IMG/VR virus record: IMGVR_UViG_3300032282_002939
Span: 1 to 64,000 of that record
Reading direction: 5' to 3' (one strand)
Length of the DNA: 64,000 nt
DNA from: a virus
Below are positions 1 to 64,000 of the stretch, in pieces. A program made the translations under genes and the position numbers. The stretch's first letter is position 1; each line of letters starts with the position of its first letter. The notes beneath the pieces were generated by a model, which saw only the letters and a program-made list of their open reading frames with translations, was not told where the DNA came from and made no database searches.

Positions 1-891
1 CGAGAAACTTCTGATTTCGAACGTCCTTGCACTCTTGTTGTTCGCGCTCTTGACGAATTACTCGATTATCAAGACTATCCAGTAATTGCTGCCAAAAATT
101 CTACAATGAAAAGAAGGCCATTGGGTGTTGGGATTATTAATTTGGCATATTGGCTTGCAAAGAATGATCTCAACTATCAAAATATAGATCAAACTGGTCT
201 AGAGAAAATTCACCAGTTTGCAGAAGCTTGGTCTTATTATTTGATTAAAGCTTCGGCTGATTTGGCTAAAGAAAAAACTGCTATCGAACTTCTTGACAAA
301 AACAAAGAATGTAAATACAGCCTTGGTATACTTCCAATCGATACATATAAAAAAGATATTGATTCTTTAGTAAACCCAGTATATAATATGGACTGGAGCG
401 GGTTACGAAGACAATTAATAGATAGTGGTATTCGTAATTCAACATTAATGGCATTAATGCCAGCCGAAACTTCTGCACAAATTTCTAACAGCACTAATGG
501 TATTGAGCCTCCTCGTTCTCTTGTTTCTGTTAAACAAAGTAAAGATGGAGTTCTGAAACAAGTTGTTCCGGAAGTTCGTCGTCTAAAAAATAAATATGAT
601 CTTTTGTGGGATCAAAAGTCCCCAGAAGGTTACTTGAAAATTTGCGCCGTTCTTCAAAAATTTATCGATCAAGGTATTTCTGTCAACACTTCATATAATC
701 CAAAGTTTTATGAAAACGAACAAATTCCAATGAGCGAAATGATTGGGCATATGCTGATGTTTTATAAGTTTGGTGGCAAACAATTATATTATTTTAACAC
801 AGCCGATGGCGCTGGCGAAATTGATGTTCAGTTACCGGAGCTAGAAGCTGGATCACAAGACGATGAAGAATGCGATAGCTGTACTATCTAA
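1..891 (+). CDS. nrdA: Ribonucleoside-diphosphate reductase large subunit (NrdA), C-terminal part
   Basis: The frame is open from base 1, so the 5' part lies outside the window. The protein reduces ribonucleotides to deoxyribonucleotides for phage DNA synthesis. The stretch encoding RRPLGVGIINLAYWLAK is a class I NrdA signature, and the C-terminus ends in ECDSCTI, a CxxC tail like the redox-active cysteine pair of class I large subunits that is reduced by glutaredoxin or thioredoxin (a glutaredoxin gene lies at 8491). nrdB follows 18 bases downstream, as expected of an nrdAB operon. An internal ATG at 106 is not the start, because the NrdA-like sequence continues upstream of it. Confidence 0.95.
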   Translation, partial: RETSDFERPCTLVVRALDELLDYQDYPVIAAKNSTMKRRPLGVGIINLAYWLAKNDLNYQNIDQTGLEKIHQFAEAWSYYLIKASADLAKEKTAIELLDKNKECKYSLGILPIDTYKKDIDSLVNPVYNMDWSGLRRQLIDSGIRNSTLMALMPAETSAQISNSTNGIEPPRSLVSVKQSKDGVLKQVVPEVRRLKNKYDLLWDQKSPEGYLKICAVLQKFIDQGISVNTSYNPKFYENEQIPMSEMIGHMLMFYKFGGKQLYYFNTADGAGEIDVQLPELEAGSQDDEECDSCTI

Positions 892-909
892 TTATGAAAG
901 GATAGATAA

Positions 910-2019
910 ATGACTGTTTTCAACTACAAAAAACCAGAAAACATCAAAGCTTTTTTTGGCGATTCAAATGGTATCGTGAGATATGATCGTCAAAAATATC
1001 CTTTTCTAGAGAAATTAACAGAAAAACAATTAGGATTTTTCTGGCAACCACAAGAAGTAGATGTGTATCGCGACGCAAAAGATTTTAAAGATTTAACTGT
1101 TCATGAACAACACATTTTTACAGCAAATCTAAAGCGTCAAATTTTACTTGATTCTGTTCAAGGAAGAGCGCCAACTGCCGCATTTGGCCCCATTTGTTCT
1201 CTACCAGAATTAGAAACATGGATACAAACTTGGGCGTTTTCTGAAACAATTCACTCGCGTTCGTATACACATATCATTCGTAATGTATACCCAAACCCAT
1301 CAAAGGTGTTTGATGAGATGATGGATATTACTGAAATTGTTGATTGTGCTAATGATATCAGCAGGTATTATGATCAATTGATTGAAATGAATGGTGATAG
1401 AGAAAATCCCCATCAGCCATATGATTGGTATTACAATAAAAGTGATACACCCGAATACGAGCATAAAAAAACTCTTTGGCTTGCACTGATGTCAGTCAAC
1501 GTCCTTGAGGGCATCCGTTTTTACGTTAGCTTTGCTTGTTCCTGGGCATTTGCTGAAATGAAGAAAATGGAAGGTAATGCTAAGATTATCAAACTGATTT
1601 GTCGCGATGAAAATTTGCATCTGGCTGGAACACAACAGTTACTTAAGATTCTTCCTCAAGATGATCCCGATTTTATTCAAATCAAAAAGGAAACAGAACA
1701 AGAGTGTGTTGATCTGTTCAAGTCTGCTGTTGATCAGGAGAAACTATGGGCCAAATATCTGTTCAAAGACGGTTCAATGATTGGTCTTAATGAGAAACTT
1801 TTGAACGAATATATAGAGTGGATTGCAAACAAAAGAATGACAGCTATTGGTTTACCAAGTCTATATAAAGGGGGGTCAAATCCTCTGCCATGGACGCAAA
1901 AATGGATTAGTGGTAGTGATGTTCAAGTAGCGCCACAACAAACACAAATTTCTTCTTATATTTTGGGTGGAGTAAAGAAGGACGTAACCAATGAATCATT
2001 TAAAGGATTCTCTCTTTGA
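910..2019 (+). CDS. nrdB: Ribonucleoside-diphosphate reductase small subunit (NrdB, R2)
   Basis: The 369-residue R2 subunit houses the diiron-tyrosyl radical cofactor. Visible ligands include E112 and H115 with Y119 at the spacing of the radical tyrosine (ExxHxxxY), and later NVLEGIRF and CRDENLHL segments. A ribosome-binding AAAGGAT precedes the ATG. The C-terminal tail, which in R2 proteins docks on R1, ends in ESFKGFSL. The last 74 bases (1946-2019) are repeated at 3106-3179 with four synonymous differences, the footprint of a mobile endonuclease gene inserted after or into nrdB. The gene itself looks intact. Confidence 0.96.
   Translation: MTVFNYKKPENIKAFFGDSNGIVRYDRQKYPFLEKLTEKQLGFFWQPQEVDVYRDAKDFKDLTVHEQHIFTANLKRQILLDSVQGRAPTAAFGPICSLPELETWIQTWAFSETIHSRSYTHIIRNVYPNPSKVFDEMMDITEIVDCANDISRYYDQLIEMNGDRENPHQPYDWYYNKSDTPEYEHKKTLWLALMSVNVLEGIRFYVSFACSWAFAEMKKMEGNAKIIKLICRDENLHLAGTQQLLKILPQDDPDFIQIKKETEQECVDLFKSAVDQEKLWAKYLFKDGSMIGLNEKLLNEYIEWIANKRMTAIGLPSLYKGGSNPLPWTQKWISGSDVQVAPQQTQISSYILGGVKKDVTNESFKGFSL
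1946..2019 (+). repeat. nrdB 3'-end repeat, copy 1
   Basis: Direct repeat of 74 bases with 3106-3179 (70 of 74 identical by hand alignment; differences at 1989, 2013, 2016 and 2018). All four differences are synonymous. This copy supplies the end of the functional nrdB and is probably the one brought in by the mobile element. Confidence 0.9.
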
Positions 2020-3179
2020 TTTGGAGTATACCAGAAAATGAAAATATAGGGTATAAAGTTACGGTGTTACCAGACCCAGACCTTATACCCTATTGTTGTG
2101 AATATAATTGCGATTCATATATACCAAGGTTTGGAGGAGAAAAAATTGAAGGAGTTTATGTTTTAAAACACAATTTTCTTCAATTATATCAATTAGTAAA
2201 ACATTTTATAATATTTGATGGTACAGATTATATTGATATTACCCCATTTGAAGACAATAGACAATATAATTGGTTTATACCCATACAAATAAATTTATAT
2301 AATACATTTGTTCAGTCTCTCGAATGTATAAATTTACAAAAAAAACAGGAGACTGAACAAATGTATTATGTATATTGTTATATAGACCCAACAACAAATA
2401 TGCCATTTTATGTTGGAAAGGGAAAACAAAATAGAGCTTTTATTCATATCAAACATGCGAAAAAAGAACGTAAAAATAAAAATAAAACAAGATTTTTAAA
2501 TAAACTTCGACGGTTAATTGATGAAGGACACGAGCCTAAAATTATATTTCTTGCTCAAAATATTCAAGATGAAAATATTGCATATGAAATTGAAGAATCT
2601 TTTATAAAAAAACATGGAAGATTTGGCTATGAAGAAAATGGAATATTACTAAACACATGTGAGGGGTCTAGACCTCCAAATCACAAAGGTAAAACTTATG
2701 AACAAATTTATGGAGAAAAAGCGGCAGATCAAAAAGAAAAACGCCATAAATTACAATTAGAATCTGGTGGATGGTTCAAAGGAAAAAAACATACCGATGA
2801 ATCGAAAAGAAAAATATCTGATAAAACAAAGGGTAATAAAAATCCTAGATATGGGCTTACTATAAAAGGAACAGAAACCGCCGACAAAATAGGTAAGGCA
2901 AACAAAGGAAAAAAACATTATAGCCGAGCAAAACTTTTATATATAGACGGTCTTGATGTGTGTATATATACAAATGATTTGAAAGATTTTTGTAAAATTA
3001 ATAATCTATCTCATAGTACTTTTTTGTTTCAATTAGATAAAAAATGGCCAAGAAGTAAAAGAGGAAAAAACACTGGATTATTAATTAGAGAAGCGACAGA
3101 AACAGAAATTTCTTCTTATATTTTGGGTGGAGTAAAGAAGGACGTAACTAATGAATCATTTAAAGGATTCTCCCTCTAA
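2016..3179 (+). CDS. GIY-YIG homing endonuclease fused to an upstream domain and an nrdB tail copy
   Basis: A continuous frame of 387 codons starts at TTG 2016 in a TTGA overlap with the nrdB stop, with AAAGGA eight bases upstream. Residues 1-115 look like a real domain (segments such as DGTDYIDITPFEDN) of unknown function. The GIY-YIG nuclease domain begins at an internal ATG at 2361 (MYYVYCYIDP then FYVGKGK), followed by NUMOD3-like DNA-binding repeats (GWFKGKKHTDESKRKIS). The last 24 codons repeat the NrdB tail in frame, so the protein ends like NrdB. The nuclease may be made separately from ATG 2361, which has AGGAG at 2347-2351 and lies in a long hairpin. TTG use is inferred. Confidence 0.82.
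   Translation: MIWSIPENENIGYKVTVLPDPDLIPYCCEYNCDSYIPRFGGEKIEGVYVLKHNFLQLYQLVKHFIIFDGTDYIDITPFEDNRQYNWFIPIQINLYNTFVQSLECINLQKKQETEQMYYVYCYIDPTTNMPFYVGKGKQNRAFIHIKHAKKERKNKNKTRFLNKLRRLIDEGHEPKIIFLAQNIQDENIAYEIEESFIKKHGRFGYEENGILLNTCEGSRPPNHKGKTYEQIYGEKAADQKEKRHKLQLESGGWFKGKKHTDESKRKISDKTKGNKNPRYGLTIKGTETADKIGKANKGKKHYSRAKLLYIDGLDVCIYTNDLKDFCKINNLSHSTFLFQLDKKWPRSKRGKNTGLLIREATETEISSYILGGVKKDVTNESFKGFSL
2299..2369 (+). promoter_or_regulatory. Hairpin occluding the endonuclease start, with a late-promoter motif in its loop
   Basis: 2299-2319 and 2349-2369 form a perfect 21-bp inverted repeat with a 29-base loop. The right arm holds the ATG at 2361 and most of the AGGAG. The loop holds TATAAATT (2327-2334), one base off the T4 late -10 TATAAATA. 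Transcripts starting just downstream would lack the left arm and leave the start site free. This is the arrangement known for I-TevI in the T4 td intron; its function here is inferred. Confidence 0.7.
3106..3179 (+). repeat. nrdB 3'-end repeat, copy 2
   Basis: Second copy of the nrdB 3' end, in frame with the GIY-YIG reading frame and overlapping the start of the next gene (ATG 3151). The overlap suggests this is the original nrdB end, displaced by insertion of the endonuclease segment. Confidence 0.9.
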
Positions 3180-3390
3180 AATCATATTACTAGATGATAT
3201 CTATGATCTTAGAAAACAAAAAGAACAAGAACTGAGATACTACAACGAACAGTTAGAAAAACTTCAGGAAAAAATGTTCTTTGTAAGAAAAGAGATAGAG
3301 TTAACAAGTTTTATTATTGATATTATTGAAAACGAGAAAGTCACTGATATCAAAAAACTTATAGCAGAAAAAAGGAAAAGAGATGGATAA
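3151..3390 (+). CDS. Small coiled-coil protein, unknown function
   Basis: A 79-residue protein whose middle (YNEQLEKLQEKMFFVRKEIE) is a clear heptad-like, charged helix. Its ATG lies inside nrdB tail copy 2, preceded by AAGGACG. It overlaps the next gene by eight bases, so the two are probably translationally coupled. I recognise no family. Confidence 0.7.
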   Translation: MNHLKDSPSKIILLDDIYDLRKQKEQELRYYNEQLEKLQEKMFFVRKEIELTSFIIDIIENEKVTDIKKLIAEKRKRDG

Positions 3391-3559
3391 AGAATTAACT
3401 TGTGATGATTGTTATGAATCGTTTGAGATATTAACAGAATCAGATTCTCAAATTTGTTATTGTCCATTTTGTGGTTCTGAAATGGATATAAATGATTCAG
3501 AAAATGATGATAATGATGATGAAGAATGGGATGATCAGGACAATAGTAGATTCAGATAA
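3383..3559 (+). CDS. Small zinc-ribbon protein with an acidic tail
   Basis: A 58-residue protein with two cysteine pairs, TCDDC near residue 7 and CYCPFC near residue 25, the layout of a zinc ribbon, followed by a very acidic C-terminus (NDDNDDEEWDD). Such mini-ribbons are common in large phages and could bind nucleic acid or RNA polymerase, but nothing here fixes the role. The ATG overlaps the upstream stop region. Confidence 0.7.
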   Translation: MDKELTCDDCYESFEILTESDSQICYCPFCGSEMDINDSENDDNDDEEWDDQDNSRFR

Positions 3560-3597
3560 AATAAATAACGGAGAACAAATTGTGGAGTCTCCGTTAT
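3560..3597 (+). promoter_or_regulatory. Late-promoter-like motif and hairpin over the start of the GIY-YIG gene
   Basis: AATAAATA (3560-3567), a one-base variant of the T4 late -10, overlaps the left arm of a 10-bp perfect hairpin (3565-3574 with 3588-3597). The right arm contains the first two bases of the ATG at 3596. A transcript starting a few bases after the motif would lose the left arm. This is the same logic as at 2299-2369. Confidence 0.5.
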
Positions 3598-3994
3598 GTG
3601 GTTATATAATAATGAAGTGATTGACATCATTCCTGATAAAATCATAGGGTTTACCTATATAATAACAAATCTTACTAATAATAGAAAATATATCGGCAAG
3701 AAAAATTTTTACTTTTCAAAGACTAAACAGGTAAAAGGTAAGAAAAAAAGAATCAAAGTTGAATCAGATTGGCGTGATTATTTTGGTTCCAATGAAGAAT
3801 TAAAACAAGAAGTTGAAAAAATAGGGCAAGATAACTTCAAAAGAGAGATATTGAGGCTTTGTTCTTCAAAGGGCGAAATGAGTTATTTTGAGTTAAAAGA
3901 ACAGATGATTCAAGGAGTCTTAGAAAATAATGATTTCTATAATACCTGGGTTTCGGCAAAAATACACAGAAAACACTTGACCTTTCTAAAATAA
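3596..3994 (+). CDS. GIY-YIG family endonuclease, free-standing
   Basis: A 132-residue protein with a GIY-YIG core (GFTYIITN, then RKYIGKKNF) and the sequence VESDWRDYFGSNEELK, seen in short GIY-YIG-like proteins that recur in aquatic T4-like phages. It lacks the NUMOD repeats of the other endonucleases here, so it may be a resident phage nuclease rather than an active homing enzyme. The start is ATG 3596 at the edge of a hairpin; GGAG at 3584-3587 lies in the loop. Confidence 0.8.
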   Translation: MWLYNNEVIDIIPDKIIGFTYIITNLTNNRKYIGKKNFYFSKTKQVKGKKKRIKVESDWRDYFGSNEELKQEVEKIGQDNFKREILRLCSSKGEMSYFELKEQMIQGVLENNDFYNTWVSAKIHRKHLTFLK

Positions 3995-4005
3995 AGTAGT
4001 ATACT
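3977..4005 (+). promoter_or_regulatory. Sigma70-type promoter for the tRNA-Leu gene
   Basis: TTGACC (3977-3982), exactly 17 bp, then TATACT (4000-4005). The expected start, about 4012, falls just before the tRNA at 4014. It sits in the 3' end of the GIY-YIG gene. Confidence 0.75.
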
Positions 4006-4013
4006 TCTAATAT

Positions 4014-4090
4014 GCCCGTGTAGCCCAATTGGTAGAGGCGTTTGACTTAAGATCAAAGAGTTGGGAGTTCGAGTCTCTCCACGGGTACCA
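4014..4090 (+). tRNA. tRNA with UAA anticodon (Leu), short variable loop
   Basis: Cloverleaf: acceptor GCCCGTG with CACGGGT (G1-U72 wobble), anticodon stem TTTGA/TCAAA with loop CTTAAGA (anticodon TAA), T arm GGGAG/CTCTC, encoded CCA. The variable loop is only five bases (GAGTT), whereas bacterial leucine tRNAs normally carry a long variable arm. The charging identity is therefore uncertain. Confidence 0.88.
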
Positions 4091-4102
4091 AAGGGAAAAA
4101 AT

Positions 4103-4168
4103 ATGATAGAAATGTTAACCGTTTTAGGTCTAATGATCTTAGTATTAGCTAGTCTGAAAATTAAATAA
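4103..4168 (+). CDS. Possible 21-residue membrane peptide
   Basis: ATG after AAGGGA encodes a short peptide that is almost entirely hydrophobic (VLGLMILVLASL), ending in KIK. One predicted membrane helix. It lies directly behind the tRNA and could simply be chance; there is no family to support it. Confidence 0.35.
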   Translation: MIEMLTVLGLMILVLASLKIK

Positions 4169-4173
4169 AATGA

Positions 4174-4473
4174 CGTATTCTTATAAAAAACTGTAAACTT
4201 ATTTCTGAAAAAAGAAAAGGAATGTGTTCTGGGGTCGAAAATCCATTTTTTGGTAAAAAACACAAAAAAGAAAGTATGGAAAAACGAACTTTAACTAGAA
4301 AAATTAAAGGTATAAAACCATTATTTACTGGAAAAGGTTGTAAACATTACAATAATGGTGAAAAATCTATATTTTGTTTGCCTGGGTCAGAACCAATCGG
4401 GTTTGTACCAGGAAGAATAATGAAAAACATGAAAGGTGATAAAAATGCATCCTGCAAAAAATCGACCACGTAA
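4174..4473 (+). pseudogene. Remnant of a homing endonuclease (NUMOD-type DNA-binding tail)
   Basis: From 4174 the frame reads LIKNCKLISEKRKGM, then ENPFFGKKHKKESMEK and later EPIGFVPGR. These are the NUMOD3-like helix and the C-terminal G-F-V-P-G-R block of phage GIY-YIG and HNH endonucleases. No nuclease domain remains upstream and a stop lies at 4171. The end overlaps the next small gene. An expressed fragment from ATG 4222 cannot be excluded. Confidence 0.6.
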
Positions 4474-4537
4474 AGGTCGTCGTAAAATCGGTTCTTCTAA
4501 GCGTAAAGCACGCCGGTTAAACCGTCAGAAGCGATGA
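4445..4537 (+). CDS. Very basic 30-residue peptide
   Basis: ATG with AAAGGTG upstream; more than half of the residues are Arg or Lys (KGRRKIGSSKRKARRLNR). The stop overlaps the ATG of the dCMP deaminase gene (ATGA), suggesting translational coupling. Codons are richer in GC than the surroundings. It could bind RNA or DNA, or act only as a leader. No family recognised. Confidence 0.55.
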   Translation: MHPAKNRPRKGRRKIGSSKRKARRLNRQKR

Positions 4538-4965
4538 CAAACTGGGATGAAAGATTTCTTGATCTTTCCAAACATATTAGCACTTGGAGCAAAGACCCGT
4601 CAACTAAAGTCGGCGCCATTATTGTGGGCGATAGGCGGCGCGTTATTAGCATGGGTTATAATGGATTTCCTCGGGGAGTTGACGACTCACCAGATCGCTA
4701 CAATGATAGAGAAACAAAATATAAATTTGTCTGTCATGCAGAAAGAAATGCCCTTGACAATTGCAACGAGTCGGTAGTAAATGCAACCCTTTATGTATAT
4801 CCTTTACCTCCGTGTCCTGAATGTTGTAAATCAATTATTCAAAAAGGTATCTCAAAGGTTGTTCTTAAAAAATCTTCTGATACGCATTGGTACGAATCCT
4901 ATCGTACAATTTCTAAACCAATGCTTGATGAGGCTGGTATAATTTGTGAGGAATTAGAATGTTAA
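4534..4965 (+). CDS. cd: dCMP deaminase
   Basis: Converts dCMP to dUMP, feeding thymidylate synthesis. The 143-residue protein has the zinc-dependent deaminase motifs HAE (H68, E70) and PCPEC (C94, C97). The length fits a short member of the T4 Cd family. It starts in an ATGA overlap with the basic peptide gene and overlaps the dNMP kinase gene by seven bases, so the three are probably one translation-coupled unit. Confidence 0.93.
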   Translation: MTNWDERFLDLSKHISTWSKDPSTKVGAIIVGDRRRVISMGYNGFPRGVDDSPDRYNDRETKYKFVCHAERNALDNCNESVVNATLYVYPLPPCPECCKSIIQKGISKVVLKKSSDTHWYESYRTISKPMLDEAGIICEELEC

Positions 4966-5585
4966 TTGGTATGGTTGGTTTTGCTGGCTCTGGAAAGGGA
5001 ACAGTCTCTGATATTCTTGTTGGACAAGGATTTAAGAAAATGGCTTTTGCCGATCCTGTTAAAGATGCTGTTTCGGCAATCTTTGGTTGGAATAGATCTT
5101 TACTTGAGGGTGATACTAAAGAAAGTCGTGATTTTCGTGAAACATATGATCCATTTTGGGATGCAACACCACGTAAAATGTTACAGCTTATGGGAACAGA
5201 AGCTGGTAGAAATGTATTTCGTGATGATATTTGGATTCGTTCTATGGAAGCAAGAATGTCTCAATATAAAGATGTTGTGATTGCTGATGTTCGTTTTTCC
5301 AACGAAATTCAATTCATTAAATCTAAAGGTGGATTTATTGTTTGTGTAGCGCGTCAATTTCCTGAGTGGTTTGAAACTGCTAGAACACAAAATCTATTAA
5401 TGATGGACAATATTCCTTCAACACTTATGCAAACTAAATATCCAGAGGTCCATTATTCTGAATGGGCTTGGGTTGGTCATCATGTAGATTTTCTCATTGA
5501 TAACAACAGTAATCTTGATACATTGAAAATTAATGTAAAACATTGTCTTAAACAATTTTTAGGTCCTATTAAAGATGAAAGATAA
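4959..5585 (+). CDS. 1: Deoxynucleoside monophosphate kinase (T4 gp1-like)
   Basis: Phosphorylates dNMPs released from degraded host DNA or made de novo. A P-loop, GFAGSGKGT, is at residues 7-15; ADPVKDAVSAIFGW and TPRKMLQLMGTEAGR are hallmarks of the phage dNMP kinase family. 208 residues, close to T4 gp1 (241). It follows dCMP deaminase with a seven-base overlap, in keeping with a nucleotide precursor operon. Confidence 0.93.
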   Translation: MLIGMVGFAGSGKGTVSDILVGQGFKKMAFADPVKDAVSAIFGWNRSLLEGDTKESRDFRETYDPFWDATPRKMLQLMGTEAGRNVFRDDIWIRSMEARMSQYKDVVIADVRFSNEIQFIKSKGGFIVCVARQFPEWFETARTQNLLMMDNIPSTLMQTKYPEVHYSEWAWVGHHVDFLIDNNSNLDTLKINVKHCLKQFLGPIKDER

Positions 5586-5811
5586 TAAAGATTTCAGTGT
5601 ATCATCAGAACCAACTTGGTATATCTATGAACCAGGAGTTCTGTGTTGGGAAAATACACAATTTTCTATTCAATTAGAATTTGTTGGACCTCCTATATAT
5701 TATGTATTACACAAAAATAATAAAGTTGGCGTAGGTTTTACACTCAACACAGCCAAAGAAGTAGCAAAAAGTATAGCCAATGAAATGATAGAAATGGGTC
5801 TAGAAATTTAA
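5575..5811 (+). CDS. Hypothetical protein, 78 residues
   Basis: Starts within the last codons of the dNMP kinase gene. The sequence mixes aromatic beta-strand-like stretches (TWYIYEPGVLCW, PIYYVLH) with a C-terminal helix. No motif recognised. Confidence 0.65.
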   Translation: MKDNKDFSVSSEPTWYIYEPGVLCWENTQFSIQLEFVGPPIYYVLHKNNKVGVGFTLNTAKEVAKSIANEMIEMGLEI

Positions 5812-5852
5812 ATAAATAACCTATCTTTAACAACATTAGGGTGGCCCATGAA

Positions 5853-6224
5853 ATGTATTGCGGCAAGCATATTATTGTTGATTTTTGGGGAGATATAGAT
5901 TCTCGAATATTGACAGACGAAAATTTAATTAAGGAAGCTTTTATTACTGCTGCTGAAACAGCAGGAGCAACTGTTCTGGGATCAAATTGGCATCATTTTG
6001 GTGAAGGTTTTGGCGTCACAGGTGTTGTTATGTTATCAGAAAGTCATATGAGTATTCACACTTGGCCTGAACACGGTTTAGCAACAATTGATGTTTATAT
6101 GTGCGGAACCTGTGAACCAATGGACGCTGTAACAGTTCTGTCTGGGTATTTTAAACCAAATAGAATAACAACTAATGAAATATACAGAGGCGTAATGAGC
6201 GAAGCTTTTCATTTTAAGGACTGA
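5853..6224 (+). CDS. speD: S-adenosylmethionine decarboxylase proenzyme (SpeD)
   Basis: Makes decarboxylated AdoMet for spermidine synthesis. The processing site is in LSESHMSIHTWPE, where Ser64 would become the pyruvoyl group; the Cys in DVYMCGT fits the catalytic cysteine. 123 residues matches the short prokaryotic class. I chose ATG 5853 over GTG 5841 because AGGGTGG lies eight bases before the ATG, while the GTG has no spaced ribosome site. AATAAATA at 5811-5818 might be a late promoter. A second, divergent SpeD relative is at 10249. Confidence 0.93.
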   Translation: MYCGKHIIVDFWGDIDSRILTDENLIKEAFITAAETAGATVLGSNWHHFGEGFGVTGVVMLSESHMSIHTWPEHGLATIDVYMCGTCEPMDAVTVLSGYFKPNRITTNEIYRGVMSEAFHFKD

Positions 6225-6227
6225 GAC

Positions 6228-6572
6228 ATGGATTATCTTCATGGCTGTTTCTGTTCAATAGATAAAGAATGTCTTGATGTCTGTAAACAATATGGGATGG
6301 CAATAAATATGGCAAAATATGATCAAGGTGGTGGATGTTCTTGTGGGTTACAAAAACAATGTGATCCTGAGTGTCAGTGGTACACATATAATTCTAATAT
6401 GATGAAACTAGAATCATTCAAACCAAATAATGTTAAACTTGATATGAATAAAGTTAAATATGATTGGTGTTACGATGTTCTAATAAGAATTAATGAGGTT
6501 ATGCTTTCAAACAATTCTAATGAAGATAAACTCCATGCAATTGCTTGGCTTACTAAGCAAGGCTTAAAATAA
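6228..6572 (+). CDS. Cysteine-rich hypothetical protein
   Basis: 114 residues with ten or so cysteines in the first half (GCFCSIDKEC, GGGCSCGLQKQC), which suggests metal binding. The C-terminal half is helical. It follows speD by three bases. No family recognised. Confidence 0.7.
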   Translation: MDYLHGCFCSIDKECLDVCKQYGMAINMAKYDQGGGCSCGLQKQCDPECQWYTYNSNMMKLESFKPNNVKLDMNKVKYDWCYDVLIRINEVMLSNNSNEDKLHAIAWLTKQGLK

Positions 6573-6575
6573 CTA

Positions 6576-6604
6576 TTGACTATTAATTGAAATGGAATTA
6601 TAAT
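6576..6604 (+). promoter_or_regulatory. Sigma70-type promoter
   Basis: TTGACT (6576-6581), exactly 17 bp, then a perfect TATAAT (6599-6604). The predicted start, near 6611, lies inside the next small gene, so this promoter would serve the genes from 6822 onward unless that gene uses a later start. Confidence 0.65.
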
Positions 6605-6811
6605 ATGAATGTATTATGGAGAGTTTTTGCTGAAGAAAAACCAGACGACTTTCAGAATTGCATAACTAAAGCTCATAAGGGATATATTTCGGGTATGTAT
6701 GATCCCAGGGAAAAATGTTTCTTTAATACATATCCCCAGACTATGGGTGGTAATTGGAAAGAAATTCAGTGGACGGCCACACATTGGGCGCCAGTAGAAG
6801 AAATGGAATAG
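6605..6811 (+). CDS. Hypothetical protein, 68 residues
   Basis: Begins at ATG 6605, which abuts a TATAAT box; an upstream TTG at 6587 has no ribosome site. The protein (start MNVLWRVF; aromatic-rich end WTATHWAPVEE) has no motif I recognise. The ATG would only be on transcripts coming from upstream. Confidence 0.55.
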   Translation: MNVLWRVFAEEKPDDFQNCITKAHKGYISGMYDPREKCFFNTYPQTMGGNWKEIQWTATHWAPVEEME

Positions 6812-6821
6812 GAGAAGAAAT

Positions 6822-6959
6822 ATGGACAGCGTAGGTTATCTAAGAAGAAAATATGAAATCAACAAAGACAATGTTTTTCTTTCAATTGCTGACTATATTG
6901 AACAGTTGGAAAAAACTGTCAAAGAATTAGAAAAAAATCAATGTAAATGTCCTGATTAA
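6822..6959 (+). CDS. Hypothetical coiled-coil peptide, 45 residues
   Basis: ATG with AGGAGA upstream. A helical EQLEKTVKELEKN segment is followed by a CKC tail. Too short for family assignment, but the ribosome site and clean spacing support it. Confidence 0.6.
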   Translation: MDSVGYLRRKYEINKDNVFLSIADYIEQLEKTVKELEKNQCKCPD

Positions 6960-6975
6960 AATGTAAGTATTTGTC

Positions 6976-7446
6976 ATGAAATTTGATATCGAAGAAGTAC
7001 GTGAATTTATCAGTAATACCTCTCTTTCAACAAAAATATACATTGGATCAGACTCTGAGTGCTATTTTTCTAGCGGTGAATGGTTTGCTAAATATACCGT
7101 AGCCATTGTTATACACTACGATGGCTCTAGAGGATGTAAAATTTTTGGAGAATTCACATCTGAGCGAAATTTCGATAAACGCAAGAATCGTCCGACATAT
7201 CGGTTAATGAACGAAGTTTTTAAGGCGGCTCAGATGTATATGGACTTAGAAGAAGCAATAGGAGAACGTCACTGCGAAGTTCATCTTGACATTAACCCGA
7301 ACATACTGTATGCTTCATCTGCTGTTGTACAACAGGCTATTGGTTATATCAGAGGAACGTGTAATGTCACACCAATGATTAAACCAGAAGCTTTTGCCGC
7401 TTCATATGCAGCAGATCGCCTTAAGGATATTCTTGCCGCCGCCTGA
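6976..7446 (+). CDS. YkuK-like (DUF458) ribonuclease H-fold protein
   Basis: 156 residues. The start of the fold, KIYIGSDSE, carries the first acidic residue of an RNase H-like strand; HCEVHLDINPN supplies the second; KPEAFAASYAADR is the conserved C-terminal helix with its acidic residue. This matches the bacterial YkuK/DUF458 family, whose biochemical role is unclear. It sits just before a tRNA gene. Confidence 0.75.
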   Translation: MKFDIEEVREFISNTSLSTKIYIGSDSECYFSSGEWFAKYTVAIVIHYDGSRGCKIFGEFTSERNFDKRKNRPTYRLMNEVFKAAQMYMDLEEAIGERHCEVHLDINPNILYASSAVVQQAIGYIRGTCNVTPMIKPEAFAASYAADRLKDILAAA

Positions 7447-7459
7447 TACTATCAGGTTA

Positions 7460-7535
7460 GGTTCTGTAGCTCAATTGGCGGAGCTGTCCGCTCATAACGG
7501 ATCGGTTACAGGTTCGAGTCCTGTCGGAACCACCA
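7460..7535 (+). tRNA. tRNA-Met (CAU anticodon), elongator-like
   Basis: Acceptor GGTTCTG/CGGAACC, anticodon stem TCCGC-like with loop CTCATAA (CAT), T loop TTCGAGT, encoded CCA. A lysidine-modified Ile tRNA with the same anticodon cannot be excluded. Confidence 0.92.
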
Positions 7536-7556
7536 AAATAGAAAAGGAGTGCAGAA

Positions 7557-7916
7557 ATGCTATTCAAAGTTCTTATGTCTATAACACCATTAATTTTTGG
7601 TGGTGAATTAGCCGAAGCAAAAATGTACAAAAGAGAAGCTGTTGCTTCTTGGTACTCAACAGGAAGAATCACTGCTAGTGGTGAAACTTTTAACCCAAAA
7701 CATCTAACAGTTGCACATAAGACTTTGCCTTTTGGCACTGTATTGCGAGTGACTAATTTAAATAATAATAAATTTGTCTATGTTACTGTAAATGATAGAG
7801 GGCCATACATTCGAGGTAGAGAAATAGATTTATCTAAACGCGCAGCGGAAAGACTGGATTTTATCGAAAATGGCGTTGCAAAAACAAGGATTGAAATTAT
7901 AAAATTTAAATCATAA
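7557..7916 (+). CDS. RlpA-like double-psi beta-barrel protein, probably secreted
   Basis: 119 residues. A hydrophobic N-terminus (MLFKVLMSITPLIFGG) looks like a signal peptide. The rest is an RlpA barrel: VASWYSTGRITASGE, then TVNDRGPY and REIDLSKRAA. RlpA family proteins include peptidoglycan lytic transglycosylases, so a periplasmic wall-modifying role is plausible (superinfection exclusion or aid to lysis). AAGGAG precedes the ATG. It is far from the endolysin at 57207. Confidence 0.82.
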   Translation: MLFKVLMSITPLIFGGELAEAKMYKREAVASWYSTGRITASGETFNPKHLTVAHKTLPFGTVLRVTNLNNNKFVYVTVNDRGPYIRGREIDLSKRAAERLDFIENGVAKTRIEIIKFKS

Positions 7917-7926
7917 TGGAGTAATT

Positions 7927-8475
7927 ATGGCAGAAGAGAAAATTCTTACATTAGAAGAAAACCACTATTATTTGTTCAATGATGAATTTGATAATAAATC
8001 ATGTGGTAGTGCTATCAAATTCATCATTGAACGCAATTTGATGACTAAAAATAAACCAAAGGTGGTCAAGATGATCATCAATTCTCCTGGTGGAGATGTG
8101 TCATCGGCTTTTGCTCTTATAGACACTATGAGGGGTTCAAAAATTCCTATTTACACTTATGGTCTTGGGCAAATAGCTTCTTCCGCTCTTATGACATTTA
8201 TTGCTGGTGAGAGAGGTCATAGATATGTGACTAGAAATACATCTATTCTTTCTCACCAGTTTTCATGGGGTTCTTGGGGCAAACAACACGAGTTAATGGC
8301 TCAAGTAAAAGAGTTGGAAAATACAAATTCAAGAGTATTAAATCACTATAAATATTGTACAGGTCTATCAGAAGCAATGGTTAAGAAATATCTTCTTCCT
8401 CCTGAAGATGTTTGGTTAACAGCCGAAGAAGCAGTTAAATATAAAATAGTGGATAAAATTGTTGACTTTTATTAA
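7927..8475 (+). CDS. ClpP-like serine protease
   Basis: 182 residues with a ClpP fold: INSPGGDVSSAFALID (oxyanion region), GQIASSALM containing Ser85 as likely nucleophile, and SILSHQ with His110. Phage ClpP homologues occur in aquatic T4-like phages, where they may adjust host proteolysis or act in head maturation. This phage has its own gp21 prohead protease, so the former is more likely. It follows rlpA with a GGAG site. Confidence 0.85.
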   Translation: MAEEKILTLEENHYYLFNDEFDNKSCGSAIKFIIERNLMTKNKPKVVKMIINSPGGDVSSAFALIDTMRGSKIPIYTYGLGQIASSALMTFIAGERGHRYVTRNTSILSHQFSWGSWGKQHELMAQVKELENTNSRVLNHYKYCTGLSEAMVKKYLLPPEDVWLTAEEAVKYKIVDKIVDFY

Positions 8476-8490
8476 TTATTGGAGTATAAT

Positions 8491-8745
8491 ATGCACGTTG
8501 TAATATACACAAGACCAGAATGCAAATTCTGTAATAATGCCAAGTCTCTTCTAAACGCAAGAGGAATTGCGTTCAATGAACAAAGACTTGGCGAAGATTT
8601 CACCAGAGAATTTCTTAAAGAAAATTATCCAAACGCGATGACCTATCCAGTAGTAATAGTTGATGGTTTTCATATTGGTGGTTATGAAGAACTTCGATTG
8701 ATGCTAGAATCAAAACAAGATAATCGAAAATATTTGACTGAATAG
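8491..8745 (+). CDS. nrdC: Glutaredoxin
   Basis: An 84-residue glutaredoxin with active site C11-K-F-C14, the cis-proline region TYPVVIVDG and a GGYEEL glutathione-site helix. It likely reduces the phage ribonucleotide reductase, as T4 NrdC does. ATG 8491 was chosen over TTG 8479 because GGAG lies between them at the right spacing. Confidence 0.9.
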   Translation: MHVVIYTRPECKFCNNAKSLLNARGIAFNEQRLGEDFTREFLKENYPNAMTYPVVIVDGFHIGGYEELRLMLESKQDNRKYLTE

Positions 8746-8759
8746 AGGAAAAATATAAT

Positions 8760-9029
8760 ATGCAATATAAACGTGATAATCTTTTGAAAGATTTGAGAGA
8801 AAACGTCATTGAAGTATTTTTCACAAAGGTAAATGGTGAAGAAAGGGCTATGATTTGCACTCTTAAACCAGAAATGTTACCGCCTTCTTACCTAGAAGAA
8901 AAAGAACAAGAGAAGAAATTCCATAAAGAAAACAATAATGTAATTGCTGCATGGGATATCCAAAATAGAGGCTGGCGCTCATTTAGAATCGACAGTGTGA
9001 GTTACGTTCAAGTTAAAAATTATGGATAG
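8760..9029 (+). CDS. SH3-barrel-like phage protein (DUF2693 type)
   Basis: 89 residues with VIEVFFTKVNGEERAMICTL and a C-terminal AAWDIQNRGWRSFRID, the pattern of a small beta-barrel family widespread in large phages. Function unknown. It overlaps the next gene by eight bases. Confidence 0.75.
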   Translation: MQYKRDNLLKDLRENVIEVFFTKVNGEERAMICTLKPEMLPPSYLEEKEQEKKFHKENNNVIAAWDIQNRGWRSFRIDSVSYVQVKNYG

Positions 9030-9669
9030 AGGAATTTTCAGATCAATCGTTCAACCGTATAGTATGACGACAGCCCCAAGAATAAATTGTTTATTTGATA
9101 GTATGGAATATGTAAGAAATAACAATATTCAGGGAGATTTCGTGGAATGTGGTGTGTGGCGGGGTGGCAATATTCTTGGCATTATGAAATATCTAGAATA
9201 TTATCAGAACACCAATCCTAATATTTGGTTATATGACACATTTTGTGGAATGACTCCTCCAGAAGATGTCGATGTAGATTTAATGAATAACAAAGCTTCT
9301 GATATTCTAGATCAAGTTTTCTGTTTGAATTCATTAGAAGAAGTCAAAAAGGCACTATCCTCAAGTAATTATCCAGAAGAAAAAGTTAAATATATTATAG
9401 GAGATATTTGTAAAACCCTTTTACTTAAAGAAAATGTTCCTGAAAAAATCGCTCTTTTGAGGTTGGATACCGATTGGTATAATTCAACAAAAATAGAATT
9501 AGATGTTCTTTGGGAAAAATTGGAAATTGGTTCGCCATGCATAATAGATGATTATGGTCATTGGCAGGGGTGCAAGAAAGCTGTTCATGAATTTTTCAAA
9601 AATATTGATTGTGTTCATGAAGTAGAACATGTAGATTATACATGTATTAGAATTTTTAAGAAATGTTAA
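9022..9669 (+). CDS. TylF/MycF-type macrocin O-methyltransferase family protein
   Basis: 215 residues. GDFVECGVWRGGN is the SAM-binding loop; LLRLDTDWYNSTKIELDVLW and CIIDDYGHWQG are the metal-binding acidic clusters of this sugar O-methyltransferase family. The position immediately upstream of a nucleotide-heptose operon suggests it methylates a sugar made or transferred by that pathway, which is inference from neighbours. Confidence 0.85.
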   Translation: MDRGIFRSIVQPYSMTTAPRINCLFDSMEYVRNNNIQGDFVECGVWRGGNILGIMKYLEYYQNTNPNIWLYDTFCGMTPPEDVDVDLMNNKASDILDQVFCLNSLEEVKKALSSSNYPEEKVKYIIGDICKTLLLKENVPEKIALLRLDTDWYNSTKIELDVLWEKLEIGSPCIIDDYGHWQGCKKAVHEFFKNIDCVHEVEHVDYTCIRIFKKC

Positions 9670-9673
9670 AAAA

Positions 9674-10249
9674 ATGTCAACACAAGTAAATTATGGTAAC
9701 ATCCTAACAGAAATATTGATGAGTTCTAAAGAACTATCTTATATAGAAAATCTAATAAACGAATTGCCAGAAAATGGATTAGTTGTAGAATGGGGTTCTG
9801 GGGGATCAACATGTAGATGGATCGAAAAACTCTCACATACACAGAAACTAATTACTATTGAGCATTCTGAATCTTGGCATTCTAGAGTACAAAGAGCCAT
9901 TAAAAATCATTTTGGTGATTCGAAAAATAATTTTGAATTAATGTGCGTTAAAGAGTTATATAGCACAGACCATGCATATGCTACTCCTATGGAAGAATTT
10001 CCAATCGGGGCTGATGACTACATTAATCCAAATGACAGTATCTGGGATGCAAATATTTACATCATTGATGGTATTGCTCGTGGAGCATGTTGTATTAGTG
10101 TCTTATTAAATCACAAAAAACCAAATCCAGTAATTCTTTTAAAAGATTATGTTGGAAGAGAAAATTGGTATAATTGGGCTTGTCAATTTTTTAACATTGA
10201 AGTCATTGGCGAAACTACAGCAAGATTAACAATTAAAGGAAAAGAATAA
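9674..10249 (+). CDS. Class I SAM-dependent methyltransferase-like protein
   Basis: 191 residues. GLVVEWGSGGSTCRW is a clear SAM-binding motif I and LITIEHSESW the ribose-binding acidic loop; ANIYIIDGIARG matches the later strand with an Asp. Substrate unknown. It is part of the overlapping operon (its TAA overlaps the next ATG), so sugar or metabolite methylation in the heptose pathway is possible. Confidence 0.75.
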   Translation: MSTQVNYGNILTEILMSSKELSYIENLINELPENGLVVEWGSGGSTCRWIEKLSHTQKLITIEHSESWHSRVQRAIKNHFGDSKNNFELMCVKELYSTDHAYATPMEEFPIGADDYINPNDSIWDANIYIIDGIARGACCISVLLNHKKPNPVILLKDYVGRENWYNWACQFFNIEVIGETTARLTIKGKE

Positions 10250-10602
10250 TGTCATATTGGGGTTATCATCTAATGATGGATTGTGCTGATTGCGATCCAT
10301 TTGCTATTAAAGATTATGATACTGTTTATCGTTTTGCAAAAGAATTAGTTGAAGCAATTGATATGGTCGCATATGGCGAACCACAAATTGTTAATTTTGG
10401 GACAGGAGACAAGGCTGGCTTCACTTTAGTGCAACTAATTGAGACAAGTAATATCTGTGCTCATTTTGTTAATGAGACTAATGCAATTTATCTAGACGTA
10501 TTTTCTTGCAAGAACTTCTTTCCTGAAACAGTTGAAGCTCTTGTTCGTAAATACTTTAAATGTAAAACTACCAGTCCTATGGTTAGAGTGAGGCAGGCTT
10601 GA
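10249..10602 (+). CDS. Divergent S-adenosylmethionine decarboxylase family protein
   Basis: 117 residues. WGYHLMMDCADCDP and later TLVQLIETSNICAHFV resemble the SpeD family, but the processing motif reads E-T-S-N instead of E-S-H-x-S. Ser or Thr there could still form a pyruvoyl-type group, or the protein may not self-process. Some SpeD relatives, including phage ones, are reported to decarboxylate ornithine or arginine instead of AdoMet, so the substrate is open. It sits between methyltransferase and nucleotidyltransferase genes, away from the canonical speD at 5853. Confidence 0.75.
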   Translation: MSYWGYHLMMDCADCDPFAIKDYDTVYRFAKELVEAIDMVAYGEPQIVNFGTGDKAGFTLVQLIETSNICAHFVNETNAIYLDVFSCKNFFPETVEALVRKYFKCKTTSPMVRVRQA

Positions 10603-10997
10603 TAACAGGTTTTACATGTGGTGCATTTGATTTTTTACATCCTGGGCATTTATATATGCTCAAGGAATGTAAAAATCATTGTGACTATTTGATAGTTGGT
10701 TTACACACAAATCCTAATTTGGATAGAAAAGAAAAAAATGTACCATTACAATCATCATATGAAAGATATGTTCAATTAAGAGAATGTAAACATGTTGATG
10801 CTATCATACCATATGATTATGAGAGAGATTTAATCAATATTCTTGCAACAGAAGAGATTGATATACGTTTTGTTGGTGAAGAATATAAAGATTTGGATAT
10901 TACTGGTATTGATATATGTAGAGAAAGAAATATAGAAATTTTCTACAATAAAAGACTACACAATATGAGTTCTTCAGAATTAAGGAAAAGAATATGA
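10599..10997 (+). CDS. Cytidylyltransferase-fold nucleotidyltransferase (candidate heptose-1-phosphate nucleotidyltransferase)
   Basis: 132 residues. GAFDFLHPGHLYML carries the HxGH motif and NMSSSELRKRI the C-terminal STR-like motif of the TagD/HldE-C family. The neighbours make heptose-1-phosphate, so activation to an NDP-heptose is the likely role; glycerol-3-phosphate cytidylyltransferase is the alternative. The start is TTG 10599 in a TTGA overlap with the upstream stop; no ATG is available before the HxGH motif. Confidence 0.8.
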   Translation: MITGFTCGAFDFLHPGHLYMLKECKNHCDYLIVGLHTNPNLDRKEKNVPLQSSYERYVQLRECKHVDAIIPYDYERDLINILATEEIDIRFVGEEYKDLDITGIDICRERNIEIFYNKRLHNMSSSELRKRI

Positions 10998-11578
10998 GTT
11001 TTACAGATTTATTTTTTGGTGAAGTGATTTCTATTGCAGAATATATTGATAAAAATGCAATTGAAGATATTGTTGAAAATTTGGTTGATATCAGAGACAA
11101 CAATGGTAGAATGTTTATTCTTGGTGTTGGTGGTTCGGCTGGCAACGCTTCTCATATGACAAATGATTTTAGAAAGCTCTGTAATCTTGAAACGTATTGT
11201 CCGACTGATAATGTCAGTGAATTAACAGCAAGAACAAACGATGAAGGGTTTGATACCATCTTTGAAGAATATCTCAAGATAAGCAAATTCAATGACAAAG
11301 ATTGTATTTTTATTCTTTCTGTTGGTGGTGGCAATGAAGAAAAAAATGTATCTGTGGGCTTGATTAAAGCTATAAAGTATGCTAAAGTACAAAAGGGAAA
11401 GGTGTTTGGTATTGTTGGGCGTAAAGATGGCTATACAGCACAAAATGCTGATGTAGCTATTGTTATTCTTCCAGTTGAAGGTTCAAGAGTTACTCCTCAT
11501 TCCGAAGCTTTTCAATCCATTGTTTGGCATTGTATTGTTTCCCACCCAGCATTTCAAATTAATAAGACCAAATGGTAA
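10994..11578 (+). CDS. gmhA: Sedoheptulose-7-phosphate isomerase (GmhA-like, SIS domain)
   Basis: 194 residues. GVGGSAGNASHMTNDFRKL is the SIS sugar-phosphate motif with the GmhA-type S-x-G-N-A-x-H signature; ILSVGGGNEEKN is the second phosphate loop. GmhA converts sedoheptulose-7-phosphate to D-glycero-D-manno-heptose-7-phosphate. ATGA overlap with the nucleotidyltransferase gene. Together with the kinase at 13809 and phosphatase at 11572 it defines the heptose route. Confidence 0.88.
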   Translation: MSFTDLFFGEVISIAEYIDKNAIEDIVENLVDIRDNNGRMFILGVGGSAGNASHMTNDFRKLCNLETYCPTDNVSELTARTNDEGFDTIFEEYLKISKFNDKDCIFILSVGGGNEEKNVSVGLIKAIKYAKVQKGKVFGIVGRKDGYTAQNADVAIVILPVEGSRVTPHSEAFQSIVWHCIVSHPAFQINKTKW

Positions 11579-12117
11579 AATCTATATTTTTTGATCGTGA
11601 CGGAGTGATAAATAATCTTGTGAAGTATGACAAGGAATTTGTTGCTCCTAAATATTTTGACGATTTTGTTCTTAAACAAAACTCAGAAGAAGCCTTCCAA
11701 TTAATGAAAGACAATGGATTTTTAACTTTTATAGTTACAAATCAACCAGATGTCGTTCACAATGGAATGGATATCAAAGAATTAATCAAAATAAAAAAAT
11801 TCTTATTTGAAACTCTTGTAGTTGATGATATATTCGAAGCAATGGTAAGAGGATCAAAATTCTACAAACCAAATAATGGAATGGTAGAATATTTTATTGA
11901 AAAATATAAAATAGACAGAAATCAATCCTATCTTATTGGTGATAGATGGAAAGATATAGTATGTGGAAATTCTAGTGGATTGACCACTGTATTCATAGGA
12001 AATGAATATACTTCACCAAATAATTATAGTGCAATTAAACCAGATTATTTTGCTAATGATATTTTGGCAGCATGTAAAAAAATATTGGAGATTAAAAATG
12101 ATTCAATTATTCGCTGA
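11572..12117 (+). CDS. HAD phosphatase, GmhB-like (heptose-1,7-bisphosphate phosphatase)
   Basis: 181 residues with HAD motif I FFDRDGVINN (D8, D10), motif II VTNQPD and motif IV LIGDRWKD. The DRDGVIN start is characteristic of GmhB/histidinol-phosphatase-type HADs. In this operon it would remove the 7-phosphate of heptose-1,7-bisphosphate. The usual GmhB zinc-loop cysteines are not obvious, so substrate assignment rests on context. Confidence 0.82.
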   Translation: MVKSIFFDRDGVINNLVKYDKEFVAPKYFDDFVLKQNSEEAFQLMKDNGFLTFIVTNQPDVVHNGMDIKELIKIKKFLFETLVVDDIFEAMVRGSKFYKPNNGMVEYFIEKYKIDRNQSYLIGDRWKDIVCGNSSGLTTVFIGNEYTSPNNYSAIKPDYFANDILAACKKILEIKNDSIIR

Positions 12118-12811
12118 TGGCGCTGATACAAATGGAATAATTAAAGCTTCTCAAAACGAGAAGATTACAGGATTTACTACAAACCCAACTTTAATGAGAC
12201 AGGCTGGTGTTACGGATTATACTAGTTTTGCCAAAAATATAATTTCATATCTATCAGAAAATAGACCACAGACTTGTCTAAGTCTTGAAGTGTTTGCCGA
12301 TGATTTTGATCAAATGTTTGAACAGGCTATCAAAATTGATTCTTGGGGCCAGGAAAAGAATTATGACGTTTATGTGAAAATTCCAGTAACAAATACAAAA
12401 GGAGAATCATCAGGCGCTCTAATTAAAAAATTAGTTGATAATAACATAAAAGTTAATGTAACTGCTGTATTTACAATTGAACAGACTATTGGCGTTTTAG
12501 TGAATTTAAATAAAGAAGTTAAATCAATTATCTCTATTTTCGCAGGAAGAATTGCTGATACAGGAATTGATCCATTGCCAGTAATGCGGAAAATTGTTCG
12601 AATTAATGGTGGTCTGTCTCAAATTCTCTGGGCTTCTCCAAGAGAAGTATTAAATTATGTTCATGCAGAACAATCATCTTGTGATATCATCACAATGACT
12701 CCTGATCTAATAAAAAAATTGGATAATTTTGGTAAAGATATGAATACTTTTTCTCTAGAAACTGTAAAAATGTTTTATGACGATGCAACAAAATCAGGAT
12801 ATTCTATCTAA
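12098..12811 (+). CDS. Transaldolase-family protein
   Basis: 237 residues. FADGADTNGI, GFTTNPTLM and VYVKIPVTNT with the Schiff-base Lys94 are the TalA/TalC motifs; AGRIADTGIDP is the C-terminal signature. In phages such genes are often linked to the pentose pathway, but here it precedes heptose genes and could make the sedoheptulose-7-phosphate used by GmhA. ATG 12098, with GGAG upstream, lies inside the end of the phosphatase gene; an earlier in-frame start at 12002 would overlap too far. Confidence 0.87.
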   Translation: MIQLFADGADTNGIIKASQNEKITGFTTNPTLMRQAGVTDYTSFAKNIISYLSENRPQTCLSLEVFADDFDQMFEQAIKIDSWGQEKNYDVYVKIPVTNTKGESSGALIKKLVDNNIKVNVTAVFTIEQTIGVLVNLNKEVKSIISIFAGRIADTGIDPLPVMRKIVRINGGLSQILWASPREVLNYVHAEQSSCDIITMTPDLIKKLDNFGKDMNTFSLETVKMFYDDATKSGYSI

Positions 12812-13812
12812 TGTTCGAAGAAAATGAAATTTCAAAAAACGCTAATGGCGGAACTGAAATTGCTAAAAGAACTTTACAAGATTTAATTGATCCAGAATTA
12901 AAGAAGCATTTTCAAATCATATCTTCAAGAGTAAGAGAACTGGATGAATCAAAGATTAGAGTATTTTTCGCACACGATCTTCCTGAAGACCCAGAATCTA
13001 AACAATTTGCATCTGCTGATTTTAGAAATAAATTTCATAAATTTGTTTTCATTAGTAACTGGCAGTATCAGAGATACCAACTAATCCATGGATTTCCATA
13101 TGATGAAAAATCTATTGTACTAGAATCTGGAATAGAGCCAGCACCAGAAGATGTTTTTGATCAAAAAGACAAAGAAAAAATGAGACTGGTATATACTTCT
13201 ACTCCACAAAGAGGATTAGAACTATTAGTTCCAGTATTCGATTTTCTTTCAAACAAATATCCAGATATTCATTTGGATGTGTTCTCCAGCTTCAAAATTT
13301 ATGGATGGGACGAAGCTGATAAAAATTTCGAACCTCTATATGACAGAATTAGAAATCATCCAAAAATGACATATCATGGGTTTGTACCAAATAAAGAATT
13401 GAAAGATCATCTAAACAAGTGTCATATATTTGCATATCCTTGCATATGGACAGAAACTAGTTGTAGAGCAATGCTAGAAGCCATGTCTGCTGGATTGGTT
13501 TGTGTTCATCCAAATAATGGTGCTTTACCAGAAACTTCTGGTTCTTTGAACGTTATGTATCAAGGCAATCAAGATATGGATAAACATGCTAGTATTTTTT
13601 CTTCTCATTTAGAAGCAGCTATCAATTTTGTTAAAAACGATAATCATAATCCAATGATTAAATTTAATAAAATATTTGTTGATAATAGATATAGTCTGAA
13701 TTCGATTGCTTATAAATGGGAAGCAATGTTAAGAGATTTATTGAAATTACATCCAACATCAGAATCTAGAGCTTTACCGAAACATCCAACATTTGTGTAT
13801 AGAACATCATGA
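12811..13812 (+). CDS. GT4-type glycosyltransferase
   Basis: 333 residues. The N-terminus has the GT-B motif NANGGTEIAKR; KFVFISNWQYQRY, LVYTSTPQRGLELL and AMLEAMSAGLVCVHPNNGALPE are the GT4 C-terminal donor-site motifs. It is embedded in the heptose operon (TAATG and ATGA junctions), so it probably transfers the heptose. The acceptor could be DNA, host surface glycan or a virion protein; the sequence does not decide. Confidence 0.85.
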   Translation: MFEENEISKNANGGTEIAKRTLQDLIDPELKKHFQIISSRVRELDESKIRVFFAHDLPEDPESKQFASADFRNKFHKFVFISNWQYQRYQLIHGFPYDEKSIVLESGIEPAPEDVFDQKDKEKMRLVYTSTPQRGLELLVPVFDFLSNKYPDIHLDVFSSFKIYGWDEADKNFEPLYDRIRNHPKMTYHGFVPNKELKDHLNKCHIFAYPCIWTETSCRAMLEAMSAGLVCVHPNNGALPETSGSLNVMYQGNQDMDKHASIFSSHLEAAINFVKNDNHNPMIKFNKIFVDNRYSLNSIAYKWEAMLRDLLKLHPTSESRALPKHPTFVYRTS

Positions 13813-14795
13813 TAATTTCTAAAACTCCATTACGTATAAGTTTTTTCTCTGGTGGTAGTGATATGCCTTCTTTCTATCAAAAGGAAGAAGGCGCTGCCTT
13901 TTCTGCTACAATAGACAAATATATCTATGTCATGGTTCATAAAACTCCTCATCTTGGCATAAAAGTGATGTATGATTCTATTGAAGAAGTTCCTGACGTA
14001 GAACAAATGCAACATCTTATCACAAAAGAGAGTTTGAAATATTTTAATTATAATAAAGAATTGACAGTAGCTTCTATTTCAGATATTCTTTCAAAGGGTT
14101 CTGGTTTGGGTTCTTCTTCTGCATTTACTGTTGGGTTGATAAATGCCCTTTCTAATTATAAATGGAATATGGCTACACCAAAATTCTTAGCTGATATTGC
14201 TTGTCAGATAGAAATGGACAAATGTGGTTATCCTGTTGGAAAACAGGATCAATATGCAGCCGCATTTGGAGGGTTTAATTTATTTAAATTTATGACCAAT
14301 GGAGAAGTACAAAATAATCGCTTAGAATTAGATCATGGTATTATATCTAAATTAGAAGAAAGAATATTGTTGGTTTATAGTGGGAAAGGAAGATCAGCCA
14401 ATCAAATACTACAAAAACAACAACAAGCCATGGAAGATAAGACTAAATTCAATTTAGTTAAAAGAGGCAGAGATAAAGCATATCTAGCTTACAAATATCT
14501 CCAATATGGTGATTTAGACAGTTTTGGAAATCTTTTACACGAATCTTGGATGGACAAGAAAAATGTAGTAAAAGAAATAACACAAGATTATTTTGATATG
14601 ATTTATAAAAAAGCCTTGACTTCGGGCGCAATAGGAGGTAAACTATTAGGGGCTGGTGGCGGAGGCTTTTTCATATTCTATGTACCTGTAGAAAAAAAGC
14701 AAGAAGTTATTCAATCTATAACTGCTGGAACAGAGTGTAAGGTGTACGACTTCAAATTTATAAATAGAGGCAGTCATATAACAACTGTTGATTAA
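13809..14795 (+). CDS. hddA: D-glycero-D-manno-heptose-7-phosphate kinase (HddA-like, GHMP family)
   Basis: 328 residues. TPLRISFFSGGSDMPSFY is the substrate-binding start typical of HddA; GSGLGSSSAF near residue 97 is the GHMP ATP loop; GKLLGAGGGGFFIFY is motif 3. It would phosphorylate heptose-7-phosphate at C1. It starts in an ATGA overlap and ends the operon. Confidence 0.88.
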   Translation: MIISKTPLRISFFSGGSDMPSFYQKEEGAAFSATIDKYIYVMVHKTPHLGIKVMYDSIEEVPDVEQMQHLITKESLKYFNYNKELTVASISDILSKGSGLGSSSAFTVGLINALSNYKWNMATPKFLADIACQIEMDKCGYPVGKQDQYAAAFGGFNLFKFMTNGEVQNNRLELDHGIISKLEERILLVYSGKGRSANQILQKQQQAMEDKTKFNLVKRGRDKAYLAYKYLQYGDLDSFGNLLHESWMDKKNVVKEITQDYFDMIYKKALTSGAIGGKLLGAGGGGFFIFYVPVEKKQEVIQSITAGTECKVYDFKFINRGSHITTVD

Positions 14796-14814
14796 ATAAT
14801 TGTTTTAAGGTATA

Positions 14815-15195
14815 ATGATGAAATATTCGAATAATGTGGTTTCTTTTCCAAAAACGTCTATCGATCCGTCTAGAGTTGACGAAGAAGAAATAGAAGATCG
14901 TCTGGAATTGCTTAAACAATATCACATACAAGAAACGATAGAGATTGTTATACCTTCCTTATTTAATCAATTAGAAATTGCTGGTTTCTTATCGGAAGAT
15001 GATATACAAGATATGAAAGACGGAGCATTTATAGTTGAATCTATTAGATCTTTAATGTCTAAAAGATATGACTTATATCATCCTTTTCAAAAAATAGCTG
15101 ACAATTTGTTCTATAGCGAGCCTTCAGATCCGTTTTCGTTAAAGATCAAAGAATCTTTAACAATAAAATTTAACAGTAAAAAAGGTGAATCGTGA
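14815..15195 (+). CDS. Hypothetical protein, 126 residues
   Basis: Two consecutive ATGs (14815, 14818) follow a weak TAAGG. The protein is acidic and largely helical (VDEEEIEDRLELLKQYH). It overlaps the RNase H start by four bases, the usual place for a small conserved helper gene in aquatic T4-like phages. No function known to me. Confidence 0.72.
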   Translation: MMKYSNNVVSFPKTSIDPSRVDEEEIEDRLELLKQYHIQETIEIVIPSLFNQLEIAGFLSEDDIQDMKDGAFIVESIRSLMSKRYDLYHPFQKIADNLFYSEPSDPFSLKIKESLTIKFNSKKGES

Positions 15196-16049
15196 TTATT
15201 GTTGACTTACATCAGGTCATGCTTTCTAATTTGTTTATGCAGCTTGGCAAGCATACGAATGCAGAATTACAACCTCAAATGGTAAAGTATATGATCTTCA
15301 ATTCTTTGAAGTCATATCGTCAAAAATTTGGCGAAGAATATGGGGAACTTGTTATTGCTTGTGACAATACAAATTGTTGGCGCAAGAATATTTTTCCTTA
15401 TTACAAGGCAAATCGTAAAAAGAATATTGAAAATTCTGATCTAGATTGGAAAACATTGTTTGAATGTCTAGGTCAAATTCGTTCAGAATTAAAAGAATTT
15501 TTCCCTTATCGAGTGATTGACGTTGAAACAGCAGAAGCCGATGATATTATTGGTGTTCTGGTTTCTGAGTTCGGTCAAGGAGAATATGATGGAGAAAAGA
15601 TTCTTATTCTCTCTGGAGATAAAGACTTCATTCAGCTACATGTATATCCTATGGTAAAGCAATATGATCCAGTACGTAAAAAGTGGATTGAGAATGATAA
15701 TCCAGTGAATTATCTGAAAGAGCATATTCTTCGTGGAGATTCTGGTGATGGAGTTCCAAATGTTCTTTCCCCTGACAATTGTTTAGTTCTAGGAGAACGA
15801 CAGAAACCATTGACTGCCAGAAAAATAGATCAATATCTAAATACAGATATTGAAAACCTTGATAATGCAATCAAGAGAAACTACAAGAGGAACGAACAAC
15901 TAATTGATTTGTCTTTTACTCCGTCTTATATTCAAGAAACTGTTATGGAACAATTCGACCAACAGTCCGGTAAAGATAGATCAAAATTGTTAAACTATTT
16001 TATTGCTAATAAAATGAAAAATTTAACTGAACACATCATGGAGTTTTAA
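15192..16049 (+). CDS. rnh: RNase H / 5'-3' exonuclease (T4 Rnh-like)
   Basis: 285 residues of the FEN-1/T4 RNase H family, which removes RNA primers from lagging strands. IIVDLHQVML holds the first metal-binding Asp, ETAEADDIIGVL and LSGDKDFIQL the later acidic clusters, and RGDSGDGVPNVL the helix-hairpin-helix start. GTG 15192 is used, overlapping the previous gene and preceded by AAAGGTG. Confidence 0.92.
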   Translation: MIIVDLHQVMLSNLFMQLGKHTNAELQPQMVKYMIFNSLKSYRQKFGEEYGELVIACDNTNCWRKNIFPYYKANRKKNIENSDLDWKTLFECLGQIRSELKEFFPYRVIDVETAEADDIIGVLVSEFGQGEYDGEKILILSGDKDFIQLHVYPMVKQYDPVRKKWIENDNPVNYLKEHILRGDSGDGVPNVLSPDNCLVLGERQKPLTARKIDQYLNTDIENLDNAIKRNYKRNEQLIDLSFTPSYIQETVMEQFDQQSGKDRSKLLNYFIANKMKNLTEHIMEF

Positions 16050-16475
16050 ATGGCTGTAGGTATTGCTGAATTTCTAGAAAAGGTTGGTAAACTCAAGACT
16101 AACCAAGAAAAAGCTGAGGCTCTTAAAGTAAACGATCACATTGCTATGAGAACAATTTTACAAGGTATTTTTGACCCAGGAATTGAATTCGAACTTCCGC
16201 CTGGAGAACCTCCTTACAAACCTAACACTCTTGTAGATCAACAAAGTGTTTTGTTTAGAGAAGCCAGGAAAATTCAATATTTTGTAAAAGGTGTTTACCC
16301 AGGTCTAAAACAAGTAAAAAGAGAACAAATGTTCATTGAACTATTAGAAAATGTAGACCCGCTTGATGCAAAAATGCTTATTGGGATGAAAGATAAGAAA
16401 ATGTTTTGCAAAGGCATTACCATTCAACACGTAAAAGAAGGACTTCCAGGGCTAATCAAAGATGATCAAGAATAA
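16050..16475 (+). CDS. Conserved T4-like phage protein (DUF6433 type)
   Basis: 141 residues. IAEFLEKVGKLKTNQEKAEALK and LPPGEPPYKPN with LFREARKIQYFV match a family that recurs beside rnh in T4-like phages of aquatic bacteria. Role unknown; proximity to rnh hints at replication. Confidence 0.75.
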   Translation: MAVGIAEFLEKVGKLKTNQEKAEALKVNDHIAMRTILQGIFDPGIEFELPPGEPPYKPNTLVDQQSVLFREARKIQYFVKGVYPGLKQVKREQMFIELLENVDPLDAKMLIGMKDKKMFCKGITIQHVKEGLPGLIKDDQE

Positions 16476-16635
16476 AAAAACACGTTTCGAAGACCGTAAC
16501 AAGGACTGGGATGATGAAGAAGAGTATCGTCCCCGTCAACCAAAACAAAACAAACATAGAAAAAAACGGTTCGAGCAAGCTCTACGTACAAAAAACATCG
16601 ATGAATTATTAAACATGGAAGACGATTTAGAATAA
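16462..16635 (+). CDS. Small charged hypothetical protein
   Basis: 57 residues, almost half of them charged (FEDRNKDWDDEEEYRPRQ, then KHRKKRFEQ). Starts inside the end of the DUF6433 gene and ends in a TAATG overlap with the next gene, so it is held in place by coupling on both sides. Confidence 0.65.
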   Translation: MIKNKKTRFEDRNKDWDDEEEYRPRQPKQNKHRKKRFEQALRTKNIDELLNMEDDLE

Positions 16636-16877
16636 TGCCAACATATAAATTTGTAAATAATGAGACTGGTGAGGAGTTCGAAGACTTTATGTCGATTTCG
16701 GCTCTAAATGATTATTTGAAAGAAAATCCCAATATCGTTCAACTCTTAAATGGTGCTCCGCTCATACATTCTGGGCGAGGCATGGGAAAGCCGGACCAAG
16801 GATTCCGCGATTTACTTAAAGATATGAAAAAGAAACATTCGCGGGGTATTAGTAGGAGTAGCATCAATACATTTTAA
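16635..16877 (+). CDS. Conserved small phage protein
   Basis: 80 residues. MPTYKFVNNETGEEFEDFMS resembles the FmdB-like N-terminal strand pair but lacks its cysteines; KPDQGFRDLLKDMKKKHSR and the terminal SSINTF recur in small proteins of aquatic T4-like phages. Function unknown. Confidence 0.7.
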   Translation: MPTYKFVNNETGEEFEDFMSISALNDYLKENPNIVQLLNGAPLIHSGRGMGKPDQGFRDLLKDMKKKHSRGISRSSINTF

Positions 16878-16885
16878 AGGTAATC

Positions 16886-17629
16886 ATGCAAGAAAATAGA
16901 AAGCTATCTAGAAAAGAACGCAGAGCACAACGCAATCAGCAGAATGGCAATCAAGCTTCGGAGAAATTAAATTTCACACTAAAAAATATAGAACCTTTAA
17001 CTGAAAATCAAAAATTGTCGGTCCAAGCATACAATCAAGGAAAAAACCTTATGTTGCATGGAATAGCAGGGACCGGCAAATCATTTCTATCTATATATCT
17101 TGCATTGAATGAAATATTAAATAAGGAAAGCGATTATAAAAAACTTATCTTAGTAAGAAGCGTTGTACCCACAAGAGATATGGGGTTTCTCCCTGGTTCT
17201 CAAAAAGAAAAAGCAAAGGTTTATGAGGCTCCGTACTATGCTATATGTACGGAGCTTTTTGGTAGAGGTGATGCATATGAATATCTAAAATCAAAGAATA
17301 TTGTTGATTTTATAAGCACATCCTTTATTAGAGGTGTTACCCTCAATGATTGCATTATTATCGTAGATGAAATTGCAAACTGTACATTACACGAATTAGA
17401 TTCAGTTATCACTCGTGTGGGCAGAAATTGTAAGATTATTTTCTGTGGAGATTTCAGACAATCTGATTTTATAAGAGAAAACGATAAGAATGGATTACAT
17501 GATTTTATGAAAATCATACAGAGAATGAAATCCTTTGTCTTCATAGATTTTAATGAAAATGACATTGTTAGAAGCAATCTAGTGAAAGACTATATCATAC
17601 AGAAGGATAAATTGAAAATTGCAGCGTAA
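16886..17629 (+). CDS. phoH: PhoH-like ATPase
   Basis: 247 residues. Walker A HGIAGTGKS (residues 58-66), SVVPTRDMGFLPG, Walker B IIIVDEIANC and the sensor GDFRQSDF are the PhoH set. Common in aquatic phages; the role in infection is unresolved. A basic N-terminal tail (SRKERRAQRNQ) precedes the domain. It overlaps the nuclease gene by 11 bases. Confidence 0.92.
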   Translation: MQENRKLSRKERRAQRNQQNGNQASEKLNFTLKNIEPLTENQKLSVQAYNQGKNLMLHGIAGTGKSFLSIYLALNEILNKESDYKKLILVRSVVPTRDMGFLPGSQKEKAKVYEAPYYAICTELFGRGDAYEYLKSKNIVDFISTSFIRGVTLNDCIIIVDEIANCTLHELDSVITRVGRNCKIIFCGDFRQSDFIRENDKNGLHDFMKIIQRMKSFVFIDFNENDIVRSNLVKDYIIQKDKLKIAA

Positions 17630-18275
17630 ACACTTTAATCATAATCTTGTAACACCAATAAAATTGGTTCGTGAAAACATTGACGGCAAACGTCATTATG
17701 TTCTTCCTGATGGCGACAAACTAAGATCAGTGACCACAGTCTTATCCGAGAAATCGGATAAGACTTTTTTGTACGAATGGCGTAAAAGAGTTGGTGAAGA
17801 AGAAGCAACAAAGATATCTGTACAAGCAGGGAGAAGAGGAACTGCTGTCCATACTATAGCTGAGAGATATGTTTTAAACGAACAAGACTATTTCAAAGAT
17901 TCTATGCCAGCAAACAAATTTACATTTGAGATGATTAGACCTACATTAAATCAATATGTAGATAATATCTATGGCATTGAGCTTGGTTTGTTTTCAAAAG
18001 CACTAAAAGCTGCTGGCACAGCCGATCTTATAGCAGAGTTTGATTCTATACCTACTGTCATTGATTTCAAGACATCAAGAAAAACAAAGAAGAAAGAATG
18101 GATTGAAAATTATTTTCTTCAATCTACAACATATTCTATGATGTTTGAAAGATTATATGATATAAAAATTCCTCAGATAGCCATAATAATAGCTGTAGAT
18201 GATGACCAACCACAGCTATTTGTCGAGAACAGAAGTAAATATGTGAATAGGGTTCTTGAGGTGTTTACTCAATAA
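17619..18275 (+). CDS. PD-(D/E)XK superfamily nuclease
   Basis: 218 residues. AGRRGTAVHTIAERY is the RecB/Cas4-like motif, and GTADLIAEF followed by TVIDFKTSRK gives the D...D-x-K metal site with QSTTYSMMF after it. Likely a processing exonuclease in DNA replication or recombination. The start is TTG 17619 inside phoH; no ATG precedes the conserved part. It ends just before the strand-switch terminator. Confidence 0.83.
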   Translation: MQRKHFNHNLVTPIKLVRENIDGKRHYVLPDGDKLRSVTTVLSEKSDKTFLYEWRKRVGEEEATKISVQAGRRGTAVHTIAERYVLNEQDYFKDSMPANKFTFEMIRPTLNQYVDNIYGIELGLFSKALKAAGTADLIAEFDSIPTVIDFKTSRKTKKKEWIENYFLQSTTYSMMFERLYDIKIPQIAIIIAVDDDQPQLFVENRSKYVNRVLEVFTQ

Positions 18276-18300
18276 AAAAGGGAGCCAAGGCTCCCTTTTA
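18276..18300. terminator. Bidirectional terminator between convergent gene blocks
   Basis: GGGAGCC (18280-18286), two-base loop, GGCTCCC (18289-18295), with AAAAA before and TTTT after, so it can act on both strands. It divides the + strand early block from the - strand genes. Confidence 0.9.
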
Positions 18301-18302
18301 AT

Positions 18303-18773
18303 TTAGAAACGGAAGTTTACGCCTAATGTAAAGCTATTATCTCCTGCTTTACGAAAGGCGTTTGCTCTAAACGTATCAGTATATCGATAACGAGTATCAA
18401 GCTCAACATTATCACTTACAGCAACCCTTAGACCTCCTCCTACGTTATAAGCCATTTCAGATTGTGTTCCTACGACAGAAATACCAGTACCAGCAAGAAC
18501 GTAAGGTGTAAATGGTGTTCCTGTTGGATATTGAACAATCGCATTAACCATGACATTATTCATTGAACGGTCAAATTTGCGATAATCATAGGTAAGCTCA
18601 CCACGAACAAATGGTGAAATCTGATAGCCCGTATTGAAACCTAAATCAACACGTTGTTTATTATTAATCGTTGTTCCAACATTTCCTCCAACGTAAAAAC
18701 CTGTATCGTCAGCAGCCTTTACAGCAGTAAATGTTGATAGAGTTAGAATAGCAGCAAGAATAATTTTTTTCAT
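18303..18773 (-). CDS. Outer-membrane beta-barrel protein with signal peptide
   Basis: 156 residues from ATG 18773, preceded by AGGAG. A textbook signal peptide (MKKIILAAILTLSTFTAVKA, cleavage near residue 20) is followed by alternating strands (GFYVGGNVGTT, FVRGELTYDYRKF, VELDTRYRYTD) and a C-terminal GVNFRF, the terminal-Phe signal for outer-membrane assembly. It resembles OmpA-barrel/Ail-like proteins. A phage would use it to alter the infected cell surface, for instance to block superinfection. A host origin is likely. Confidence 0.85.
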   Translation of the reverse strand: MKKIILAAILTLSTFTAVKAADDTGFYVGGNVGTTINNKQRVDLGFNTGYQISPFVRGELTYDYRKFDRSMNNVMVNAIVQYPTGTPFTPYVLAGTGISVVGTQSEMAYNVGGGLRVAVSDNVELDTRYRYTDTFRANAFRKAGDNSFTLGVNFRF

Positions 18774-18792
18774 ATTGTCTCCTATTAATAAA

Positions 18793-18869
18793 TGGTACCG
18801 GTAGTCGGATTTGAACCAACACTGAGCAGGTTTTGAATCTGCTGCCTCTGCCAATTGGGCTATACCGGC
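18793..18869 (-). tRNA. tRNA with CAA anticodon (Leu), short variable loop
   Basis: Acceptor GCCGGTA/TACCGGT (G1-U72 wobble), anticodon loop TTCAAAA (CAA) on a GCAGA/CCTGC stem with an A-C mismatch at 31-39, variable loop TCAGT of five bases, encoded CCA. Like the UAA tRNA at 4014 it lacks the long arm expected for leucine. Confidence 0.82.
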
Positions 18870-18872
18870 ATA

Positions 18873-18948
18873 TGGAAGCCCCTTCTGGGATCGAACCAGA
18901 AACCCACAGATTCAAAGTCTGTTGCTCTGCCAATTGAGCTAAGGAGCT
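18873..18948 (-). tRNA. tRNA-Gln (UUG)
   Basis: Acceptor AGCTCCT/AGGGGCT, anticodon stem ACAGA/TCTGT with loop CTTTGAA (TTG), T loop TTCGATC, discriminator U and encoded CCA. The A1-U72 pair and U73 are unusual for glutamine. Confidence 0.88.
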
Positions 18949-18950
18949 AG

Positions 18951-19036
18951 TGGCGGAAGTTGATAGCATCGAACTATTGACCTTTCGGCCACCCTGGTTT
19001 TCAAGACCAGATGAGGAGCCAACCTCGGCAACTTCC
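18951..19036 (-). tRNA. tRNA-Ser (UGA)
   Basis: Acceptor GGAAGTT/AACTTCC, anticodon stem CTGGT/ACCAG with loop CTTGAAA (TGA), long class II variable arm with a GGCCGAAAGGTC core, encoded GCCA end. Confidence 0.93.
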
Positions 19037-19042
19037 AATTAA

Positions 19043-19654
19043 TTAAGTTCTGTAAGACCAGACTACTTCTGGAATTTCAGACATTTCTTTATGTTGTTTA
19101 GTAGTAAACCAACAAGTGGATGGGAATACCTGAACTTTTTCTTTAGAAAGAAGTCCATTTACTGCACGAATGATGCCTGGATATGGTTGAGCATAATCAT
19201 GACCACCAAAAAGACCACCAATTTTTACTTTTGGAAACCAAGCAGTGATATCTTTCTTGATGGATTCATAATCATGCGAAGCATCAATAAAAACGAAATC
19301 CAAACTTTCATCTTGATAAAGACTCGCTGTCTCAGCACTATCTCCTTGAATGGCAGTATAATGCCCTTCAACTGGCTTCATATTATTCACAAAAACATCA
19401 TACAGTCGTCCAGCTTGATTGTCTCTATCAAGCATTTGCCCAGGCTCAATCACAGAACCTGTAAAATTATCAATACAATCTAGTTTGATTTTCTTGCCAC
19501 TATTTATAATTTCGACAGCAAGAAATGCAGAACTTTGTCCTTTCCATGTTCCAATTTCTACAAAATGTGCTTCCTGTGGAGCATGTTGTACTGCATATGC
19601 AAACATGTCTGGATAATTGAACCAACCTTCTACTTTTTGATAAAAATGTTCCAT
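19043..19654 (-). CDS. Class I SAM-dependent methyltransferase
   Basis: 203 residues. HFVEIGTWKGQSSAFL is the SAM motif; KLDCIDNFTGS, GDSAETASL and DFVFIDASHDYESIKKDI complete a Methyltransf_24-like domain found in sugar or small-molecule methyltransferases. It is transcribed with the next oxygenase gene between tRNA blocks; the substrate is unknown. Confidence 0.82.
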   Translation of the reverse strand: MEHFYQKVEGWFNYPDMFAYAVQHAPQEAHFVEIGTWKGQSSAFLAVEIINSGKKIKLDCIDNFTGSVIEPGQMLDRDNQAGRLYDVFVNNMKPVEGHYTAIQGDSAETASLYQDESLDFVFIDASHDYESIKKDITAWFPKVKIGGLFGGHDYAQPYPGIIRAVNGLLSKEKVQVFPSTCWFTTKQHKEMSEIPEVVWSYRT

Positions 19655-19664
19655 ATTAATTTCC

Positions 19665-20345
19665 TTAATCAGTGTCCATTACAATATCACCAGAAACAGC
19701 AATTCTATATTCATCTGATGTATAGAATGGATTTACAGAATGCCCTAGACCTTTTGGAAATAGACAAATAATTCCTTCATAAGAGTGGTCTACTGGGACT
19801 GGATGACTTCTAACTTGACCAAGAATATCAGTGTAATAGAATGTGAACATAGAAGCGCATTTATATGTAGCATTAGGAAATACTGCAATTTCATCTTCTA
19901 CATTATATGGAATTCTTGTCCAGATAACAAACGAATAAACCCCGCCATGAATATGGTGAGGATGGAATTCGTGTTTCTTTTGAAAATTTGCCCAAACATC
20001 TTTAAATTTAAAATTTCTTGGATGTGAAGCAACATTTACAACTTGACCAACATGGTGTGGTTGAGAACGCTGATCATGAACGGCTATCAAACTATTGATA
20101 TAATCCAAAAGAACCGGAGCCAATTCTACTGTAAAATCATATTCCCTCTGAATATTAGCAGTAATATGTTTTTCAACAGCGCCTTCGAAATTTTTAGCAA
20201 CAGCTCCATCTGTAACTTCATGAACCTTATTCATGATATCATCAGGAACTCTACTAAAAAGTACTCCACTATTTGGAAACGTATAGAATACAGCTTGATC
20301 GCTTGTTAGATTTGAAATTTGATCTGCCATAGTTTTATCTTTCAT
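19665..20345 (-). CDS. Putative 2-oxoglutarate/Fe(II) oxygenase
   Basis: About 226 residues. EFHPHHIHGGVYSFVIW gives the N-terminal metal site and GLGHSVNPFYTSDEYRIAVSGD the distal His and the Arg that binds 2-oxoglutarate, as in double-stranded beta-helix hydroxylases common in aquatic T4-like phages. The start is unclear: ATG 20345 or 20330 (MADQISN), neither with a strong ribosome site. The target is unknown. Confidence 0.75.
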   Translation of the reverse strand: MKDKTMADQISNLTSDQAVFYTFPNSGVLFSRVPDDIMNKVHEVTDGAVAKNFEGAVEKHITANIQREYDFTVELAPVLLDYINSLIAVHDQRSQPHHVGQVVNVASHPRNFKFKDVWANFQKKHEFHPHHIHGGVYSFVIWTRIPYNVEDEIAVFPNATYKCASMFTFYYTDILGQVRSHPVPVDHSYEGIICLFPKGLGHSVNPFYTSDEYRIAVSGDIVMDTD

Positions 20346-20363
20346 CAATTAACATTAAAAATT

Positions 20364-20445
20364 TGGAGCGGACAGGGAGAGTCGAACTCCGCCCTTTCGG
20401 ATCAGCTTGGAAGGCTGTTGGTGGCCCCTTCACCTGTCTGTCCGC
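20364..20445 (-). tRNA. tRNA-Gly (UCC) with an enlarged variable region
   Basis: Acceptor GCGGACA/TGTCCGC with UCCA end and anticodon arm CAGCCTTCCAAGCTG (TCC), as in bacterial Gly tRNAs. The D arm (GGTG...CACC) is atypical, the variable region carries a CCGAAAGG mini-hairpin, and position 49-65 is a C-C mismatch. Confidence 0.75.
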
Positions 20446-20616
20446 AGAATATTGAGTATTGATTTGCTACGCTGGCTCAATTACTCAAAGCCTCGATAGA
20501 TCTATGCTTACATAGACTCAAAAAGCTGAACCTCACGAATTGGCTCGAATGAAGTTTGAAATCACGACGACCGGGTAATTCCCAATCGTATTCAAATCTT
20601 ACACTGGTATTTATAT
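20446..20616 (-). other. Gene-free spacer in the tRNA array with hairpins
   Basis: No reading frame or clear tRNA. It contains a perfect 6-bp hairpin (20501-20506 with 20511-20516, loop CTTA) and other imperfect stems. It could be a processed stable RNA like the unexplained RNAs of the T4 tRNA cluster, or a decayed tRNA. Confidence 0.35.
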
Positions 20617-20694
20617 TGGTGCCCCAAACGAGACTCGAACTCGCATCTCACAGGTTGAAAGCCTGTTGCTCTATTCCAATTAAGCTATTGGGGC
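20617..20694 (-). tRNA. tRNA-Glu (UUC)
   Basis: Acceptor GCCCCAA/TTGGGGC, anticodon stem ACAGG/CCTGT with loop CTTTCAA (TTC), T arm GCGAG/CTCGT region, encoded CCA. Discriminator A, unlike the G73 of the second Glu tRNA at 21313. Confidence 0.88.
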
Positions 20695-20864
20695 TTAATT
20701 GCCCGACTCACTACGTATTGGGTTAGGACTTGTCGAGTGTAAGGAATCTCGACCAACACCAGCATCAAAGACCAAAGCCCTGTAAACCATGGGTGGGTTT
20801 ATCGGTTTTACCAACAGTCATTTTGAAGTCGGGTACCCCATTTGCTCCGACTAGTCTTTGAAAA
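20695..20864 (-). other. Gene-free spacer in the tRNA array with hairpins
   Basis: No gene found. Perfect GTCGAG/CTCGAC stem (20732-20737 with 20748-20753) and GTCGG/CCGAC stem (20828-20832 with 20847-20851). A structured RNA is possible but unproven. Confidence 0.35.
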
Positions 20865-20939
20865 TGGTGCCCACGGAGAGATTTGAACTCCCAACCTACT
20901 GATTACAAATCAGTTGCACTACCGTTGTGCTACATGGGC
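20865..20939 (-). tRNA. tRNA-Thr (UGU)
   Basis: Acceptor GCCCATG/CGTGGGC, anticodon stem ACTGA/TCAGT with loop TTTGTAA (TGT), T loop TTCAAAT, encoded CCA. Confidence 0.93.
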
Positions 20940-20942
20940 AAA

Positions 20943-21018
<76 letters not shown>

Positions 21019-21023
21019 ATAAT

Positions 21024-21101
21024 TGGTAGCGAGGGTAGGATTCGAACCTACGACCTTCTGGGTATGAACCAGACGAGCTAACCAGACTGATCTACCCGTC
21101 C
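21024..21101 (-). tRNA. tRNA-Met (CAU), initiator-like, with a mispaired acceptor stem
   Basis: Anticodon stem TCTGG/CCAGA with loop TTCATAC (CAT); the GGTTAGCTCGTC and GAAGGTCGT segments resemble bacterial initiator tRNA. The acceptor GGACGGG against CCTCGCT has mismatches at 3-70 and 4-69 and wobbles at 1-72 and 5-68. It may be decaying or need editing. Confidence 0.65.
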
Positions 21102-21111
21102 GTATATGAAT

Positions 21112-21185
21112 ATCATCGTATAGGATTTGCACCTATCTCTCATCTCATTCCGCAGATGTGTCCTAACTTATAGACGAACGATGAT
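21112..21185 (-). other. tRNA-like element, anticodon unclear
   Basis: A 7-bp acceptor-like stem (ATCATCG/CGATGAT), a D-like arm (GTC/GAC) and a perfect T arm (ATAGG/CCTAT with TGCAAAT) are present. The anticodon arm is best drawn as CATCT/AGATG around an 8-base loop with no normal U33. No CCA is encoded. Confidence 0.45.
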
Positions 21186-21189
21186 AACT

Positions 21190-21307
21190 GTATTCTTTAC
21201 ACCTTATCGGTTTAGCCCTTTAGCTAATGAAGTCAGCAATCCGATATTCGCAAGCATTCCCTTCTGTTAGTCTTGCTAGGTCTCTCCTGCGTATCTAGAA
21301 AGCAGGA
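21190..21307 (-). other. Structured gene-free spacer in the tRNA array
   Basis: Three adjacent hairpins: ATCGG/CCGAT (21206-21210 with 21241-21245) enclosing TTAGC/GCTAA; GCAAG/CTTGC (21250-21254 with 21272-21276); TCCTGC/GCAGGA (21285-21290 with 21302-21307). No gene seen. Confidence 0.4.
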
Positions 21308-21312
21308 TAATT

Positions 21313-21390
21313 TGGCGCTCCGCGTCGGACTCGAACCGACATTGCACTCATTGAAAGCGAGGGTTCCTATTCCAATTAGAAGAACGGAGC
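21313..21390 (-). tRNA. tRNA-Glu (UUC), second copy
   Basis: Acceptor GCTCCGT/GCGGAGC, loop CTTTCAA (TTC) on a weak CCTCG/TGAGT stem (C-U mismatch at 27-43, G-U at 31-39), T loop TTCGAGT, GCCA end with the G73 usual for glutamate. Confidence 0.78.
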
Positions 21391-21441
21391 AAAACTTCGG
21401 ACCCGTAACTTGTTAAGACGCCACGGAGTCACGGGCGCAAA

Positions 21442-21515
21442 TGGTTGTCCCTACTGGTATCGATCCAGTGTCTCCGTCTTATCAGGACGATGCTCTGCCT
21501 CTGAGCTACCGGTCC
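21442..21515 (-). tRNA. tRNA-Ile (GAU) with a mispaired acceptor stem
   Basis: Anticodon arm TCGTC-like with loop CTGATAA (GAT), D arm GCTC/GAGC, T arm ACTGG/CCAGT, encoded CCA. The acceptor GGACCGG against AGGGACA pairs at only a few positions, so function is doubtful. Confidence 0.6.
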
Positions 21516-21522
21516 AGAATCT

Positions 21523-21538
21523 GGGAGCTTTCGCTCCC
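21523..21538 (-). other. GNRA-type hairpin between a gene end and the tRNA array
   Basis: On the - strand GGGAGC-GAAA-GCTCCC, a 6-bp stem with a GAAA tetraloop, five bases after the stop of the gene at 21544. There is no U-run, so it is more likely a processing or stability element than a terminator. Confidence 0.6.
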
Positions 21539-21543
21539 TTATT

Positions 21544-21801
21544 TTAGCGAGAAGAAGCTAGTGCCTTATAACCAGCAGCAATAACTTCACGAGAAGGCTG
21601 ACCAAGGAAATACTTATTAGTCACGCGACCCTTTGAGTCAACACATTCACGCTGATTGATAGGCCAACCAGACATACGAAGCTGATAAACAGCATCATAT
21701 GGATTTGCAATACTAAACCGAGAACGGATTTGCTTTGCTGTTAGCCAATCGCCCTTAACAACTAGGGCATCGAATACACGCTTCGCTTGATTTGTCATCA
21801 T
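21544..21801 (-). CDS. Winged helix-turn-helix DNA-binding protein
   Basis: 85 residues from ATG 21801 (AAGGAG upstream). VFDALVVKGDWLTAKQIRSRF followed by NPYDAVYQLRMSGWPI reads as a helix-turn-helix with wing; a VTNKYFLG tail follows. Homologues are common in T4-like phages of aquatic hosts. Probably a small regulator; target unknown. Confidence 0.75.
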   Translation of the reverse strand: MMTNQAKRVFDALVVKGDWLTAKQIRSRFSIANPYDAVYQLRMSGWPINQRECVDSKGRVTNKYFLGQPSREVIAAGYKALASSR

Positions 21802-21820
21802 ATTTTCATACTCCTTTAAA

Positions 21821-22000
21821 TTATAAAATATCAACAAGTCTACCGTTAGTATCCACTGCACGAATTCTCCGTTCCGGAAAGTTTTCTTGCAGCTCACGCA
21901 TTGCAGAAGAAACCATAAAACTATTGTTAATAGTTCTCCGATAAGTCCTCCACAAACCAGAAGAATCCAAAGATTGAATATCGATCATATCTTCCATCAT
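21821..22000 (-). CDS. Hypothetical protein, 59 residues
   Basis: ATG ATG preceded by GGAGGA; MMEDMIDIQSLDSSGLW at the start and RRIRAVDTNGRLVDIL at the end. It is the first gene behind the promoter at 22028-22056 and is followed by the winged-helix gene. No family recognised. Confidence 0.7.
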   Translation of the reverse strand: MMEDMIDIQSLDSSGLWRTYRRTINNSFMVSSAMRELQENFPERRIRAVDTNGRLVDIL

Positions 22001-22027
22001 TGTATCCTCCTCAATTTCAACACCATT

Positions 22028-22056
22028 AGTATAGCCTATAATTTGGTCTAGGTCAA
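22028..22056 (-). promoter_or_regulatory. Sigma70-type promoter for the regulator and tRNA transcript
   Basis: On the - strand TTGACC (22056-22051), 17 bp, TATACT (22033-22028). It lies in the 3' end of the gene at 22048 and faces the 59-residue gene, the winged-helix gene and probably the tRNAs. Confidence 0.75.
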
Positions 22057-22242
22057 GCTTTTATTGAAGGCTTCTTCAATTTTTTTCTTGAGATTTTCTT
22101 TTTCTTCTTCTATCTTTTTGTTTAGCTGCAAACAAGCTCTGTAGTTTGAAGATATTTTCTTTTCTATCAACATCTCTGCTTTTAAACCTGTTAAGAAATC
22201 AATAGACTCAACAATCTCATTTATCAGCTGCTTCGATATCAT
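22048..22242 (-). CDS. Hypothetical coiled-coil protein, 64 residues
   Basis: Mostly one long charged helix (LNKKIEEEKENLKKKIEEAF). Overlaps the upstream gene by 26 bases. No family recognised. Confidence 0.65.
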   Translation of the reverse strand: MISKQLINEIVESIDFLTGLKAEMLIEKKISSNYRACLQLNKKIEEEKENLKKKIEEAFNKSLT

Positions 22243-22573
22243 CCAAACCCCCCAAATCTAGATTATCAACGATTATATATTTTGAATCTTTATCAATGTT
22301 TGAATAGGCTTCAAGAATATGTCTAACTTGAAACAGTTGTTTCATAACTATAGCTATAGTGTCTTGGACAATTTTATCGTTTTTTCCATCTTGTAGATCT
22401 GTAAGAGCAGAATCTAGATTTGAGTCCACAGCTCTATCAATTTGAATTTTAAACAATTTGCCTTGATTGTCTAAGGTTTCTTGAGTTTCTAATTCTGGAA
22501 ACAGAATACTTTTTATTTTTTCCAGTCTGATTTCATCTGGAGTCTTATCTCTTTTTTTTAACCAAGAAAACAT
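22217..22573 (-). CDS. Conserved hypothetical protein after regA
   Basis: 118 residues. The start MFSWLKKRDKTPDEI and an acidic helical body (LDSALTDLQDGKNDKIVQD) do not match a family I can name. The place immediately after regA suggests a replication-linked accessory protein. Confidence 0.68.
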   Translation of the reverse strand: MFSWLKKRDKTPDEIRLEKIKSILFPELETQETLDNQGKLFKIQIDRAVDSNLDSALTDLQDGKNDKIVQDTIAIVMKQLFQVRHILEAYSNIDKDSKYIIVDNLDLGGLDDIEAADK

Positions 22574-22590
22574 AATATAAACCCTTCAAA

Positions 22591-22983
22591 TTATTTCTTT
22601 TTACGACCCATATTATATTTGGTTTCTAGAATCCACTCAATTTTTTCTTTATGGTTAAGAATTTTAATTTGATTCATTGATGCCAGAGGAGAACTAATTT
22701 CTTCCGAATTGACAACTGTCAATAAACCCCATTCTTTTAACAATTCAACAATTTTGTTTCGCCTTGCTTTATCTTCTTCGGTAAAATTAGAAGGTTTACC
22801 ATCAATAGCAAACATTTCTTTAAAATGAACAATATAATATTTCCCTTGTTTATGGAAAATATGGCATGATTGGAATAATCTTTTCTCTTTTCTTGAAGCA
22901 ACACCAATTCTAGTTAATGTTTCTTTAATTTTTAAGAAATCTTCCTCCTCTGCAATCTTCACTTCGATTAAATTTTCTATCAT
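22591..22983 (-). CDS. regA: RegA translational repressor
   Basis: 130 residues (T4 RegA 122). IEVKIAEEEDFLKIKETLTRIGVAS and QSCHIFHKQGKYYIVHFKEMF are characteristic; RegA binds early mRNAs near their start codons and represses translation. It overlaps gp62 by four bases, keeping the T4 order 45-44-62-regA. Confidence 0.92.
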   Translation of the reverse strand: MIENLIEVKIAEEEDFLKIKETLTRIGVASRKEKRLFQSCHIFHKQGKYYIVHFKEMFAIDGKPSNFTEEDKARRNKIVELLKEWGLLTVVNSEEISSPLASMNQIKILNHKEKIEWILETKYNMGRKKK

Positions 22984-23465
22984 TTAACCCCACCTTTTTC
23001 TTGTTTTTTTCTAATAAACTCAATCTGTTCCTTTGTAAGAATTTTTAGAACTTCTTTGCTTCTCACAATATTGTATTTATAATATTCTGAAATTAGTTCT
23101 ATTAATTTTTCTTCTTCTTTACGCCGGTCCAGTTCTTCCTGGGGTGTCTTTTTACTGAAGCGTTTATGTTTACGAACAGAATAAAAAAGATAATCGTATT
23201 GCATCTGGAACGGAAGATGATACATCATATTAACAATATTAGCATCAAATACCGTTTCTGGGTAATTAGATAGGATATTATTTGTTCTCCAAGGATTATA
23301 TTTCTCATCTTGATCGGAAAGGATCAAACGCTCCTTTCCGGTATTGATGCTGTTTTCGTACCTCCAATCATATCTTTTATCTGTTGTTTGTTTCTTTTCT
23401 ACAGAAGGCTCTTCTCGATCTTCAAGAAGAACATTAACAAATTTCTTTTTTACAGGAACTCGCAT
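22980..23465 (-). CDS. 62: Clamp loader small subunit (T4 gp62-like)
   Basis: 161 residues. Partner of gp44 in loading the gp45 clamp. The region PFQMQYDYLFYSVRKHKRFSK and its position between gp44 and regA support the call, although gp62 sequences diverge strongly. Its start overlaps the end of gp44 by 16 bases, as in T4-like operons that couple the two subunits. Confidence 0.88.
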   Translation of the reverse strand: MRVPVKKKFVNVLLEDREEPSVEKKQTTDKRYDWRYENSINTGKERLILSDQDEKYNPWRTNNILSNYPETVFDANIVNMMYHLPFQMQYDYLFYSVRKHKRFSKKTPQEELDRRKEEEKLIELISEYYKYNIVRSKEVLKILTKEQIEFIRKKQEKGGVK

Positions 23466-24388
23466 TCTTGCATTACCTTCAGGAGAAAAGCTACAAAATT
23501 AATCTCTTGATTGGCCACAAACGCATTTTGATATTGATATGTAGCAACCTCAAGAATCAAAACGGGAACGCTTGATTTTGCAAAATAGTCATATGCAGTT
23601 TCGTAGAACTCTGTATATAGATCAGAAACATCTGAATCCATATTGTTCTTGACCCATTTACGAACTTCTGTTAGATTTTTATCCTTCATGAATTGAATCA
23701 ATTCCTTAAGATTAGTTTCTCGCATATTAGCAAGAATACCAGAATCGATCTTACCGGTGGCTGAATATCTCTGAAGCTCATTGATAACACGGCGCCAATC
23801 TGGAAAATATTTATTGATTAGTTCCGCTACTACAGGCTTTTCATATTGGACGTTTTCTTTGTCGAGAATATAGAGAATTCTCTTCATAAATTGGGAAGCT
23901 AACTTCGCCATGTCCTTTTTTGAAATATTAAAATCAATAACAGAACACCTAGAATGTAGGGGCGAGATTAGCTTATTCTTATAATTACAAGTCAGAATAA
24001 ACCCACAATTCCGAGAAAACTCCTCCATAAAATTGCGAAGAGCAGGTTGTGTTGAGTTTGGATTAAGGTAATCCGCCTCGTCAAGAATTACATATTTACG
24101 ACCACCAGAAAGGGAAACGCTCGAGGCGAAAGTTTGAATTTCATTCCTAAGCGTATCAATGTTTCTATCTTTTGAACCGTTGATGATGATATAATCACAA
24201 CCAATTTGTTCTAACATAGCACGAGCAACTGTGGTTTTACCCACACCTGCAGAGCCAGTCAAAAGGAGATTTGGAATATTTTTCTGATCGACAAATTGTT
24301 GAAACACAACTTTCAAATTTGTAGGAAGAATAGTATCTTCAATAGTTTTTGGCCTATAAACTTCAACCCAAAGAAAATCTTCAATCAT
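23450..24388 (-). CDS. 44: Clamp loader large subunit (T4 gp44-like AAA+ ATPase)
   Basis: 312 residues (T4 gp44 319). Walker A GSAGVGKT (45-52), Walker B DEAD (103-106), and the SRC arginine-finger segment HSRCSVIDF. It opens and loads the sliding clamp with gp62. Confidence 0.96.
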   Translation of the reverse strand: MIEDFLWVEVYRPKTIEDTILPTNLKVVFQQFVDQKNIPNLLLTGSAGVGKTTVARAMLEQIGCDYIIINGSKDRNIDTLRNEIQTFASSVSLSGGRKYVILDEADYLNPNSTQPALRNFMEEFSRNCGFILTCNYKNKLISPLHSRCSVIDFNISKKDMAKLASQFMKRILYILDKENVQYEKPVVAELINKYFPDWRRVINELQRYSATGKIDSGILANMRETNLKELIQFMKDKNLTEVRKWVKNNMDSDVSDLYTEFYETAYDYFAKSSVPVLILEVATYQYQNAFVANQEINFVAFLLKVMQECEFL

Positions 24389-24434
24389 TTTATATCTCCA
24401 TAACGAAAAGAAATGGGGGAATTACCCCCACATA

Positions 24435-25088
24435 TTAAAATTCAGAGTTGCTTTCTACTGCAATCCAGTATTCAGCTTCCTTTCCAACAAAATGTGAAAT
24501 TCCCCTAGAACAAATAGATACCTGATAATCACCAGGAAGAATTTTAATATTGTCAGATTTAAAAATCGCTTTGAAAATTTTGTCAGTTTCTCCAATATCG
24601 ATTGAAAAATAATCTTCTGTAGTATTTTTAGTATCTGCTGCTTGTAGAGCAATAACATTTTCAGCTCCAAGAATAACCAGTTCTGGCAAACCAAGAACTC
24701 CAAGAGCTTTTTCAACATCCTTTAGATGATCGTTTGATAGAAAAAACGAGGCATCAATTGATGGGAGAACTAGATCTTTTTCTGGAGACTTTTTAATTGT
24801 GCTTTCGTCAGCATAAGCATAATTTGTTGTCCTTTTTCCATCTGTAATCTTAACAGATTTTTCCCCAAAAATTAGCTCTGGATCGGAAAAAAGACTTAGG
24901 ATTGAAATGAACCGATCTAAATTATAGATAGCAAAACGATTAGGAAATGCAGTGCTAACTACTGCCTTTGCCATGATTGTTTTTGCTGGAGAAATAGTTT
25001 TAATCACATTTCCTTCTTCAATCAAGATAGAAGGATTAATTTTCGCGAAATTCTTTAGAACATTGATAGTGTTTGTGTCGATTTTCAT
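24435..25088 (-). CDS. 45: Sliding clamp (T4 gp45-like)
   Basis: 217 residues (T4 gp45 228). TNTINVLKNFAKINPSILI and ISPAKTIMAKAVV start a PCNA-like fold. Beyond DNA polymerase processivity, T4 gp45 also activates late transcription with gp55 and gp33, which is relevant to the TATAAATA promoters here. Confidence 0.93.
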   Translation of the reverse strand: MKIDTNTINVLKNFAKINPSILIEEGNVIKTISPAKTIMAKAVVSTAFPNRFAIYNLDRFISILSLFSDPELIFGEKSVKITDGKRTTNYAYADESTIKKSPEKDLVLPSIDASFFLSNDHLKDVEKALGVLGLPELVILGAENVIALQAADTKNTTEDYFSIDIGETDKIFKAIFKSDNIKILPGDYQVSICSRGISHFVGKEAEYWIAVESNSEF

Positions 25089-25103
25089 AATATATCTCCT
25101 AGT

Positions 25104-25955
25104 TTATTTTCTTTTACCACCAAGTTGAGAAGGATCGGCTGTGGCGGAAACGCCGATAGAAGCCAAGTCTGCCAGAGAACCACCAAAGATATAGCTACCA
25201 ACGTGATTCATTTTCATCCAAGGACATAGCCAAGTACGTAGTCCAATTTCTTGTGCTTTTTGACAGAACCAATAATCTTCTGATAGATAACGCTTTGATA
25301 CTGGATCAACTTCTGCCTGAAAGAACATCATAATTTCACGCGAACCATCAAAATGTTCTGTGCGAACGTGATCTGGTTTGTACATATACTGTTGATATGA
25401 ATCAAAGAATTTCTGCATAGCGTTCTTTGTTACCATCATGAATCCAGTACCAATTTCAAGAACTTCACAAGGATCGCTGATGGCGATTTGAGATTGACCT
25501 GATTTGGGATTAAAAACATAATCACCAACAAAACGCTCAAGAACATTTGGGTCTTGGTCTGCAATACCCTTATCTACAGCAACTTTAATTTTTTCCCATG
25601 AAATACATTTTTTAGGATATGGACCACCAATAATATCATATTTCTCTGGTTCCATAGTTTGTAGAGCCATTAGTGCAATGACATCTTGTGCATTGAATCC
25701 AATGTCAGAATCGATAAACATTAGATGTGTTGCATCAGAACGCATAAACTCATCACAACAATAATTTCGAGCACGAGTAATCAGTGATTCATTAAAGAGA
25801 AAATAGAATTGTAGTGGAATACCATATTGAGCACATGTGGCTGATAGATCAGAAATAGACCTAGCAAACATACCAGCACATTGACCACCATACATTGGGG
25901 TCGCCACAAACAATTTACCTTTTCTTAGTTCTTCTACAGATACATTAATTTCCAT
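25104..25955 (-). CDS. GT-A-type glycosyltransferase
   Basis: 283 residues. LFVATPMYGGQCAGMF and the DxD-type THLMFIDSDIGFNAQDV identify a GT-A fold; SEDYWFCQKAQEIGLRTW is the catalytic-side acidic motif. It directly follows the P-loop kinase gene at the end of the candidate DNA modification operon, so it may glycosylate a hydroxymethylated base. Sugar donor and acceptor are not visible from sequence. Confidence 0.83.
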   Translation of the reverse strand: MEINVSVEELRKGKLFVATPMYGGQCAGMFARSISDLSATCAQYGIPLQFYFLFNESLITRARNYCCDEFMRSDATHLMFIDSDIGFNAQDVIALMALQTMEPEKYDIIGGPYPKKCISWEKIKVAVDKGIADQDPNVLERFVGDYVFNPKSGQSQIAISDPCEVLEIGTGFMMVTKNAMQKFFDSYQQYMYKPDHVRTEHFDGSREIMMFFQAEVDPVSKRYLSEDYWFCQKAQEIGLRTWLCPWMKMNHVGSYIFGGSLADLASIGVSATADPSQLGGKRK

Positions 25956-25999
25956 CTTTTAATCATCCTTTGTAATTGTGTATAAGTCAAGCTTTTTAT

Positions 26000-26533
26000 T
26001 TATCCAATCATAGAACAAATTTTGTTGAAAACTACTTCTTGATCGGAAAAATTATTATTGTCAAATTTGTCTACACTAAACATCAAAACGAAATTTGATA
26101 AAATATTAGATATTTTGCTTTCTCGGCCAGCTAGCCAAGTTTCGTTTTGTTCGCTGCCTCGTTCTTTGTATCGCTCTTGGCGAACTGGTTTATCTGTTCG
26201 TAGATAGATAATCTGCAATTCGTATTTATCCAAACAGTCTTCCAGAAAAGAAGCTGTGAATAATCTATCTCCCTCGTAAAGAACAATAGAATCTTTTGGT
26301 AAAGTCTCAAGGAATTTAATAGCTTCTGGTTGCACAGCCATACTCATGCGATCTGTTCCTTGGGCGTATCCACCTTCTTCATATTTACCTAATACGTAAA
26401 TATTGTTATGCTGTAGATAAGGCACCAGTTTTACTGATTCATATTTGGGTAACATATTATATTTTTCAATAATTTTCTTCATAAGAGTGGTTTTACCACA
26501 CCCTGGTTCTCCACCAATTGCAATTACAAGCAT
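26000..26533 (-). CDS. P-loop kinase, candidate 5-hydroxymethyl-base DNA kinase
   Basis: 177 residues from ATG 26533 (GGAG upstream; ten extra N-terminal codons to a start at 26563 are unlikely). Walker A GEPGCGKT (8-15), VLYEGDRLF as Walker B, and a lid Arg region TDKPVRQERYKERG. Small P-loop kinases in phages phosphorylate 5-hydroxymethyluracil in DNA before further modification. The call depends on the adjacent TET/JBP and ADDT-like genes. Confidence 0.72.
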   Translation of the reverse strand: MLVIAIGGEPGCGKTTLMKKIIEKYNMLPKYESVKLVPYLQHNNIYVLGKYEEGGYAQGTDRMSMAVQPEAIKFLETLPKDSIVLYEGDRLFTASFLEDCLDKYELQIIYLRTDKPVRQERYKERGSEQNETWLAGRESKISNILSNFVLMFSVDKFDNNNFSDQEVVFNKICSMIG

Positions 26534-26534
26534 T

Positions 26535-27521
26535 TCAATTCTCCAAATATGCCAATAAATCATTATTGAAGTCGTTTTTTTGGAACAACCCTGTAGCGTC
26601 TAGTATATTTTTGTTGAGGTATAGAGACATTTTACTATTGTTTATGCTATTAGTCAACAACTTTTTTTCTAAACTTTCGTTTCTAAAATCCCAAAGAGGT
26701 TGCCAATCAATTCCATCCCAATTATCTTTTTCACAGGCTTTAATTTCTTCGGCTTGTCTATCTAGATAATATCCCAAATACCTTCCATGAGATACTCTAA
26801 AAAGCTTCTTGAAACTACAAAGAACTGTTTCCATATCAAAGTAATCAGTATTAGGATACTCTTTCTTGACCTCTTCAAGAATATAATAAGCCTGACCGTC
26901 TAGGTATTCTATTTCTTTATTGTTTAATTTTTTATCATACCATTCATCAAGACCAAGAGCCATGACAAGACCGTTACGATGTGAACGACTGCCTTCGTGA
27001 TCATCTAACATCAAATGAGATGGTTCTATGGGCAAGTTACAACATTGTTTTAATGTTTGTAAATAAAACCAAGTTGAATAACGACCAAATTTGTGAAATT
27101 TGTTTTTTACTTCTTGCCAAAGTAAATCAAAATTCTCTTTTACTGATCCTTGGAGGAATTCCGCAAAAGCTTCTGATTGAGAACTATCACCAACCCATTG
27201 TTTGTAACTTTCGAACTGCTTTGGAAGATGACCTTTGTTCCATTTGGTGTCAGTTTGATAACGGAGCCGTTTGTAATTGTTATTGTTCCATTCGCGGAGT
27301 CTTTCGATTCCGACGAGTTCCATATCTGGGAATTCATTCCATATCACCCATGTAGTTGGAAAATAATATGTTGTTCCATAAATCCAAGCAATCCATAATT
27401 TTTGCTCGATATTGTGTTCAAATCTTTCAAAAAGATAATTTGTCATATGTATAGCTGGATCGCAGTCCCTTATTTCAAGGGACCACTTATACCAATTTAT
27501 AAAATCTTTTTTACGATTCAT
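26535..27521 (-). CDS. Helical ADDT/alpha-glutamyl-putrescinyl-thymine-pyrophosphorylase-like protein
   Basis: 328 residues, all-helical, with DPAIHMTNYLFERFE, IAWIYGTTYYFPTTW and CNLPIEPSHLMLDDHEGSRS. The layout resembles the phage proteins predicted to replace a phosphorylated hydroxymethyl-thymine group with an amine (amino acid:DNA transferase or aGPT-Pplase families) or the helical domain of hydroxymethyl-dU kinases. I matched it from memory of the pattern, not an alignment. It sits between the GIY-YIG-like gene and the P-loop kinase gene, one base from the latter. Confidence 0.6.
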   Translation of the reverse strand: MNRKKDFINWYKWSLEIRDCDPAIHMTNYLFERFEHNIEQKLWIAWIYGTTYYFPTTWVIWNEFPDMELVGIERLREWNNNNYKRLRYQTDTKWNKGHLPKQFESYKQWVGDSSQSEAFAEFLQGSVKENFDLLWQEVKNKFHKFGRYSTWFYLQTLKQCCNLPIEPSHLMLDDHEGSRSHRNGLVMALGLDEWYDKKLNNKEIEYLDGQAYYILEEVKKEYPNTDYFDMETVLCSFKKLFRVSHGRYLGYYLDRQAEEIKACEKDNWDGIDWQPLWDFRNESLEKKLLTNSINNSKMSLYLNKNILDATGLFQKNDFNNDLLAYLEN

Positions 27522-27966
27522 AAAAATTTCTTAAATCGTTTGTCTTTAAGTCAATAAGAAAACGAATATTTTTATTTAAATCTCTATCCGCCAAAAACAA
27601 ATCTTTATCTTTTGGTTGTGGTTCTGTATTTTCCATCCAGGAATCAGCCGTTTCTATTAAAGATTGCGGTAGTTGAGAAAAACTATACATCTTTGCACCA
27701 CCACCATTGCTTTGATTATACCAAGCGTCATTAGTAACAGCATTATTTTTCGAAAGAATATAGTGTTCTAGAGTCATACAATCATCAACAGCGCCTCGAT
27801 GAATTACTGTTTTACGCAGAAGTCCATGAGACCATGCATGGCGCAAAGGATAATTGTCAGAGGAGAAAACATAACCATCATTTTCTTCATTGGTTTTATG
27901 ATAACCAACATAGCGCATTCCGTTTTCAACATTGATATATCCATAAACAATAGCTTCGTATTTCAC
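27511..27966 (-). CDS. GIY-YIG domain protein in the modification operon
   Basis: 151 residues starting at GTG 27966 (AAGGG nine bases before). AIVYGYINVENGMRYVGYHKT is a GIY-YIG-like core; an unrelated C-terminal half follows (WYNQSNGGGAKMYSF). It has a host-type promoter and no late hairpin, unlike the homing endonucleases. It overlaps the next gene by 11 bases, so it may be a resident nuclease serving the modification system or an old homing insertion. Confidence 0.68.
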   Translation of the reverse strand: MKYEAIVYGYINVENGMRYVGYHKTNEENDGYVFSSDNYPLRHAWSHGLLRKTVIHRGAVDDCMTLEHYILSKNNAVTNDAWYNQSNGGGAKMYSFSQLPQSLIETADSWMENTEPQPKDKDLFLADRDLNKNIRFLIDLKTNDLRNFYES

Positions 27967-28001
27967 AATTTTATCCCTTTTACACGAAAAATTCAGAACA
28001 T

Positions 28002-28030
28002 ATTATAACATTATTCAGAGTAAAAATCAA
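28002..28030 (-). promoter_or_regulatory. Sigma70-type promoter inside the modification cluster
   Basis: On the - strand TTGATT (28030-28025), 17 bp, TATAAT (28007-28002), in front of the gene starting at 27966. A second start for the distal half of the operon. Confidence 0.6.
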
Positions 28031-28547
28031 CACCTTTATACTCCACAAAACACTCTATACATCCACCCTTTCCTTTTCTATTCATCTGTTTCCATATATA
28101 AGAATCTATTTCCATATTATTCATTTTTATGTGTGAATTTGTCAATTTAAACATAGACAATTGTGCTGTTTTTTGCCGACAAACAAATTTGAAACCGTAT
28201 TTTTCATAAAATCCTACCGCGTCTAATTCTGCAGAAACGCGAAAGTAATCAGACTGCATTTCGTGTGCAAAAGCTAATCCCCAATCGCATAAGATACTAG
28301 CCACACCATTACCTCTAAATTCATGAAATGTATGGAGTAATTGTAGATTTGCAACCTTTGGGTTTCTCTTTGAAATAGTAACAACTATAGCGCCAGCTAA
28401 TTTGTCATCAATGATGACACCTCTGCAACCCTCCCAACCATTTAGCATATCACATTTAGCCACAAAAGTTTTAGCAAAACGATCTTCTTTTTTATCTGTT
28501 AATGCTGAAACAAATTCTTGCCTATCAATTTTTCTCATATACTTCAT
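28011..28547 (-). CDS. GNAT acetyltransferase
   Basis: 178 residues from ATG 28547 (28538 is an alternative; neither has a strong ribosome site). FHEFRGNGVASILCDWGLAFA is the acetyl-CoA motif A (R-x-x-G-x-A) and AVGFYEKYGFKFV motif B. It overlaps the amidoligase gene by 23 bases. GNAT plus amidoligase plus class II amidotransferase is a combination described for predicted peptide or metabolite modification systems. Confidence 0.85.
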   Translation of the reverse strand: MKYMRKIDRQEFVSALTDKKEDRFAKTFVAKCDMLNGWEGCRGVIIDDKLAGAIVVTISKRNPKVANLQLLHTFHEFRGNGVASILCDWGLAFAHEMQSDYFRVSAELDAVGFYEKYGFKFVCRQKTAQLSMFKLTNSHIKMNNMEIDSYIWKQMNRKGKGGCIECFVEYKGVDFYSE

Positions 28548-29409
28548 AAAATTCTCGTTGTTTCTTGCCTCTTGATTTGTCGTATTTTGTCTTTTCCCAT
28601 CCAATATACATATCGTGATCGTATTCAAACTTAGGAAATTGGAATTTATCTTCTAATAATATTTCATCAACATTAGGTCCATCGTTCAAAGCCGCAGATA
28701 TAAATTTCTCAACAAATTTAAAAGAATCAGCAATTTCCTGTTCATTGACCGAAGAACGAAAACAACGAAATTCAATAGTTCCTGTGTGCTTCATACAATA
28801 AGTATTAATAGCGTATCGAAATGGTCTTCCCATAGAAACACCATCTTTACCTGCTGCATGCAGCCTAATAAAGTCGTCAAAATTATTGGCTAGTTTAGTT
28901 ATATTATCACACATATAATCTGGCATTGGTCTACCACCATCCCATTTTAAATATGTTTTGGCTGTTTTTGAGCTATTCATCAAAGGAGATAGACGAAATT
29001 GATAACATTTTTCAATAGTAATATGTTGATTTTCTTTAATGTATCTGATTAGTTTCTTTAGAGATTCTATATCTTCTTTTAATCCAGGAACAAAAACGTG
29101 TAAATGTCCGTGATTAACACAACTAGCTGTCGGTTCTTGTTTTAAATCACGAAACAGAGAAATGATTTCATTAATACGATCAACTTGCTCTTTCCAAGTC
29201 TTGGTTGGTTTTGTGTTAATTTCTCCACCGACGGGTGGAGAAATACCTAGAGGATCACAAGCCAAACCTCTATATGGATCTGTTAGATTAACAATATCAG
29301 TTTCCGCATATTCCCATTTACCTAAATGATCTGGAATAACAACATCTCTGCCTATATCTCCAAACTCTAATTCATAACCCCATGTAAATTTAGAAGAGTC
29401 ATATTTCAT
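28525..29409 (-). CDS. Amidoligase-family enzyme (Amidoligase_2 type)
   Basis: 294 residues. FTWGYELEFGDIGRDVV (residues 8-24) is the glutamine-synthetase-like first strand; CVNHGHLHVFVPG and GRPFRYAIN...HTGTIEFRCF are the metal and substrate motifs of the COOH-NH2 amidoligases. It would join an amine to a carboxylate using ATP. It begins four bases inside the amidotransferase gene, so amine supply and ligation are probably coupled. Confidence 0.82.
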   Translation of the reverse strand: MKYDSSKFTWGYELEFGDIGRDVVIPDHLGKWEYAETDIVNLTDPYRGLACDPLGISPPVGGEINTKPTKTWKEQVDRINEIISLFRDLKQEPTASCVNHGHLHVFVPGLKEDIESLKKLIRYIKENQHITIEKCYQFRLSPLMNSSKTAKTYLKWDGGRPMPDYMCDNITKLANNFDDFIRLHAAGKDGVSMGRPFRYAINTYCMKHTGTIEFRCFRSSVNEQEIADSFKFVEKFISAALNDGPNVDEILLEDKFQFPKFEYDHDMYIGWEKTKYDKSRGKKQREFYEVYEKN

Positions 29410-30083
29410 TGTAAATCCTCTGCATTAGAACTGAAAAGTTTATCGGTTATATTAAAATCTATAATAGTGTATTCTCTGTACATTTCTGTAGGAACTGAAA
29501 AACTCAACCCAGACCTTTTTGCTATATCAGAAGTAGACGTAAAAACAAACCCGTTCGCACCATAGGAATAATATAAAGGTCTTGCTTCGTTTCGAAAAGC
29601 AGTAAATTTCTTTTGATGATCAATAGTGCAAACAGCCATACTAGAGGGTCTAAATTTTTCTAAAGGATGTTCATTGTTTTCTAATGCTCTCAATATCAAT
29701 TCACTGTCATTAGAAGTAATTGTTTTATACCCATATAATTCTTCCCATAGATCTTTACTTTCTTGAGAAATCACACCATTGTGGGCAATAGCTAATTTTT
29801 CGGTAGAAATTGGTTGATTGTATCTAAGGTCGCTAGTAGAATACCTTATGTGACCAATACAATACAAATTACCATCTTCATTTTTCCAAGAAAGTATATC
29901 TTGTTTTGATATAAATTCGTTCGCCGGGACAGGTTCTTTTATTGTATTTACAATATTATTTTTAACATACGAAACACCAGTAGCGTGTTTACCTCTTATC
30001 ATAGATTGTAGAAAAAGATCGCGAATCAATCCACAATCTTTTTCTTTAAAATCTTTAATCAATATTCCTAGAACACCACACAT
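29406..30083 (-). CDS. Class II glutamine amidotransferase
   Basis: 225 residues. The protein starts MCGVLGI, so Cys2 becomes the N-terminal nucleophile; RGKHATGVSYV, IGHIRYSTSDL and LAIAHNGVISQ are the Ntn-hydrolase glutaminase motifs. It releases ammonia from glutamine for a partner enzyme. It starts in the last codon of the TET/JBP gene and overlaps the amidoligase, the likely partner. Confidence 0.92.
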   Translation of the reverse strand: MCGVLGILIKDFKEKDCGLIRDLFLQSMIRGKHATGVSYVKNNIVNTIKEPVPANEFISKQDILSWKNEDGNLYCIGHIRYSTSDLRYNQPISTEKLAIAHNGVISQESKDLWEELYGYKTITSNDSELILRALENNEHPLEKFRPSSMAVCTIDHQKKFTAFRNEARPLYYSYGANGFVFTSTSDIAKRSGLSFSVPTEMYREYTIIDFNITDKLFSSNAEDLQ

Positions 30084-31411
30084 TAAAAGAAAGTTTCTAA
30101 ACTAGAAGTTTTTTCTATTTCCCCAAAAACGTCCACTAGACCATCTTCGTCTATGTGATTGTGTTTACGAAGAAAGTCTCTCCACTCTTCGATTTTAAAA
30201 CAGCCCGGCGACACTCCATTCCAAAGCGGACGATAGTACTTATGATCTTTGTTGGCTCGGCGTTCTTCGATGTATTGCTTACGAAGCTGCTCATAATCCC
30301 AAGATTTTAGATCCATCATTTTCTCTCTAAAATAAGCGACAATTGTCATACGATCATTATTTTCGCCGATCAATGCATCATTGCCATGGATACCACCGTG
30401 ATTATTTACCAGCAACATATCACCTGGTTGTAGATTGATAGCAATTTTAAATTCAGGAAGAATGAATTGACCGCCTTGCCAGCCTTTTCCTTCTGGTCCG
30501 GTAACTCCACAAATATTAGAAAACCCTTCATGAAGATCTCCTGCGTCTCTATGGCAAGCAGTTCTCCAATTATGATTTACAGTCAATGTTGTGAACACAG
30601 TATCATCAATACGAAACCGAGGATCAAGCTTTTGTGCGCAATTGTTTTGTGAAGCCCATCTAACGGGAAGAAGCTCTTTAAATTGTTGATTTAATTTACG
30701 CAGATAAGGAAAACATTTCTGAAATAAATCATAATGTTTTTCTGTGTAAGAAGTTGCACGACCATAAGGAATTCGTGGGTAACGATCAAAATATCCTGCA
30801 ATACCAGACATAACTGATTGAGCGTAATTTGTGTCAGAAACATAATATTTCAGAACATGTTCTGCTTCTTTTCTTTGTTCTTCTCTGGAATAGTTATGGA
30901 TGGAGTCCACCCACTTATCAAACCATCCATGATATTCTGGATATCGTTTAGTTACTTCTGAACGAAGCCAAACTTGACCACGAGTCTCTTCTTTTTTTAG
31001 GCACGATTGATGGTAACGTCTAATCGACTCAATAGTTTCGTCTTGGATAATGATATTATCTGGTCTAATCAAATAATCTAGAACGTCTAGATGATATCCA
31101 GTCACCCAATCTCTACCGCCGCGTCCAGCAGAACCGAGAAACTCACCACGGGGACCGGCAGCAAGACCTCTGTTTTGAGATTCTGTTGCCGCTCCGATAA
31201 GACCTTCATAAGCAAGATCGCATTCCTCTTTTGTAAAGATATTTTTGCGATATTTAAAAATAATATTTGCTTCTGAAATATCACCATCAAGAGATTCAGC
31301 GTACAGATCACAGTCCTCTTCAAGAATAGTATCTGTATACTCAGCACAAGTAATAAATTTTCCCAGGACATGTTCACAATCTGCTTTTTTTCTAACTAGA
31401 ACTTTAACCAT
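30083..31411 (-). CDS. TET/JBP-family 2-oxoglutarate dioxygenase (nucleic-acid base hydroxylase)
   Basis: 442 residues. TVNHNWRTACHRDAGDLHEGF holds H287-x-D289, GIHGN the distal H342, and DRMTIVAYF R354 for 2-oxoglutarate. GGQFILPEFKIAINLQPGDML between them is the TET/JBP core. These enzymes hydroxylate thymine (JBP) or 5-methylcytosine (TET) in DNA. Around 280 residues precede the core, perhaps for DNA binding. First gene behind the promoter at 31439-31467, with AGGAG. Heading an operon with kinase, ADDT-like, amidoligase and glycosyltransferase genes, it points to post-replicative DNA hypermodification. Confidence 0.88.
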   Translation of the reverse strand: MVKVLVRKKADCEHVLGKFITCAEYTDTILEEDCDLYAESLDGDISEANIIFKYRKNIFTKEECDLAYEGLIGAATESQNRGLAAGPRGEFLGSAGRGGRDWVTGYHLDVLDYLIRPDNIIIQDETIESIRRYHQSCLKKEETRGQVWLRSEVTKRYPEYHGWFDKWVDSIHNYSREEQRKEAEHVLKYYVSDTNYAQSVMSGIAGYFDRYPRIPYGRATSYTEKHYDLFQKCFPYLRKLNQQFKELLPVRWASQNNCAQKLDPRFRIDDTVFTTLTVNHNWRTACHRDAGDLHEGFSNICGVTGPEGKGWQGGQFILPEFKIAINLQPGDMLLVNNHGGIHGNDALIGENNDRMTIVAYFREKMMDLKSWDYEQLRKQYIEERRANKDHKYYRPLWNGVSPGCFKIEEWRDFLRKHNHIDEDGLVDVFGEIEKTSSLETFF

Positions 31412-31438
31412 ATCAATCTCCTATCTCGATAATATACT

Positions 31439-31467
31439 AGTATATAGTAAGAATACTGTTGTGTCAA
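31439..31467 (-). promoter_or_regulatory. Strong sigma70-type promoter for the modification operon
   Basis: On the - strand a perfect TTGACA (31467-31462), 17 bp, TATACT (31444-31439). Start expected near 31432, just before the TET/JBP ribosome site AGGAGATTGAT. Confidence 0.85.
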
Positions 31468-31847
31468 GTCCTACTTTTTAGAATACCTGCAATGTCGGGA
31501 GGAGTCCATCCTTCTGGTTTTAGAACTTTACCATCAGCGCGACGAATAACCTTACCATCAACAAGTTTTGCCATATTAGAACGATGTACTTCGTCAAATA
31601 CTTTATCTAAAGGAATACCGTAAGCAACAGCTGTTCCACATGCGATATAAATTACATCAGCAAGAGCATCAGCAATTCCAACAATATCTGCCTTTTCTTC
31701 CGCTTCTAGATACTCATTAAATTCTTCTTGAAGAAGATCAATTCTTAAATCCCTAATAGAGACATCTTCTGGCACTTCAGGATTTGATCCTATTGTTAGG
31801 TCAAAAGCTTTGTGAAATTCAAAAACATCTTTGTACATATTGCTCAT
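31464..31847 (-). CDS. MazG-like nucleotide pyrophosphohydrolase
   Basis: 127 residues. LLQEEFNEYLEAE and DALADVIYIACGTAVAYG are the EExxE and ExxD motifs of the all-alpha NTP pyrophosphohydrolases, with HRSNMAKLVDGKVIRRADGKV as in the PRA-PH/MazG-like phage type. It may clean the nucleotide pool or lower stress nucleotides. Confidence 0.87.
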   Translation of the reverse strand: MSNMYKDVFEFHKAFDLTIGSNPEVPEDVSIRDLRIDLLQEEFNEYLEAEEKADIVGIADALADVIYIACGTAVAYGIPLDKVFDEVHRSNMAKLVDGKVIRRADGKVLKPEGWTPPDIAGILKSRT

Positions 31848-31848
31848 G

Positions 31849-32385
31849 TTAAATTATCCATTCTGGGGGGTTGCGGTTTTTCCAGGAATGCATTCTAGCC
31901 TTTCCTAGTTTGTAATAGTTTCTATAATTAACGATTGGGTCGTTGCTTATAATATATTGTTTATCCATGGCAGATGGTGGAGTAGTCCAATCCCATTTTT
32001 CTAAGTTTTTAGGAGGGGATTGAAGCATATAACTCAATTCTCCAAAACAAGAATGTTGTTTGCTATAACGAAAAGTATATTCGCTCATCAAAGCAAAGAA
32101 ATGATCAACAAGCCAATTGTAATTTTCAATTGACTCTCTACACCAAACAGCAGAAGGATGATTGGTGTGCGTCGCTGAATATAAAACATTTTCTCGTGAA
32201 TCGCTGAGAACCCAGCGGCGAGCTTTTCTACCAGAAAGAGTTTTCCCTTCAATTTCTTTGCCATCAAGAAATCGATGCGCTGTGGACAACAGTTGGGCGG
32301 ATTCTAGAACCATTTTCACAACATGACGATCAACGAGACAACGGGCTGCAGTCTGCGCGCATCGGTCAACATAGAAAATATTAAT
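31849..32385 (-). CDS. Conserved phage protein with apparent ATT start codon
   Basis: Upstream of the first conventional starts (GTG 32319, ATG 32313) the frame reads INIFYVDRCAQTAARC then LVDRHVVKMVLESAQLLSTAH. Homologues known to me in phages begin MNIFYVD and contain the DKHVVKM part, so translation probably starts at ATT 32385; AAGGAGAG lies five bases before it and no ATG, GTG or TTG precedes 32319. Later THTNHPSAVWCRESIENY is also conserved. 178 residues, function unknown. The GIY-YIG gene ends two bases upstream of the ATT, so the insertion may have altered the start. Confidence 0.75.
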   Translation of the reverse strand: MNIFYVDRCAQTAARCLVDRHVVKMVLESAQLLSTAHRFLDGKEIEGKTLSGRKARRWVLSDSRENVLYSATHTNHPSAVWCRESIENYNWLVDHFFALMSEYTFRYSKQHSCFGELSYMLQSPPKNLEKWDWTTPPSAMDKQYIISNDPIVNYRNYYKLGKARMHSWKNRNPPEWII

Positions 32386-32386
32386 G

Positions 32387-33094
32387 TTAGCTCTCCTTCA
32401 AAGAACAGTTATCAAAATGATAACGTCTCATAGCAAATGCACCTCCATTTTTACCACAGTGTGGGCATGCTGTCAATTCTTGTTTATAACCTTTTTCTCT
32501 TACTGGAGAGAAAGCTTCGTTAAACGCTTTGACTTGTCTGATAAGTCCTTCAGGTGAGATTGACTGTCTAGATCTTTTACCATGTTCTTTAAGTTCATCG
32601 GCATTCATCTTTGAAAATCTTGCTTTTTGAGCTTTACTTTTTAATTGTCTGGAATGTTCACTTTCTTTGCTGCCTTTCTTATTTTTATTGGCAGATGATG
32701 TCAGTGCTTTCTTTTGTTCCTTTGTCATCTTTGATCTCTGAAGCTTTAAGCTCTCTGACATTTTAAGAAGTGTTTCTTCAGAATACTCACGATCTACACA
32801 ACCTTCACCGCCAGCAGTCATGTTATATCCATAACCGTAATCATTTGATCTATAATGTTTTATCCATTTTTGTTCAGCTTCATATATTTTACCACTTTCA
32901 CATTCTTCTAACATTTCGATTTTAAAGTTCTCAGAACCGTATTTCTTCATAGCTTGATATAACAGTCGTCTTTCTTTATTGAGACTTTTGCTACATCTAA
33001 CATGATCTTCAAACCTAGATTCGATTGAATGTTTTGTTATTCCAACGTACTTTTTATTATTAACTTCATTTTTGATTAGATATACGTATGACAT
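32387..33094 (-). CDS. GIY-YIG homing endonuclease with C-terminal zinc finger
   Basis: 235 residues. SYVYLIKNEVNNKKYVGIT is the GIY-YIG core, with R and E residues following; a basic NUMOD-like region (EYSEETLLKMSESLK) precedes a CPHCGKNGG...RYHFDNC zinc finger. AAGGAG precedes the ATG. GATAAATA upstream (33122-33129) could be a weak late promoter. It lies between the deformylase and the ATT-start gene and is probably a mobile insertion. Confidence 0.87.
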   Translation of the reverse strand: MSYVYLIKNEVNNKKYVGITKHSIESRFEDHVRCSKSLNKERRLLYQAMKKYGSENFKIEMLEECESGKIYEAEQKWIKHYRSNDYGYGYNMTAGGEGCVDREYSEETLLKMSESLKLQRSKMTKEQKKALTSSANKNKKGSKESEHSRQLKSKAQKARFSKMNADELKEHGKRSRQSISPEGLIRQVKAFNEAFSPVREKGYKQELTACPHCGKNGGAFAMRRYHFDNCSLKES

Positions 33095-33150
33095 ATGTTA
33101 CTCCTTACTTGACCACATGCTTATTTATCTTTACAGAGTGTTCAAGATAT

Positions 33151-33627
33151 TCATCGCTTCCACTTTTTAAAAGCCTGTTGACGATGATAAGGATTCGCTC
33201 TGCGGAAAAACAATTCTCCATTAAGATGATCTAATTCGTGTTGAAAAATTCTCGCTGTCATTCCAACAAATTGTTTTGTCATTACATCTCCATTAGGAGT
33301 ATTGAATCTTACTCTGATCTGTTGTGGACGCTTTATTTTAACGTACAGATTTGGAAAAGTCAAACATCCTTCTTCAAGGAGAATTTGTTGTTCAGAAAAA
33401 TGAACAATTCTAGGATTTATACAAACAAAATTTTCTGGCTGACCTCTCATAGCAAAAATACGATATGGAACACCAACCTGATTGGCGGCAATACCTATAC
33501 CATTGTTATCATACATAAATTTAACAAGGTCTTTTGAAAATTCAATTAAATCAAAAGGTGGATTAAGAAAATCCACTTCTTGACAAGGAGTTTTTAAAAT
33601 AGAGTCTTTGTCAGATACTAATTCCAT
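33151..33627 (-). CDS. def: Peptide deformylase
   Basis: 158 residues. All three motifs: GIGIAANQVG (43-52), EEGCLTFP with zinc Cys88, and HELDH (130-134). Removes formyl groups from nascent proteins; common in aquatic T4-like phages. Starts one base after gp46 ends. Confidence 0.94.
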   Translation of the reverse strand: MELVSDKDSILKTPCQEVDFLNPPFDLIEFSKDLVKFMYDNNGIGIAANQVGVPYRIFAMRGQPENFVCINPRIVHFSEQQILLEEGCLTFPNLYVKIKRPQQIRVRFNTPNGDVMTKQFVGMTARIFQHELDHLNGELFFRRANPYHRQQAFKKWKR

Positions 33628-35333
33628 TATACAATCCTCGAGAAATTTTTATGTTTTTCAAAACGAATTACTTTATCAAATTTGTCATAAAGCTGATCTG
33701 TTTTATGACTTATTATAAACGTGTTTGTGTCGGAAGTCAAGTCATTTATTAGTTTGAGAAATTCTTCGGTCCCGTTTGAGTCAAGAGAAGAATCAAACAC
33801 CTCATCCATAATTAAAATATTTGTATTGATTGAGTTACGCAGTTTTGCTACTGCTCTCCAAGTAAACAAAATAGCAAGATTAATTCTCATCTTCTCGCCT
33901 TCTGAAAAAGACTCATAGGAGAATTCGTCTCTGTATCTGGATTTAATTGTTTCTTTGAATGTTTCATCCAATTCAAATTGACACATAAATTCCATTGATG
34001 AAAGATATTTGTTTATCAACTTGTTTATGATTGGAATATACTGTTTGATAATTCTTGATTTAATCCCACCATCTTTAAGTAACAAAGAAGCAGCATTCAA
34101 CACCAATTTTTCTTCTATCAAATCAATATGTTTCTTTTTTAACTCGTCATAATCTTGTTCTAATTGAACTATTTTAGAGGAATCTTCTTTTTTATCATCA
34201 ATTTTTAAATTATTAATTTCTTCTATTAAAGTTTCCTTGTAATCGTTCAATGAATTCATTCTAGTTTTTAACTGATGTATTTCTATTTTTTTATCATTTA
34301 TCTCATCGTTCACAGAAAGTATCTGTTTGATTTTTTCTTGTATTTCATTTTGCTGTTCTAGAAGCTTTGGTAAACCTTCATCTATCTCTGATATTTGTGA
34401 ATCTCTTTCTCTAATAGCTTCTGCTTTGAAATTTTTTTCAATAGACTGTTTGCAAATTGGGCAGTCATCATTTTCATGAAAAAAATTCAATTCTTTTTTA
34501 AGAACTGCTCTGTTGGCTTCTATTCTATGTTGTAGAGTTTCAAGAGTTTTTAATTTCTTCTTTATAGAATCTTGATCTTCGGTTTTCAAAGATAATTCTC
34601 TTATCATATTTTCATAATATAATACATCTTTGTATAAGTCTTTTATTTGTATATCTGTTTCTTGTATTCTTAGTTTTTTATCTTCTACGAGCTGTGTATT
34701 GTTATTCTGTAGTTGTGAAATGTGTTCTTTTATTAGTTTTATTTTCTCCTCAACTAGTCTTTTATCGGCTTCACAAGTATATATTTTTTCGTTATTACCA
34801 GAAATTTTATCTTTCAATAGAGTATTCATTGTTGTAAAAATCTGCAGATCAAGCAAATCTTCAATAATATCTCTGCGTTGCCCAGCTGCCAACTGCATAA
34901 AAGGTTGAAATGTAGCTGTGCCAAGAACAACCACTTGACAGAAAGATTTATGGTTTACTTTAATAATCTGTTTTTCTAAAATTTCTTGATAGTCTTTCAT
35001 TTCAGCAGATTGATTAAGAAGCGAACCATTTTGATACACTTCAAATATATTTGGTTTTATTCCACGAATAATTCTATATTTGTTAGAACCTATAGAAAAT
35101 TCAACCTCAACGACCATATTTTTCTGCGTAATGGTATTAATAAGTTGAGGCTTATTAATTTTTCTAAAAGCTTTACCAAACAGAGAAAATGAAAGAGCGT
35201 CGAGAATAGTCGATTTGCCCGCGCCATTCTCTCCAACAATCAATGTGGTATTATTTTTATTCAAATCGATTTCAGTGAAAATATTACCTGTTGAAAGAAA
35301 ATTCATCCATCTAAGTTTTTCAAACAAAATCAT
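33627..35333 (-). CDS. 46: Recombination endonuclease subunit gp46 (Rad50/SbcC-like)
   Basis: 568 residues. Walker A GENGAGKST (34-42), long coiled coils flanking a CPIC zinc hook near residue 297, and Walker B ILIMDEVFDSSLD. With gp47 it resects DNA ends for recombination-dependent replication and helps host DNA breakdown. Four-base overlap with gp47. Confidence 0.95.
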   Translation of the reverse strand: MILFEKLRWMNFLSTGNIFTEIDLNKNNTTLIVGENGAGKSTILDALSFSLFGKAFRKINKPQLINTITQKNMVVEVEFSIGSNKYRIIRGIKPNIFEVYQNGSLLNQSAEMKDYQEILEKQIIKVNHKSFCQVVVLGTATFQPFMQLAAGQRRDIIEDLLDLQIFTTMNTLLKDKISGNNEKIYTCEADKRLVEEKIKLIKEHISQLQNNNTQLVEDKKLRIQETDIQIKDLYKDVLYYENMIRELSLKTEDQDSIKKKLKTLETLQHRIEANRAVLKKELNFFHENDDCPICKQSIEKNFKAEAIRERDSQISEIDEGLPKLLEQQNEIQEKIKQILSVNDEINDKKIEIHQLKTRMNSLNDYKETLIEEINNLKIDDKKEDSSKIVQLEQDYDELKKKHIDLIEEKLVLNAASLLLKDGGIKSRIIKQYIPIINKLINKYLSSMEFMCQFELDETFKETIKSRYRDEFSYESFSEGEKMRINLAILFTWRAVAKLRNSINTNILIMDEVFDSSLDSNGTEEFLKLINDLTSDTNTFIISHKTDQLYDKFDKVIRFEKHKNFSRIV

Positions 35334-36397
35334 TCCAATGACAAAGCCTCTTCATATAATTGATTAATTTTAATTTCTAATTTATCTCTAGGAACATTCT
35401 TTAGGTCATAATTTTGAATATATTTCTTAAAAATATCCAAAGTGCTTTCAGCTTCGTTGATTATATCCTCATCATTCTCGACATCTAAATTGAAATGATC
35501 TTCTACAATTTGCATATCAACAGGATTTTCTTTTTCAAGATTTTCAATAAACCTATCAAACCAATATGGATTTGATTTATTTGTGACAATAACCTTTAGA
35601 ATACAATTAGAATACTGAGAATAATCTATTTTATTTTTGATGAAATTTTCATCTGTGTCGTTATACCAAATTTTTTTGAACATCCTATAAGGATTTTCAA
35701 CAAATTTTATTTCTCTTGTTTCCGTGTCAAATATATGGAATCCTTTCGGATCATCATAATCAGACCAAGTAAACTCAGCATGAGACCCGAGATAAAAGAT
35801 TTGTCCATCACTGGAACGATGATGAAAATGACCGCTAAAAACCATATCAAATTTATTAAAAAGTTTCCTATCGTCTCCATGAGAAACGATCGATCCTTTA
35901 TACATCTCAAATCCCTGAATCTCAAGATGCCCCATACAAATTTGTGCATTGGTCCGCTCCATCTCTTGCAATATTTGATCTCTGTTTTCATCGCAAATCC
36001 AAGGAACAAATAAAATTGGTAGTCCATCAAATTCTATAGTTTCAGCGTTATTAGTATAGGATATGATGTTAGGATAAACTCCAGTAATAAATTCATCAAT
36101 ACTATTAATTTTATTAGTATTTTTATAGTATGTATCGTGATTACCTGCAATAAGGTGCATCTCGATTTGCATAACATGCAATACCTCTAAAAAATCTTTT
36201 CTTAGCCTATTTGCAGTTTGAATGTTTACTTGTTTCCTCTTATCAAAGATATCTCCAAGATGGACAACAGTTGTTATATTGTTCTCTTTCAGATAAGGAA
36301 AAAAACTATTATCTAAAAATTTCTTTGTATAATCATGAAATATTGGGGAGTCGTTCCTTATCCCCCAATGAGTGTCTGTAATAAGAGCTAGTTTCAT
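35330..36397 (-). CDS. 47: Recombination endonuclease subunit gp47 (Mre11-like)
   Basis: 355 residues. Metallophosphoesterase motifs DTHWG, GDIFDKR, GNHDTYY, GHLEI and GHFHHR in order. Its ATG overlaps the stop of the small gene upstream (ATGA). Confidence 0.95.
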   Translation of the reverse strand: MKLALITDTHWGIRNDSPIFHDYTKKFLDNSFFPYLKENNITTVVHLGDIFDKRKQVNIQTANRLRKDFLEVLHVMQIEMHLIAGNHDTYYKNTNKINSIDEFITGVYPNIISYTNNAETIEFDGLPILFVPWICDENRDQILQEMERTNAQICMGHLEIQGFEMYKGSIVSHGDDRKLFNKFDMVFSGHFHHRSSDGQIFYLGSHAEFTWSDYDDPKGFHIFDTETREIKFVENPYRMFKKIWYNDTDENFIKNKIDYSQYSNCILKVIVTNKSNPYWFDRFIENLEKENPVDMQIVEDHFNLDVENDEDIINEAESTLDIFKKYIQNYDLKNVPRDKLEIKINQLYEEALSLE

Positions 36398-36558
36398 TTT
36401 CTTTTTTTACTATTGCGTTCAATCACAGCTGTTGTGAAATCTCTAACAGCCTCGAGCCTCTGTAATAGATATTCTTTCTCGGAAGAATATTCTTTACAAT
36501 TTTCTAACTGTTTAGCTATGTCAACTATATTGACAGGTATCAAATGTTCTAATTTCAT
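36394..36558 (-). CDS. Small protein between gp55 and gp47
   Basis: 54 residues from ATG 36558 with GGAG upstream; helical (VNIVDIAKQLENCKEY) with a basic end (RNSKKRK). First gene after the promoter at 36589-36617 and coupled to gp47 by ATGA. Short linker genes at this point occur in T4 relatives; function unknown. Confidence 0.68.
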   Translation of the reverse strand: MKLEHLIPVNIVDIAKQLENCKEYSSEKEYLLQRLEAVRDFTTAVIERNSKKRK

Positions 36559-36560
36559 TT

Positions 36561-37064
36561 CTATTCTCCAGAAAATTTATTTAACCCTATTATACTAGGT
36601 TTTTTATCTTTAGTCAATTTATTTTCGAAGTTTTCGACAATTCTAGAAGAAATATCATTTGTTTTTAAATGCATATTGTCGGAGTCTTGCCATAATTCAT
36701 TCATCAAAAAACTGTTTTCAAAATTTTTGTGTTTGATATAACTCTGTTTATGTTCTTTTTGAATACGTCGTATAAACGCATTCCAAGCAATTTGTGTGAA
36801 ATATGCAAATGGGTTGTTTGTTTTTTCTGGATCAAAATTGCTAATTGCTGCCAAGCAATCCACTATTCCATCAGAGATCAATTCTTGTTTATACGAATAC
36901 CCAGAGAAATTAGGACGTTTAGCTAAATTATTACATATCAGGAGAATCGATTGACCAATATAGTTAGAAACTTGTGTGTTTGGATTTTCTTTCAATTTAT
37001 TTTTAAAATCAATCATAGCTTCATATAAATCTTTGTTGTTGATATAATTTTTCACTTTTGCCAT
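36561..37064 (-). CDS. 55: Late-transcription sigma factor (T4 gp55-like)
   Basis: 167 residues (T4 gp55 185). GYSYKQELISDGIVDCLAAI and KTNNPFAYFTQIAWNAFIRRIQKE form a sigma region 2-like core. It directs host RNA polymerase to TATAAATA promoters, many of which lie before the virion genes here. Confidence 0.92.
   Translation of the reverse strand: MAKVKNYINNKDLYEAMIDFKNKLKENPNTQVSNYIGQSILLICNNLAKRPNFSGYSYKQELISDGIVDCLAAISNFDPEKTNNPFAYFTQIAWNAFIRRIQKEHKQSYIKHKNFENSFLMNELWQDSDNMHLKTNDISSRIVENFENKLTKDKKPSIIGLNKFSGE
36589..36617 (-). promoter_or_regulatory. Sigma70-type promoter for the gp47-gp46 operon
   Basis: On the - strand TTGACT (36617-36612), 17 bp, TATAAT (36594-36589), inside the 3' end of gp55. 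Confidence 0.75.
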
Positions 37065-37123
37065 AAAATAGCCCTTTACTTAATTTTGAATATGCATTAT
37101 AATCAGTAATGCTGAATTGATAA

Positions 37124-38572
37124 TTAGATAGATAGCTCTACATTGTAGATCTTGTAGTTGAACTTCTCCTCGTTATAGATCTTTACTCTTTCCATGAAAT
37201 GTAGTAAGGTAAAGTTCTTCTTTGTCTTCCAGCTCAGATCATCAGCAATGTCAAATAGAGTAGATTCTGTCTTTGTTTCTGACTTTCTAAGTCCTCTACC
37301 GATAGACTGTAAGTTTCTAATCCTTGACTTTGATGGGCTAGAAAATATAATATTGTGAAGATTCCTAATATTGACTCCTGTAGAAAACGTGCCATAACTT
37401 GCAACAATAATAGCATTTTCTTCCTTTTCTACAATTTTTCGTATCTCTTCTCTTTCTTCACCAGAAACAGATCCAGAAACGAAAAATACCTTTCTATCCG
37501 GAGCTTCTGCTGCTATATTTTTATATAGTTCTTTTCCATGTTTCTCAACAAACTGAAAAAGCAAAAGAGTATTGCCTTGTAAAGATAAAGCTAAGTTACG
37601 TATAAATTTGTTTCTAGCTTCTAATCTCACAAGAAAATCAATTTCTGATTGAAAATCAGAATTGGAAATGGTTTTTCTCTCATGATCTGGATATTTTAAA
37701 ACAATCGCTTTGATTTTAAAGTCTGCTAGATGTTTTTTCTCAATTAGTTCTGCCGTTGAGATTATTTTTCTAACAGGACCAAAAAGTCCTTCTAGAACCA
37801 ATTTATGTGTTTGACTGCCATCTAAAGTTCCTGTGAAACCGAATCTATATTGACAATCTTCTAGTTTTGTTAGAATATTTGTTAGAGATTTAGCTTTGAA
37901 TAAATGAGCTTCGTCGCCAATTACTACATTAAACTGTTTGAAAAATTCTTTAGGCATTTTGTAAATTGACTGCCACGTAGAAATGGTAATTGGTTTAGTA
38001 GATAACTTGTCTTGTCCAGAATATATCCTATGCACCAAAGCATCAGAATTAAAACCATAATCAGCAAAATCGGAAGCCAACTGAGACACAAGAGAAGTAG
38101 TAGGAACAATAATGAGAGTACGTTCAGCATAATACCTCACGAGTAAATAGATAATGAATGATTTGCCAGAAGCGGTGGGTGAAAGTAATAAAGATCTTTT
38201 GTTTCTGACAGCGTGAATAAATGCGTCCATCTGATAGTCTCTTGGTTGCATTTTTGGATTTAGTGCCTTGATGAAATCTTCAGCTTCTTTTATTGAAAAC
38301 TCTTCATCAGGAAATTCTGTCAAATATTCTACAACATAATCTCTTTTTTTAGCAAATTCTTCAATATAACGATTTAAACCTGCATACAGTAAACAATTAA
38401 GGGGGCTTAAAAGTCTTAACTTACCATCCCAAAATTTGTTTCTATATGCAGGCATAAATTTTGCACCGGGAACGTCAAATGTAAAATATTCGCTAAGTTC
38501 CATTACAATTGAAGGTTCTGCAATGATTTTATTATATACTTCGTTTATTTTTTGTATTTGTATTATATCCAT
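37124..38572 (-). CDS. uvsW: UvsW RNA-DNA and recombination helicase
   Basis: 482 residues. SF2 motifs: SPTASGKS (131-138), GDEAH, GFTGTLDG, ASYGTFSTGVNI and QSIGRGLRKS. The N-terminal DNA-binding part (PAYRNKFWDGKLRLL) fits UvsW. It unwinds R-loops and branched DNA and shuts off origin replication late. Confidence 0.94.
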   Translation of the reverse strand: MDIIQIQKINEVYNKIIAEPSIVMELSEYFTFDVPGAKFMPAYRNKFWDGKLRLLSPLNCLLYAGLNRYIEEFAKKRDYVVEYLTEFPDEEFSIKEAEDFIKALNPKMQPRDYQMDAFIHAVRNKRSLLLSPTASGKSFIIYLLVRYYAERTLIIVPTTSLVSQLASDFADYGFNSDALVHRIYSGQDKLSTKPITISTWQSIYKMPKEFFKQFNVVIGDEAHLFKAKSLTNILTKLEDCQYRFGFTGTLDGSQTHKLVLEGLFGPVRKIISTAELIEKKHLADFKIKAIVLKYPDHERKTISNSDFQSEIDFLVRLEARNKFIRNLALSLQGNTLLLFQFVEKHGKELYKNIAAEAPDRKVFFVSGSVSGEEREEIRKIVEKEENAIIVASYGTFSTGVNIRNLHNIIFSSPSKSRIRNLQSIGRGLRKSETKTESTLFDIADDLSWKTKKNFTLLHFMERVKIYNEEKFNYKIYNVELSI

Positions 38573-39009
38573 TATCCACCATTAGTAAATTTTATGAAAT
38601 CTATCGCTGCTCTGATATTATAACCTCTGTTATTCAATGTTTTAATTATAGATTCTAATAATTCAATTTTTTCTTGTTGTATTCCTATTTTCAAAGATAA
38701 TTCTATTATTTCTTTATCAGCTTCCATATACATGGGGATATCTGCTTTTAATATCATCCCTTTGGCTGGCATTCTCCAACCCTTTGTTTTAGTTTCTTCG
38801 TTTGGTCCTTGTGTATAAAACTCGTATTTATCTAGTTTAAGAGATTTCATTTCGTTTTCTAGATTGCGTAATCTTACTCTTTCACCTACCAAAATTTGAT
38901 AATATTTATGATGTAGTTTTGGAATTTTTAAAGATTCATCAGCTAGTTCTGTTTTATCGATAAAGGAGTCTTTTTCCCATATTTGAAATATTTCTTCTGT
39001 TTTCATCAC
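38572..39009 (-). CDS. uvsY: Recombination mediator UvsY
   Basis: 145 residues (T4 UvsY 137). EIFQIWEKDSFIDKTELADESL and IPKLHHKYYQI are UvsY signatures; helical LELLESIIKTLNNR at the end. It loads UvsX recombinase on single-stranded DNA. One-base junction with uvsW. Confidence 0.92.
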   Translation of the reverse strand: MMKTEEIFQIWEKDSFIDKTELADESLKIPKLHHKYYQILVGERVRLRNLENEMKSLKLDKYEFYTQGPNEETKTKGWRMPAKGMILKADIPMYMEADKEIIELSLKIGIQQEKIELLESIIKTLNNRGYNIRAAIDFIKFTNGG

Positions 39010-39035
39010 AACGTCCCCGATACATAATAATTGGA

Positions 39036-39064
39036 ATTATACTATATTTTAAGTATAAAGTAAA
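39036..39064 (-). promoter_or_regulatory. Possible sigma70-type promoter for uvsY-uvsW
   Basis: On the - strand TTTACT (39064-39059), 17 bp, TATAAT (39041-39036). The -35 is weak. Confidence 0.5.
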
Positions 39065-39065
39065 A

Positions 39066-39587
39066 TTAAATTTTGGTAATATCAAACAATGTATACTTAA
39101 ATGTTGCTGACGCTTCTATGTAGTTTACAGACGAATCAGTAGTCAGAAATGTTAGCGCCGAAAGTGATATTGGAAAAGCGTCACGGTAAGTAATGTCGTA
39201 ATTTGGTGTTTTGGTACTTGATAAAATCAATAATGAAATATCTGAATATATTCCATCTCCAGTATATGGTTTTACATCTTGAATTGTCTTATATTCTTCG
39301 TATTTTTCTGGGAATCCTAGTGCTCTGATCCAGTTGTGTATTTCTAGATAATTTGTTAAATCTTCATCTACTTTGAATGTTATATCTAAAGAGCCATATG
39401 TTATATGATCGCCTGGGTATGGTAAATTAACAAAGGGATTTGGTGTATCAACGTTTCTTAATTGAATTGATGGTATATTTACTTTTTGTATGAAAAAGTT
39501 GACATGAGGAGCTTTCTTAATTTGGAAACGAAAATTAAGCGGACTAAGAAAGTTTTTGTTTGATGGCGTATTGTCAATCGCAGACAT
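39066..39587 (-). CDS. Virion structural protein, tail-tube-like fold
   Basis: 173 residues from ATG 39587 (GGAGG upstream). NFRFQIKKAPHVNFFIQKVNIPSI and YGSLDITFKVDEDLTNYLEIHNW follow the pattern of gp19/gp54-type tube and baseplate proteins. It has its own TATAAATA promoter. In T4 the neighbours of uvsY are baseplate genes, so a baseplate role is plausible. Confidence 0.72.
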   Translation of the reverse strand: MSAIDNTPSNKNFLSPLNFRFQIKKAPHVNFFIQKVNIPSIQLRNVDTPNPFVNLPYPGDHITYGSLDITFKVDEDLTNYLEIHNWIRALGFPEKYEEYKTIQDVKPYTGDGIYSDISLLILSSTKTPNYDITYRDAFPISLSALTFLTTDSSVNYIEASATFKYTLFDITKI

Positions 39588-39606
39588 AGAGTTCCTCCAT
39601 TTCAAC

Positions 39607-39614
39607 TATTTATA
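39607..39614 (-). promoter_or_regulatory. Late promoter (TATAAATA)
   Basis: Perfect T4 late -10 on the - strand, 20 bases before the ATG at 39587. Confidence 0.85.
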
Positions 39615-39644
39615 TAAAAAAAGAGGGATCCGAAGACCCCTCTT
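39615..39644 (-). terminator. Rho-independent terminator
   Basis: On the - strand AAGAGGG (39644-39638), 10-base loop, CCCTCTT (39627-39621), then a T-run directly abutting the late promoter. It ends the transcript of the GIY-YIG gene at 39683. Confidence 0.88.
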
Positions 39645-39682
39645 AAAGTTTGCGGCTTGAAACCGTCTTATGTACTTTGCCT

Positions 39683-40294
39683 TCATTGCACAAGTTCAAT
39701 AGTATTTAGTTCTTTTTGTTTTCTAAACTCTTCCCATCTTTTTTTAGATGCAGCAGAAACAGCCAATTTTCTTTTGTTATTGGGATCCGACCATTGTTCT
39801 TTCATACGTTTAGAATTTTCTTGTTTCCATTCAGCTGTATGTGGAGCCTTTTTAATTCCTGTAAGAGCAGCTTTATGTTCTTCGGTTAGAGCTTTACCTT
39901 TTTTAGCAGCAGAAATCGCTGATCCTCGGCTTGGTGGTGCTGGAACGCTTTTACCTTTTTTAGAGAATGATATTTTTTGACCAATAGTTTTTACGGATTC
40001 TGGGTAAGCATGCCAAGCTGTTGTATTTGATTTATTTAAGTTATAATAACGTAATTTTATTTCTTCTGGCTTTATCATGTCTAAATAACGCTGTTCTTCT
40101 TCGTACATATTAATTCTAGATAAATTTGTTTTTAATATACGTCTTTTAAAATCTTCTGACCTAATTCTCCACGCTTGTTTCATCCAAGAAGAACTACATA
40201 TATATCCATCTTCAACAGTTCCCCAATGACAACCGATATAATATCTTTTATGTTTACGATCAAACCAAAGATAAACAAATCCGTATTTTTCCAT
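39683..40294 (-). CDS. GIY-YIG homing endonuclease beside gp23
   Basis: 203 residues from ATG 40294 (GGAGG). KYGFVYLWFDRKHKRYYIGCHWG is the GIY-YIG core; LTEEHKAALTGIKKAPHTAEWK is the NUMOD-like part. Clearly paralogous to the gene at 55090 (same WGT-DGYICSS region). Located between the major capsid gene terminator and the next late unit. Confidence 0.87.
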   Translation of the reverse strand: MEKYGFVYLWFDRKHKRYYIGCHWGTVEDGYICSSSWMKQAWRIRSEDFKRRILKTNLSRINMYEEEQRYLDMIKPEEIKLRYYNLNKSNTTAWHAYPESVKTIGQKISFSKKGKSVPAPPSRGSAISAAKKGKALTEEHKAALTGIKKAPHTAEWKQENSKRMKEQWSDPNNKRKLAVSAASKKRWEEFRKQKELNTIELVQ

Positions 40295-40307
40295 ATTAAC
40301 CTCCAAA

Positions 40308-40334
40308 GAAAAAGCCAGGAGTTTCCCCCTGACT
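40308..40334 (-). terminator. Terminator downstream of gp23
   Basis: On the - strand AGTCAGG (40334-40328), loop GGGAAACT, CCTGGCT (40319-40313), then TTTTTC. A further palindrome (AAGTTATT, loop CAT, AATAACTT) lies just before it. Confidence 0.8.
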
Positions 40335-40378
40335 TTATTTAGTAAAGTTATTATGAATAACTTAATAAAATATATATT

Positions 40379-41737
40379 TTACATCAAATTATTAACAATT
40401 ACGCGACGGTAATAAACGTTTGTTGATGTTGTCAACGCACCTTGTGTGGTAGCAGCAGAACCATCGGCGAATGGATTTGATACCATACCATAACGTGTCT
40501 TGAAGCCAATTTTTGGTTGGAAGCTAGACTGATCAACGGCGCGCACCATTTGTAGTGGTACATATGGGCAGTAGAACAAACCAGCATCAAAAGAAGAAGA
40601 GCCTTTGTAACCAACTGTTAGATAGTTACCACCGATAGCATATGGATCGATGTAAACTTTTAGACGACCATTTAGAACACCAGCAAATGTATTACCAGTA
40701 TCGTCAACTTCAAGTTTGTTGCTGTTTAGAGCAGGAGCGTAGTCAAGAACACCAGCCATTTGAAGAGCAGAAGCTACGTCAGAAGAGCAGATAACAATGT
40801 TACCCTTACCTCTACGAGTTTCACGAGCAATTTTATTAGCTTCACGTTCTAGTTGGAACATAAGACCTTTGAATTTTTCAACTGTCCAACGACCATTGGA
40901 GTCAGTGTCAAGGTCGAATACGCCAGCAGTTGTTGTATTATCTTGAGCACCGGCTTTAGCTGTGATGTTGATTGTACGAACCACTTCACGATTGATTTCA
41001 GATAGAATTTCAGCAGAAAGAATGTTAGCTAGTTCGGTTTCAGCATCTAGACCATGAATTGCTTTTAGGTCTTGTGCTAGTTCCATGGTGTATTCGGCTT
41101 TTAGAGCACGAGATTGAGCAGTTACTGTAACTTTCTCAATTGAGAATGCCATCTGTGCGAAAGCTGAGTTTGAATCTGTGCCAAGGGCTTCAGCTTGTGC
41201 TGTTGACATACCAAAAGCAGTGTTATAGTTGGCTGTATTAACAAGTGGTGTTGTATTTGTTTGACCAGGGATACCGGCACCTGCTGTAAAGCTTTCACCA
41301 AAAGTAGAGTTACCAGCTCTAACAGAGGAGAATGCTGTATTAACTTCGTCGTAAAATGTTTCTGATCCGGAGTTGTTACCATAGCGTGAACGCATGGCAA
41401 AGATCAATCCTGTTGGACCGGACATTGGTTGAACGCCACAAATATCATAGGCAATCAAGTTTGGCATTGCGCGACGAACCAATGAAATCAACACTGGATC
41501 GAATGTGTCAATGTTTGAAGAACCACCAGAAGCTTGAATAGCGTTAACTGGAATTACAGAAGAAGTTTCTGTAATTGTTTGATATTGGCCATGAGAAGCA
41601 GCTTCGGTCAAAGCTTTTTCTGTGTTTTCGAGAACAATCGCTGTAACAGAACGGCGATGTTGATCTTTAATTGATCCTAGGGCATCATGATCAAGAATTG
41701 GTGCCCACTTTTTTTGAATTTCCTCAGCTAGATACAT
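40379..41737 (-). CDS. 23: Major capsid protein (T4 gp23-like)
   Basis: 452 residues (T4 gp23 521). Features include KWAPILDHDALGSIKD near the N-terminus, GPTGLIFAMRSRY, TAQSRALKAEYTMELAQDLKAIHGLDAE and QPKIGFKTRYGMVSNPF at the end. In T4, gp21 removes an N-terminal peptide after a Glu. Own perfect late promoter. Confidence 0.97.
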   Translation of the reverse strand: MYLAEEIQKKWAPILDHDALGSIKDQHRRSVTAIVLENTEKALTEAASHGQYQTITETSSVIPVNAIQASGGSSNIDTFDPVLISLVRRAMPNLIAYDICGVQPMSGPTGLIFAMRSRYGNNSGSETFYDEVNTAFSSVRAGNSTFGESFTAGAGIPGQTNTTPLVNTANYNTAFGMSTAQAEALGTDSNSAFAQMAFSIEKVTVTAQSRALKAEYTMELAQDLKAIHGLDAETELANILSAEILSEINREVVRTINITAKAGAQDNTTTAGVFDLDTDSNGRWTVEKFKGLMFQLEREANKIARETRRGKGNIVICSSDVASALQMAGVLDYAPALNSNKLEVDDTGNTFAGVLNGRLKVYIDPYAIGGNYLTVGYKGSSSFDAGLFYCPYVPLQMVRAVDQSSFQPKIGFKTRYGMVSNPFADGSAATTQGALTTSTNVYYRRVIVNNLM

Positions 41738-41773
41738 TTAATTTCCCTTTCTAATTTTCTTTGGGTTTAGGTA

Positions 41774-41781
41774 TATTTATA
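41774..41781 (-). promoter_or_regulatory. Late promoter (TATAAATA) of gp23
   Basis: Perfect T4 late -10 on the - strand, about 36 bases before the capsid ATG. Confidence 0.9.
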
Positions 41782-41786
41782 AAAAA

Positions 41787-43037
41787 CTAAACTTTAACGG
41801 TTCTTGAAATTGCTTGTAGATAACGATTTACTTGTGGATCGACATTCTCAACATTATTGTTGATTTGGCCTTCAAAAGTTTCTTCGTTAATATTTGAAGA
41901 GCGTGTTGTTGATTCGCCCTTGAAATAATTTTCTTTTACAATTTTCAATTTTTTCTCGTATGTTTCAAGATTGCCATCAAAATCAATGCCTTCAACAAGA
42001 GCTAAAAACTTCTCTTTTTGTGTTAGTGCAAGATCAGCTGACACGGACTCAAATACATCTCGCATTTGAGCTTCGTATACAACAGATTTTAGCTCATTAT
42101 TTTCAGTAATTGATTCGTCAAGTTTTTGTTCTAATTCTTCAACTTTTGAAGCCATGGCTTCTAGAACATCAACTTTTGTTTGTGGAACATTGATATAATG
42201 TTCTGTAAACAAACCTTTTAGGCCATCAATAAACTCTTCCATGAGTTCGTTACGTAGAGTAGATTCGATGGCGACTTCGTTTTCTTTCATCCAGTTTTCA
42301 ACAACATAGTCTAGATAAGCATCTAGTTTTGTTGTCAATTGTTCTGTTAGATCGGAAACTTGTTCTTGCAATTCTTGTTCAAATTGTTCTTGAAGAGAAG
42401 CAACTTCTAAAGTTATACGAGCATTTACTGCTGCTTCAAAAATTGTTGAAGCTTTTTCTTTGAAGTCTTCAGAAAGTTCTTGGCCGTTGAACATTTCTTC
42501 AACATCTTCTTTGACATTAATTTTTGGCATTGGCATTTTTGTTTTTGGACCTTTAGAAGCAACAGCAGCAGAAGCATTCATATCAATTGAAGAAGCGTTT
42601 TGTGCTGATTTATCAGTAGCTCCTGGCATTTTATTGGGGCCAAATTGAGCAATAGTTGCACGGAAATGATTGAGGTCAGTTGTATTCATTGAAGCCATCA
42701 TATTAACAACATTTTTCATCGTTGAAGCACGAGATTCAGCAGGAATTTTTACATCAGCAGTTTTGTGTGCTTTGATGCTGGAGGCAGCAATGGTTTCTTC
42801 TTCCATTTTCTTTTTCTTCATGGAACGTTTACCACCTTCTTCCTCTTCTTCCTCTTCACCTTTTCCTTTTCTATCATCGTCTTCAGTATCGCCATCATCG
42901 TCATCATCTTCTTTTCCGTCATCGTCATCGTCTTTCTTTGAAGATTCTTCCTCTTCTTCTTCACGGCGACGACGAGCTTCTTGTAGAGAAATCTTGAAAA
43001 TATCTTCAAGTTCTGATTGTTCTTTTCTTTCAGTCAT
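41787..43037 (-). CDS. 22: Prohead core scaffold protein (T4 gp22-like)
   Basis: 416 residues, longer than T4 gp22 (269). The extra N-terminal part is a low-complexity block of Glu, Asp and Lys (residues 24-85), followed by a gp22 body (VEEMFNGQELSEDFKEKAS, then IFEAAVNARI) with long coiled coils. It forms the assembly core and is degraded by gp21. Its own late promoter is at 43069. Confidence 0.9.
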   Translation of the reverse strand: MTERKEQSELEDIFKISLQEARRRREEEEEESSKKDDDDDGKEDDDDDGDTEDDDRKGKGEEEEEEEGGKRSMKKKKMEEETIAASSIKAHKTADVKIPAESRASTMKNVVNMMASMNTTDLNHFRATIAQFGPNKMPGATDKSAQNASSIDMNASAAVASKGPKTKMPMPKINVKEDVEEMFNGQELSEDFKEKASTIFEAAVNARITLEVASLQEQFEQELQEQVSDLTEQLTTKLDAYLDYVVENWMKENEVAIESTLRNELMEEFIDGLKGLFTEHYINVPQTKVDVLEAMASKVEELEQKLDESITENNELKSVVYEAQMRDVFESVSADLALTQKEKFLALVEGIDFDGNLETYEKKLKIVKENYFKGESTTRSSNINEETFEGQINNNVENVDPQVNRYLQAISRTVKV

Positions 43038-43068
43038 TGTAGGGTTTCCCTTTGTTAGATTTTAAAAA

Positions 43069-43076
43069 TATTTATA
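43069..43076 (-). promoter_or_regulatory. Late promoter (TATAAATA) of gp22
   Basis: Perfect T4 late -10 on the - strand, between the gp21 stop and the gp22 ATG. Confidence 0.88.
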
Positions 43077-43080
43077 TCAA

Positions 43081-43746
43081 TTAAAATTTTACTGTAAGAG
43101 AAGCAATATAATTCTCAAACAACGCAAGACTGTTTTCCTCTAATTGACGAGTACTCATTTTTCTCATGCCTTTTTTCATATTATCAAGTTTCTCTTCATG
43201 CCATGTATGTTTGACTGGATCATAAATCCACTCTACGTTTTCCATAATTCCTTGAACAAAAGCTCCTGGAGCGGATGGATCAGCAACAATATCAGCAGCA
43301 GTTGCTAAACGAAAATCGTCTTTGACCATCATTCCTCTTGCAGTTTCTTGTAATGTTCCAAGACCTCTTGAAGAAACACCTAAATTTGCACCAGATTCTA
43401 GAAGACCTCTAGCAATATTGCCCATTGGTGTTTCTGTAATTACTGCTTTACCAACAAAAACATTTCCATCTCTTTTTAATTCTTTGATGATATGTGAAAC
43501 ACGATCAAGATTAATTTGTGGACCTGATGGATGGCCCAATTCACCATAAGCTCTGTTTTCTTTGATAACTTCTTTTACATATCTATTAACTTCTGATTCC
43601 AAAACAGAAATGGGATAAACTCTACCATTTTTGTTTTTTTGTTCAGCAACAAGAAATGTTCCTTGAATATAATGTTTTTTATTACCGTTTTCTGTTGCTT
43701 CGGTAATATACTCTACTGATTCTATTTCTTCTCTAATAAGTTTCAT
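43081..43746 (-). CDS. 21: Prohead core protease (T4 gp21-like)
   Basis: 221 residues (T4 gp21 212). NGRVYPISVLESEVNRYV, YGELGHPSGPQINL with the catalytic-type His, and GVSSRGLGTL with the Ser match prohead proteases. It processes the scaffold and capsid proteins after (I/L)xE-type sites. Confidence 0.95.
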   Translation of the reverse strand: MKLIREEIESVEYITEATENGNKKHYIQGTFLVAEQKNKNGRVYPISVLESEVNRYVKEVIKENRAYGELGHPSGPQINLDRVSHIIKELKRDGNVFVGKAVITETPMGNIARGLLESGANLGVSSRGLGTLQETARGMMVKDDFRLATAADIVADPSAPGAFVQGIMENVEWIYDPVKHTWHEEKLDNMKKGMRKMSTRQLEENSLALFENYIASLTVKF

Positions 43747-43747
43747 A

Positions 43748-43990
43748 TTAGTGCCTATAAGCTACAGGAGCAGCTTTCATATTTGCTCCGGTTAAAAGAT
43801 CGGTTGTGGTTTTTTGTAAAATCACACTTTCTGTGTTTGAAATAGAAACATTTGCATAAACAGTGCCATTTGAATAAGCAATATTTGCTGTAGCAAGAGC
43901 ACCAGTATTGATTATTCTTACCAAACCAGAATTAGCAACATTATTAGCGGTGGCGATTGATACTTCTGCACCAAGAACTTTAATTATCAT
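43748..43990 (-). CDS. Small virion-region protein, unknown
   Basis: 80 residues, beta-rich and Asn/Ala-rich (IATANNVANSGLVRII, GTVYANVSISNTESVIL). It sits one base from the gp21 start inside the head module, so a head role is likely, but I know no homologue. Confidence 0.7.
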   Translation of the reverse strand: MIIKVLGAEVSIATANNVANSGLVRIINTGALATANIAYSNGTVYANVSISNTESVILQKTTTDLLTGANMKAAPVAYRH

Positions 43991-44045
43991 AGTATTGCTC
44001 CTCTACTTGGCATATCACCTATATTTCCACTGGGATAACTTAGAT

Positions 44046-44687
44046 TCATTGGGCTGTCTGGTCCTGATTCTTTTTCAGATCTTTTTTTTTATTCTTCTTG
44101 CCATCTTCAAGCATCGGCATGGCCAAATCTTCTTCCATTTTTTTAGATTTTTCAGGATGCATGCCATAATATGCACCAAGAGCCATGCGTTTACGTTCTT
44201 CTTTAGATTTACCAGCAAACTTTGGGTCTTTTGAATGAATGAAATCAGAAATGACTTCTCCAGCAGATGTTTTTTTGGTTAATACTTCTTGAAGTTTTTT
44301 CTTTCCACCAAAAAGCATGCCCTTTTTTCCTGGCCTTGCTTCTTTGGTAGTGCATTTACAAAGAGATTCACCACATGTTTCACACTTCATTTGCTTGGCT
44401 TCATAGACATTTTTAGATTGTCTAGGATATTTTGCTACTTTTGTGCCGCCCTTATAAGGAAATTCTGTGTTTCCGGCGCGGTCAGCAAATTCTGCTGTTT
44501 TATGTATTTTAACAAAATCTTGTTCATCTTTTGACTTGGGCATGTAATCAACATAGGGATCAGAGCCTGTTGAACCGGGTCTAACAGTTGATTTATTTGA
44601 ACCTTCTAGTTCCTTTTTATACATAACAAATTTATTGTCTGTTTGACCGGGTGTGGCTTTTACAATATCCCTTAGAGATTTTGACAT
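44046..44687 (-). CDS. Conserved head-module protein with a CxxC motif
   Basis: 213 residues. MKCETCGESLCKC near residue 100 suggests metal binding; DFIHSKDPKFAGKSKEERKRMALGAYYG recurs in small proteins of aquatic T4-like phages. Lys-rich ends. It occupies the place of T4 gp68 (between gp67 and gp21), without clear similarity. Confidence 0.72.
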   Translation of the reverse strand: MSKSLRDIVKATPGQTDNKFVMYKKELEGSNKSTVRPGSTGSDPYVDYMPKSKDEQDFVKIHKTAEFADRAGNTEFPYKGGTKVAKYPRQSKNVYEAKQMKCETCGESLCKCTTKEARPGKKGMLFGGKKKLQEVLTKKTSAGEVISDFIHSKDPKFAGKSKEERKRMALGAYYGMHPEKSKKMEEDLAMPMLEDGKKNKKKDLKKNQDQTAQ

Positions 44688-44691
44688 TTGT

Positions 44692-44868
44692 TTATTCCTC
44701 TGATGAATCTTCTAGACCATTAAACATCGATTTTGCGATTTCAATTTTTTTATTTTCAACTGCTGAAGATAATCTATCAATAATCAAATCGTTGAAAATA
44801 TGAGAAAAATCGCTTGGTTTTTGTTCTAATGTTGCGGAAATTAATCCTTCAATATCATATTTATCCAT
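44692..44868 (-). CDS. 67: Prohead core protein (gp67-like)
   Basis: 58 residues. SATLEQKPSDFSHIFNDLIIDRL followed by SSAVENKKIEIAKSMF and an acidic end (DSSEE) fits short gp67-type core proteins of T4 relatives, directly after gp20 as in T4. Assignment rests on position and composition. Confidence 0.72.
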   Translation of the reverse strand: MDKYDIEGLISATLEQKPSDFSHIFNDLIIDRLSSAVENKKIEIAKSMFNGLEDSSEE

Positions 44869-44877
44869 TTTTACCTC

Positions 44878-46695
44878 TTATTGTGTCATGCCTAATTGAG
44901 CCGCCAAATCTCTATTTTTTGCTAGAATTTGCACTGCTGCTTTATATTTTGATTGATCTTGAATTGAACGACCAGCTGGAGTTGTGCCTTTCAGCTTGTC
45001 AACAATCATTTTTGCGTTTCTAATTTCTTGCATTTTTTGTTGCATTTGTGGATCTTGTGTTGCTCCAACATTAGGATCAATAGGAGCGCCGCCTTGTTGC
45101 TGTGGCTGTGCATTTTGCTGCGCCATTTGTTGATTTTGTTGGACCATAGATTGAGTCTGCAATTCCATTTGCAAATTTTGATCTATTGCTGGATTAATCC
45201 ATCTAGGATCATCAGAACTCTTTTCTTTTTGAATTTGAGAATCCATGGTCTTCATATCATCGTCAGTTTGACGAAGGATATTTCTTCTGACCCATTCGTG
45301 TGAATAATATTTACCAGTAAAGTTTTGATAAGAACCTGCCAAAGAAAGTCTATTGTTATATATTTCGGCATTTTTCAGTTCTGTGAAATAATTATCTCTA
45401 GCATAATCAAACTTTATATCTTGTCTGATTTGTTCCCAATCTTCTAATGTCATAATTCCTTTTAGAACAAGCTGTTTTTCTAACATTTTAATGAAAAGAT
45501 CGGAAAATTTTGTTCTAAGACGAATAATGAAACGAGCAAATTTTAGTTCGTCTCTAGTAATTTCTGTTGCTCTACCAATAGAAAATACTGCATCACTATT
45601 TAAACGACTAACAGGAACATTTAGTGTTTGAAGAAATTTCTTTTGAAAATATAAAACGTCGTCCATTTGACCAAGAGTTTGACCACCAGGTAGTGTTGTT
45701 ACTTCTGTACCACGACCACCTTCTCTTCTTGGAAGCCAATAATCTTCCAACATAGTCATAAATTTACGATCGTCTCTGATCTCACCACTTTGTGCATCAT
45801 AGATTAAACGGTTTTTGTGTTTGACCATAATATCACGAAAGTATTGTTCAGCTTTCATTTTTGGGAGATTACCAACATCAATATACCAAATTCTACGTTC
45901 TGGCGCTCTTGCTAAACGATAGATAACCAATGAGTCTTCAAGAGTTCTTAATTGATTTAGTGCTTTAATTGCTTTGTGAAGATAAGAAAGAACCATAGTT
46001 CCTTGATTATCTGTCAATCCAGAAGTTACGTGGACAATAGAATCTTTTGCAATTTTCAATCCAGCAGTTGTTGGCCCAGTAACTTTATTACCGTAATTAA
46101 ATCCTTTATCATTAAAAATAAAATATTCATTTACAGTTTTAGTAGTAACTGCATCCATGGGATTTCCGTGTTGAATACGTTTCCTAGTTATTTCTCTTAC
46201 TTTACGAATTTTTCTAGGATCAATATATCTAACGTCTTTAATGCCTTCTTTGGGAGAATTTTCATCTATAACTGCATGATAATAAAGTCTTCCGTCTACA
46301 TACCAACGTCTATAGATATCGTAAGCGTGTCTTTTAAAATCTAATAATTGTAAACAAGTTTGAAATTCTGTTTTAATTGCGTTCTTTATATTTTCCGAAA
46401 CTTTTAAATCTTCTAAATTTATGTTAATTACATCTTCTTCATCAATAGAAATTGATTCGTTTACTATTTCTTCAACAGCAGAATCACATTCTGGATGAAG
46501 AGACATTTCTCTATATTTTGTGACTAATTCTGCTTCAGTTCTTACAGTGCCGTCTAAATCAACATATGTTCCAAAGGAACCACCAGCAGCAATAACAACT
46601 GCGCCATCATCAGTTTCCTTTTGAGAAAAAGAAGGAAGCTGTGATGTATCTTCTTTAGATTTTCTTTTAAACTCAAAACCAAAAAGTTCTGCCAT
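44878..46695 (-). CDS. 20: Portal vertex protein (T4 gp20-like)
   Basis: 605 residues (T4 gp20 524). DSAVEEIVNESISIDEEDV, YIDVGNLPKMKAEQY and PVSRLNSDAVFSIGRATEITRDELKFARFI are portal signatures; the C-terminus is Gln-rich. Forms the 12-fold DNA entry ring. Confidence 0.96.
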   Translation of the reverse strand: MAELFGFEFKRKSKEDTSQLPSFSQKETDDGAVVIAAGGSFGTYVDLDGTVRTEAELVTKYREMSLHPECDSAVEEIVNESISIDEEDVININLEDLKVSENIKNAIKTEFQTCLQLLDFKRHAYDIYRRWYVDGRLYYHAVIDENSPKEGIKDVRYIDPRKIRKVREITRKRIQHGNPMDAVTTKTVNEYFIFNDKGFNYGNKVTGPTTAGLKIAKDSIVHVTSGLTDNQGTMVLSYLHKAIKALNQLRTLEDSLVIYRLARAPERRIWYIDVGNLPKMKAEQYFRDIMVKHKNRLIYDAQSGEIRDDRKFMTMLEDYWLPRREGGRGTEVTTLPGGQTLGQMDDVLYFQKKFLQTLNVPVSRLNSDAVFSIGRATEITRDELKFARFIIRLRTKFSDLFIKMLEKQLVLKGIMTLEDWEQIRQDIKFDYARDNYFTELKNAEIYNNRLSLAGSYQNFTGKYYSHEWVRRNILRQTDDDMKTMDSQIQKEKSSDDPRWINPAIDQNLQMELQTQSMVQQNQQMAQQNAQPQQQGGAPIDPNVGATQDPQMQQKMQEIRNAKMIVDKLKGTTPAGRSIQDQSKYKAAVQILAKNRDLAAQLGMTQ

Positions 46696-46709
46696 TTAGA
46701 TCTCCAAAA

Positions 46710-46730
46710 TTGGGGAGAAAATCTCCCCAA
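46710..46730 (-). terminator. Hairpin, likely terminator after gp19
   Basis: Perfect 9-bp stem TTGGGGAGA/TCTCCCCAA with a three-base loop; on the - strand it is followed by TTTT. It lies between the gp19 stop and gp20 start, overlapping the gp20 leader. Confidence 0.7.
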
Positions 46731-46747
46731 ATTCATCAAATATTATA

Positions 46748-47359
46748 TTAAGGACCTTGTGGGCCATCGATAAGTGCTGCTGCGCCATAAACATTAGTAC
46801 CACCAGCTAGTTTATCTGAAGTTTCTACTGTTGGAATCCAGTAATCATATGAGAAATTGACAGGGAACATTTCAATAGAATTTTGAGAACCCCAGTCTAA
46901 AGCAATTGCACCAACTTCTGTTGGGAAAGCCCCAACAATTTGATATGCTCTTAAGATAGATCCATCTTTTGAATATTGGATTACATCTAGATCTGTTTTA
47001 TATTGTTCTGCTGAGATGTTTGGATCACGAACGTTTGAGACTAGACGATTTAAAGCATTTGACCAAGATTCAAACATTGATCTGACAGAAAAATCTTCGT
47101 CGTTCATAACGCTTACGTTCCAATCAGCAAATGTTCTATCGCCAGCAAGCTTTATTTGTCTTCCAAAATAAGGCACGGCAAAGTTTCCAACTGAAGAAGC
47201 TGGTAAAGCTGCTGATTGGCAAACAAAACTGAATTTACTGACTGATGTTGTTGAGATACCAATATTCTGTGGAACAGATAGAACAACATTAAATAGTGAT
47301 GGTCTAGCGCCACCATAAACAAGAGCGTTTTGTTTAAAACTATTAATATTAAAAGGCAT
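46748..47359 (-). CDS. 19: Tail tube protein (T4 gp19-like)
   Basis: 203 residues (T4 gp19 163). SKFSFVCQSAALPASSVGNFAVPYFGRQIKLAGDRTF and SYDYWIPTVETSDK are typical. Forms the inner tube of the contractile tail. Confidence 0.94.
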   Translation of the reverse strand: MPFNINSFKQNALVYGGARPSLFNVVLSVPQNIGISTTSVSKFSFVCQSAALPASSVGNFAVPYFGRQIKLAGDRTFADWNVSVMNDEDFSVRSMFESWSNALNRLVSNVRDPNISAEQYKTDLDVIQYSKDGSILRAYQIVGAFPTEVGAIALDWGSQNSIEMFPVNFSYDYWIPTVETSDKLAGGTNVYGAAALIDGPQGP

Positions 47360-47400
47360 TTTTTACTCCTATGAGTTTTATATTATTTAGTGTTCTTTTC

Positions 47401-47435
47401 AAACTCTCTCTTTGATATTATCTCGGAGAGAGTTT
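47401..47435 (-). other. Hairpin between gp18 and gp19
   Basis: Perfect 10-bp inverted repeat AAACTCTCTC (47401-47410) and GAGAGAGTTT (47426-47435) just after the sheath stop. No U-run follows on the - strand, so it may protect or process mRNA. Confidence 0.6.
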
Positions 47436-47450
47436 GACAGAGTAAATAAA

Positions 47451-49721
47451 TTAGAATTTACCTACAACCTCACTAAATTGTACCCCAGTTCCAACAGCTA
47501 CGAAGTTCAACTGAATGAAATTGATGCTTCTTGCTGGTTTAATGTATATATCGCCAACAAATTGATTTGTATCGATGATTTGTGCAGTATTATTGGTATC
47601 ATCACACACAACCAAGAAATCAGTAATACCACGACGCCCTTGAATTTGACGAAGATAAGGTGTTACTAGATTTTTAAATTGTGCTCTTGTGAACGCATCA
47701 TTGAACTCAAACAGAGAGTATTTTGCAGCAGTGGAAATTGCTTTTTCAAGAACAATGAATAGACGACGAACATTAATTCTATCGAATGCAGATGGTTTTG
47801 CTTGTAGAGTTTTATCGCCATAAAGAATAGTGCCTTGACCTGGGAAGGACACAACAGGATTTACACCATTTTTATATAGAATATCTCTATCTGCTTGTGT
47901 TGGATTAAAGGCAAGTTTAACAAGATTTTTAATCTGGCCACGATTGAAACCAGCGGGAGACCACCATGCATCGTTTGTATTATCTGTTCTTACACAAAGA
48001 CCAGCAACGTCGCCATTCATTGGAATCCAGCGGTATAGATCATTGTAGCGGTCGTATTGATATTTGTAACCACTGTCCATCACAGCATAAGAAGAACTGT
48101 GAAGAACATTTCTCCAAGCTACTGTATTTGTTGCTTGTGTACCAAAAGCGTTTAGAGTCAAGCTTTTTTCAGGAGAAATTAGAGCAATACAATCTTTTCT
48201 TTTTTCACAAATATTATCAATGATGTAATTAGCAAGTTGATATCCTGTAACAGTTACACCACCAGAGCTTGTTGATCCACCAAGCGGTTTACCTTGAAGA
48301 ACAAGAGAAATATCAACTTGTTCAGCAGAAGCAAAAAGATCATATGCAGCAGCAATAACAGAGAACGCGCTTGTATTTGATTCATTATAACCATCGGCGC
48401 CTAGTGAGAAAGTAATATTTTTTGGCGCTGTTGCAGTAGAAGATGCCAAAGAAGCAGCAGTTTTATTAACTGAAATTGTGGTTGGATCGTTTGTCCACCA
48501 CATATATGGTGAATTGTCATTGATAACATTTTTATAATAGTTTGTCGAACCATCAAGATTTTGAGAATCTGTTGCCGCAGATAAACCTTTGTAAACTTCA
48601 AGAACAGTTCCTGGCGTACCAGTGAATTTACCGCCATTATCAACTACAACAATGTGCAATTCATCGTTTGCTGATGTATTACCGTTGTTTAATTGATATG
48701 ATGATTGGCCAGGAGCAACATCGACTACATTGAAGAATTCCCAATTTCTTTGAATAGTATTTGATGAGAATGCAGTATGGAGTCTATATGTCTCAGTTAA
48801 AGAAAAAGTCAATAGAGTATTGCTGTTATAGCTATTATTAACAGAAATAGCAGCAATTTTTAAATATTGATTACCAATAGAAGAATTACCTGCCAAAATT
48901 TGATCACCAACAGAGAAACTAGCTGCTGCGGTTGTAGCAGAAGCATTAGAGAGACCAGAATATTCTGCTGTGGCTGTGTTGCTTCCAATTGTAAAATTGA
49001 TATTTGGAGTTATAGAAACGTTTGATTGAAAAGATGATGAAGTTTCACACATGGAAACTCTTAGAGAATTACCAATTTCACCTGGATATTTGGCTGCAAA
49101 AATAACATCGGTATCAAAATTACCATCTTTTGAAGTATAATCATCTTGATTTTTTATAATTTGATTTACAAGATTTCCCACAAATGCACCAGAAGGAAAT
49201 GCAAGAGCATTATATGCAGTTTGTGGATTAGCTAGATACAATGTAGCAGTATTACCAGCAACAGCATTTGAGCTTAATTGAATCGCTGTTGTATTAGTAA
49301 TTGCTGTAATTGTAAGTGTGTTGGCTGGAGCAAAAACTGATGTGTTAGAAGATTGATATACATACATACCTGCTGTAAGCCCAGATGTATTTCCTGAAGT
49401 CAAAACAACTACGTTGCTGGAAGTATTTCCAGTTAATGCAACTGATGGTGTTGATCCACCAGTATTTGCAGCTCTGGACACATATAAGCGATTACCATAA
49501 TTCAAAAAGTTTGCGGCAGTAAAAAATGTTTCTGGGTTTAAATTTGTTGGTTTTCCAAATTGGCTGACCAATTTATTTTCACTATCAACTAAAACTCTTT
49601 CACCAACAGGTCCCCAGCGGAAAATTCCTGCAAAAGCGCCATCTGATGAGGCTACTGCTGGTACAACTGTTGTTAAATCTACTTCTGTGACATTTACGCC
49701 TGGACTTAATTGAAAAGCCAT
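47451..49721 (-). CDS. 18: Tail sheath protein (T4 gp18-like)
   Basis: 756 residues (T4 gp18 659) from ATG 49721 (GGGAG upstream; a TTG-led extension to 49748 is unlikely). FQLSPGVNVTEVDLTTVV at the start and GVQFSEVVGKF at the end are sheath hallmarks; the middle (NTSSNVVVLTSGNTSGL) is a variable surface insertion. Contracts to drive the tube through the envelope. Confidence 0.95.
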   Translation of the reverse strand: MAFQLSPGVNVTEVDLTTVVPAVASSDGAFAGIFRWGPVGERVLVDSENKLVSQFGKPTNLNPETFFTAANFLNYGNRLYVSRAANTGGSTPSVALTGNTSSNVVVLTSGNTSGLTAGMYVYQSSNTSVFAPANTLTITAITNTTAIQLSSNAVAGNTATLYLANPQTAYNALAFPSGAFVGNLVNQIIKNQDDYTSKDGNFDTDVIFAAKYPGEIGNSLRVSMCETSSSFQSNVSITPNINFTIGSNTATAEYSGLSNASATTAAASFSVGDQILAGNSSIGNQYLKIAAISVNNSYNSNTLLTFSLTETYRLHTAFSSNTIQRNWEFFNVVDVAPGQSSYQLNNGNTSANDELHIVVVDNGGKFTGTPGTVLEVYKGLSAATDSQNLDGSTNYYKNVINDNSPYMWWTNDPTTISVNKTAASLASSTATAPKNITFSLGADGYNESNTSAFSVIAAAYDLFASAEQVDISLVLQGKPLGGSTSSGGVTVTGYQLANYIIDNICEKRKDCIALISPEKSLTLNAFGTQATNTVAWRNVLHSSSYAVMDSGYKYQYDRYNDLYRWIPMNGDVAGLCVRTDNTNDAWWSPAGFNRGQIKNLVKLAFNPTQADRDILYKNGVNPVVSFPGQGTILYGDKTLQAKPSAFDRINVRRLFIVLEKAISTAAKYSLFEFNDAFTRAQFKNLVTPYLRQIQGRRGITDFLVVCDDTNNTAQIIDTNQFVGDIYIKPARSINFIQLNFVAVGTGVQFSEVVGKF

Positions 49722-49760
49722 TTTTAATCTCCCTAAAAATGAAAACAAATTATTTTTTGA

Positions 49761-49768
49761 TATTTATT
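49761..49768 (-). promoter_or_regulatory. Late promoter variant (AATAAATA) for gp18
   Basis: One-base variant of the T4 late -10 on the - strand, 40 bases before the sheath ATG, overlapping the terminase stop. Confidence 0.6.
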
Positions 49769-50948
49769 AAAAGGACTCTCTTACGGAAAACATCCAATTA
49801 TCAGGCACAAATTTTTCATATTCATCGTCAAAATCTTCCCTTCCATCAAAAACAAATCCAAATGGAGCGAGATCTTGCTCTATATCTTCTTCAGTCTTGT
49901 CTCTCAGAGACATCAAAGTATTAATGTTTGTATAATCTTTAAAGTATTGTTGGTCTGAAAGCCAAGCAAACAAAACCAAACACATCACTAGGTCATCGTG
50001 TTTTTGTGGTTCCGCTTCGTATGAATTTCCTTTTTTAGAAAACGTTGAAAATTCGTTAATTGTATTAAAATCGTTAATAACTAATTGATTTTGTTCAATT
50101 AATAATTTAAGAATAGAACAACCAATTGTTTTGACAACCTTAGTTGTTCTAATACCTTTATCAATTTGTGTCGAGCTTACTCCAAAACCACTAGTAATTC
50201 TTTTACCACTTCTGCCGGCATTTTCAGTAAAGAGCACATTTTCATAGCCAAAATCGTAGTGAAGGCTATGAGATACTTGTTCGCCTATGTCGTTTACCTC
50301 AACTAGAACAGAAGCATTGTTGTAGCTTTTGGCGGTTCTATGAATAATACTTGCATAATCAATTGGTGATACTGAGTTATTACGGAATACACATACCTGC
50401 TGATATGGCATAGAAGTAACATCTAAAAGCTGAAAAGCCGAATAATCAAGTCCTTTACCTCTTGATACGTCACAAACCATCATGTATACTCTGTCTTTGA
50501 CGGGTGGAAAATATTGAATCATGCCATCTTTTTCCATAATAGGATTTTGATGGACCATTTCTTTCAATTTCCAGCCAGCAATAAGAGTACCAGAACTACC
50601 AAGAAATTCACAATTGTGGTTAACAATATCATTACCATAATAACAATATTCTTTTTTGACTTCCAGAGGATCGTAAAAAAATTGTTTTTCGTTGACAAAT
50701 TCAAAACTTAAAATTTCACGATTGCCTTGTTTGGTAACAATGAAATCAGATGAATTGATTTCAGCCGCTGTTTTGAATCCGTTTATTGTTAATAATAAAT
50801 GCTCGGGTGTACAAATTATTTCTTTGAAATCTTCGAGTATAATACGAACATTTTCTTGTCTTTTAATCTTTCGTATGCCATCAAAATCACTCCATCCGTG
50901 AGGAGTTAAGATTTCATATTGACTATTTTTTCGAACAGTGATTTCCAT
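49767..50948 (-). CDS. 17: Terminase large subunit, C-terminal half with C-intein (split gp17)
   Basis: 393 residues. Residues 1-112 are a C-intein: ILTPHGWSDFDGIRKI, block B CTPEHLLLT (T47, H50), FFYDPLEVKKEY and the splice end DIVNHN (H111, N112). Cys113 starts the C-extein CEFLGSSGTLI, the gp17 nuclease half with metal motifs (VCDVSRGKGLDYSAF, LVEVNDIGE, HDDLVMCLVLF). Splicing with the product of 51596-52507 would give about 549 residues. The start ATG 50948 lies inside the end of the endonuclease gene and has a weak ribosome site. The closest known type is the atypically split AceL-TerL intein. Confidence 0.93.
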   Translation of the reverse strand: MEITVRKNSQYEILTPHGWSDFDGIRKIKRQENVRIILEDFKEIICTPEHLLLTINGFKTAAEINSSDFIVTKQGNREILSFEFVNEKQFFYDPLEVKKEYCYYGNDIVNHNCEFLGSSGTLIAGWKLKEMVHQNPIMEKDGMIQYFPPVKDRVYMMVCDVSRGKGLDYSAFQLLDVTSMPYQQVCVFRNNSVSPIDYASIIHRTAKSYNNASVLVEVNDIGEQVSHSLHYDFGYENVLFTENAGRSGKRITSGFGVSSTQIDKGIRTTKVVKTIGCSILKLLIEQNQLVINDFNTINEFSTFSKKGNSYEAEPQKHDDLVMCLVLFAWLSDQQYFKDYTNINTLMSLRDKTEEDIEQDLAPFGFVFDGREDFDDEYEKFVPDNWMFSVRESF

Positions 50949-51559
50949 ACTATGTTATTGCCCTTGATTATTTTTTTTAAATTTGGTATAGACATATTAA
51001 ATTTTTCTGCATATTGTATACAGAAAGCCGAATCATAATCTATAGTTTTCCCGTTTTTTCTTTTGAAATCTAAATTTAAAATTGGTTTGGAAACATACAA
51101 ATTTAATATATTTTCTATACACTGTTCGTTAAATTTTTTACTATGAACCTTTCCTTTTCTTTTTTGTGACCACATGATTTTTGTTTCTTGGCTATGATGT
51201 TTATTTAACATGGGGGGAATATAATTTTCTTTTTTAGAATAGTGATTTAATCTCATTTTTTGCTTAGATTCGTCCGAAAATTTAAATCCATGTGTTGTGA
51301 ATTTTTCCGTATAATTGTTGCCAGAACCATCGGGTGTTTCGTTCAATCCGTTGTTGTAAGTATCATACAGTGATATAAAAAATTTTTCAGCACAACTGAT
51401 CATTTCGTGATCTTCGGAATAAAATAGAACTTCGTATGAAAAATTATAGTCAAGAAACCTTTTAGTTTTTTTATGACTAGACATTCTGTTTTTTATATTT
51501 TTGGCTTTACCAATATATTTTTTTCCGTCTTCTCTGGTTATACAGTAAACACAATACAT
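50906..51559 (-). CDS. GIY-YIG homing endonuclease between the terminase halves
   Basis: 217 residues. MYCVYCITREDGKKYIGKAKN is the GIY-YIG core; GFKFSDESKQKMRLNH is a NUMOD3-like element. It interrupts the terminase gene exactly where the intein is split and overlaps the C-half by 43 bases. Fractured genes with split inteins around a free endonuclease gene have been reported from aquatic metagenomes. It would home into uninterrupted terminase genes. Confidence 0.9.
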   Translation of the reverse strand: MYCVYCITREDGKKYIGKAKNIKNRMSSHKKTKRFLDYNFSYEVLFYSEDHEMISCAEKFFISLYDTYNNGLNETPDGSGNNYTEKFTTHGFKFSDESKQKMRLNHYSKKENYIPPMLNKHHSQETKIMWSQKRKGKVHSKKFNEQCIENILNLYVSKPILNLDFKRKNGKTIDYDSAFCIQYAEKFNMSIPNLKKIIKGNNIVWKSLFEKIVNMKS

Positions 51560-51565
51560 TTTATT

Positions 51566-51602
51566 TTCCTAGAAATTTACATTTATTTATATATTCTAGA
51601 AA
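51566..51602 (-). promoter_or_regulatory. Late promoter inside a hairpin that masks the endonuclease ribosome site
   Basis: On the - strand TTTCTAGAA (51602-51594) pairs with TTCTAGGAA (51574-51566) with one G-U; the right arm holds the AGGA of the endonuclease. The loop holds a perfect TATAAATA (51591-51584). It also gives the C-terminase half its own late transcript. Confidence 0.68.
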
Positions 51603-52507
51603 TTCTCATTATTCATAAGATCATATGCTTCTTCTATGGATAAATTCAATATTTCACCCGTATTTTTGTTTCTTAGGGTTATTTTTGCATTTCCATAAAC
51701 ACAATTATATTCCTGTTCAAACTTCTCAAGGTCAAAATTCATTGCAGCAAGAGTGTTCTGTTTCCAGTTATCATCTCTGCCAGGAACATCTTGCCATCTA
51801 ACCATAATATTGTTATATCCATTTCTATTTTCTTTGGAATTTACCCAAATACTATAGAAGTGGTTTAGACCATTAGGAGTTGATACAAGAATAATTTTAG
51901 TTTCCGAACCAGAAGAAATGGTAGGATACACTGATGTGAAAAAATCGTCCCAGTTTTCAATAAATGCAGCTTCGTCAATGAATAGAAGGTTAACAGAGAA
52001 ACCACGAATGTTATTTGAAGAAGTCGCCGTAGCAATAACACGAGATTGGTTTTCTAGAACGAATGAACCTTTGTTCCATTCAACAACACCTTGCTGAAGC
52101 CATTTTGGAAGATGCTGGTATGCTAACTGAATACGACTTAGAATTTCTCTAGCGGTGTCTCCTTTATTGGCCAAAAGAGCCACTGTTTTTTCTGGATGAA
52201 ATATGATATACCATAAAATAAAAGCACAAGTTGTTGTTGATTTGCCTGCCTGACGAGCAGTTGTGATAATATTAAATCTACCATTAGCAAAAGCTCGTAA
52301 CATATCTTTTTGATATGGATATAGTTCGAAATTAACTAGACCTTTATCAATATTGATGATTTTCATATAAGTTTCAGTAAAATAAATTACATCCTGCGAA
52401 CACTTAATATATTCTTGAACAAGATCAGGGGTCCAATCTATAGATTGATTGGCTCTTTTTAGATTTATATTACCGTTATAACCACCAAGATTATTGAATT
52501 GATCCAT
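51596..52507 (-). CDS. 17: Terminase large subunit, N-terminal half with N-intein (split gp17)
   Basis: 303 residues. Residues 1-268 are the gp17 ATPase: TTARQAGKSTTTCAF (Walker A), NLLFIDEAAFI (Walker B), VSTPNGLNHFYSIW. Cys269 begins the N-intein: CVYGNAKITLRNKN, then a helix to the stop (35 residues, block A only). So the intein is cut between blocks A and B, not at the usual site after block B. ATG 52507 overlaps gp16; GTG 52510 is possible. Confidence 0.94.
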   Translation of the reverse strand: MDQFNNLGGYNGNINLKRANQSIDWTPDLVQEYIKCSQDVIYFTETYMKIINIDKGLVNFELYPYQKDMLRAFANGRFNIITTARQAGKSTTTCAFILWYIIFHPEKTVALLANKGDTAREILSRIQLAYQHLPKWLQQGVVEWNKGSFVLENQSRVIATATSSNNIRGFSVNLLFIDEAAFIENWDDFFTSVYPTISSGSETKIILVSTPNGLNHFYSIWVNSKENRNGYNNIMVRWQDVPGRDDNWKQNTLAAMNFDLEKFEQEYNCVYGNAKITLRNKNTGEILNLSIEEAYDLMNNENF

Positions 52508-52904
52508 CACCTTCTCTAATATTCTTTATCATTTTTTGCAATTCTGCTGTAGAACCAACAAAAAGATTGTTGTTGATAGTTCTTGCGCCATTTATTGGTT
52601 GATCAATAGCCTTAATTTCTCTGACCTTACTTTGTAAATCCATCAAATCTCTATTGGCCTGGAGCATAGTTTCCATCAATTTTGACAATACTTCGTATGC
52701 TCTCGGATGTTGAGAACTATCGGCAATCAACGCTAATTTATCCATAGCATCTTTGCCATTTTCAATTAAATCATGAATATTGGCTCGTGCCTGTTCAAAA
52801 TCTTTTTTTGCACTATCGTCCAAAGCGGTTTCAATAATACCATTGACTGTTTTAGTGATATTACTTAATTCTGGAAGATTTGGTTCGTCTTCTTCTTCAT
52901 TCAT
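52491..52904 (-). CDS. 16: Terminase small subunit (T4 gp16-like)
   Basis: 137 residues (T4 gp16 164). ARANIHDLIENGKDAMDKLALIADSSQHPRAYEVLSKL is the conserved DNA-binding and oligomerisation core. Recognises phage DNA for packaging. Overlaps both neighbours. Confidence 0.93.
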   Translation of the reverse strand: MNEEEDEPNLPELSNITKTVNGIIETALDDSAKKDFEQARANIHDLIENGKDAMDKLALIADSSQHPRAYEVLSKLMETMLQANRDLMDLQSKVREIKAIDQPINGARTINNNLFVGSTAELQKMIKNIREGDGSIQ

Positions 52905-53779
52905 TAGATCAATTGCTCTTCGTCATAAATTTGTGTTAAATAACCAAAGTCATCATTTATATCAATTTCTGTATAAGCTACAGACTGTGCTGCTAAAGTG
53001 GTATTTGCTGCACCATAATAATTTAAAGGTGAATTGTTTGCAGAGTATATTCCTGGCTGTATTGTTACTCTACTTATAGCTTCTGTATTACCAACAGCAG
53101 ATTGTAATTCACCATCAGCAACGTTTGGAGTATAAAAATTAGTATCAACGAATTTGATAATTCCTGACTTCTTAACTGGACCATAGAAATAACCTTTTAA
53201 TACCAAATCAAGAGTCCAAATTATAGCTCTTCTTTTAGTAAAATCACCTTGATCGTAGTTATCCTCATATCTAATATCATTTAATATTATAGGAATATCC
53301 ATAATGATATTCATTTCTGGTATTAAATTGACTGTGGTTGTCCAATCGGGTGTAAAATATGGCAAAACTTGCTCAAGTATTTTGGTTCCATCTTCTACAT
53401 TTTTAGCATAGATATAAAGTTTAAAATCAATATTATATGGTACAGGATTATATTGATATGCAAATTTGCTTGTATTTGCTGAATCTCTTACAACACTTCT
53501 ATTAATTGTTGGTAGTTTTCTTGAACCATCATATTTCATTTGACCCATTTCGAAGGAAATAAGTGGAAGCGGTGCAGTCGCTGTAGGTCGGTCAATATTG
53601 GGGTCTTGTGTAACACGAGCCAACATCTTATCTTTTGGAGCATATGTAATAGGAACCTTTAAACGAGCAACTGTATTGTTTGCAGAATTTGTTCTGGTTA
53701 TATGAATGTCGTTAAATAATGTTCCGACCAATACAACATATTTTCTTATTGTTCTGAAATAAAACGTTGAACCAAACAT
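52904..53779 (-). CDS. 15: Tail terminator protein (T4 gp15-like)
   Basis: 291 residues (T4 gp15 272). FGSTFYFRTIRKYVVLVGTLFNDIHI and VPYNIDFKLYIYAKNVEDGTKILEQVLPYF are diagnostic. Caps the tail and joins it to the neck. Confidence 0.95.
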   Translation of the reverse strand: MFGSTFYFRTIRKYVVLVGTLFNDIHITRTNSANNTVARLKVPITYAPKDKMLARVTQDPNIDRPTATAPLPLISFEMGQMKYDGSRKLPTINRSVVRDSANTSKFAYQYNPVPYNIDFKLYIYAKNVEDGTKILEQVLPYFTPDWTTTVNLIPEMNIIMDIPIILNDIRYEDNYDQGDFTKRRAIIWTLDLVLKGYFYGPVKKSGIIKFVDTNFYTPNVADGELQSAVGNTEAISRVTIQPGIYSANNSPLNYYGAANTTLAAQSVAYTEIDINDDFGYLTQIYDEEQLI

Positions 53780-54502
53780 TTAAATGTTCCCTTCTGAGAA
53801 AGGATCACGAACTGTAAAGTCAACGAACTGATCTGATTCAACTTGGAATTCATCGCTATCATCCATAGCAACCAAATCACCAACACCTTTTCCTTCAAGA
53901 ATTAAATAATTTCCATCTTCGTCTGTCAAATAATCACCGTTTTCATCTTTAATTCCCCAAGTAAGTATGTTTGTATCAAATTTCTTTTGAATAGAATCAA
54001 TTTCTGGTATGCCAGTATTAAATGTTTCATTAGAATATTCAAACAATTCTGTTGTCATTTCCCAGGTCTGAAGAGCGCCTAGTTGATAGAACATCTCATA
54101 TTTGTTCACAAATTTAATTTGAAAACATTTTTTATTTAAAGGAAAATATATTAAATCGCCTTCGTTTGGTCTTACTTGTGTTGTAAAGTTTCCAACCTCT
54201 TCATTGAATATTCTTTGAGCAACAGACCAAATAACTTGATCTCTGATTTCAAGACCAAACTTAGACATGAAATTACCATCACCCTGAAACCCATCAAAGC
54301 TTTTGATATACATTTCAATAGGATAGGCGTTTTCATATGACGATTGATCATCGGCTCCATAGATATCATCGTAATTGTTTAGTTTACGAGGAATATAGAA
54401 AACGTCATGACCGTAAATACGTATTGCCTCGATAACTAGGTTTTCGAGGAGAAGCTGTTCCTGTGACGATTGAAAATTATTGAAGAAAAAATTTGTGGCG
54501 AT
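53780..54502 (-). CDS. 14: Neck protein (T4 gp14-like) with apparent ATC start codon
   Basis: 240 residues if translation starts at ATC 54502. Upstream of the first ATG (54313) the frame encodes ATNFFFNNFQSSQEQ, then LLLENLVIEAIRIYGHDV and FYIPRKLNNYDD, which matches gp14 N-termini (usually MATNFFF). AGGAGG lies six bases before the ATC and no ATG, GTG or TTG is in frame before 54313. The preceding stop is one base away. Later FGLEIRDQVIWSVAQRIF and IYFPLNKKCFQIKFV are typical gp14. Confidence 0.88.
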   Translation of the reverse strand: MATNFFFNNFQSSQEQLLLENLVIEAIRIYGHDVFYIPRKLNNYDDIYGADDQSSYENAYPIEMYIKSFDGFQGDGNFMSKFGLEIRDQVIWSVAQRIFNEEVGNFTTQVRPNEGDLIYFPLNKKCFQIKFVNKYEMFYQLGALQTWEMTTELFEYSNETFNTGIPEIDSIQKKFDTNILTWGIKDENGDYLTDEDGNYLILEGKGVGDLVAMDDSDEFQVESDQFVDFTVRDPFSEGNI

Positions 54503-54503
54503 G

Positions 54504-55103
54504 TTATCCTCCTATATCTTTTTGAGGAGGATTATATCCGGTCACTATTTTCATTCTTCCTATTTTTTGCTGTTCTGGATCTTTTGAGCCATACGGTATA
54601 TGAGTAATCATATCAGAAGTTAATGGTTGAGCGAAACCATTAGAGTGTAAACCATGCACTCTCATTTCTGGATCACTCATCATTCTATTTAAAGATTTTT
54701 GCATGCCTTCGGAATTTTTAGTCCATTCTATAGACGCATTATGAGTTCTTGAAATAGATTTAATAACATCATTCATTCTAACAGGAGAACTTTTTCTGCC
54801 CTGCGTGGTTGGAAATTGATATGTTATTGATTTATCAGGATTATTTATTTGACCAGCAAATCTAACAGTATGATGTATTTTCTTATCTTCTGGATTATAT
54901 GTGAAATAAGAAGCTCCGCTTCCTGGGGAAGAAGAATGGTATAAATGTAAACCGCCTACTTCTCCAATTTTGTTAGCGTTTTTATCAAATTTATTTGGAT
55001 CGTCATAAGTTATAGGTTTTGTGTCGCTGACAATTGGATCTCTTTTTGTTTGAGATATATCGGCGGACCAAGCTTCTTTTATGTATTTTTTAAATGTCAG
55101 CAT
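54504..55103 (-). CDS. Candidate internal head protein with capsid-targeting-like N-terminus
   Basis: 199 residues. The start MLTFKKYIKEAWSAD resembles the capsid-targeting peptides of T4 internal proteins (MKTYQEFIAEA), in which gp21 cleaves after xxE. The rest (GLHLYHSSSPGSGASYFTY and IPYGSKDPEQQKIGRMKIV) is unfamiliar. If processed after Glu10 it would be packaged and injected. It stands between gp14 and a homing endonuclease gene. Confidence 0.65.
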   Translation of the reverse strand: MLTFKKYIKEAWSADISQTKRDPIVSDTKPITYDDPNKFDKNANKIGEVGGLHLYHSSSPGSGASYFTYNPEDKKIHHTVRFAGQINNPDKSITYQFPTTQGRKSSPVRMNDVIKSISRTHNASIEWTKNSEGMQKSLNRMMSDPEMRVHGLHSNGFAQPLTSDMITHIPYGSKDPEQQKIGRMKIVTGYNPPQKDIGG

Positions 55104-55833
55104 TTTTTAATCTACATTTCTCGTTGTGGTATCTATAAACATTGCCTTTATTTCCCCAAAAATCACAATAAACACATTTTATTTTAGTATTATTTATAAG
55201 AGAAAATGCTCCAGCGTTTTTGATTTTTTGTTTGTGTTCTTCTGTTAATGGTGCTCGTTTTATACCTTTAGACGCTGCAATTAATTCACCCGAAATCCAT
55301 TTTGGATCATCATGCGTTGTATGAAAAATATTGCCATCAGAATCTTTAACTGTAATTTTACCTTTATTTCTATTATTTTCTAACATAGTATTTCTACGTT
55401 TAATTTTAGTTTCAATATTAGACGACTTTGTATCTCTTGTTTTTAATCCTTCAATATATTTTTCACGAATTTCTGGTCGCTGCATTGCTTCTTTAGTACG
55501 AATAGAGATTTTTTCTTTTCTAGATAATAAGTTACTTTCATCTAGCCATGTATCATTTACATTTTTTGAAAGATTATAATAACGAATTTTAAGTTCTTCA
55601 TCTTTCACTAAAGAAAGCCAATATTTTTCACGTTCATATAATTCTTTACGGTTGATATAAACACGTTCTAAAATTCTACGTTTAAAATCTTTAGGGCGGT
55701 GCTTATGTGCTTGTCGCATCCACGGAGATGAACAAATATACCCATCATTTTCTGTTCCCCAGTGCATACCAATATAATATCTTTTTTGTTTACGATCTAA
55801 CCAGATATAAACAAAACCATATTTTTCTTGCAT
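55090..55833 (-). CDS. GIY-YIG homing endonuclease with zinc finger, between gp13 and gp14 modules
   Basis: 247 residues. KYGFVYIWLDRKQKRYYIGMHWG (GIY-YIG), DFKRRILE, NUMOD-like LTEEHKQKIKNAG and a C-terminal zinc finger CVYCDFWG...RYHNEKC. Paralogue of the gene at 39683. Overlaps the next gene by 14 bases. Confidence 0.9.
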   Translation of the reverse strand: MQEKYGFVYIWLDRKQKRYYIGMHWGTENDGYICSSPWMRQAHKHRPKDFKRRILERVYINRKELYEREKYWLSLVKDEELKIRYYNLSKNVNDTWLDESNLLSRKEKISIRTKEAMQRPEIREKYIEGLKTRDTKSSNIETKIKRRNTMLENNRNKGKITVKDSDGNIFHTTHDDPKWISGELIAASKGIKRAPLTEEHKQKIKNAGAFSLINNTKIKCVYCDFWGNKGNVYRYHNEKCRLKNADI

Positions 55834-55834
55834 T

Positions 55835-55871
55835 TAAATACTCCTTTGAAGTTATCTCTAGAGTATTTATA
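55835..55871 (-). promoter_or_regulatory. Late promoter overlapping a hairpin that masks the endonuclease ribosome site
   Basis: On the - strand TATAAATA (55871-55864) overlaps TAAATACTC (55869-55861), which pairs perfectly (9 bp) with GAGTATTTA (55843-55835). The right arm holds the GGAG before the ATG at 55833. Late transcripts would start beyond the left arm. Confidence 0.65.
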
Positions 55872-55884
55872 TAAAGTATATATT

Positions 55885-56625
55885 TCAGCCGATCATATCG
55901 CTGACGGGCAACGAATAAGACGTAATCATATCTCTTTCTAATTCTGCACGTTCTTGATTGGCGTCAGCTAAAATTTGCAAACCATTAAACTCGATACCAC
56001 CAGGAAGTTTCATACCACGAAACTTTGAAAGATTAGCTCCCCATTGTTGCTTAATTAAACACGTAGCATATCTAAGCAACCAACGATCTCCCCATGCTTT
56101 TGTATAAACTTCTGGGTCGACTACTTGATATACTTCTGCTATTAAATAATTACCAGCGTCAAATTTATTCCAATCCATATCAAGATAAAGTTTATTGATG
56201 TGGCGATTGTATCTAAGTGGTTGTTTACCAACCAACATCATTTCAAGAAACTGAATATGTTGTAGAGCCATATAATATGGCACCATAGAAACAGAGGTAA
56301 GAGTGTATAAATCATTCAAAGCAATTTGATAACGAATATTGAATAGATTGTTTGTATTCAAAGCCTGACCGACCTCAAATACATTAACAGCGCCGATCAC
56401 GTTATCTGGAAGAGTAATGTATTTGTTTGTTATATCGGTTTGAGTGACCTGATGCTTATAGTATATTTTCTCAGCGCCCTCAAAATGATAATCCCAAAAA
56501 TAACGAAGAGCTTCGTCGACGCGATCATCAACTTGATCATCATCGACGTTAATTTCAATTACAGGTTTGCCTAAACGACGTAGGCAGTACTCTTTGAATT
56601 CGCTCTTTGTGGTAGGTATTGCCAA
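55885..56625 (-). CDS. 13: Neck protein (T4 gp13-like)
   Basis: 246 residues (T4 gp13 309). FKEYCLRRLGKPVIEINVDDDQVDDRVDEALRYF and HINKLYLDMDWNK are strongly conserved. Head-to-tail joining with gp14. Confidence 0.95.
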   Translation of the reverse strand: MAIPTTKSEFKEYCLRRLGKPVIEINVDDDQVDDRVDEALRYFWDYHFEGAEKIYYKHQVTQTDITNKYITLPDNVIGAVNVFEVGQALNTNNLFNIRYQIALNDLYTLTSVSMVPYYMALQHIQFLEMMLVGKQPLRYNRHINKLYLDMDWNKFDAGNYLIAEVYQVVDPEVYTKAWGDRWLLRYATCLIKQQWGANLSKFRGMKLPGGIEFNGLQILADANQERAELERDMITSYSLPVSDMIG

Positions 56626-56626
56626 T

Positions 56627-56743
56627 TTAGTTACCTTTGAATTTTGCTATTACTTTATCAACATTATCTTTAACAAATTGTGGTTGAGGAAGAAAATTCC
56701 AACCGACAATAAGACCAATAACAAAAGAAATAAGTGTTAGCAT
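56627..56743 (-). CDS. Small membrane protein, 38 residues
   Basis: ATG with GGAGAG upstream; MLTLISFVIGLIVGWNFLP is one membrane helix, followed by a basic tail. Next to the holin-like gene, so a role in lysis is possible. Confidence 0.65.
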   Translation of the reverse strand: MLTLISFVIGLIVGWNFLPQPQFVKDNVDKVIAKFKGN

Positions 56744-56761
56744 TTTTCTCTCCTTTTATTC

Positions 56762-56769
56762 TATTTATT
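56762..56769 (-). promoter_or_regulatory. Possible late promoter (AATAAATA)
   Basis: One-base variant of the late -10 on the - strand, 19 bases before the ATG at 56743. Confidence 0.5.
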
Positions 56770-57217
56770 GAAATGGACCACCTTTTCTTGGTGGATCAGG
56801 TTCGTCATCAACAGTTACAGTTTGTGTTGTTGATGGTCTATTATAACTGGGTGTATACTGAGAAGAAGATGGCGAATAAGATGATCCAGAAGATTGACCA
56901 TATGACATTGAAGAAGATGATCCGTATGGAGATTGAGTTGTTGTAGTAGATACTGAAATTTTCTCTTGACCTCTGGACCAAGCAGAAACACCAATAATTG
57001 CACCCATGGCAATATGATATAATCCAGCGCCCTTTAGTGTCATTGGGTCCCACTGCTGAAATTTAGTTGCATTGAATAGTGCAAAGAAAACAGCATTTAG
57101 AATGGGTGCAATTAGAAAATCAAATAAACAGATAATAAAATAAGACCAACCCATTGCTGGTCGCCAATACGATTTAAGCCAATGTTCTTCTTCTTTTTTT
57201 TCTGTATTATCTGACAT
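56765..57217 (-). CDS. Holin-like membrane protein
   Basis: 150 residues from ATG 57217. WRPAMGWSYFIICLFDFLIAP, two further hydrophobic segments and a long Ser-rich cytoplasmic-type tail fit the 3-TM holin type of aquatic T4-like phages. The start overlaps the endolysin stop by 11 bases. Confidence 0.75.
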   Translation of the reverse strand: MSDNTEKKEEEHWLKSYWRPAMGWSYFIICLFDFLIAPILNAVFFALFNATKFQQWDPMTLKGAGLYHIAMGAIIGVSAWSRGQEKISVSTTTTQSPYGSSSSMSYGQSSGSSYSPSSSQYTPSYNRPSTTQTVTVDDEPDPPRKGGPFQ

Positions 57218-57839
57218 TGAATTGCTCTTGAACTTGTGGATACAATAGGTGGAAATGGTGTTTTCTATCATCAAGGCCGATGGTGCCACCATTAATTTTC
57301 TTTGTTATCATAACAATATCGTCGTGATCAGCATCTGGATTAATGTTTCTTGATTTCCAGTATTCACAGGCTACTTGAAGAGAAACAACAGGATCATATG
57401 CTGCTTCTGGATCGTTGATAAGATCAATACCAATAGCATTTCCATAACGATTGTAATTATCTTTACCAGTTAACTGGAATATGCCTCTGCCACGATATCT
57501 CCAACCATCACCAGATTCTTCTGATCCATTTCCCATACGATTAGAATAAACTCTATTGGCAATCATTTCTGGTTTACGAGCGTATTGTTCTGCCAATTGC
57601 ATTGACGGAAAATATCTTGGAAATACTCTAGTAAGACCTTGTGCAGAATAATTAAGATTTTCTACATTGATAGAAAACTCTCCTGATTCGTGCATGGCCT
57701 GTGCAAGAAAATGCGCGATTCTTAATGGAGTATTGATTTCATAAATCTCAAATATTTGATTCATATTATCGACCATGCCTTGTTGAAATTCTGGCTTGGC
57801 TCTTCTTGTAATACGTCTAATAAATTCTTCTGAGAGCAT
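57207..57839 (-). CDS. Endolysin, glycoside hydrolase family 19
   Basis: 210 residues. AHFLAQAMHESGEFS contains the catalytic Glu51; WRYRGRGIFQLTGKDNYNRYG is the GH19 substrate-site signature. No signal peptide, so it needs the adjacent holin to reach peptidoglycan. Confidence 0.93.
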   Translation of the reverse strand: MLSEEFIRRITRRAKPEFQQGMVDNMNQIFEIYEINTPLRIAHFLAQAMHESGEFSINVENLNYSAQGLTRVFPRYFPSMQLAEQYARKPEMIANRVYSNRMGNGSEESGDGWRYRGRGIFQLTGKDNYNRYGNAIGIDLINDPEAAYDPVVSLQVACEYWKSRNINPDADHDDIVMITKKINGGTIGLDDRKHHFHLLYPQVQEQFNVR

Positions 57840-57849
57840 GTGTGTTTTC

Positions 57850-58434
57850 CTAATATTGATAGTTTATATGTAGAATGACAGAATCTACATCTAAAGATGG
57901 TGGAAGAGATTTTTGATCTGAACCATCGTGGATACCTGGAATCATATCTCCGCTATAATATGGTAATCTTTTATTTATTAAATTATTTTGTATGATACCA
58001 TTAGCTGGTATTTTTTCTACAATAGATATTACATTGTCTTCTACAAATTTCTGAGTTTGTCTGGAAATCCATTCATTATAAAATGTTTCTGAAGTGTATA
58101 CGTAAGCTACTTTAAATTCTCTAATGATCATATCATTTATTGTATAGATTATTAAATCATCATATTCATTTTTATAACTATCATTATGAATGGGAGGAAA
58201 ATGATCTATGTGGTATGCAAAATTATTGATTTCACTGATACTAGTGACTGCTTGTAAAGAGTTGTCTATATACAGCCCATAAGCTTGTTTGTTGATTTCA
58301 GGTTTGCCGATTTCTTTTTTTATCCGCATTTTTAAAATATTTGCAGAATTTTTAAAATTAATTTTAGTATTTTCAATGAAATTCAAATATTCTTTTGAAT
58401 CAAATACATCTATATTAAGATTTTTAATTTCTAT
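57850..58434 (-). CDS. Hypothetical protein beside the tail-end oxygenase
   Basis: 194 residues from ATG 58434. Mixed alpha/beta (YGLYIDNSLQAVTSISE, DDLIIYTINDMIIREFKVAYVYTSETFYNEW) with an acetyltransferase-like feel but no clear motif. It is preceded by the oxygenase gene at seven bases distance. Confidence 0.65.
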   Translation of the reverse strand: MEIKNLNIDVFDSKEYLNFIENTKINFKNSANILKMRIKKEIGKPEINKQAYGLYIDNSLQAVTSISEINNFAYHIDHFPPIHNDSYKNEYDDLIIYTINDMIIREFKVAYVYTSETFYNEWISRQTQKFVEDNVISIVEKIPANGIIQNNLINKRLPYYSGDMIPGIHDGSDQKSLPPSLDVDSVILHINYQY

Positions 58435-58441
58435 CATATTT

Positions 58442-59146
58442 TTATCTCCATCTAGGACCGCTAAACCAAGCCACAAGAGAATTTCTCTTTCCTGATGTTA
58501 CCGGATTTACTTTATGAAGAGCAAATGATGGGAATATTATCGCTTCACCTTTATCCATTTTAAAACTACATATAGGATAATTATCTGGTGCTGTAGAAAA
58601 ATCATAAAAAAGAAATTCACCACCTTCATATTCTTCGTGTGAGCTTAACATTAATACAGTTGTTAATTTTCTAAATTTAGTCGATTCTGTTATGGAAGAA
58701 TTGTCTGGAATGTCATACCCAAAATGTTCGTCCATGTGCCAGTCGATGTGATTTTTATCTTGACCGGTATATCTAAGAAGATTAAATCTAAATAAGCTAT
58801 CAAGATCTAAATTAAAATATTTTTGATTTATATTCAAAGATTTCTCAATTATTTCATCAGCAAAGTATATATCATCTTTTTTATCGAATCTACTTATAGT
58901 AAAATGAATGCGGTCTATATTATTATAATTTTCACCAATTAAAGAGCCTTTCTTTTTATCCAAAGTGGGTTCTAATGTAAACAATTTATAATTAATCTCA
59001 TCAACTTTTTCTTTTGAAAGAAAATTTTCATCGTAATAATGAGTAACTCCTTTTGTATTATATCCATTTTTAGATAATTTTTCTTGGTGTATAGGCATTA
59101 CATCAGTATTTTTTTCTGATCCCAAACCATATTTTATATCAATCAT
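58442..59146 (-). CDS. 2-oxoglutarate/Fe(II) oxygenase (prolyl-4-hydroxylase type)
   Basis: 234 residues from ATG 59146. NHIDWHMDEHFG gives H137-x-D139, FALHKVNPVTSGKRNSLVAWFSG gives H211 and R221, and GGEFLFYDF is the core strand. PKHD-type hydroxylases act on proteins. Its place among tail fibre genes suggests a virion protein as target, by inference. Confidence 0.87.
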   Translation of the reverse strand: MIDIKYGLGSEKNTDVMPIHQEKLSKNGYNTKGVTHYYDENFLSKEKVDEINYKLFTLEPTLDKKKGSLIGENYNNIDRIHFTISRFDKKDDIYFADEIIEKSLNINQKYFNLDLDSLFRFNLLRYTGQDKNHIDWHMDEHFGYDIPDNSSITESTKFRKLTTVLMLSSHEEYEGGEFLFYDFSTAPDNYPICSFKMDKGEAIIFPSFALHKVNPVTSGKRNSLVAWFSGPRWR

Positions 59147-59163
59147 TTCAAACCCCTTCACAT

Positions 59164-59415
59164 TTATCCTCCTATAGAGCAAACACCAACACCAACTGGC
59201 GCTGTATAACTATACAAAACAGTCGAAGCATTTGCTGAAATACTTCCAGTGCTGCTTGACATATTAAGTCTTTTAAATCTTAAATAAGAGGTATTTGCTC
59301 CGTCTGCAATTGCACCATTTCCAGAGGCTAAATTGGTAACATTAGCAATAGCTACAGTATTTTGAGATGTAGAATCATTAAAAATAATAGCTGTTGCATT
59401 AATAGAAACGGTCAT
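59164..59415 (-). CDS. Short fibre-associated protein, SIN-motif family member 1
   Basis: 83 residues. The start (VSINATAIIFNDSTSQNTV) is shared with the next two genes; the rest is beta-rich (FKRLNMSSSTGSISAN). Resembles the FSDGTxQ segment at the ends of tail-fibre proteins. Probably a virion component. Confidence 0.68.
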   Translation of the reverse strand: MTVSINATAIIFNDSTSQNTVAIANVTNLASGNGAIADGANTSYLRFKRLNMSSSTGSISANASTVLYSYTAPVGVGVCSIGG

Positions 59416-59425
59416 TGATTTCCCT

Positions 59426-59635
59426 TTAAATTGTAAAAGTTATAACATTAGCATTTTGAGTTATAGAACCAGTAGTCGTTTCAAATAATATTCTACATTC
59501 AGCATTAGAACCAGATTTAGAATAATAAACTGTGTTTCCAGAACCTAAATTTGTTATTGTCGTTATCCCCGCTGAATTTTGAGATGTAGAATCATTATTA
59601 AAAATGATAGCGGTTGAATTTATAGAAACAGTCAT
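59426..59635 (-). CDS. Short fibre-associated protein, SIN-motif family member 2
   Basis: 69 residues with VSINSTAIIFNNDSTSQN followed by a different beta-rich tail. Paralogue of both neighbours by its N-terminus. Confidence 0.68.
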   Translation of the reverse strand: MTVSINSTAIIFNNDSTSQNSAGITTITNLGSGNTVYYSKSGSNAECRILFETTTGSITQNANVITFTI

Positions 59636-59641
59636 TTTTAT

Positions 59642-60673
59642 TTATCCGATGGTTATATGAGTAGAATTACCAGAAATAGTCAAATCTCCAGAAACTGCTA
59701 TACTTCTCAAAGACGGAGTATTTTCCAAAGTAAATTGTTGTATTCTTGAATCATTAATATCACTTAAATACATTTTATGACCATTAGAAGAATATGCTAT
59801 TCCAGAAACATTTCCTAGACCAGCAGTTCTTCCTGCACTAGTGGAAATGCTTATATTTGCCACTAATGTAGCCGTATTAACTTGCCATGGGGTTGATAAA
59901 TTATATTCATATATAATATCACTTGTATAGTCACCAATATACATTTTTGAACCAGTATTATTAAATTCTAATGCATTTGGTGATGTATTAGAAACAGAAA
60001 CGTTTCCAACCAAAGTCGCTGTCGATAAAGTCCAGGCAGAAGACAAGTCGTATTCATGTACTTTATCTAAAGTTAAACCAAGTACATACATCTTGGTACC
60101 ATCTGATTTAAATTTCAAACTTGTTGGATTGGTTTCGCCTGGAGTAACACCAATTACTAAATTACTTGTCATTGAGACAGTTGCTGTATTTACTTCCCAT
60201 GCACTAGAAACAGCATATTGAACTATTTTTGAACTTGATCCTGCTTGATTTGTTAAAAATAATTTACTTCCATCAGAACTAAAATCCATTCCATATGAAT
60301 TTGTCATTGCTCCCAAACTAGAACCAGTAAAATCCGCTATACCTGAAGTATATACTTGAGTTGCAGTATCTATTTGCCAAGCAGTTGACAAATTAAATTG
60401 TAACACTTGATCTGGACTGGAATCAAGTATATACATTTTTGTACCATCTGTTTTAAATCTTATTTCTTCTAAAGTTGTTCCATTACCACTTTTTTGTGTT
60501 TGTAGATATATTGTATTGGTTTGATATGCTACACCGTCTCCCGGAATAGAAATAATAGATACACCAGCAGTGCATGCAGTATTAGAATCAGCTAAGAAAC
60601 GTTGTGTTACCGCAGTATTTTGATAAGTTCCATCACTAAAAATTAACGCAGTAGAATTAATGGATACTGCCAT
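59642..60673 (-). CDS. Tail-fibre-like protein with beta-propeller repeats, SIN-motif family member 3
   Basis: 343 residues. After the shared VSINSTALIFSDGTYQN start come about five repeats of the type DGTKMYILDSSPDQVLQFNLSTAW, typical of beta-propeller blades. May be a receptor-binding or enzymatic fibre part. Overlaps the S74 fibre gene by 17 bases. Confidence 0.78.
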   Translation of the reverse strand: MAVSINSTALIFSDGTYQNTAVTQRFLADSNTACTAGVSIISIPGDGVAYQTNTIYLQTQKSGNGTTLEEIRFKTDGTKMYILDSSPDQVLQFNLSTAWQIDTATQVYTSGIADFTGSSLGAMTNSYGMDFSSDGSKLFLTNQAGSSSKIVQYAVSSAWEVNTATVSMTSNLVIGVTPGETNPTSLKFKSDGTKMYVLGLTLDKVHEYDLSSAWTLSTATLVGNVSVSNTSPNALEFNNTGSKMYIGDYTSDIIYEYNLSTPWQVNTATLVANISISTSAGRTAGLGNVSGIAYSSNGHKMYLSDINDSRIQQFTLENTPSLRSIAVSGDLTISGNSTHITIG

Positions 60674-61463
60674 TCTTTATTTCCTCAATTTCTTTTCTTA
60701 ATTCTTTAATGGATTCGACTAATAATCCAACAATATTTCCATAAGCAACAAATTTCATACCATTTTCATTTATACTGACCGCTTCTGGTAATACTTTTTC
60801 TACTTCTTGAGCTATCAATCCTGTACTGATAACATCAGTATTGATGAATTTAAATGTTATACCATTTATAGCATTTATTTTTTCTAATGGATTTTCAATG
60901 ATTTTTATGTCAGACTTTAATCTTTCATCTGAAGATGAAGAAATAACACCAAGAGAAGTCACATTTCCGTTAAAATAACCAGTACCATTGACTGACAATT
61001 TATCGGCAGGCGCATTATTAGAAATACCAAAATTACCATTAGATACAAAATATGCTGCTGTGCCAATGGTTGCTGTGTTTGTTTGTAGAGTTAAAGCATA
61101 TGCGTTCACAAGAGAAGAATTTGCAGTGAACAGAGTTCCTGTTGAAACCGTTGTCGCATTAACAGTGCCAGTTGTATAAACGCCAGAAGTATTGGCTATT
61201 ACTGATGTCCCAACAGTATGCGAAGCGGCGTTGATAGTTCCAGTATGATATGCTCCAGTTGTATTAGCTATGAATGATGTGCTAATATTATAAGCAACTG
61301 CATTAACAACACTAGAATTGGCGGTAAAAGAAGTACCAACAGTATGTGATGCAGCATTAATCACTCCTGTTGTGTTCGCTATATACAACCCAGAACTGTT
61401 GGCTACTATATTAGAAGAAGCTACTTGAAGTCCGTTTTTGACTAAAAAATCTCTATCTGCCAT
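60657..61463 (-). CDS. Tail fibre protein with S74 intramolecular chaperone
   Basis: 268 residues. Repetitive trimeric-fibre strands (NAASHTVGTSFTANS repeated) lead to SSSDERLKSDIKIIENPLEKI and GLIAQEVEKVLPEAV, the peptidase S74 self-cleaving chaperone; cleavage expected near Ser178/Asp179. Own late promoter. Confidence 0.93.
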   Translation of the reverse strand: MADRDFLVKNGLQVASSNIVANSSGLYIANTTGVINAASHTVGTSFTANSSVVNAVAYNISTSFIANTTGAYHTGTINAASHTVGTSVIANTSGVYTTGTVNATTVSTGTLFTANSSLVNAYALTLQTNTATIGTAAYFVSNGNFGISNNAPADKLSVNGTGYFNGNVTSLGVISSSSDERLKSDIKIIENPLEKINAINGITFKFINTDVISTGLIAQEVEKVLPEAVSINENGMKFVAYGNIVGLLVESIKELRKEIEEIKNGSIH

Positions 61464-61498
61464 CTGGTTCCCTTTCCCACAGAGGTTTTATTTTATTT

Positions 61499-61506
61499 TA
61501 TTTATA
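61499..61506 (-). promoter_or_regulatory. Late promoter (TATAAATA) of the fibre genes
   Basis: Perfect T4 late -10 on the - strand, 36 bases before the S74 fibre ATG. Confidence 0.85.
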
Positions 61507-61512
61507 TAATTC

Positions 61513-62406
61513 TTACCACCAAGAAACTATAATAACTCCTGGACCACCATCACCACCCCTACCACCTCCTAATGAACCTCCAGCACCTCCGCCACCACCC
61601 CCAGAACCAAAAGCACCAGCGCCGCCAGCACCCCCAACAAATATTGTGCTTGCACCCGCACCACCTCCGCCTGAACCTCCACAAGACATGAATGGTTTTG
61701 TGAACATTACACCAGCATTACCATTTGTTTGAGAAGCACCACCAGGAATAGTAGGTATAAATCCTGCACCTGTTATAGCACCACCAGCACCTGTGCTAGC
61801 ACCACCTGTTCCACCTGCGCCACCTGATACTATAATATTAGCTATAGCACCCCAAGTAACCGCTGAAGGGCTAACGGCTGAGCTTTCATTCTGCGCACCT
61901 CCAGCGGTACCTACTTGACCAATAGAAGTAGTGTATAGACCATAGTTATTCCATCTATCAGAAGTAGAGGCTGAACCAGCAGTGCCAGCAGCACCTAATG
62001 CAATAGAACTTCCACCACCTCCTGCACCACCACCACTTGCACTTAAAACATAATCTCCTGTTGGACCTATGAGAGCAACATAGCTTACAGTTCCTGCTGT
62101 TCCGCCAGTAGAAGCAGCACCACCCGGACCTCCAGGTCCTGGTGAGACGTAAAGGGTATCTGGAATATAACTAGCAGGTAACATAAGAGTCGTTATTGCA
62201 CCAGAACCTCCGCCACCACCGCCGCCTCTAGCAGTAGTAGATGAGTTAGTATGACCACCTCCACCTCCACCACCACCTCCAACAAGATAGAAATTGAAGT
62301 AACTTACACCTCTTGGTTTTATGAAAGTATAGACGTTTGTTGCTTCAGCAAAATAGATCGCATAGTTACCATCCATTGATCTCGGTAGATGTGAAAAATC
62401 ACTCAT
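61513..62406 (-). CDS. Glycine-rich tail adhesin, copy 1
   Basis: 297 residues. A compact N-terminus (YTFIKPRGVSYFNFYLVG) is followed by alternating poly-Gly runs and variable loops, ending RGGDGGPGVIIVSWW. This layout resembles the polyglycine-helix sandwich of gp38-type distal fibre adhesins, where the loops set receptor specificity. First of three tandem paralogues. Confidence 0.82.
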   Translation of the reverse strand: MSDFSHLPRSMDGNYAIYFAEATNVYTFIKPRGVSYFNFYLVGGGGGGGGGHTNSSTTARGGGGGGGSGAITTLMLPASYIPDTLYVSPGPGGPGGAASTGGTAGTVSYVALIGPTGDYVLSASGGGAGGGGSSIALGAAGTAGSASTSDRWNNYGLYTTSIGQVGTAGGAQNESSAVSPSAVTWGAIANIIVSGGAGGTGGASTGAGGAITGAGFIPTIPGGASQTNGNAGVMFTKPFMSCGGSGGGGAGASTIFVGGAGGAGAFGSGGGGGGAGGSLGGGRGGDGGPGVIIVSWW

Positions 62407-62407
62407 G

Positions 62408-63316
62408 TTAAAACCCCCAGATCATTACTAAACCAGAACCACCTCGTCCTCCTAAAGAAGAATTTCCAGAGTTGTTGATATAAGTACCGCCACCGCCGCC
62501 GCCAGAACCAATACCCGCATCACCTCCAGTTCCGCCATTACCAGTAGCGGCTCTACAACCTCCACCACCGGAACCTCCACAAGACATAAAAGGCTGCATA
62601 TAAGTAAGCCCAGATTGACCATTAGTTGCAGTTGAACTTGTGCTTCCAGCACCCCCACTGATTGTCGGCATAAAACCAGCACCAGTTATAGAACCTCCTG
62701 TACGCGCTGTTGGCGTTGTAGTACTACCACCACCGCTAGCACCACCGGATAAAATTATAGAACCCCATGTAATACCCGCAGATGGCTCTGATGTAGTTCC
62801 TGTAGCGCCCGCTTGCCCCGCAAATAAAGAATAACTTCCATAAGACCCAAGAATCATATTTGTAGCAGTTGCAGCAGCTCCCGCCGAACCACCGGCTGCG
62901 CTTCCGGCGCCACCGCCACTTGCATAACATATTACATACGCGGCAGTAGTATTTGGTTGTACAGAAATATAAGACGCGCCTCCGCTACCACCGGATGTAC
63001 CATGCGATCCATCGATCGTGCCAGTGTTAATTCCTGCTGATCCTCCAGCGCCTGAATTGACATATAGAATATCAGGAATTAGACTAGCATGGATTAACAT
63101 AGTAGTAATTCCTCCTGAACCACCGCCTCCACCGCCAAAACCATTACTAGCTGAAGCTACTGAGCGTCCAGCACCGCCGCCTCCACCGCCACCTATACAT
63201 ACAATATAGATGCTTGTTATTCCTCTAGGCTTATTCCAGACTTGCCATTGAGAAATACTATAATATACTGAAAAGTTTGATCTGAGATTTTGTGAAATAT
63301 GTGAGAAGTCTAACAT
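62408..63316 (-). CDS. Glycine-rich tail adhesin, copy 2
   Basis: 302 residues. Same plan as its neighbours: QVWNKPRGITSIYIVCIG, Gly runs, MLIHASLIPDILYVNSGAGG and a GGRGGSGLVMIWGF end. The two copies differ most in the loops between Gly runs. Confidence 0.82.
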   Translation of the reverse strand: MLDFSHISQNLRSNFSVYYSISQWQVWNKPRGITSIYIVCIGGGGGGGAGRSVASASNGFGGGGGGSGGITTMLIHASLIPDILYVNSGAGGSAGINTGTIDGSHGTSGGSGGASYISVQPNTTAAYVICYASGGGAGSAAGGSAGAAATATNMILGSYGSYSLFAGQAGATGTTSEPSAGITWGSIILSGGASGGGSTTTPTARTGGSITGAGFMPTISGGAGSTSSTATNGQSGLTYMQPFMSCGGSGGGGCRAATGNGGTGGDAGIGSGGGGGGTYINNSGNSSLGGRGGSGLVMIWGF

Positions 63317-63320
63317 GTTA

Positions 63321-64000
63321 CTACCATGATGTTATTATTACCAAGCCAGGACCGCCGTTACCGCCAGCACCACCGCCACTTGTACCTCCAGCACCGCCAC
63401 CACCGCCGCCGCATCCATATGTTGCATTACCACCTCTAGCACCTGCTGTTGTCGTTGAGTTAGATGAACCCCCACCTGACCCTCCAAGAAAAACTAAAGG
63501 GACTAAAAAACCAGATCCGGCTACTCCAGCACCCGGAGAAGCGCCACCAGAACCACCAGAAATTATGGTACTTTGAAAAACTGAAGGTAGTGGTGCACCA
63601 CCAGTTCCCAAGTTACCTCCCGCAACACCAGAACCGCCTCCACCACCAGCACCGCCAATAGTTATGTCACCTCCCATGGTTGTGGAACCCGCAGCAGTAC
63701 CGCTTACAGCACCACCAGCTCCACCAGTATTTCCCGCAACAGCGGTAAATATTGCAAAATTTGAAAAAGTAGCAGAAGTTGAAACCATAGCAACAGCAGC
63801 AGCACCACCAGCAGCATTGAGGGTAGTTGGACCTGCTGCACCCCCACCACCACCATTAGCATAAGCAAGTAAATATGCTGCTGTGGTGCTTGGATATAAA
63901 CTTACATAACTAGCCCCGCCGTCAGAACCATTAACTCCTGAGCCAGTTGAACCAGCACCTCCTCGACCAACTTGAATGTATAATAAATCAGGTAATAAAA
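63321..64000 (-). CDS. Glycine-rich tail adhesin, copy 3 (5' end outside window)
   Basis: The frame is open from 63321 to the window end, so the N-terminus is missing. DLLYIQVGRGGAGSTG and the end GGNGGPGLVIITSW match the other two copies. An internal ATG at 63788 is not the start because the paralogous sequence continues upstream. Confidence 0.82.
   Translation of the reverse strand, partial: LLPDLLYIQVGRGGAGSTGSGVNGSDGGASYVSLYPSTTAAYLLAYANGGGGGAAGPTTLNAAGGAAAVAMVSTSATFSNFAIFTAVAGNTGGAGGAVSGTAAGSTTMGGDITIGGAGGGGGSGVAGGNLGTGGAPLPSVFQSTIISGGSGGASPGAGVAGSGFLVPLVFLGGSGGGSSNSTTTAGARGGNATYGCGGGGGGAGGTSGGGAGGNGGPGLVIITSW

Follow-up and report, generated by a model that had tools for sequence, protein, structure and literature searches.

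We analyzed a stretch of 64,000 nucleotides of viral DNA (the window), which comes from a record of 73,898 bases (G000). An intact open reading frame on the minus strand (18303..18773; ATG at 18773, stop codon at 18303-18305) encodes a candidate outer-membrane barrel of 156 amino acids. A tRNA-Leu(caa) gene (18793..18869) lies 19 nt upstream of its start codon. Farther upstream, and also on the minus strand, are tRNA-Gln(ttg) (18873..18948), tRNA-Ser(tga) (18951..19036), a Methyltransf_24 protein (19043..19654; Pfam 3.5e-19), a 2OG-Fe(II) oxygenase (19665..20348; Pfam 5.8e-8, phrog_81 3.9e-19) and seven further tRNA genes (Gly, Glu, Thr, Asn, Met, Arg and Glu; 20364..21390), all tRNA genes being called with ARAGORN. 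Homologues of regA, gp62, gp44 and gp45 follow at 22591..25088 on the same strand (Pfam and PHROGs), which places the barrel gene at the far end of the gp45-gp44-gp62-regA strand with the tRNA genes in between.

On the other side, a hairpin at 18276..18299, a likely bidirectional terminator, marks the boundary with a convergent exonuclease gene (17619-18275); PhoH is also encoded there (Pfam and PHROGs). The hairpin folds with -14.7 and -16.5 kcal/mol on the two strands (z = -3.60 and -4.39), and none of 200 shuffles was as stable on either strand. A pattern scan for terminators did not list this hairpin, which was revealed by folding. The placement beside a terminator and tRNA genes, as described in the initial annotation, is borne out.

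The record carries a T4-type Gp23 capsid gene (E = 3.2e-153), and together with the gp45, gp44, gp62 and regA homologues this identifies the phage as T4-like by homology. In its capsid protein, the phage shares 69% identity with Stenotrophomonas phage DLP_6 and about 64% with Pelagibacter phage Mosig and with Sinorhizobium phages. Capsid kin among phages of these three genera do not point to a single host.

Elsewhere in the window, the gene for the terminase large subunit (49767-52510, minus strand) looks split by a split intein. The ORF at 51596-52510 (Terminase_6N) has a tail that begins with C after FEQEYN, and the ORF at 49767-50948 has an intein-like start that runs to VNHN, followed by CEFLG and Terminase_6C. 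The Intein_splicing match in the latter ORF (E = 2.1e-7, 31.3 bits) is below the cut-off of 35.8. A GIY-YIG ORF (50906-51559) sits between the two terminase ORFs. It is one of four GIY-YIG-like homing endonuclease ORFs recognized by eye among the late-region genes (the others are at 32387-33094, 39683-40306 and 55090-55833), and the profile scan covered this one of the four. A GIY-YIG/NUMOD3 ORF on the plus strand (2016-3179) and the ribonucleotide reductase small-chain gene before it (910-2019) share their last 22 residues, SSYILGGVKKDVTNESFKGFSL, as though the insertion of an endonuclease had brought or copied the end of the reductase gene.

Sequence and predicted fold of the barrel protein

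The protein begins with MKKIILAAILTLSTFTAVKA followed by ADD, a signal-peptide pattern as judged by eye. The putative signal peptide would comprise residues 1-20 (18714..18773, minus strand), where the structural model has a helix at residues 2-14 and is of low confidence. The C-terminus is TLGVNFRF (18306..18329, minus strand), with a terminal Phe; we take endings of this type to be outer-membrane beta-signals, which BAM would recognize. The motif fits 27 of the 28 rows of an alignment of the window protein and its relatives (A2). Both of these general marks of outer-membrane proteins are therefore present in the window protein.

Profile searches agree with this reading. The window protein matches Pfam OMP_b-brl (PF13505) with E = 2.4e-15 and 57.6 bits against a cut-off of 28.7, over residues 7-156 and profile positions 4-175 of 175, so that its membership is far beyond chance. 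It also matches OmpA_membrane (E = 1.4e-4, 22.1 bits, cut-off 21). The Pfam scan found no peptidoglycan-binding OmpA C-terminal domain, and the protein ends at the barrel. Neither the Ail/Lom family nor PF24653 (Phage_OMP) appeared among its Pfam matches at E up to 1, and a PHROGs scan gave no real match (best E = 0.087). Three NCBIfam matches were rejected, each being far under its own cut-off; a match to Rickettsia Adr covered residues 1-43 only, with 31 bits against a cut-off of 210.

The initial annotation had proposed structure prediction as a check. To build A2, 33 loci were reduced to 28 distinct C-terminal sequences, the 67-residue fragment L039 was dropped, and the remaining 27 were aligned with the window protein. 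With these 28 sequences, AlphaFold2 predicted an OmpA-type barrel of eight strands (mean pLDDT 84.7, pTM 0.76) at residues 25-35, 42-51, 56-66, 71-81, 88-101, 104-118, 123-134 and 145-155. A single-sequence model built without the alignment was useless (pLDDT 31.3) and was discarded. The profile matches and the predicted fold support an outer-membrane barrel as the gene product, and the earlier description of a signal peptide and a terminal-Phe barrel holds.

The best match among solved structures was Legionella porin III (9nh2; Z = 20.6, 1.6 Å over 136 residues). Tied behind it were the OmpA barrel (1qjp; Z = 19.2, 1.4 Å over 122), the OprF N-terminal barrel (4rlc; Z = 19.2, 1.6 Å over 124) and NspA (1p4t; Z = 19.0, 2.0 Å over 133), which likewise have eight strands. 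Ail has a similar fold as well, with a Z of 12-13. In profile comparisons, A2 matched OmpA with E values of 1e-7 to 4e-5, NspA with 2.4e-6 and OprF with 1.1e-5. These comparisons place the modeled barrel with the eight-stranded OmpA-type fold represented by 1qjp. Identity to OmpA, NspA and OprF is 19-26%, and the window protein differs from OmpA in having no C-terminal OmpA-like domain and shorter outer loops.

By OmpA topology, the outer loops would be residues 36-41, 67-70, 102-103 and 135-144. At 6, 4, 2 and 10 residues between model strands, they are very short. Mean pairwise identity over the 28 rows was 0.10-0.20 in the loops, 0.22-0.33 in the periplasmic turns and 0.32-0.64 in the strands, although some of the length change tabulated in strand 3 probably belongs to loop 2. 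The most variable parts are those that would face outside. High loop variability is usual in cellular outer-membrane proteins too. Among charged residues, D126 and R128 are invariant across the rows and E59 and R130 nearly so; judging from strand alternation, they may point inward as a plug.

Relatives, selection and origin

A tblastn search of named phages found barrel matches in 5 of 50,697 records. Two are of Agrobacterium phage Atu_ph07, and one each is of Ochrobactrum phage vB_OspM_OC and Sinorhizobium phage Phosso; the fifth, a short Salmonella phage record (H5, 2245 bp), matched weakly and in part (E = 2e-4). The hosts of Atu_ph07, vB_OspM_OC and Phosso presumably belong to one bacterial order, Hyphomicrobiales. 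The proteins of these three phages (AUZ95410.1, QIG65986.1 and XYS97228.1) are of the same family as the window protein, with 33-36% identity. Like it, all three score above the OMP_b-brl cut-off, and they have a hydrophobic start and a terminal Phe or Trp. Their gene neighbours are unlike those in the window, and a tRNA gene adjoins the barrel gene in Phosso only. Against PF24653, the Phosso relative scored 17 bits, below the cut-off of 27. In the Phosso genome (PV764938.1), the Gp23 match at 246935-247888 is divided between two adjoining pieces, whose open frames are equally long; two further, weaker Gp23 pieces lie elsewhere.

In IMG/VR, alignment recovered 33 loci, among them Atu_ph07 (L028) and one close relative whose barrel is 88% identical to that of the window (L002/L007). 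Together, these relatives make up 33 viral loci plus three phages with names, one of which figures in both sets. Gp23 was found in 11 of 33 records searched, that of the window included; many of the others are short fragments that cannot tell. Carriers of the barrel include phages of different hosts whose genomes measure 490, 469 and 228 kb. Homologues of gp44, gp62 and regA precede it also in L007, L015 and L036, as does gp45 in L015, where the barrels of L015 and L036 are 35% and 30% identical to that of the window. Across the 30 loci compared, every gene family other than the barrel is confined to 8 loci or fewer. Some loci share neighbours of another kind (among L012, L017, L018, L025, L026, L029, L031 and L032) and may, from their gene content, represent another phage group.

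Such barrels had been described as rarely noted in T4-like phages. In one respect this stands: our literature search, with most subscription journals outside its coverage, found no functional study of the family. However, phage outer-membrane barrels are already annotated, and the window gene is a further one. Foldseek against viral proteins found barrels in Vibrio phage nt-1, Aeromonas phage phiAS5 and Synechococcus phage S-CBWM1 (E = 2.6e-4, 9.5e-4 and 1.4e-5), all of which we take to be T4-like phages; they are 12-17% identical to the window protein in those alignments. PF24653 is a family of cyanophage barrels, phage-encoded like that of the window. QIG65986.1 of vB_OspM_OC carries the annotation 'outer membrane protein'; the words 'outer membrane' are absent from the main text of the paper on that phage (PMC7139368). 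In Sinorhizobium phage AP-J-162, two genes are named outer membrane protein, and one of them, gp282, is reported to be 35% identical to an Atu_ph07 protein (PMC11242549); gp282 perhaps belongs to the same family as the window barrel.

The barrel gene is under purifying selection. Between the window and L007, dN was 0.071 and dS 0.815 over 156 codons, a ratio of about 0.09. The corresponding values for its neighbours were 0.058 and 0.935 (methyltransferase), 0.048 and 0.958 (PhoH), 0.200 and 2.05 (exonuclease) and 0.111 and 1.39 (regA).

The initial annotation considered the barrel an acquired gene. An ultimately bacterial origin is likely, since such barrels are bacterial, but the acquisition does not appear recent. 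In a tree of 53 rows, one branch parts 30 phage barrels from 23 sampled bacterial ones, with a support of 76/86 and presence in 74% of bootstrap trees; this amounts to moderate support, in a tree with several long branches and a small bacterial sample. Left out of the tree were L003, which is the same phage as L028, and the bacterial L041, L053, L064, L068 and L069, which are fragments or repeats. One strict pattern found 3 weak relatives on bacterial genome contigs, and in one phylum at least 19 out of 398 genomes passed 1e-10 when no more than 8 candidates were scored in each. With so few candidates scored and so strict a pattern, close bacterial kin may have been missed. Small bacterial barrels (among them L051, L052 and L062), presumably alphaproteobacterial surface barrels of the Omp25/RopB kind, start with AADLPxxxAP...FTWTGFYxG, and the AADLPSK..P part is found in many phage rows. 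They group apart from the phage rows, and a Pro-rich linker is missing from the window protein. We rejected a recent bacterial capture, on moderate tree support and a small bacterial sample; the sequences fit better with an old phage-resident lineage of bacterial origin.

Linkage to tRNA genes and expression timing

The fresh point of this analysis is the linkage of the barrel gene to tRNA genes. We compared 30 records: the window, 27 distinct viral loci, L004 and L005, leaving out L003 because L028 already represents that phage (Atu_ph07). In 16 of them, a tRNA gene on the same strand is found no more than 120 nt from the barrel gene. Drawing one random other ORF per locus, 4.1 (sd 1.8) would be expected, or 6.2 (sd 2.0) when only ORFs within 3.5 kb are considered, and none of 20,000 random draws reached 16. 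The records include close kin (L009/L010, L037/L038, L021/L033 and window/L007), which makes the independent cases fewer; L007 apart, the tRNA-linked barrels are only 30-41% identical to that of the window. Among the remaining records, 10 have a tRNA gene that does not adjoin the barrel and 4 have no tRNA gene in the stretch. No report of barrel-tRNA linkage was found in the literature searched, which took in few subscription journals. In L007, the nearest relative, 19 tRNA genes lie at 2184-5981, compared to ten in the matching window stretch (18793-21390); the array thus changes quickly while the barrel beside it is conserved.

In T4, the 45-44-62-regA group consists of early/middle genes. 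Because the barrel gene shares its strand with this group, it is probably early or middle in the window phage, by analogy of location. Its position on the replication and tRNA strand, together with purifying selection, makes it plausible that the barrel is expressed during infection.

Promoter motifs give a mixed picture of this timing. The late-type motif TATAAATA occurs at 12 sites in the window compared to 8.7 expected. This count is near chance, and the informative part is the placing of the sites before ORFs. In the region of 39-61 kb, six of the 12 precede an ORF by 19-36 nt, and the share of sites with an ORF start within 45 nt (6/12) compares with 5.4% of random positions. Such placing is as expected of T4-type late promoters. 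The six ORFs include the capsid gene and also at least one GIY-YIG ORF (50906-51559), so they are not structural genes only. No such motif is found near the start of the window barrel. One copy at 20608-20615 could drive the distal tRNA and barrel stretch late, and none is present at the matching place in L007. Among relatives, 3 of 28 barrels (L011, L035 and L036) carry the motif 25-53 nt ahead of the start codon, compared to 9 of 358 other ORFs from these loci (Fisher P = 0.048); two of the three, L011 and L035, are close kin. The barrels of these three loci may therefore be late genes, as far as upstream motifs indicate. Sigma-70-like promoters upstream of the barrel were striking by eye in several loci, yet they were not enriched (6 of 28 barrels vs 55 of 355 other ORFs; Fisher P = 0.42), and we draw no support from them.

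Possible roles during infection

We consider superinfection exclusion the most likely purpose of the barrel, ahead of upkeep of the envelope, with a probability of roughly one in three. The signal peptide would export a minimal OmpA-type barrel, made early or middle in the window phage together with the tRNA and replication genes, and the host BAM machinery would insert it into the host outer membrane. There it would alter the surface of the infected cell so that further phages adsorb or inject poorly. The short external loops argue mildly, as modeled, against a receptor decoy, which makes membrane crowding or receptor contact the likelier means. The barrel would thus act through a changed outer-membrane composition or contact with a host receptor protein, rather than through long decoy loops.

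Precedents count for the exclusion reading, as does the variability of the parts predicted to face outside, a trait that is usual in cellular outer-membrane proteins too. The late-type motifs upstream of three relatives and the null result for sigma-70-like promoters count against it. Lom of lambda is phage-encoded and resides in the host outer membrane. Lom and Llp of T5 resemble the window barrel in that they are phage-encoded and act or lie in the host outer membrane. Llp brings about superinfection exclusion at the outer membrane by jamming FhuA, and is a periplasmic-facing lipoprotein, unlike the window barrel (PMC9586334). For the T4-like phage Melnitz, an exclusion role has been proposed for an S-layer-type gene (PMC9004378). 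Our literature search found no instance of Omp25 or RopB serving as a phage receptor.

A possible but less probable reading is that the phage provides a stable barrel to fill the outer membrane once synthesis of host outer-membrane proteins stops, so that the cell holds together up to lysis. The conserved charged residues of this minimal OmpA-type barrel suit a structural role, and OmpA-type proteins are known to stabilize envelopes. The main means by which OmpA does so, a peptidoglycan-binding domain, is missing from the window protein. Moreover, the loops vary far more than the strands, which would be needless in a pure filler, though it is usual for cellular outer-membrane proteins.

It is unlikely that the barrel instead acts late, either by disturbing the outer membrane and so promoting lysis or vesicles, or by stopping new virions from sticking to debris. 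The signal peptide and barrel would permit such a role, and the late-type motif lies close upstream in the 3 relatives described above. That motif is absent near the window gene, and recognized lysis genes were 0 of 10 among the neighbours scanned with Pfam and PHROGs. A lysis-regulating role has been proposed for the phage-encoded CsgG of Melnitz (PMC9004378).

Less probable still, the barrel gene could be a passenger that moves with tRNA genes through a variable cargo site to little benefit. This would account for the 16 of 30 barrels that adjoin a same-strand tRNA gene and for the widely differing gene neighbours, but it fits poorly with the dN/dS of about 0.09 against L007 and with the presence of the barrel in the 490, 469 and 228 kb genomes of phages of different hosts and in many viral contigs. 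A component of the tail or head, in favour of which we found nothing, is very improbable given the signal peptide, the outer-membrane fold and the location with replication genes, away from the capsid gene.

Returning to exclusion, a broader form of the proposal is that a virus-specific lineage of minimal barrels travels with tRNA arrays in T4-like and other large phages as a general factor for surface remodeling or exclusion, the arrays serving as a cargo site for surface-control genes. We put this forward tentatively and hold it to be doubtful in its full scope.

T4 Imm and Sp act at the inner membrane or wall. If the barrels do change the surface of infected cells, they would represent superinfection control at the outer membrane for a class of phages. 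The tRNA linkage offers an easy way to spot such genes in phages that lack annotation. Members of this small family are predicted to fold well, and as some occur in cultured Agrobacterium, Ochrobactrum and Sinorhizobium phages, the idea is directly testable.
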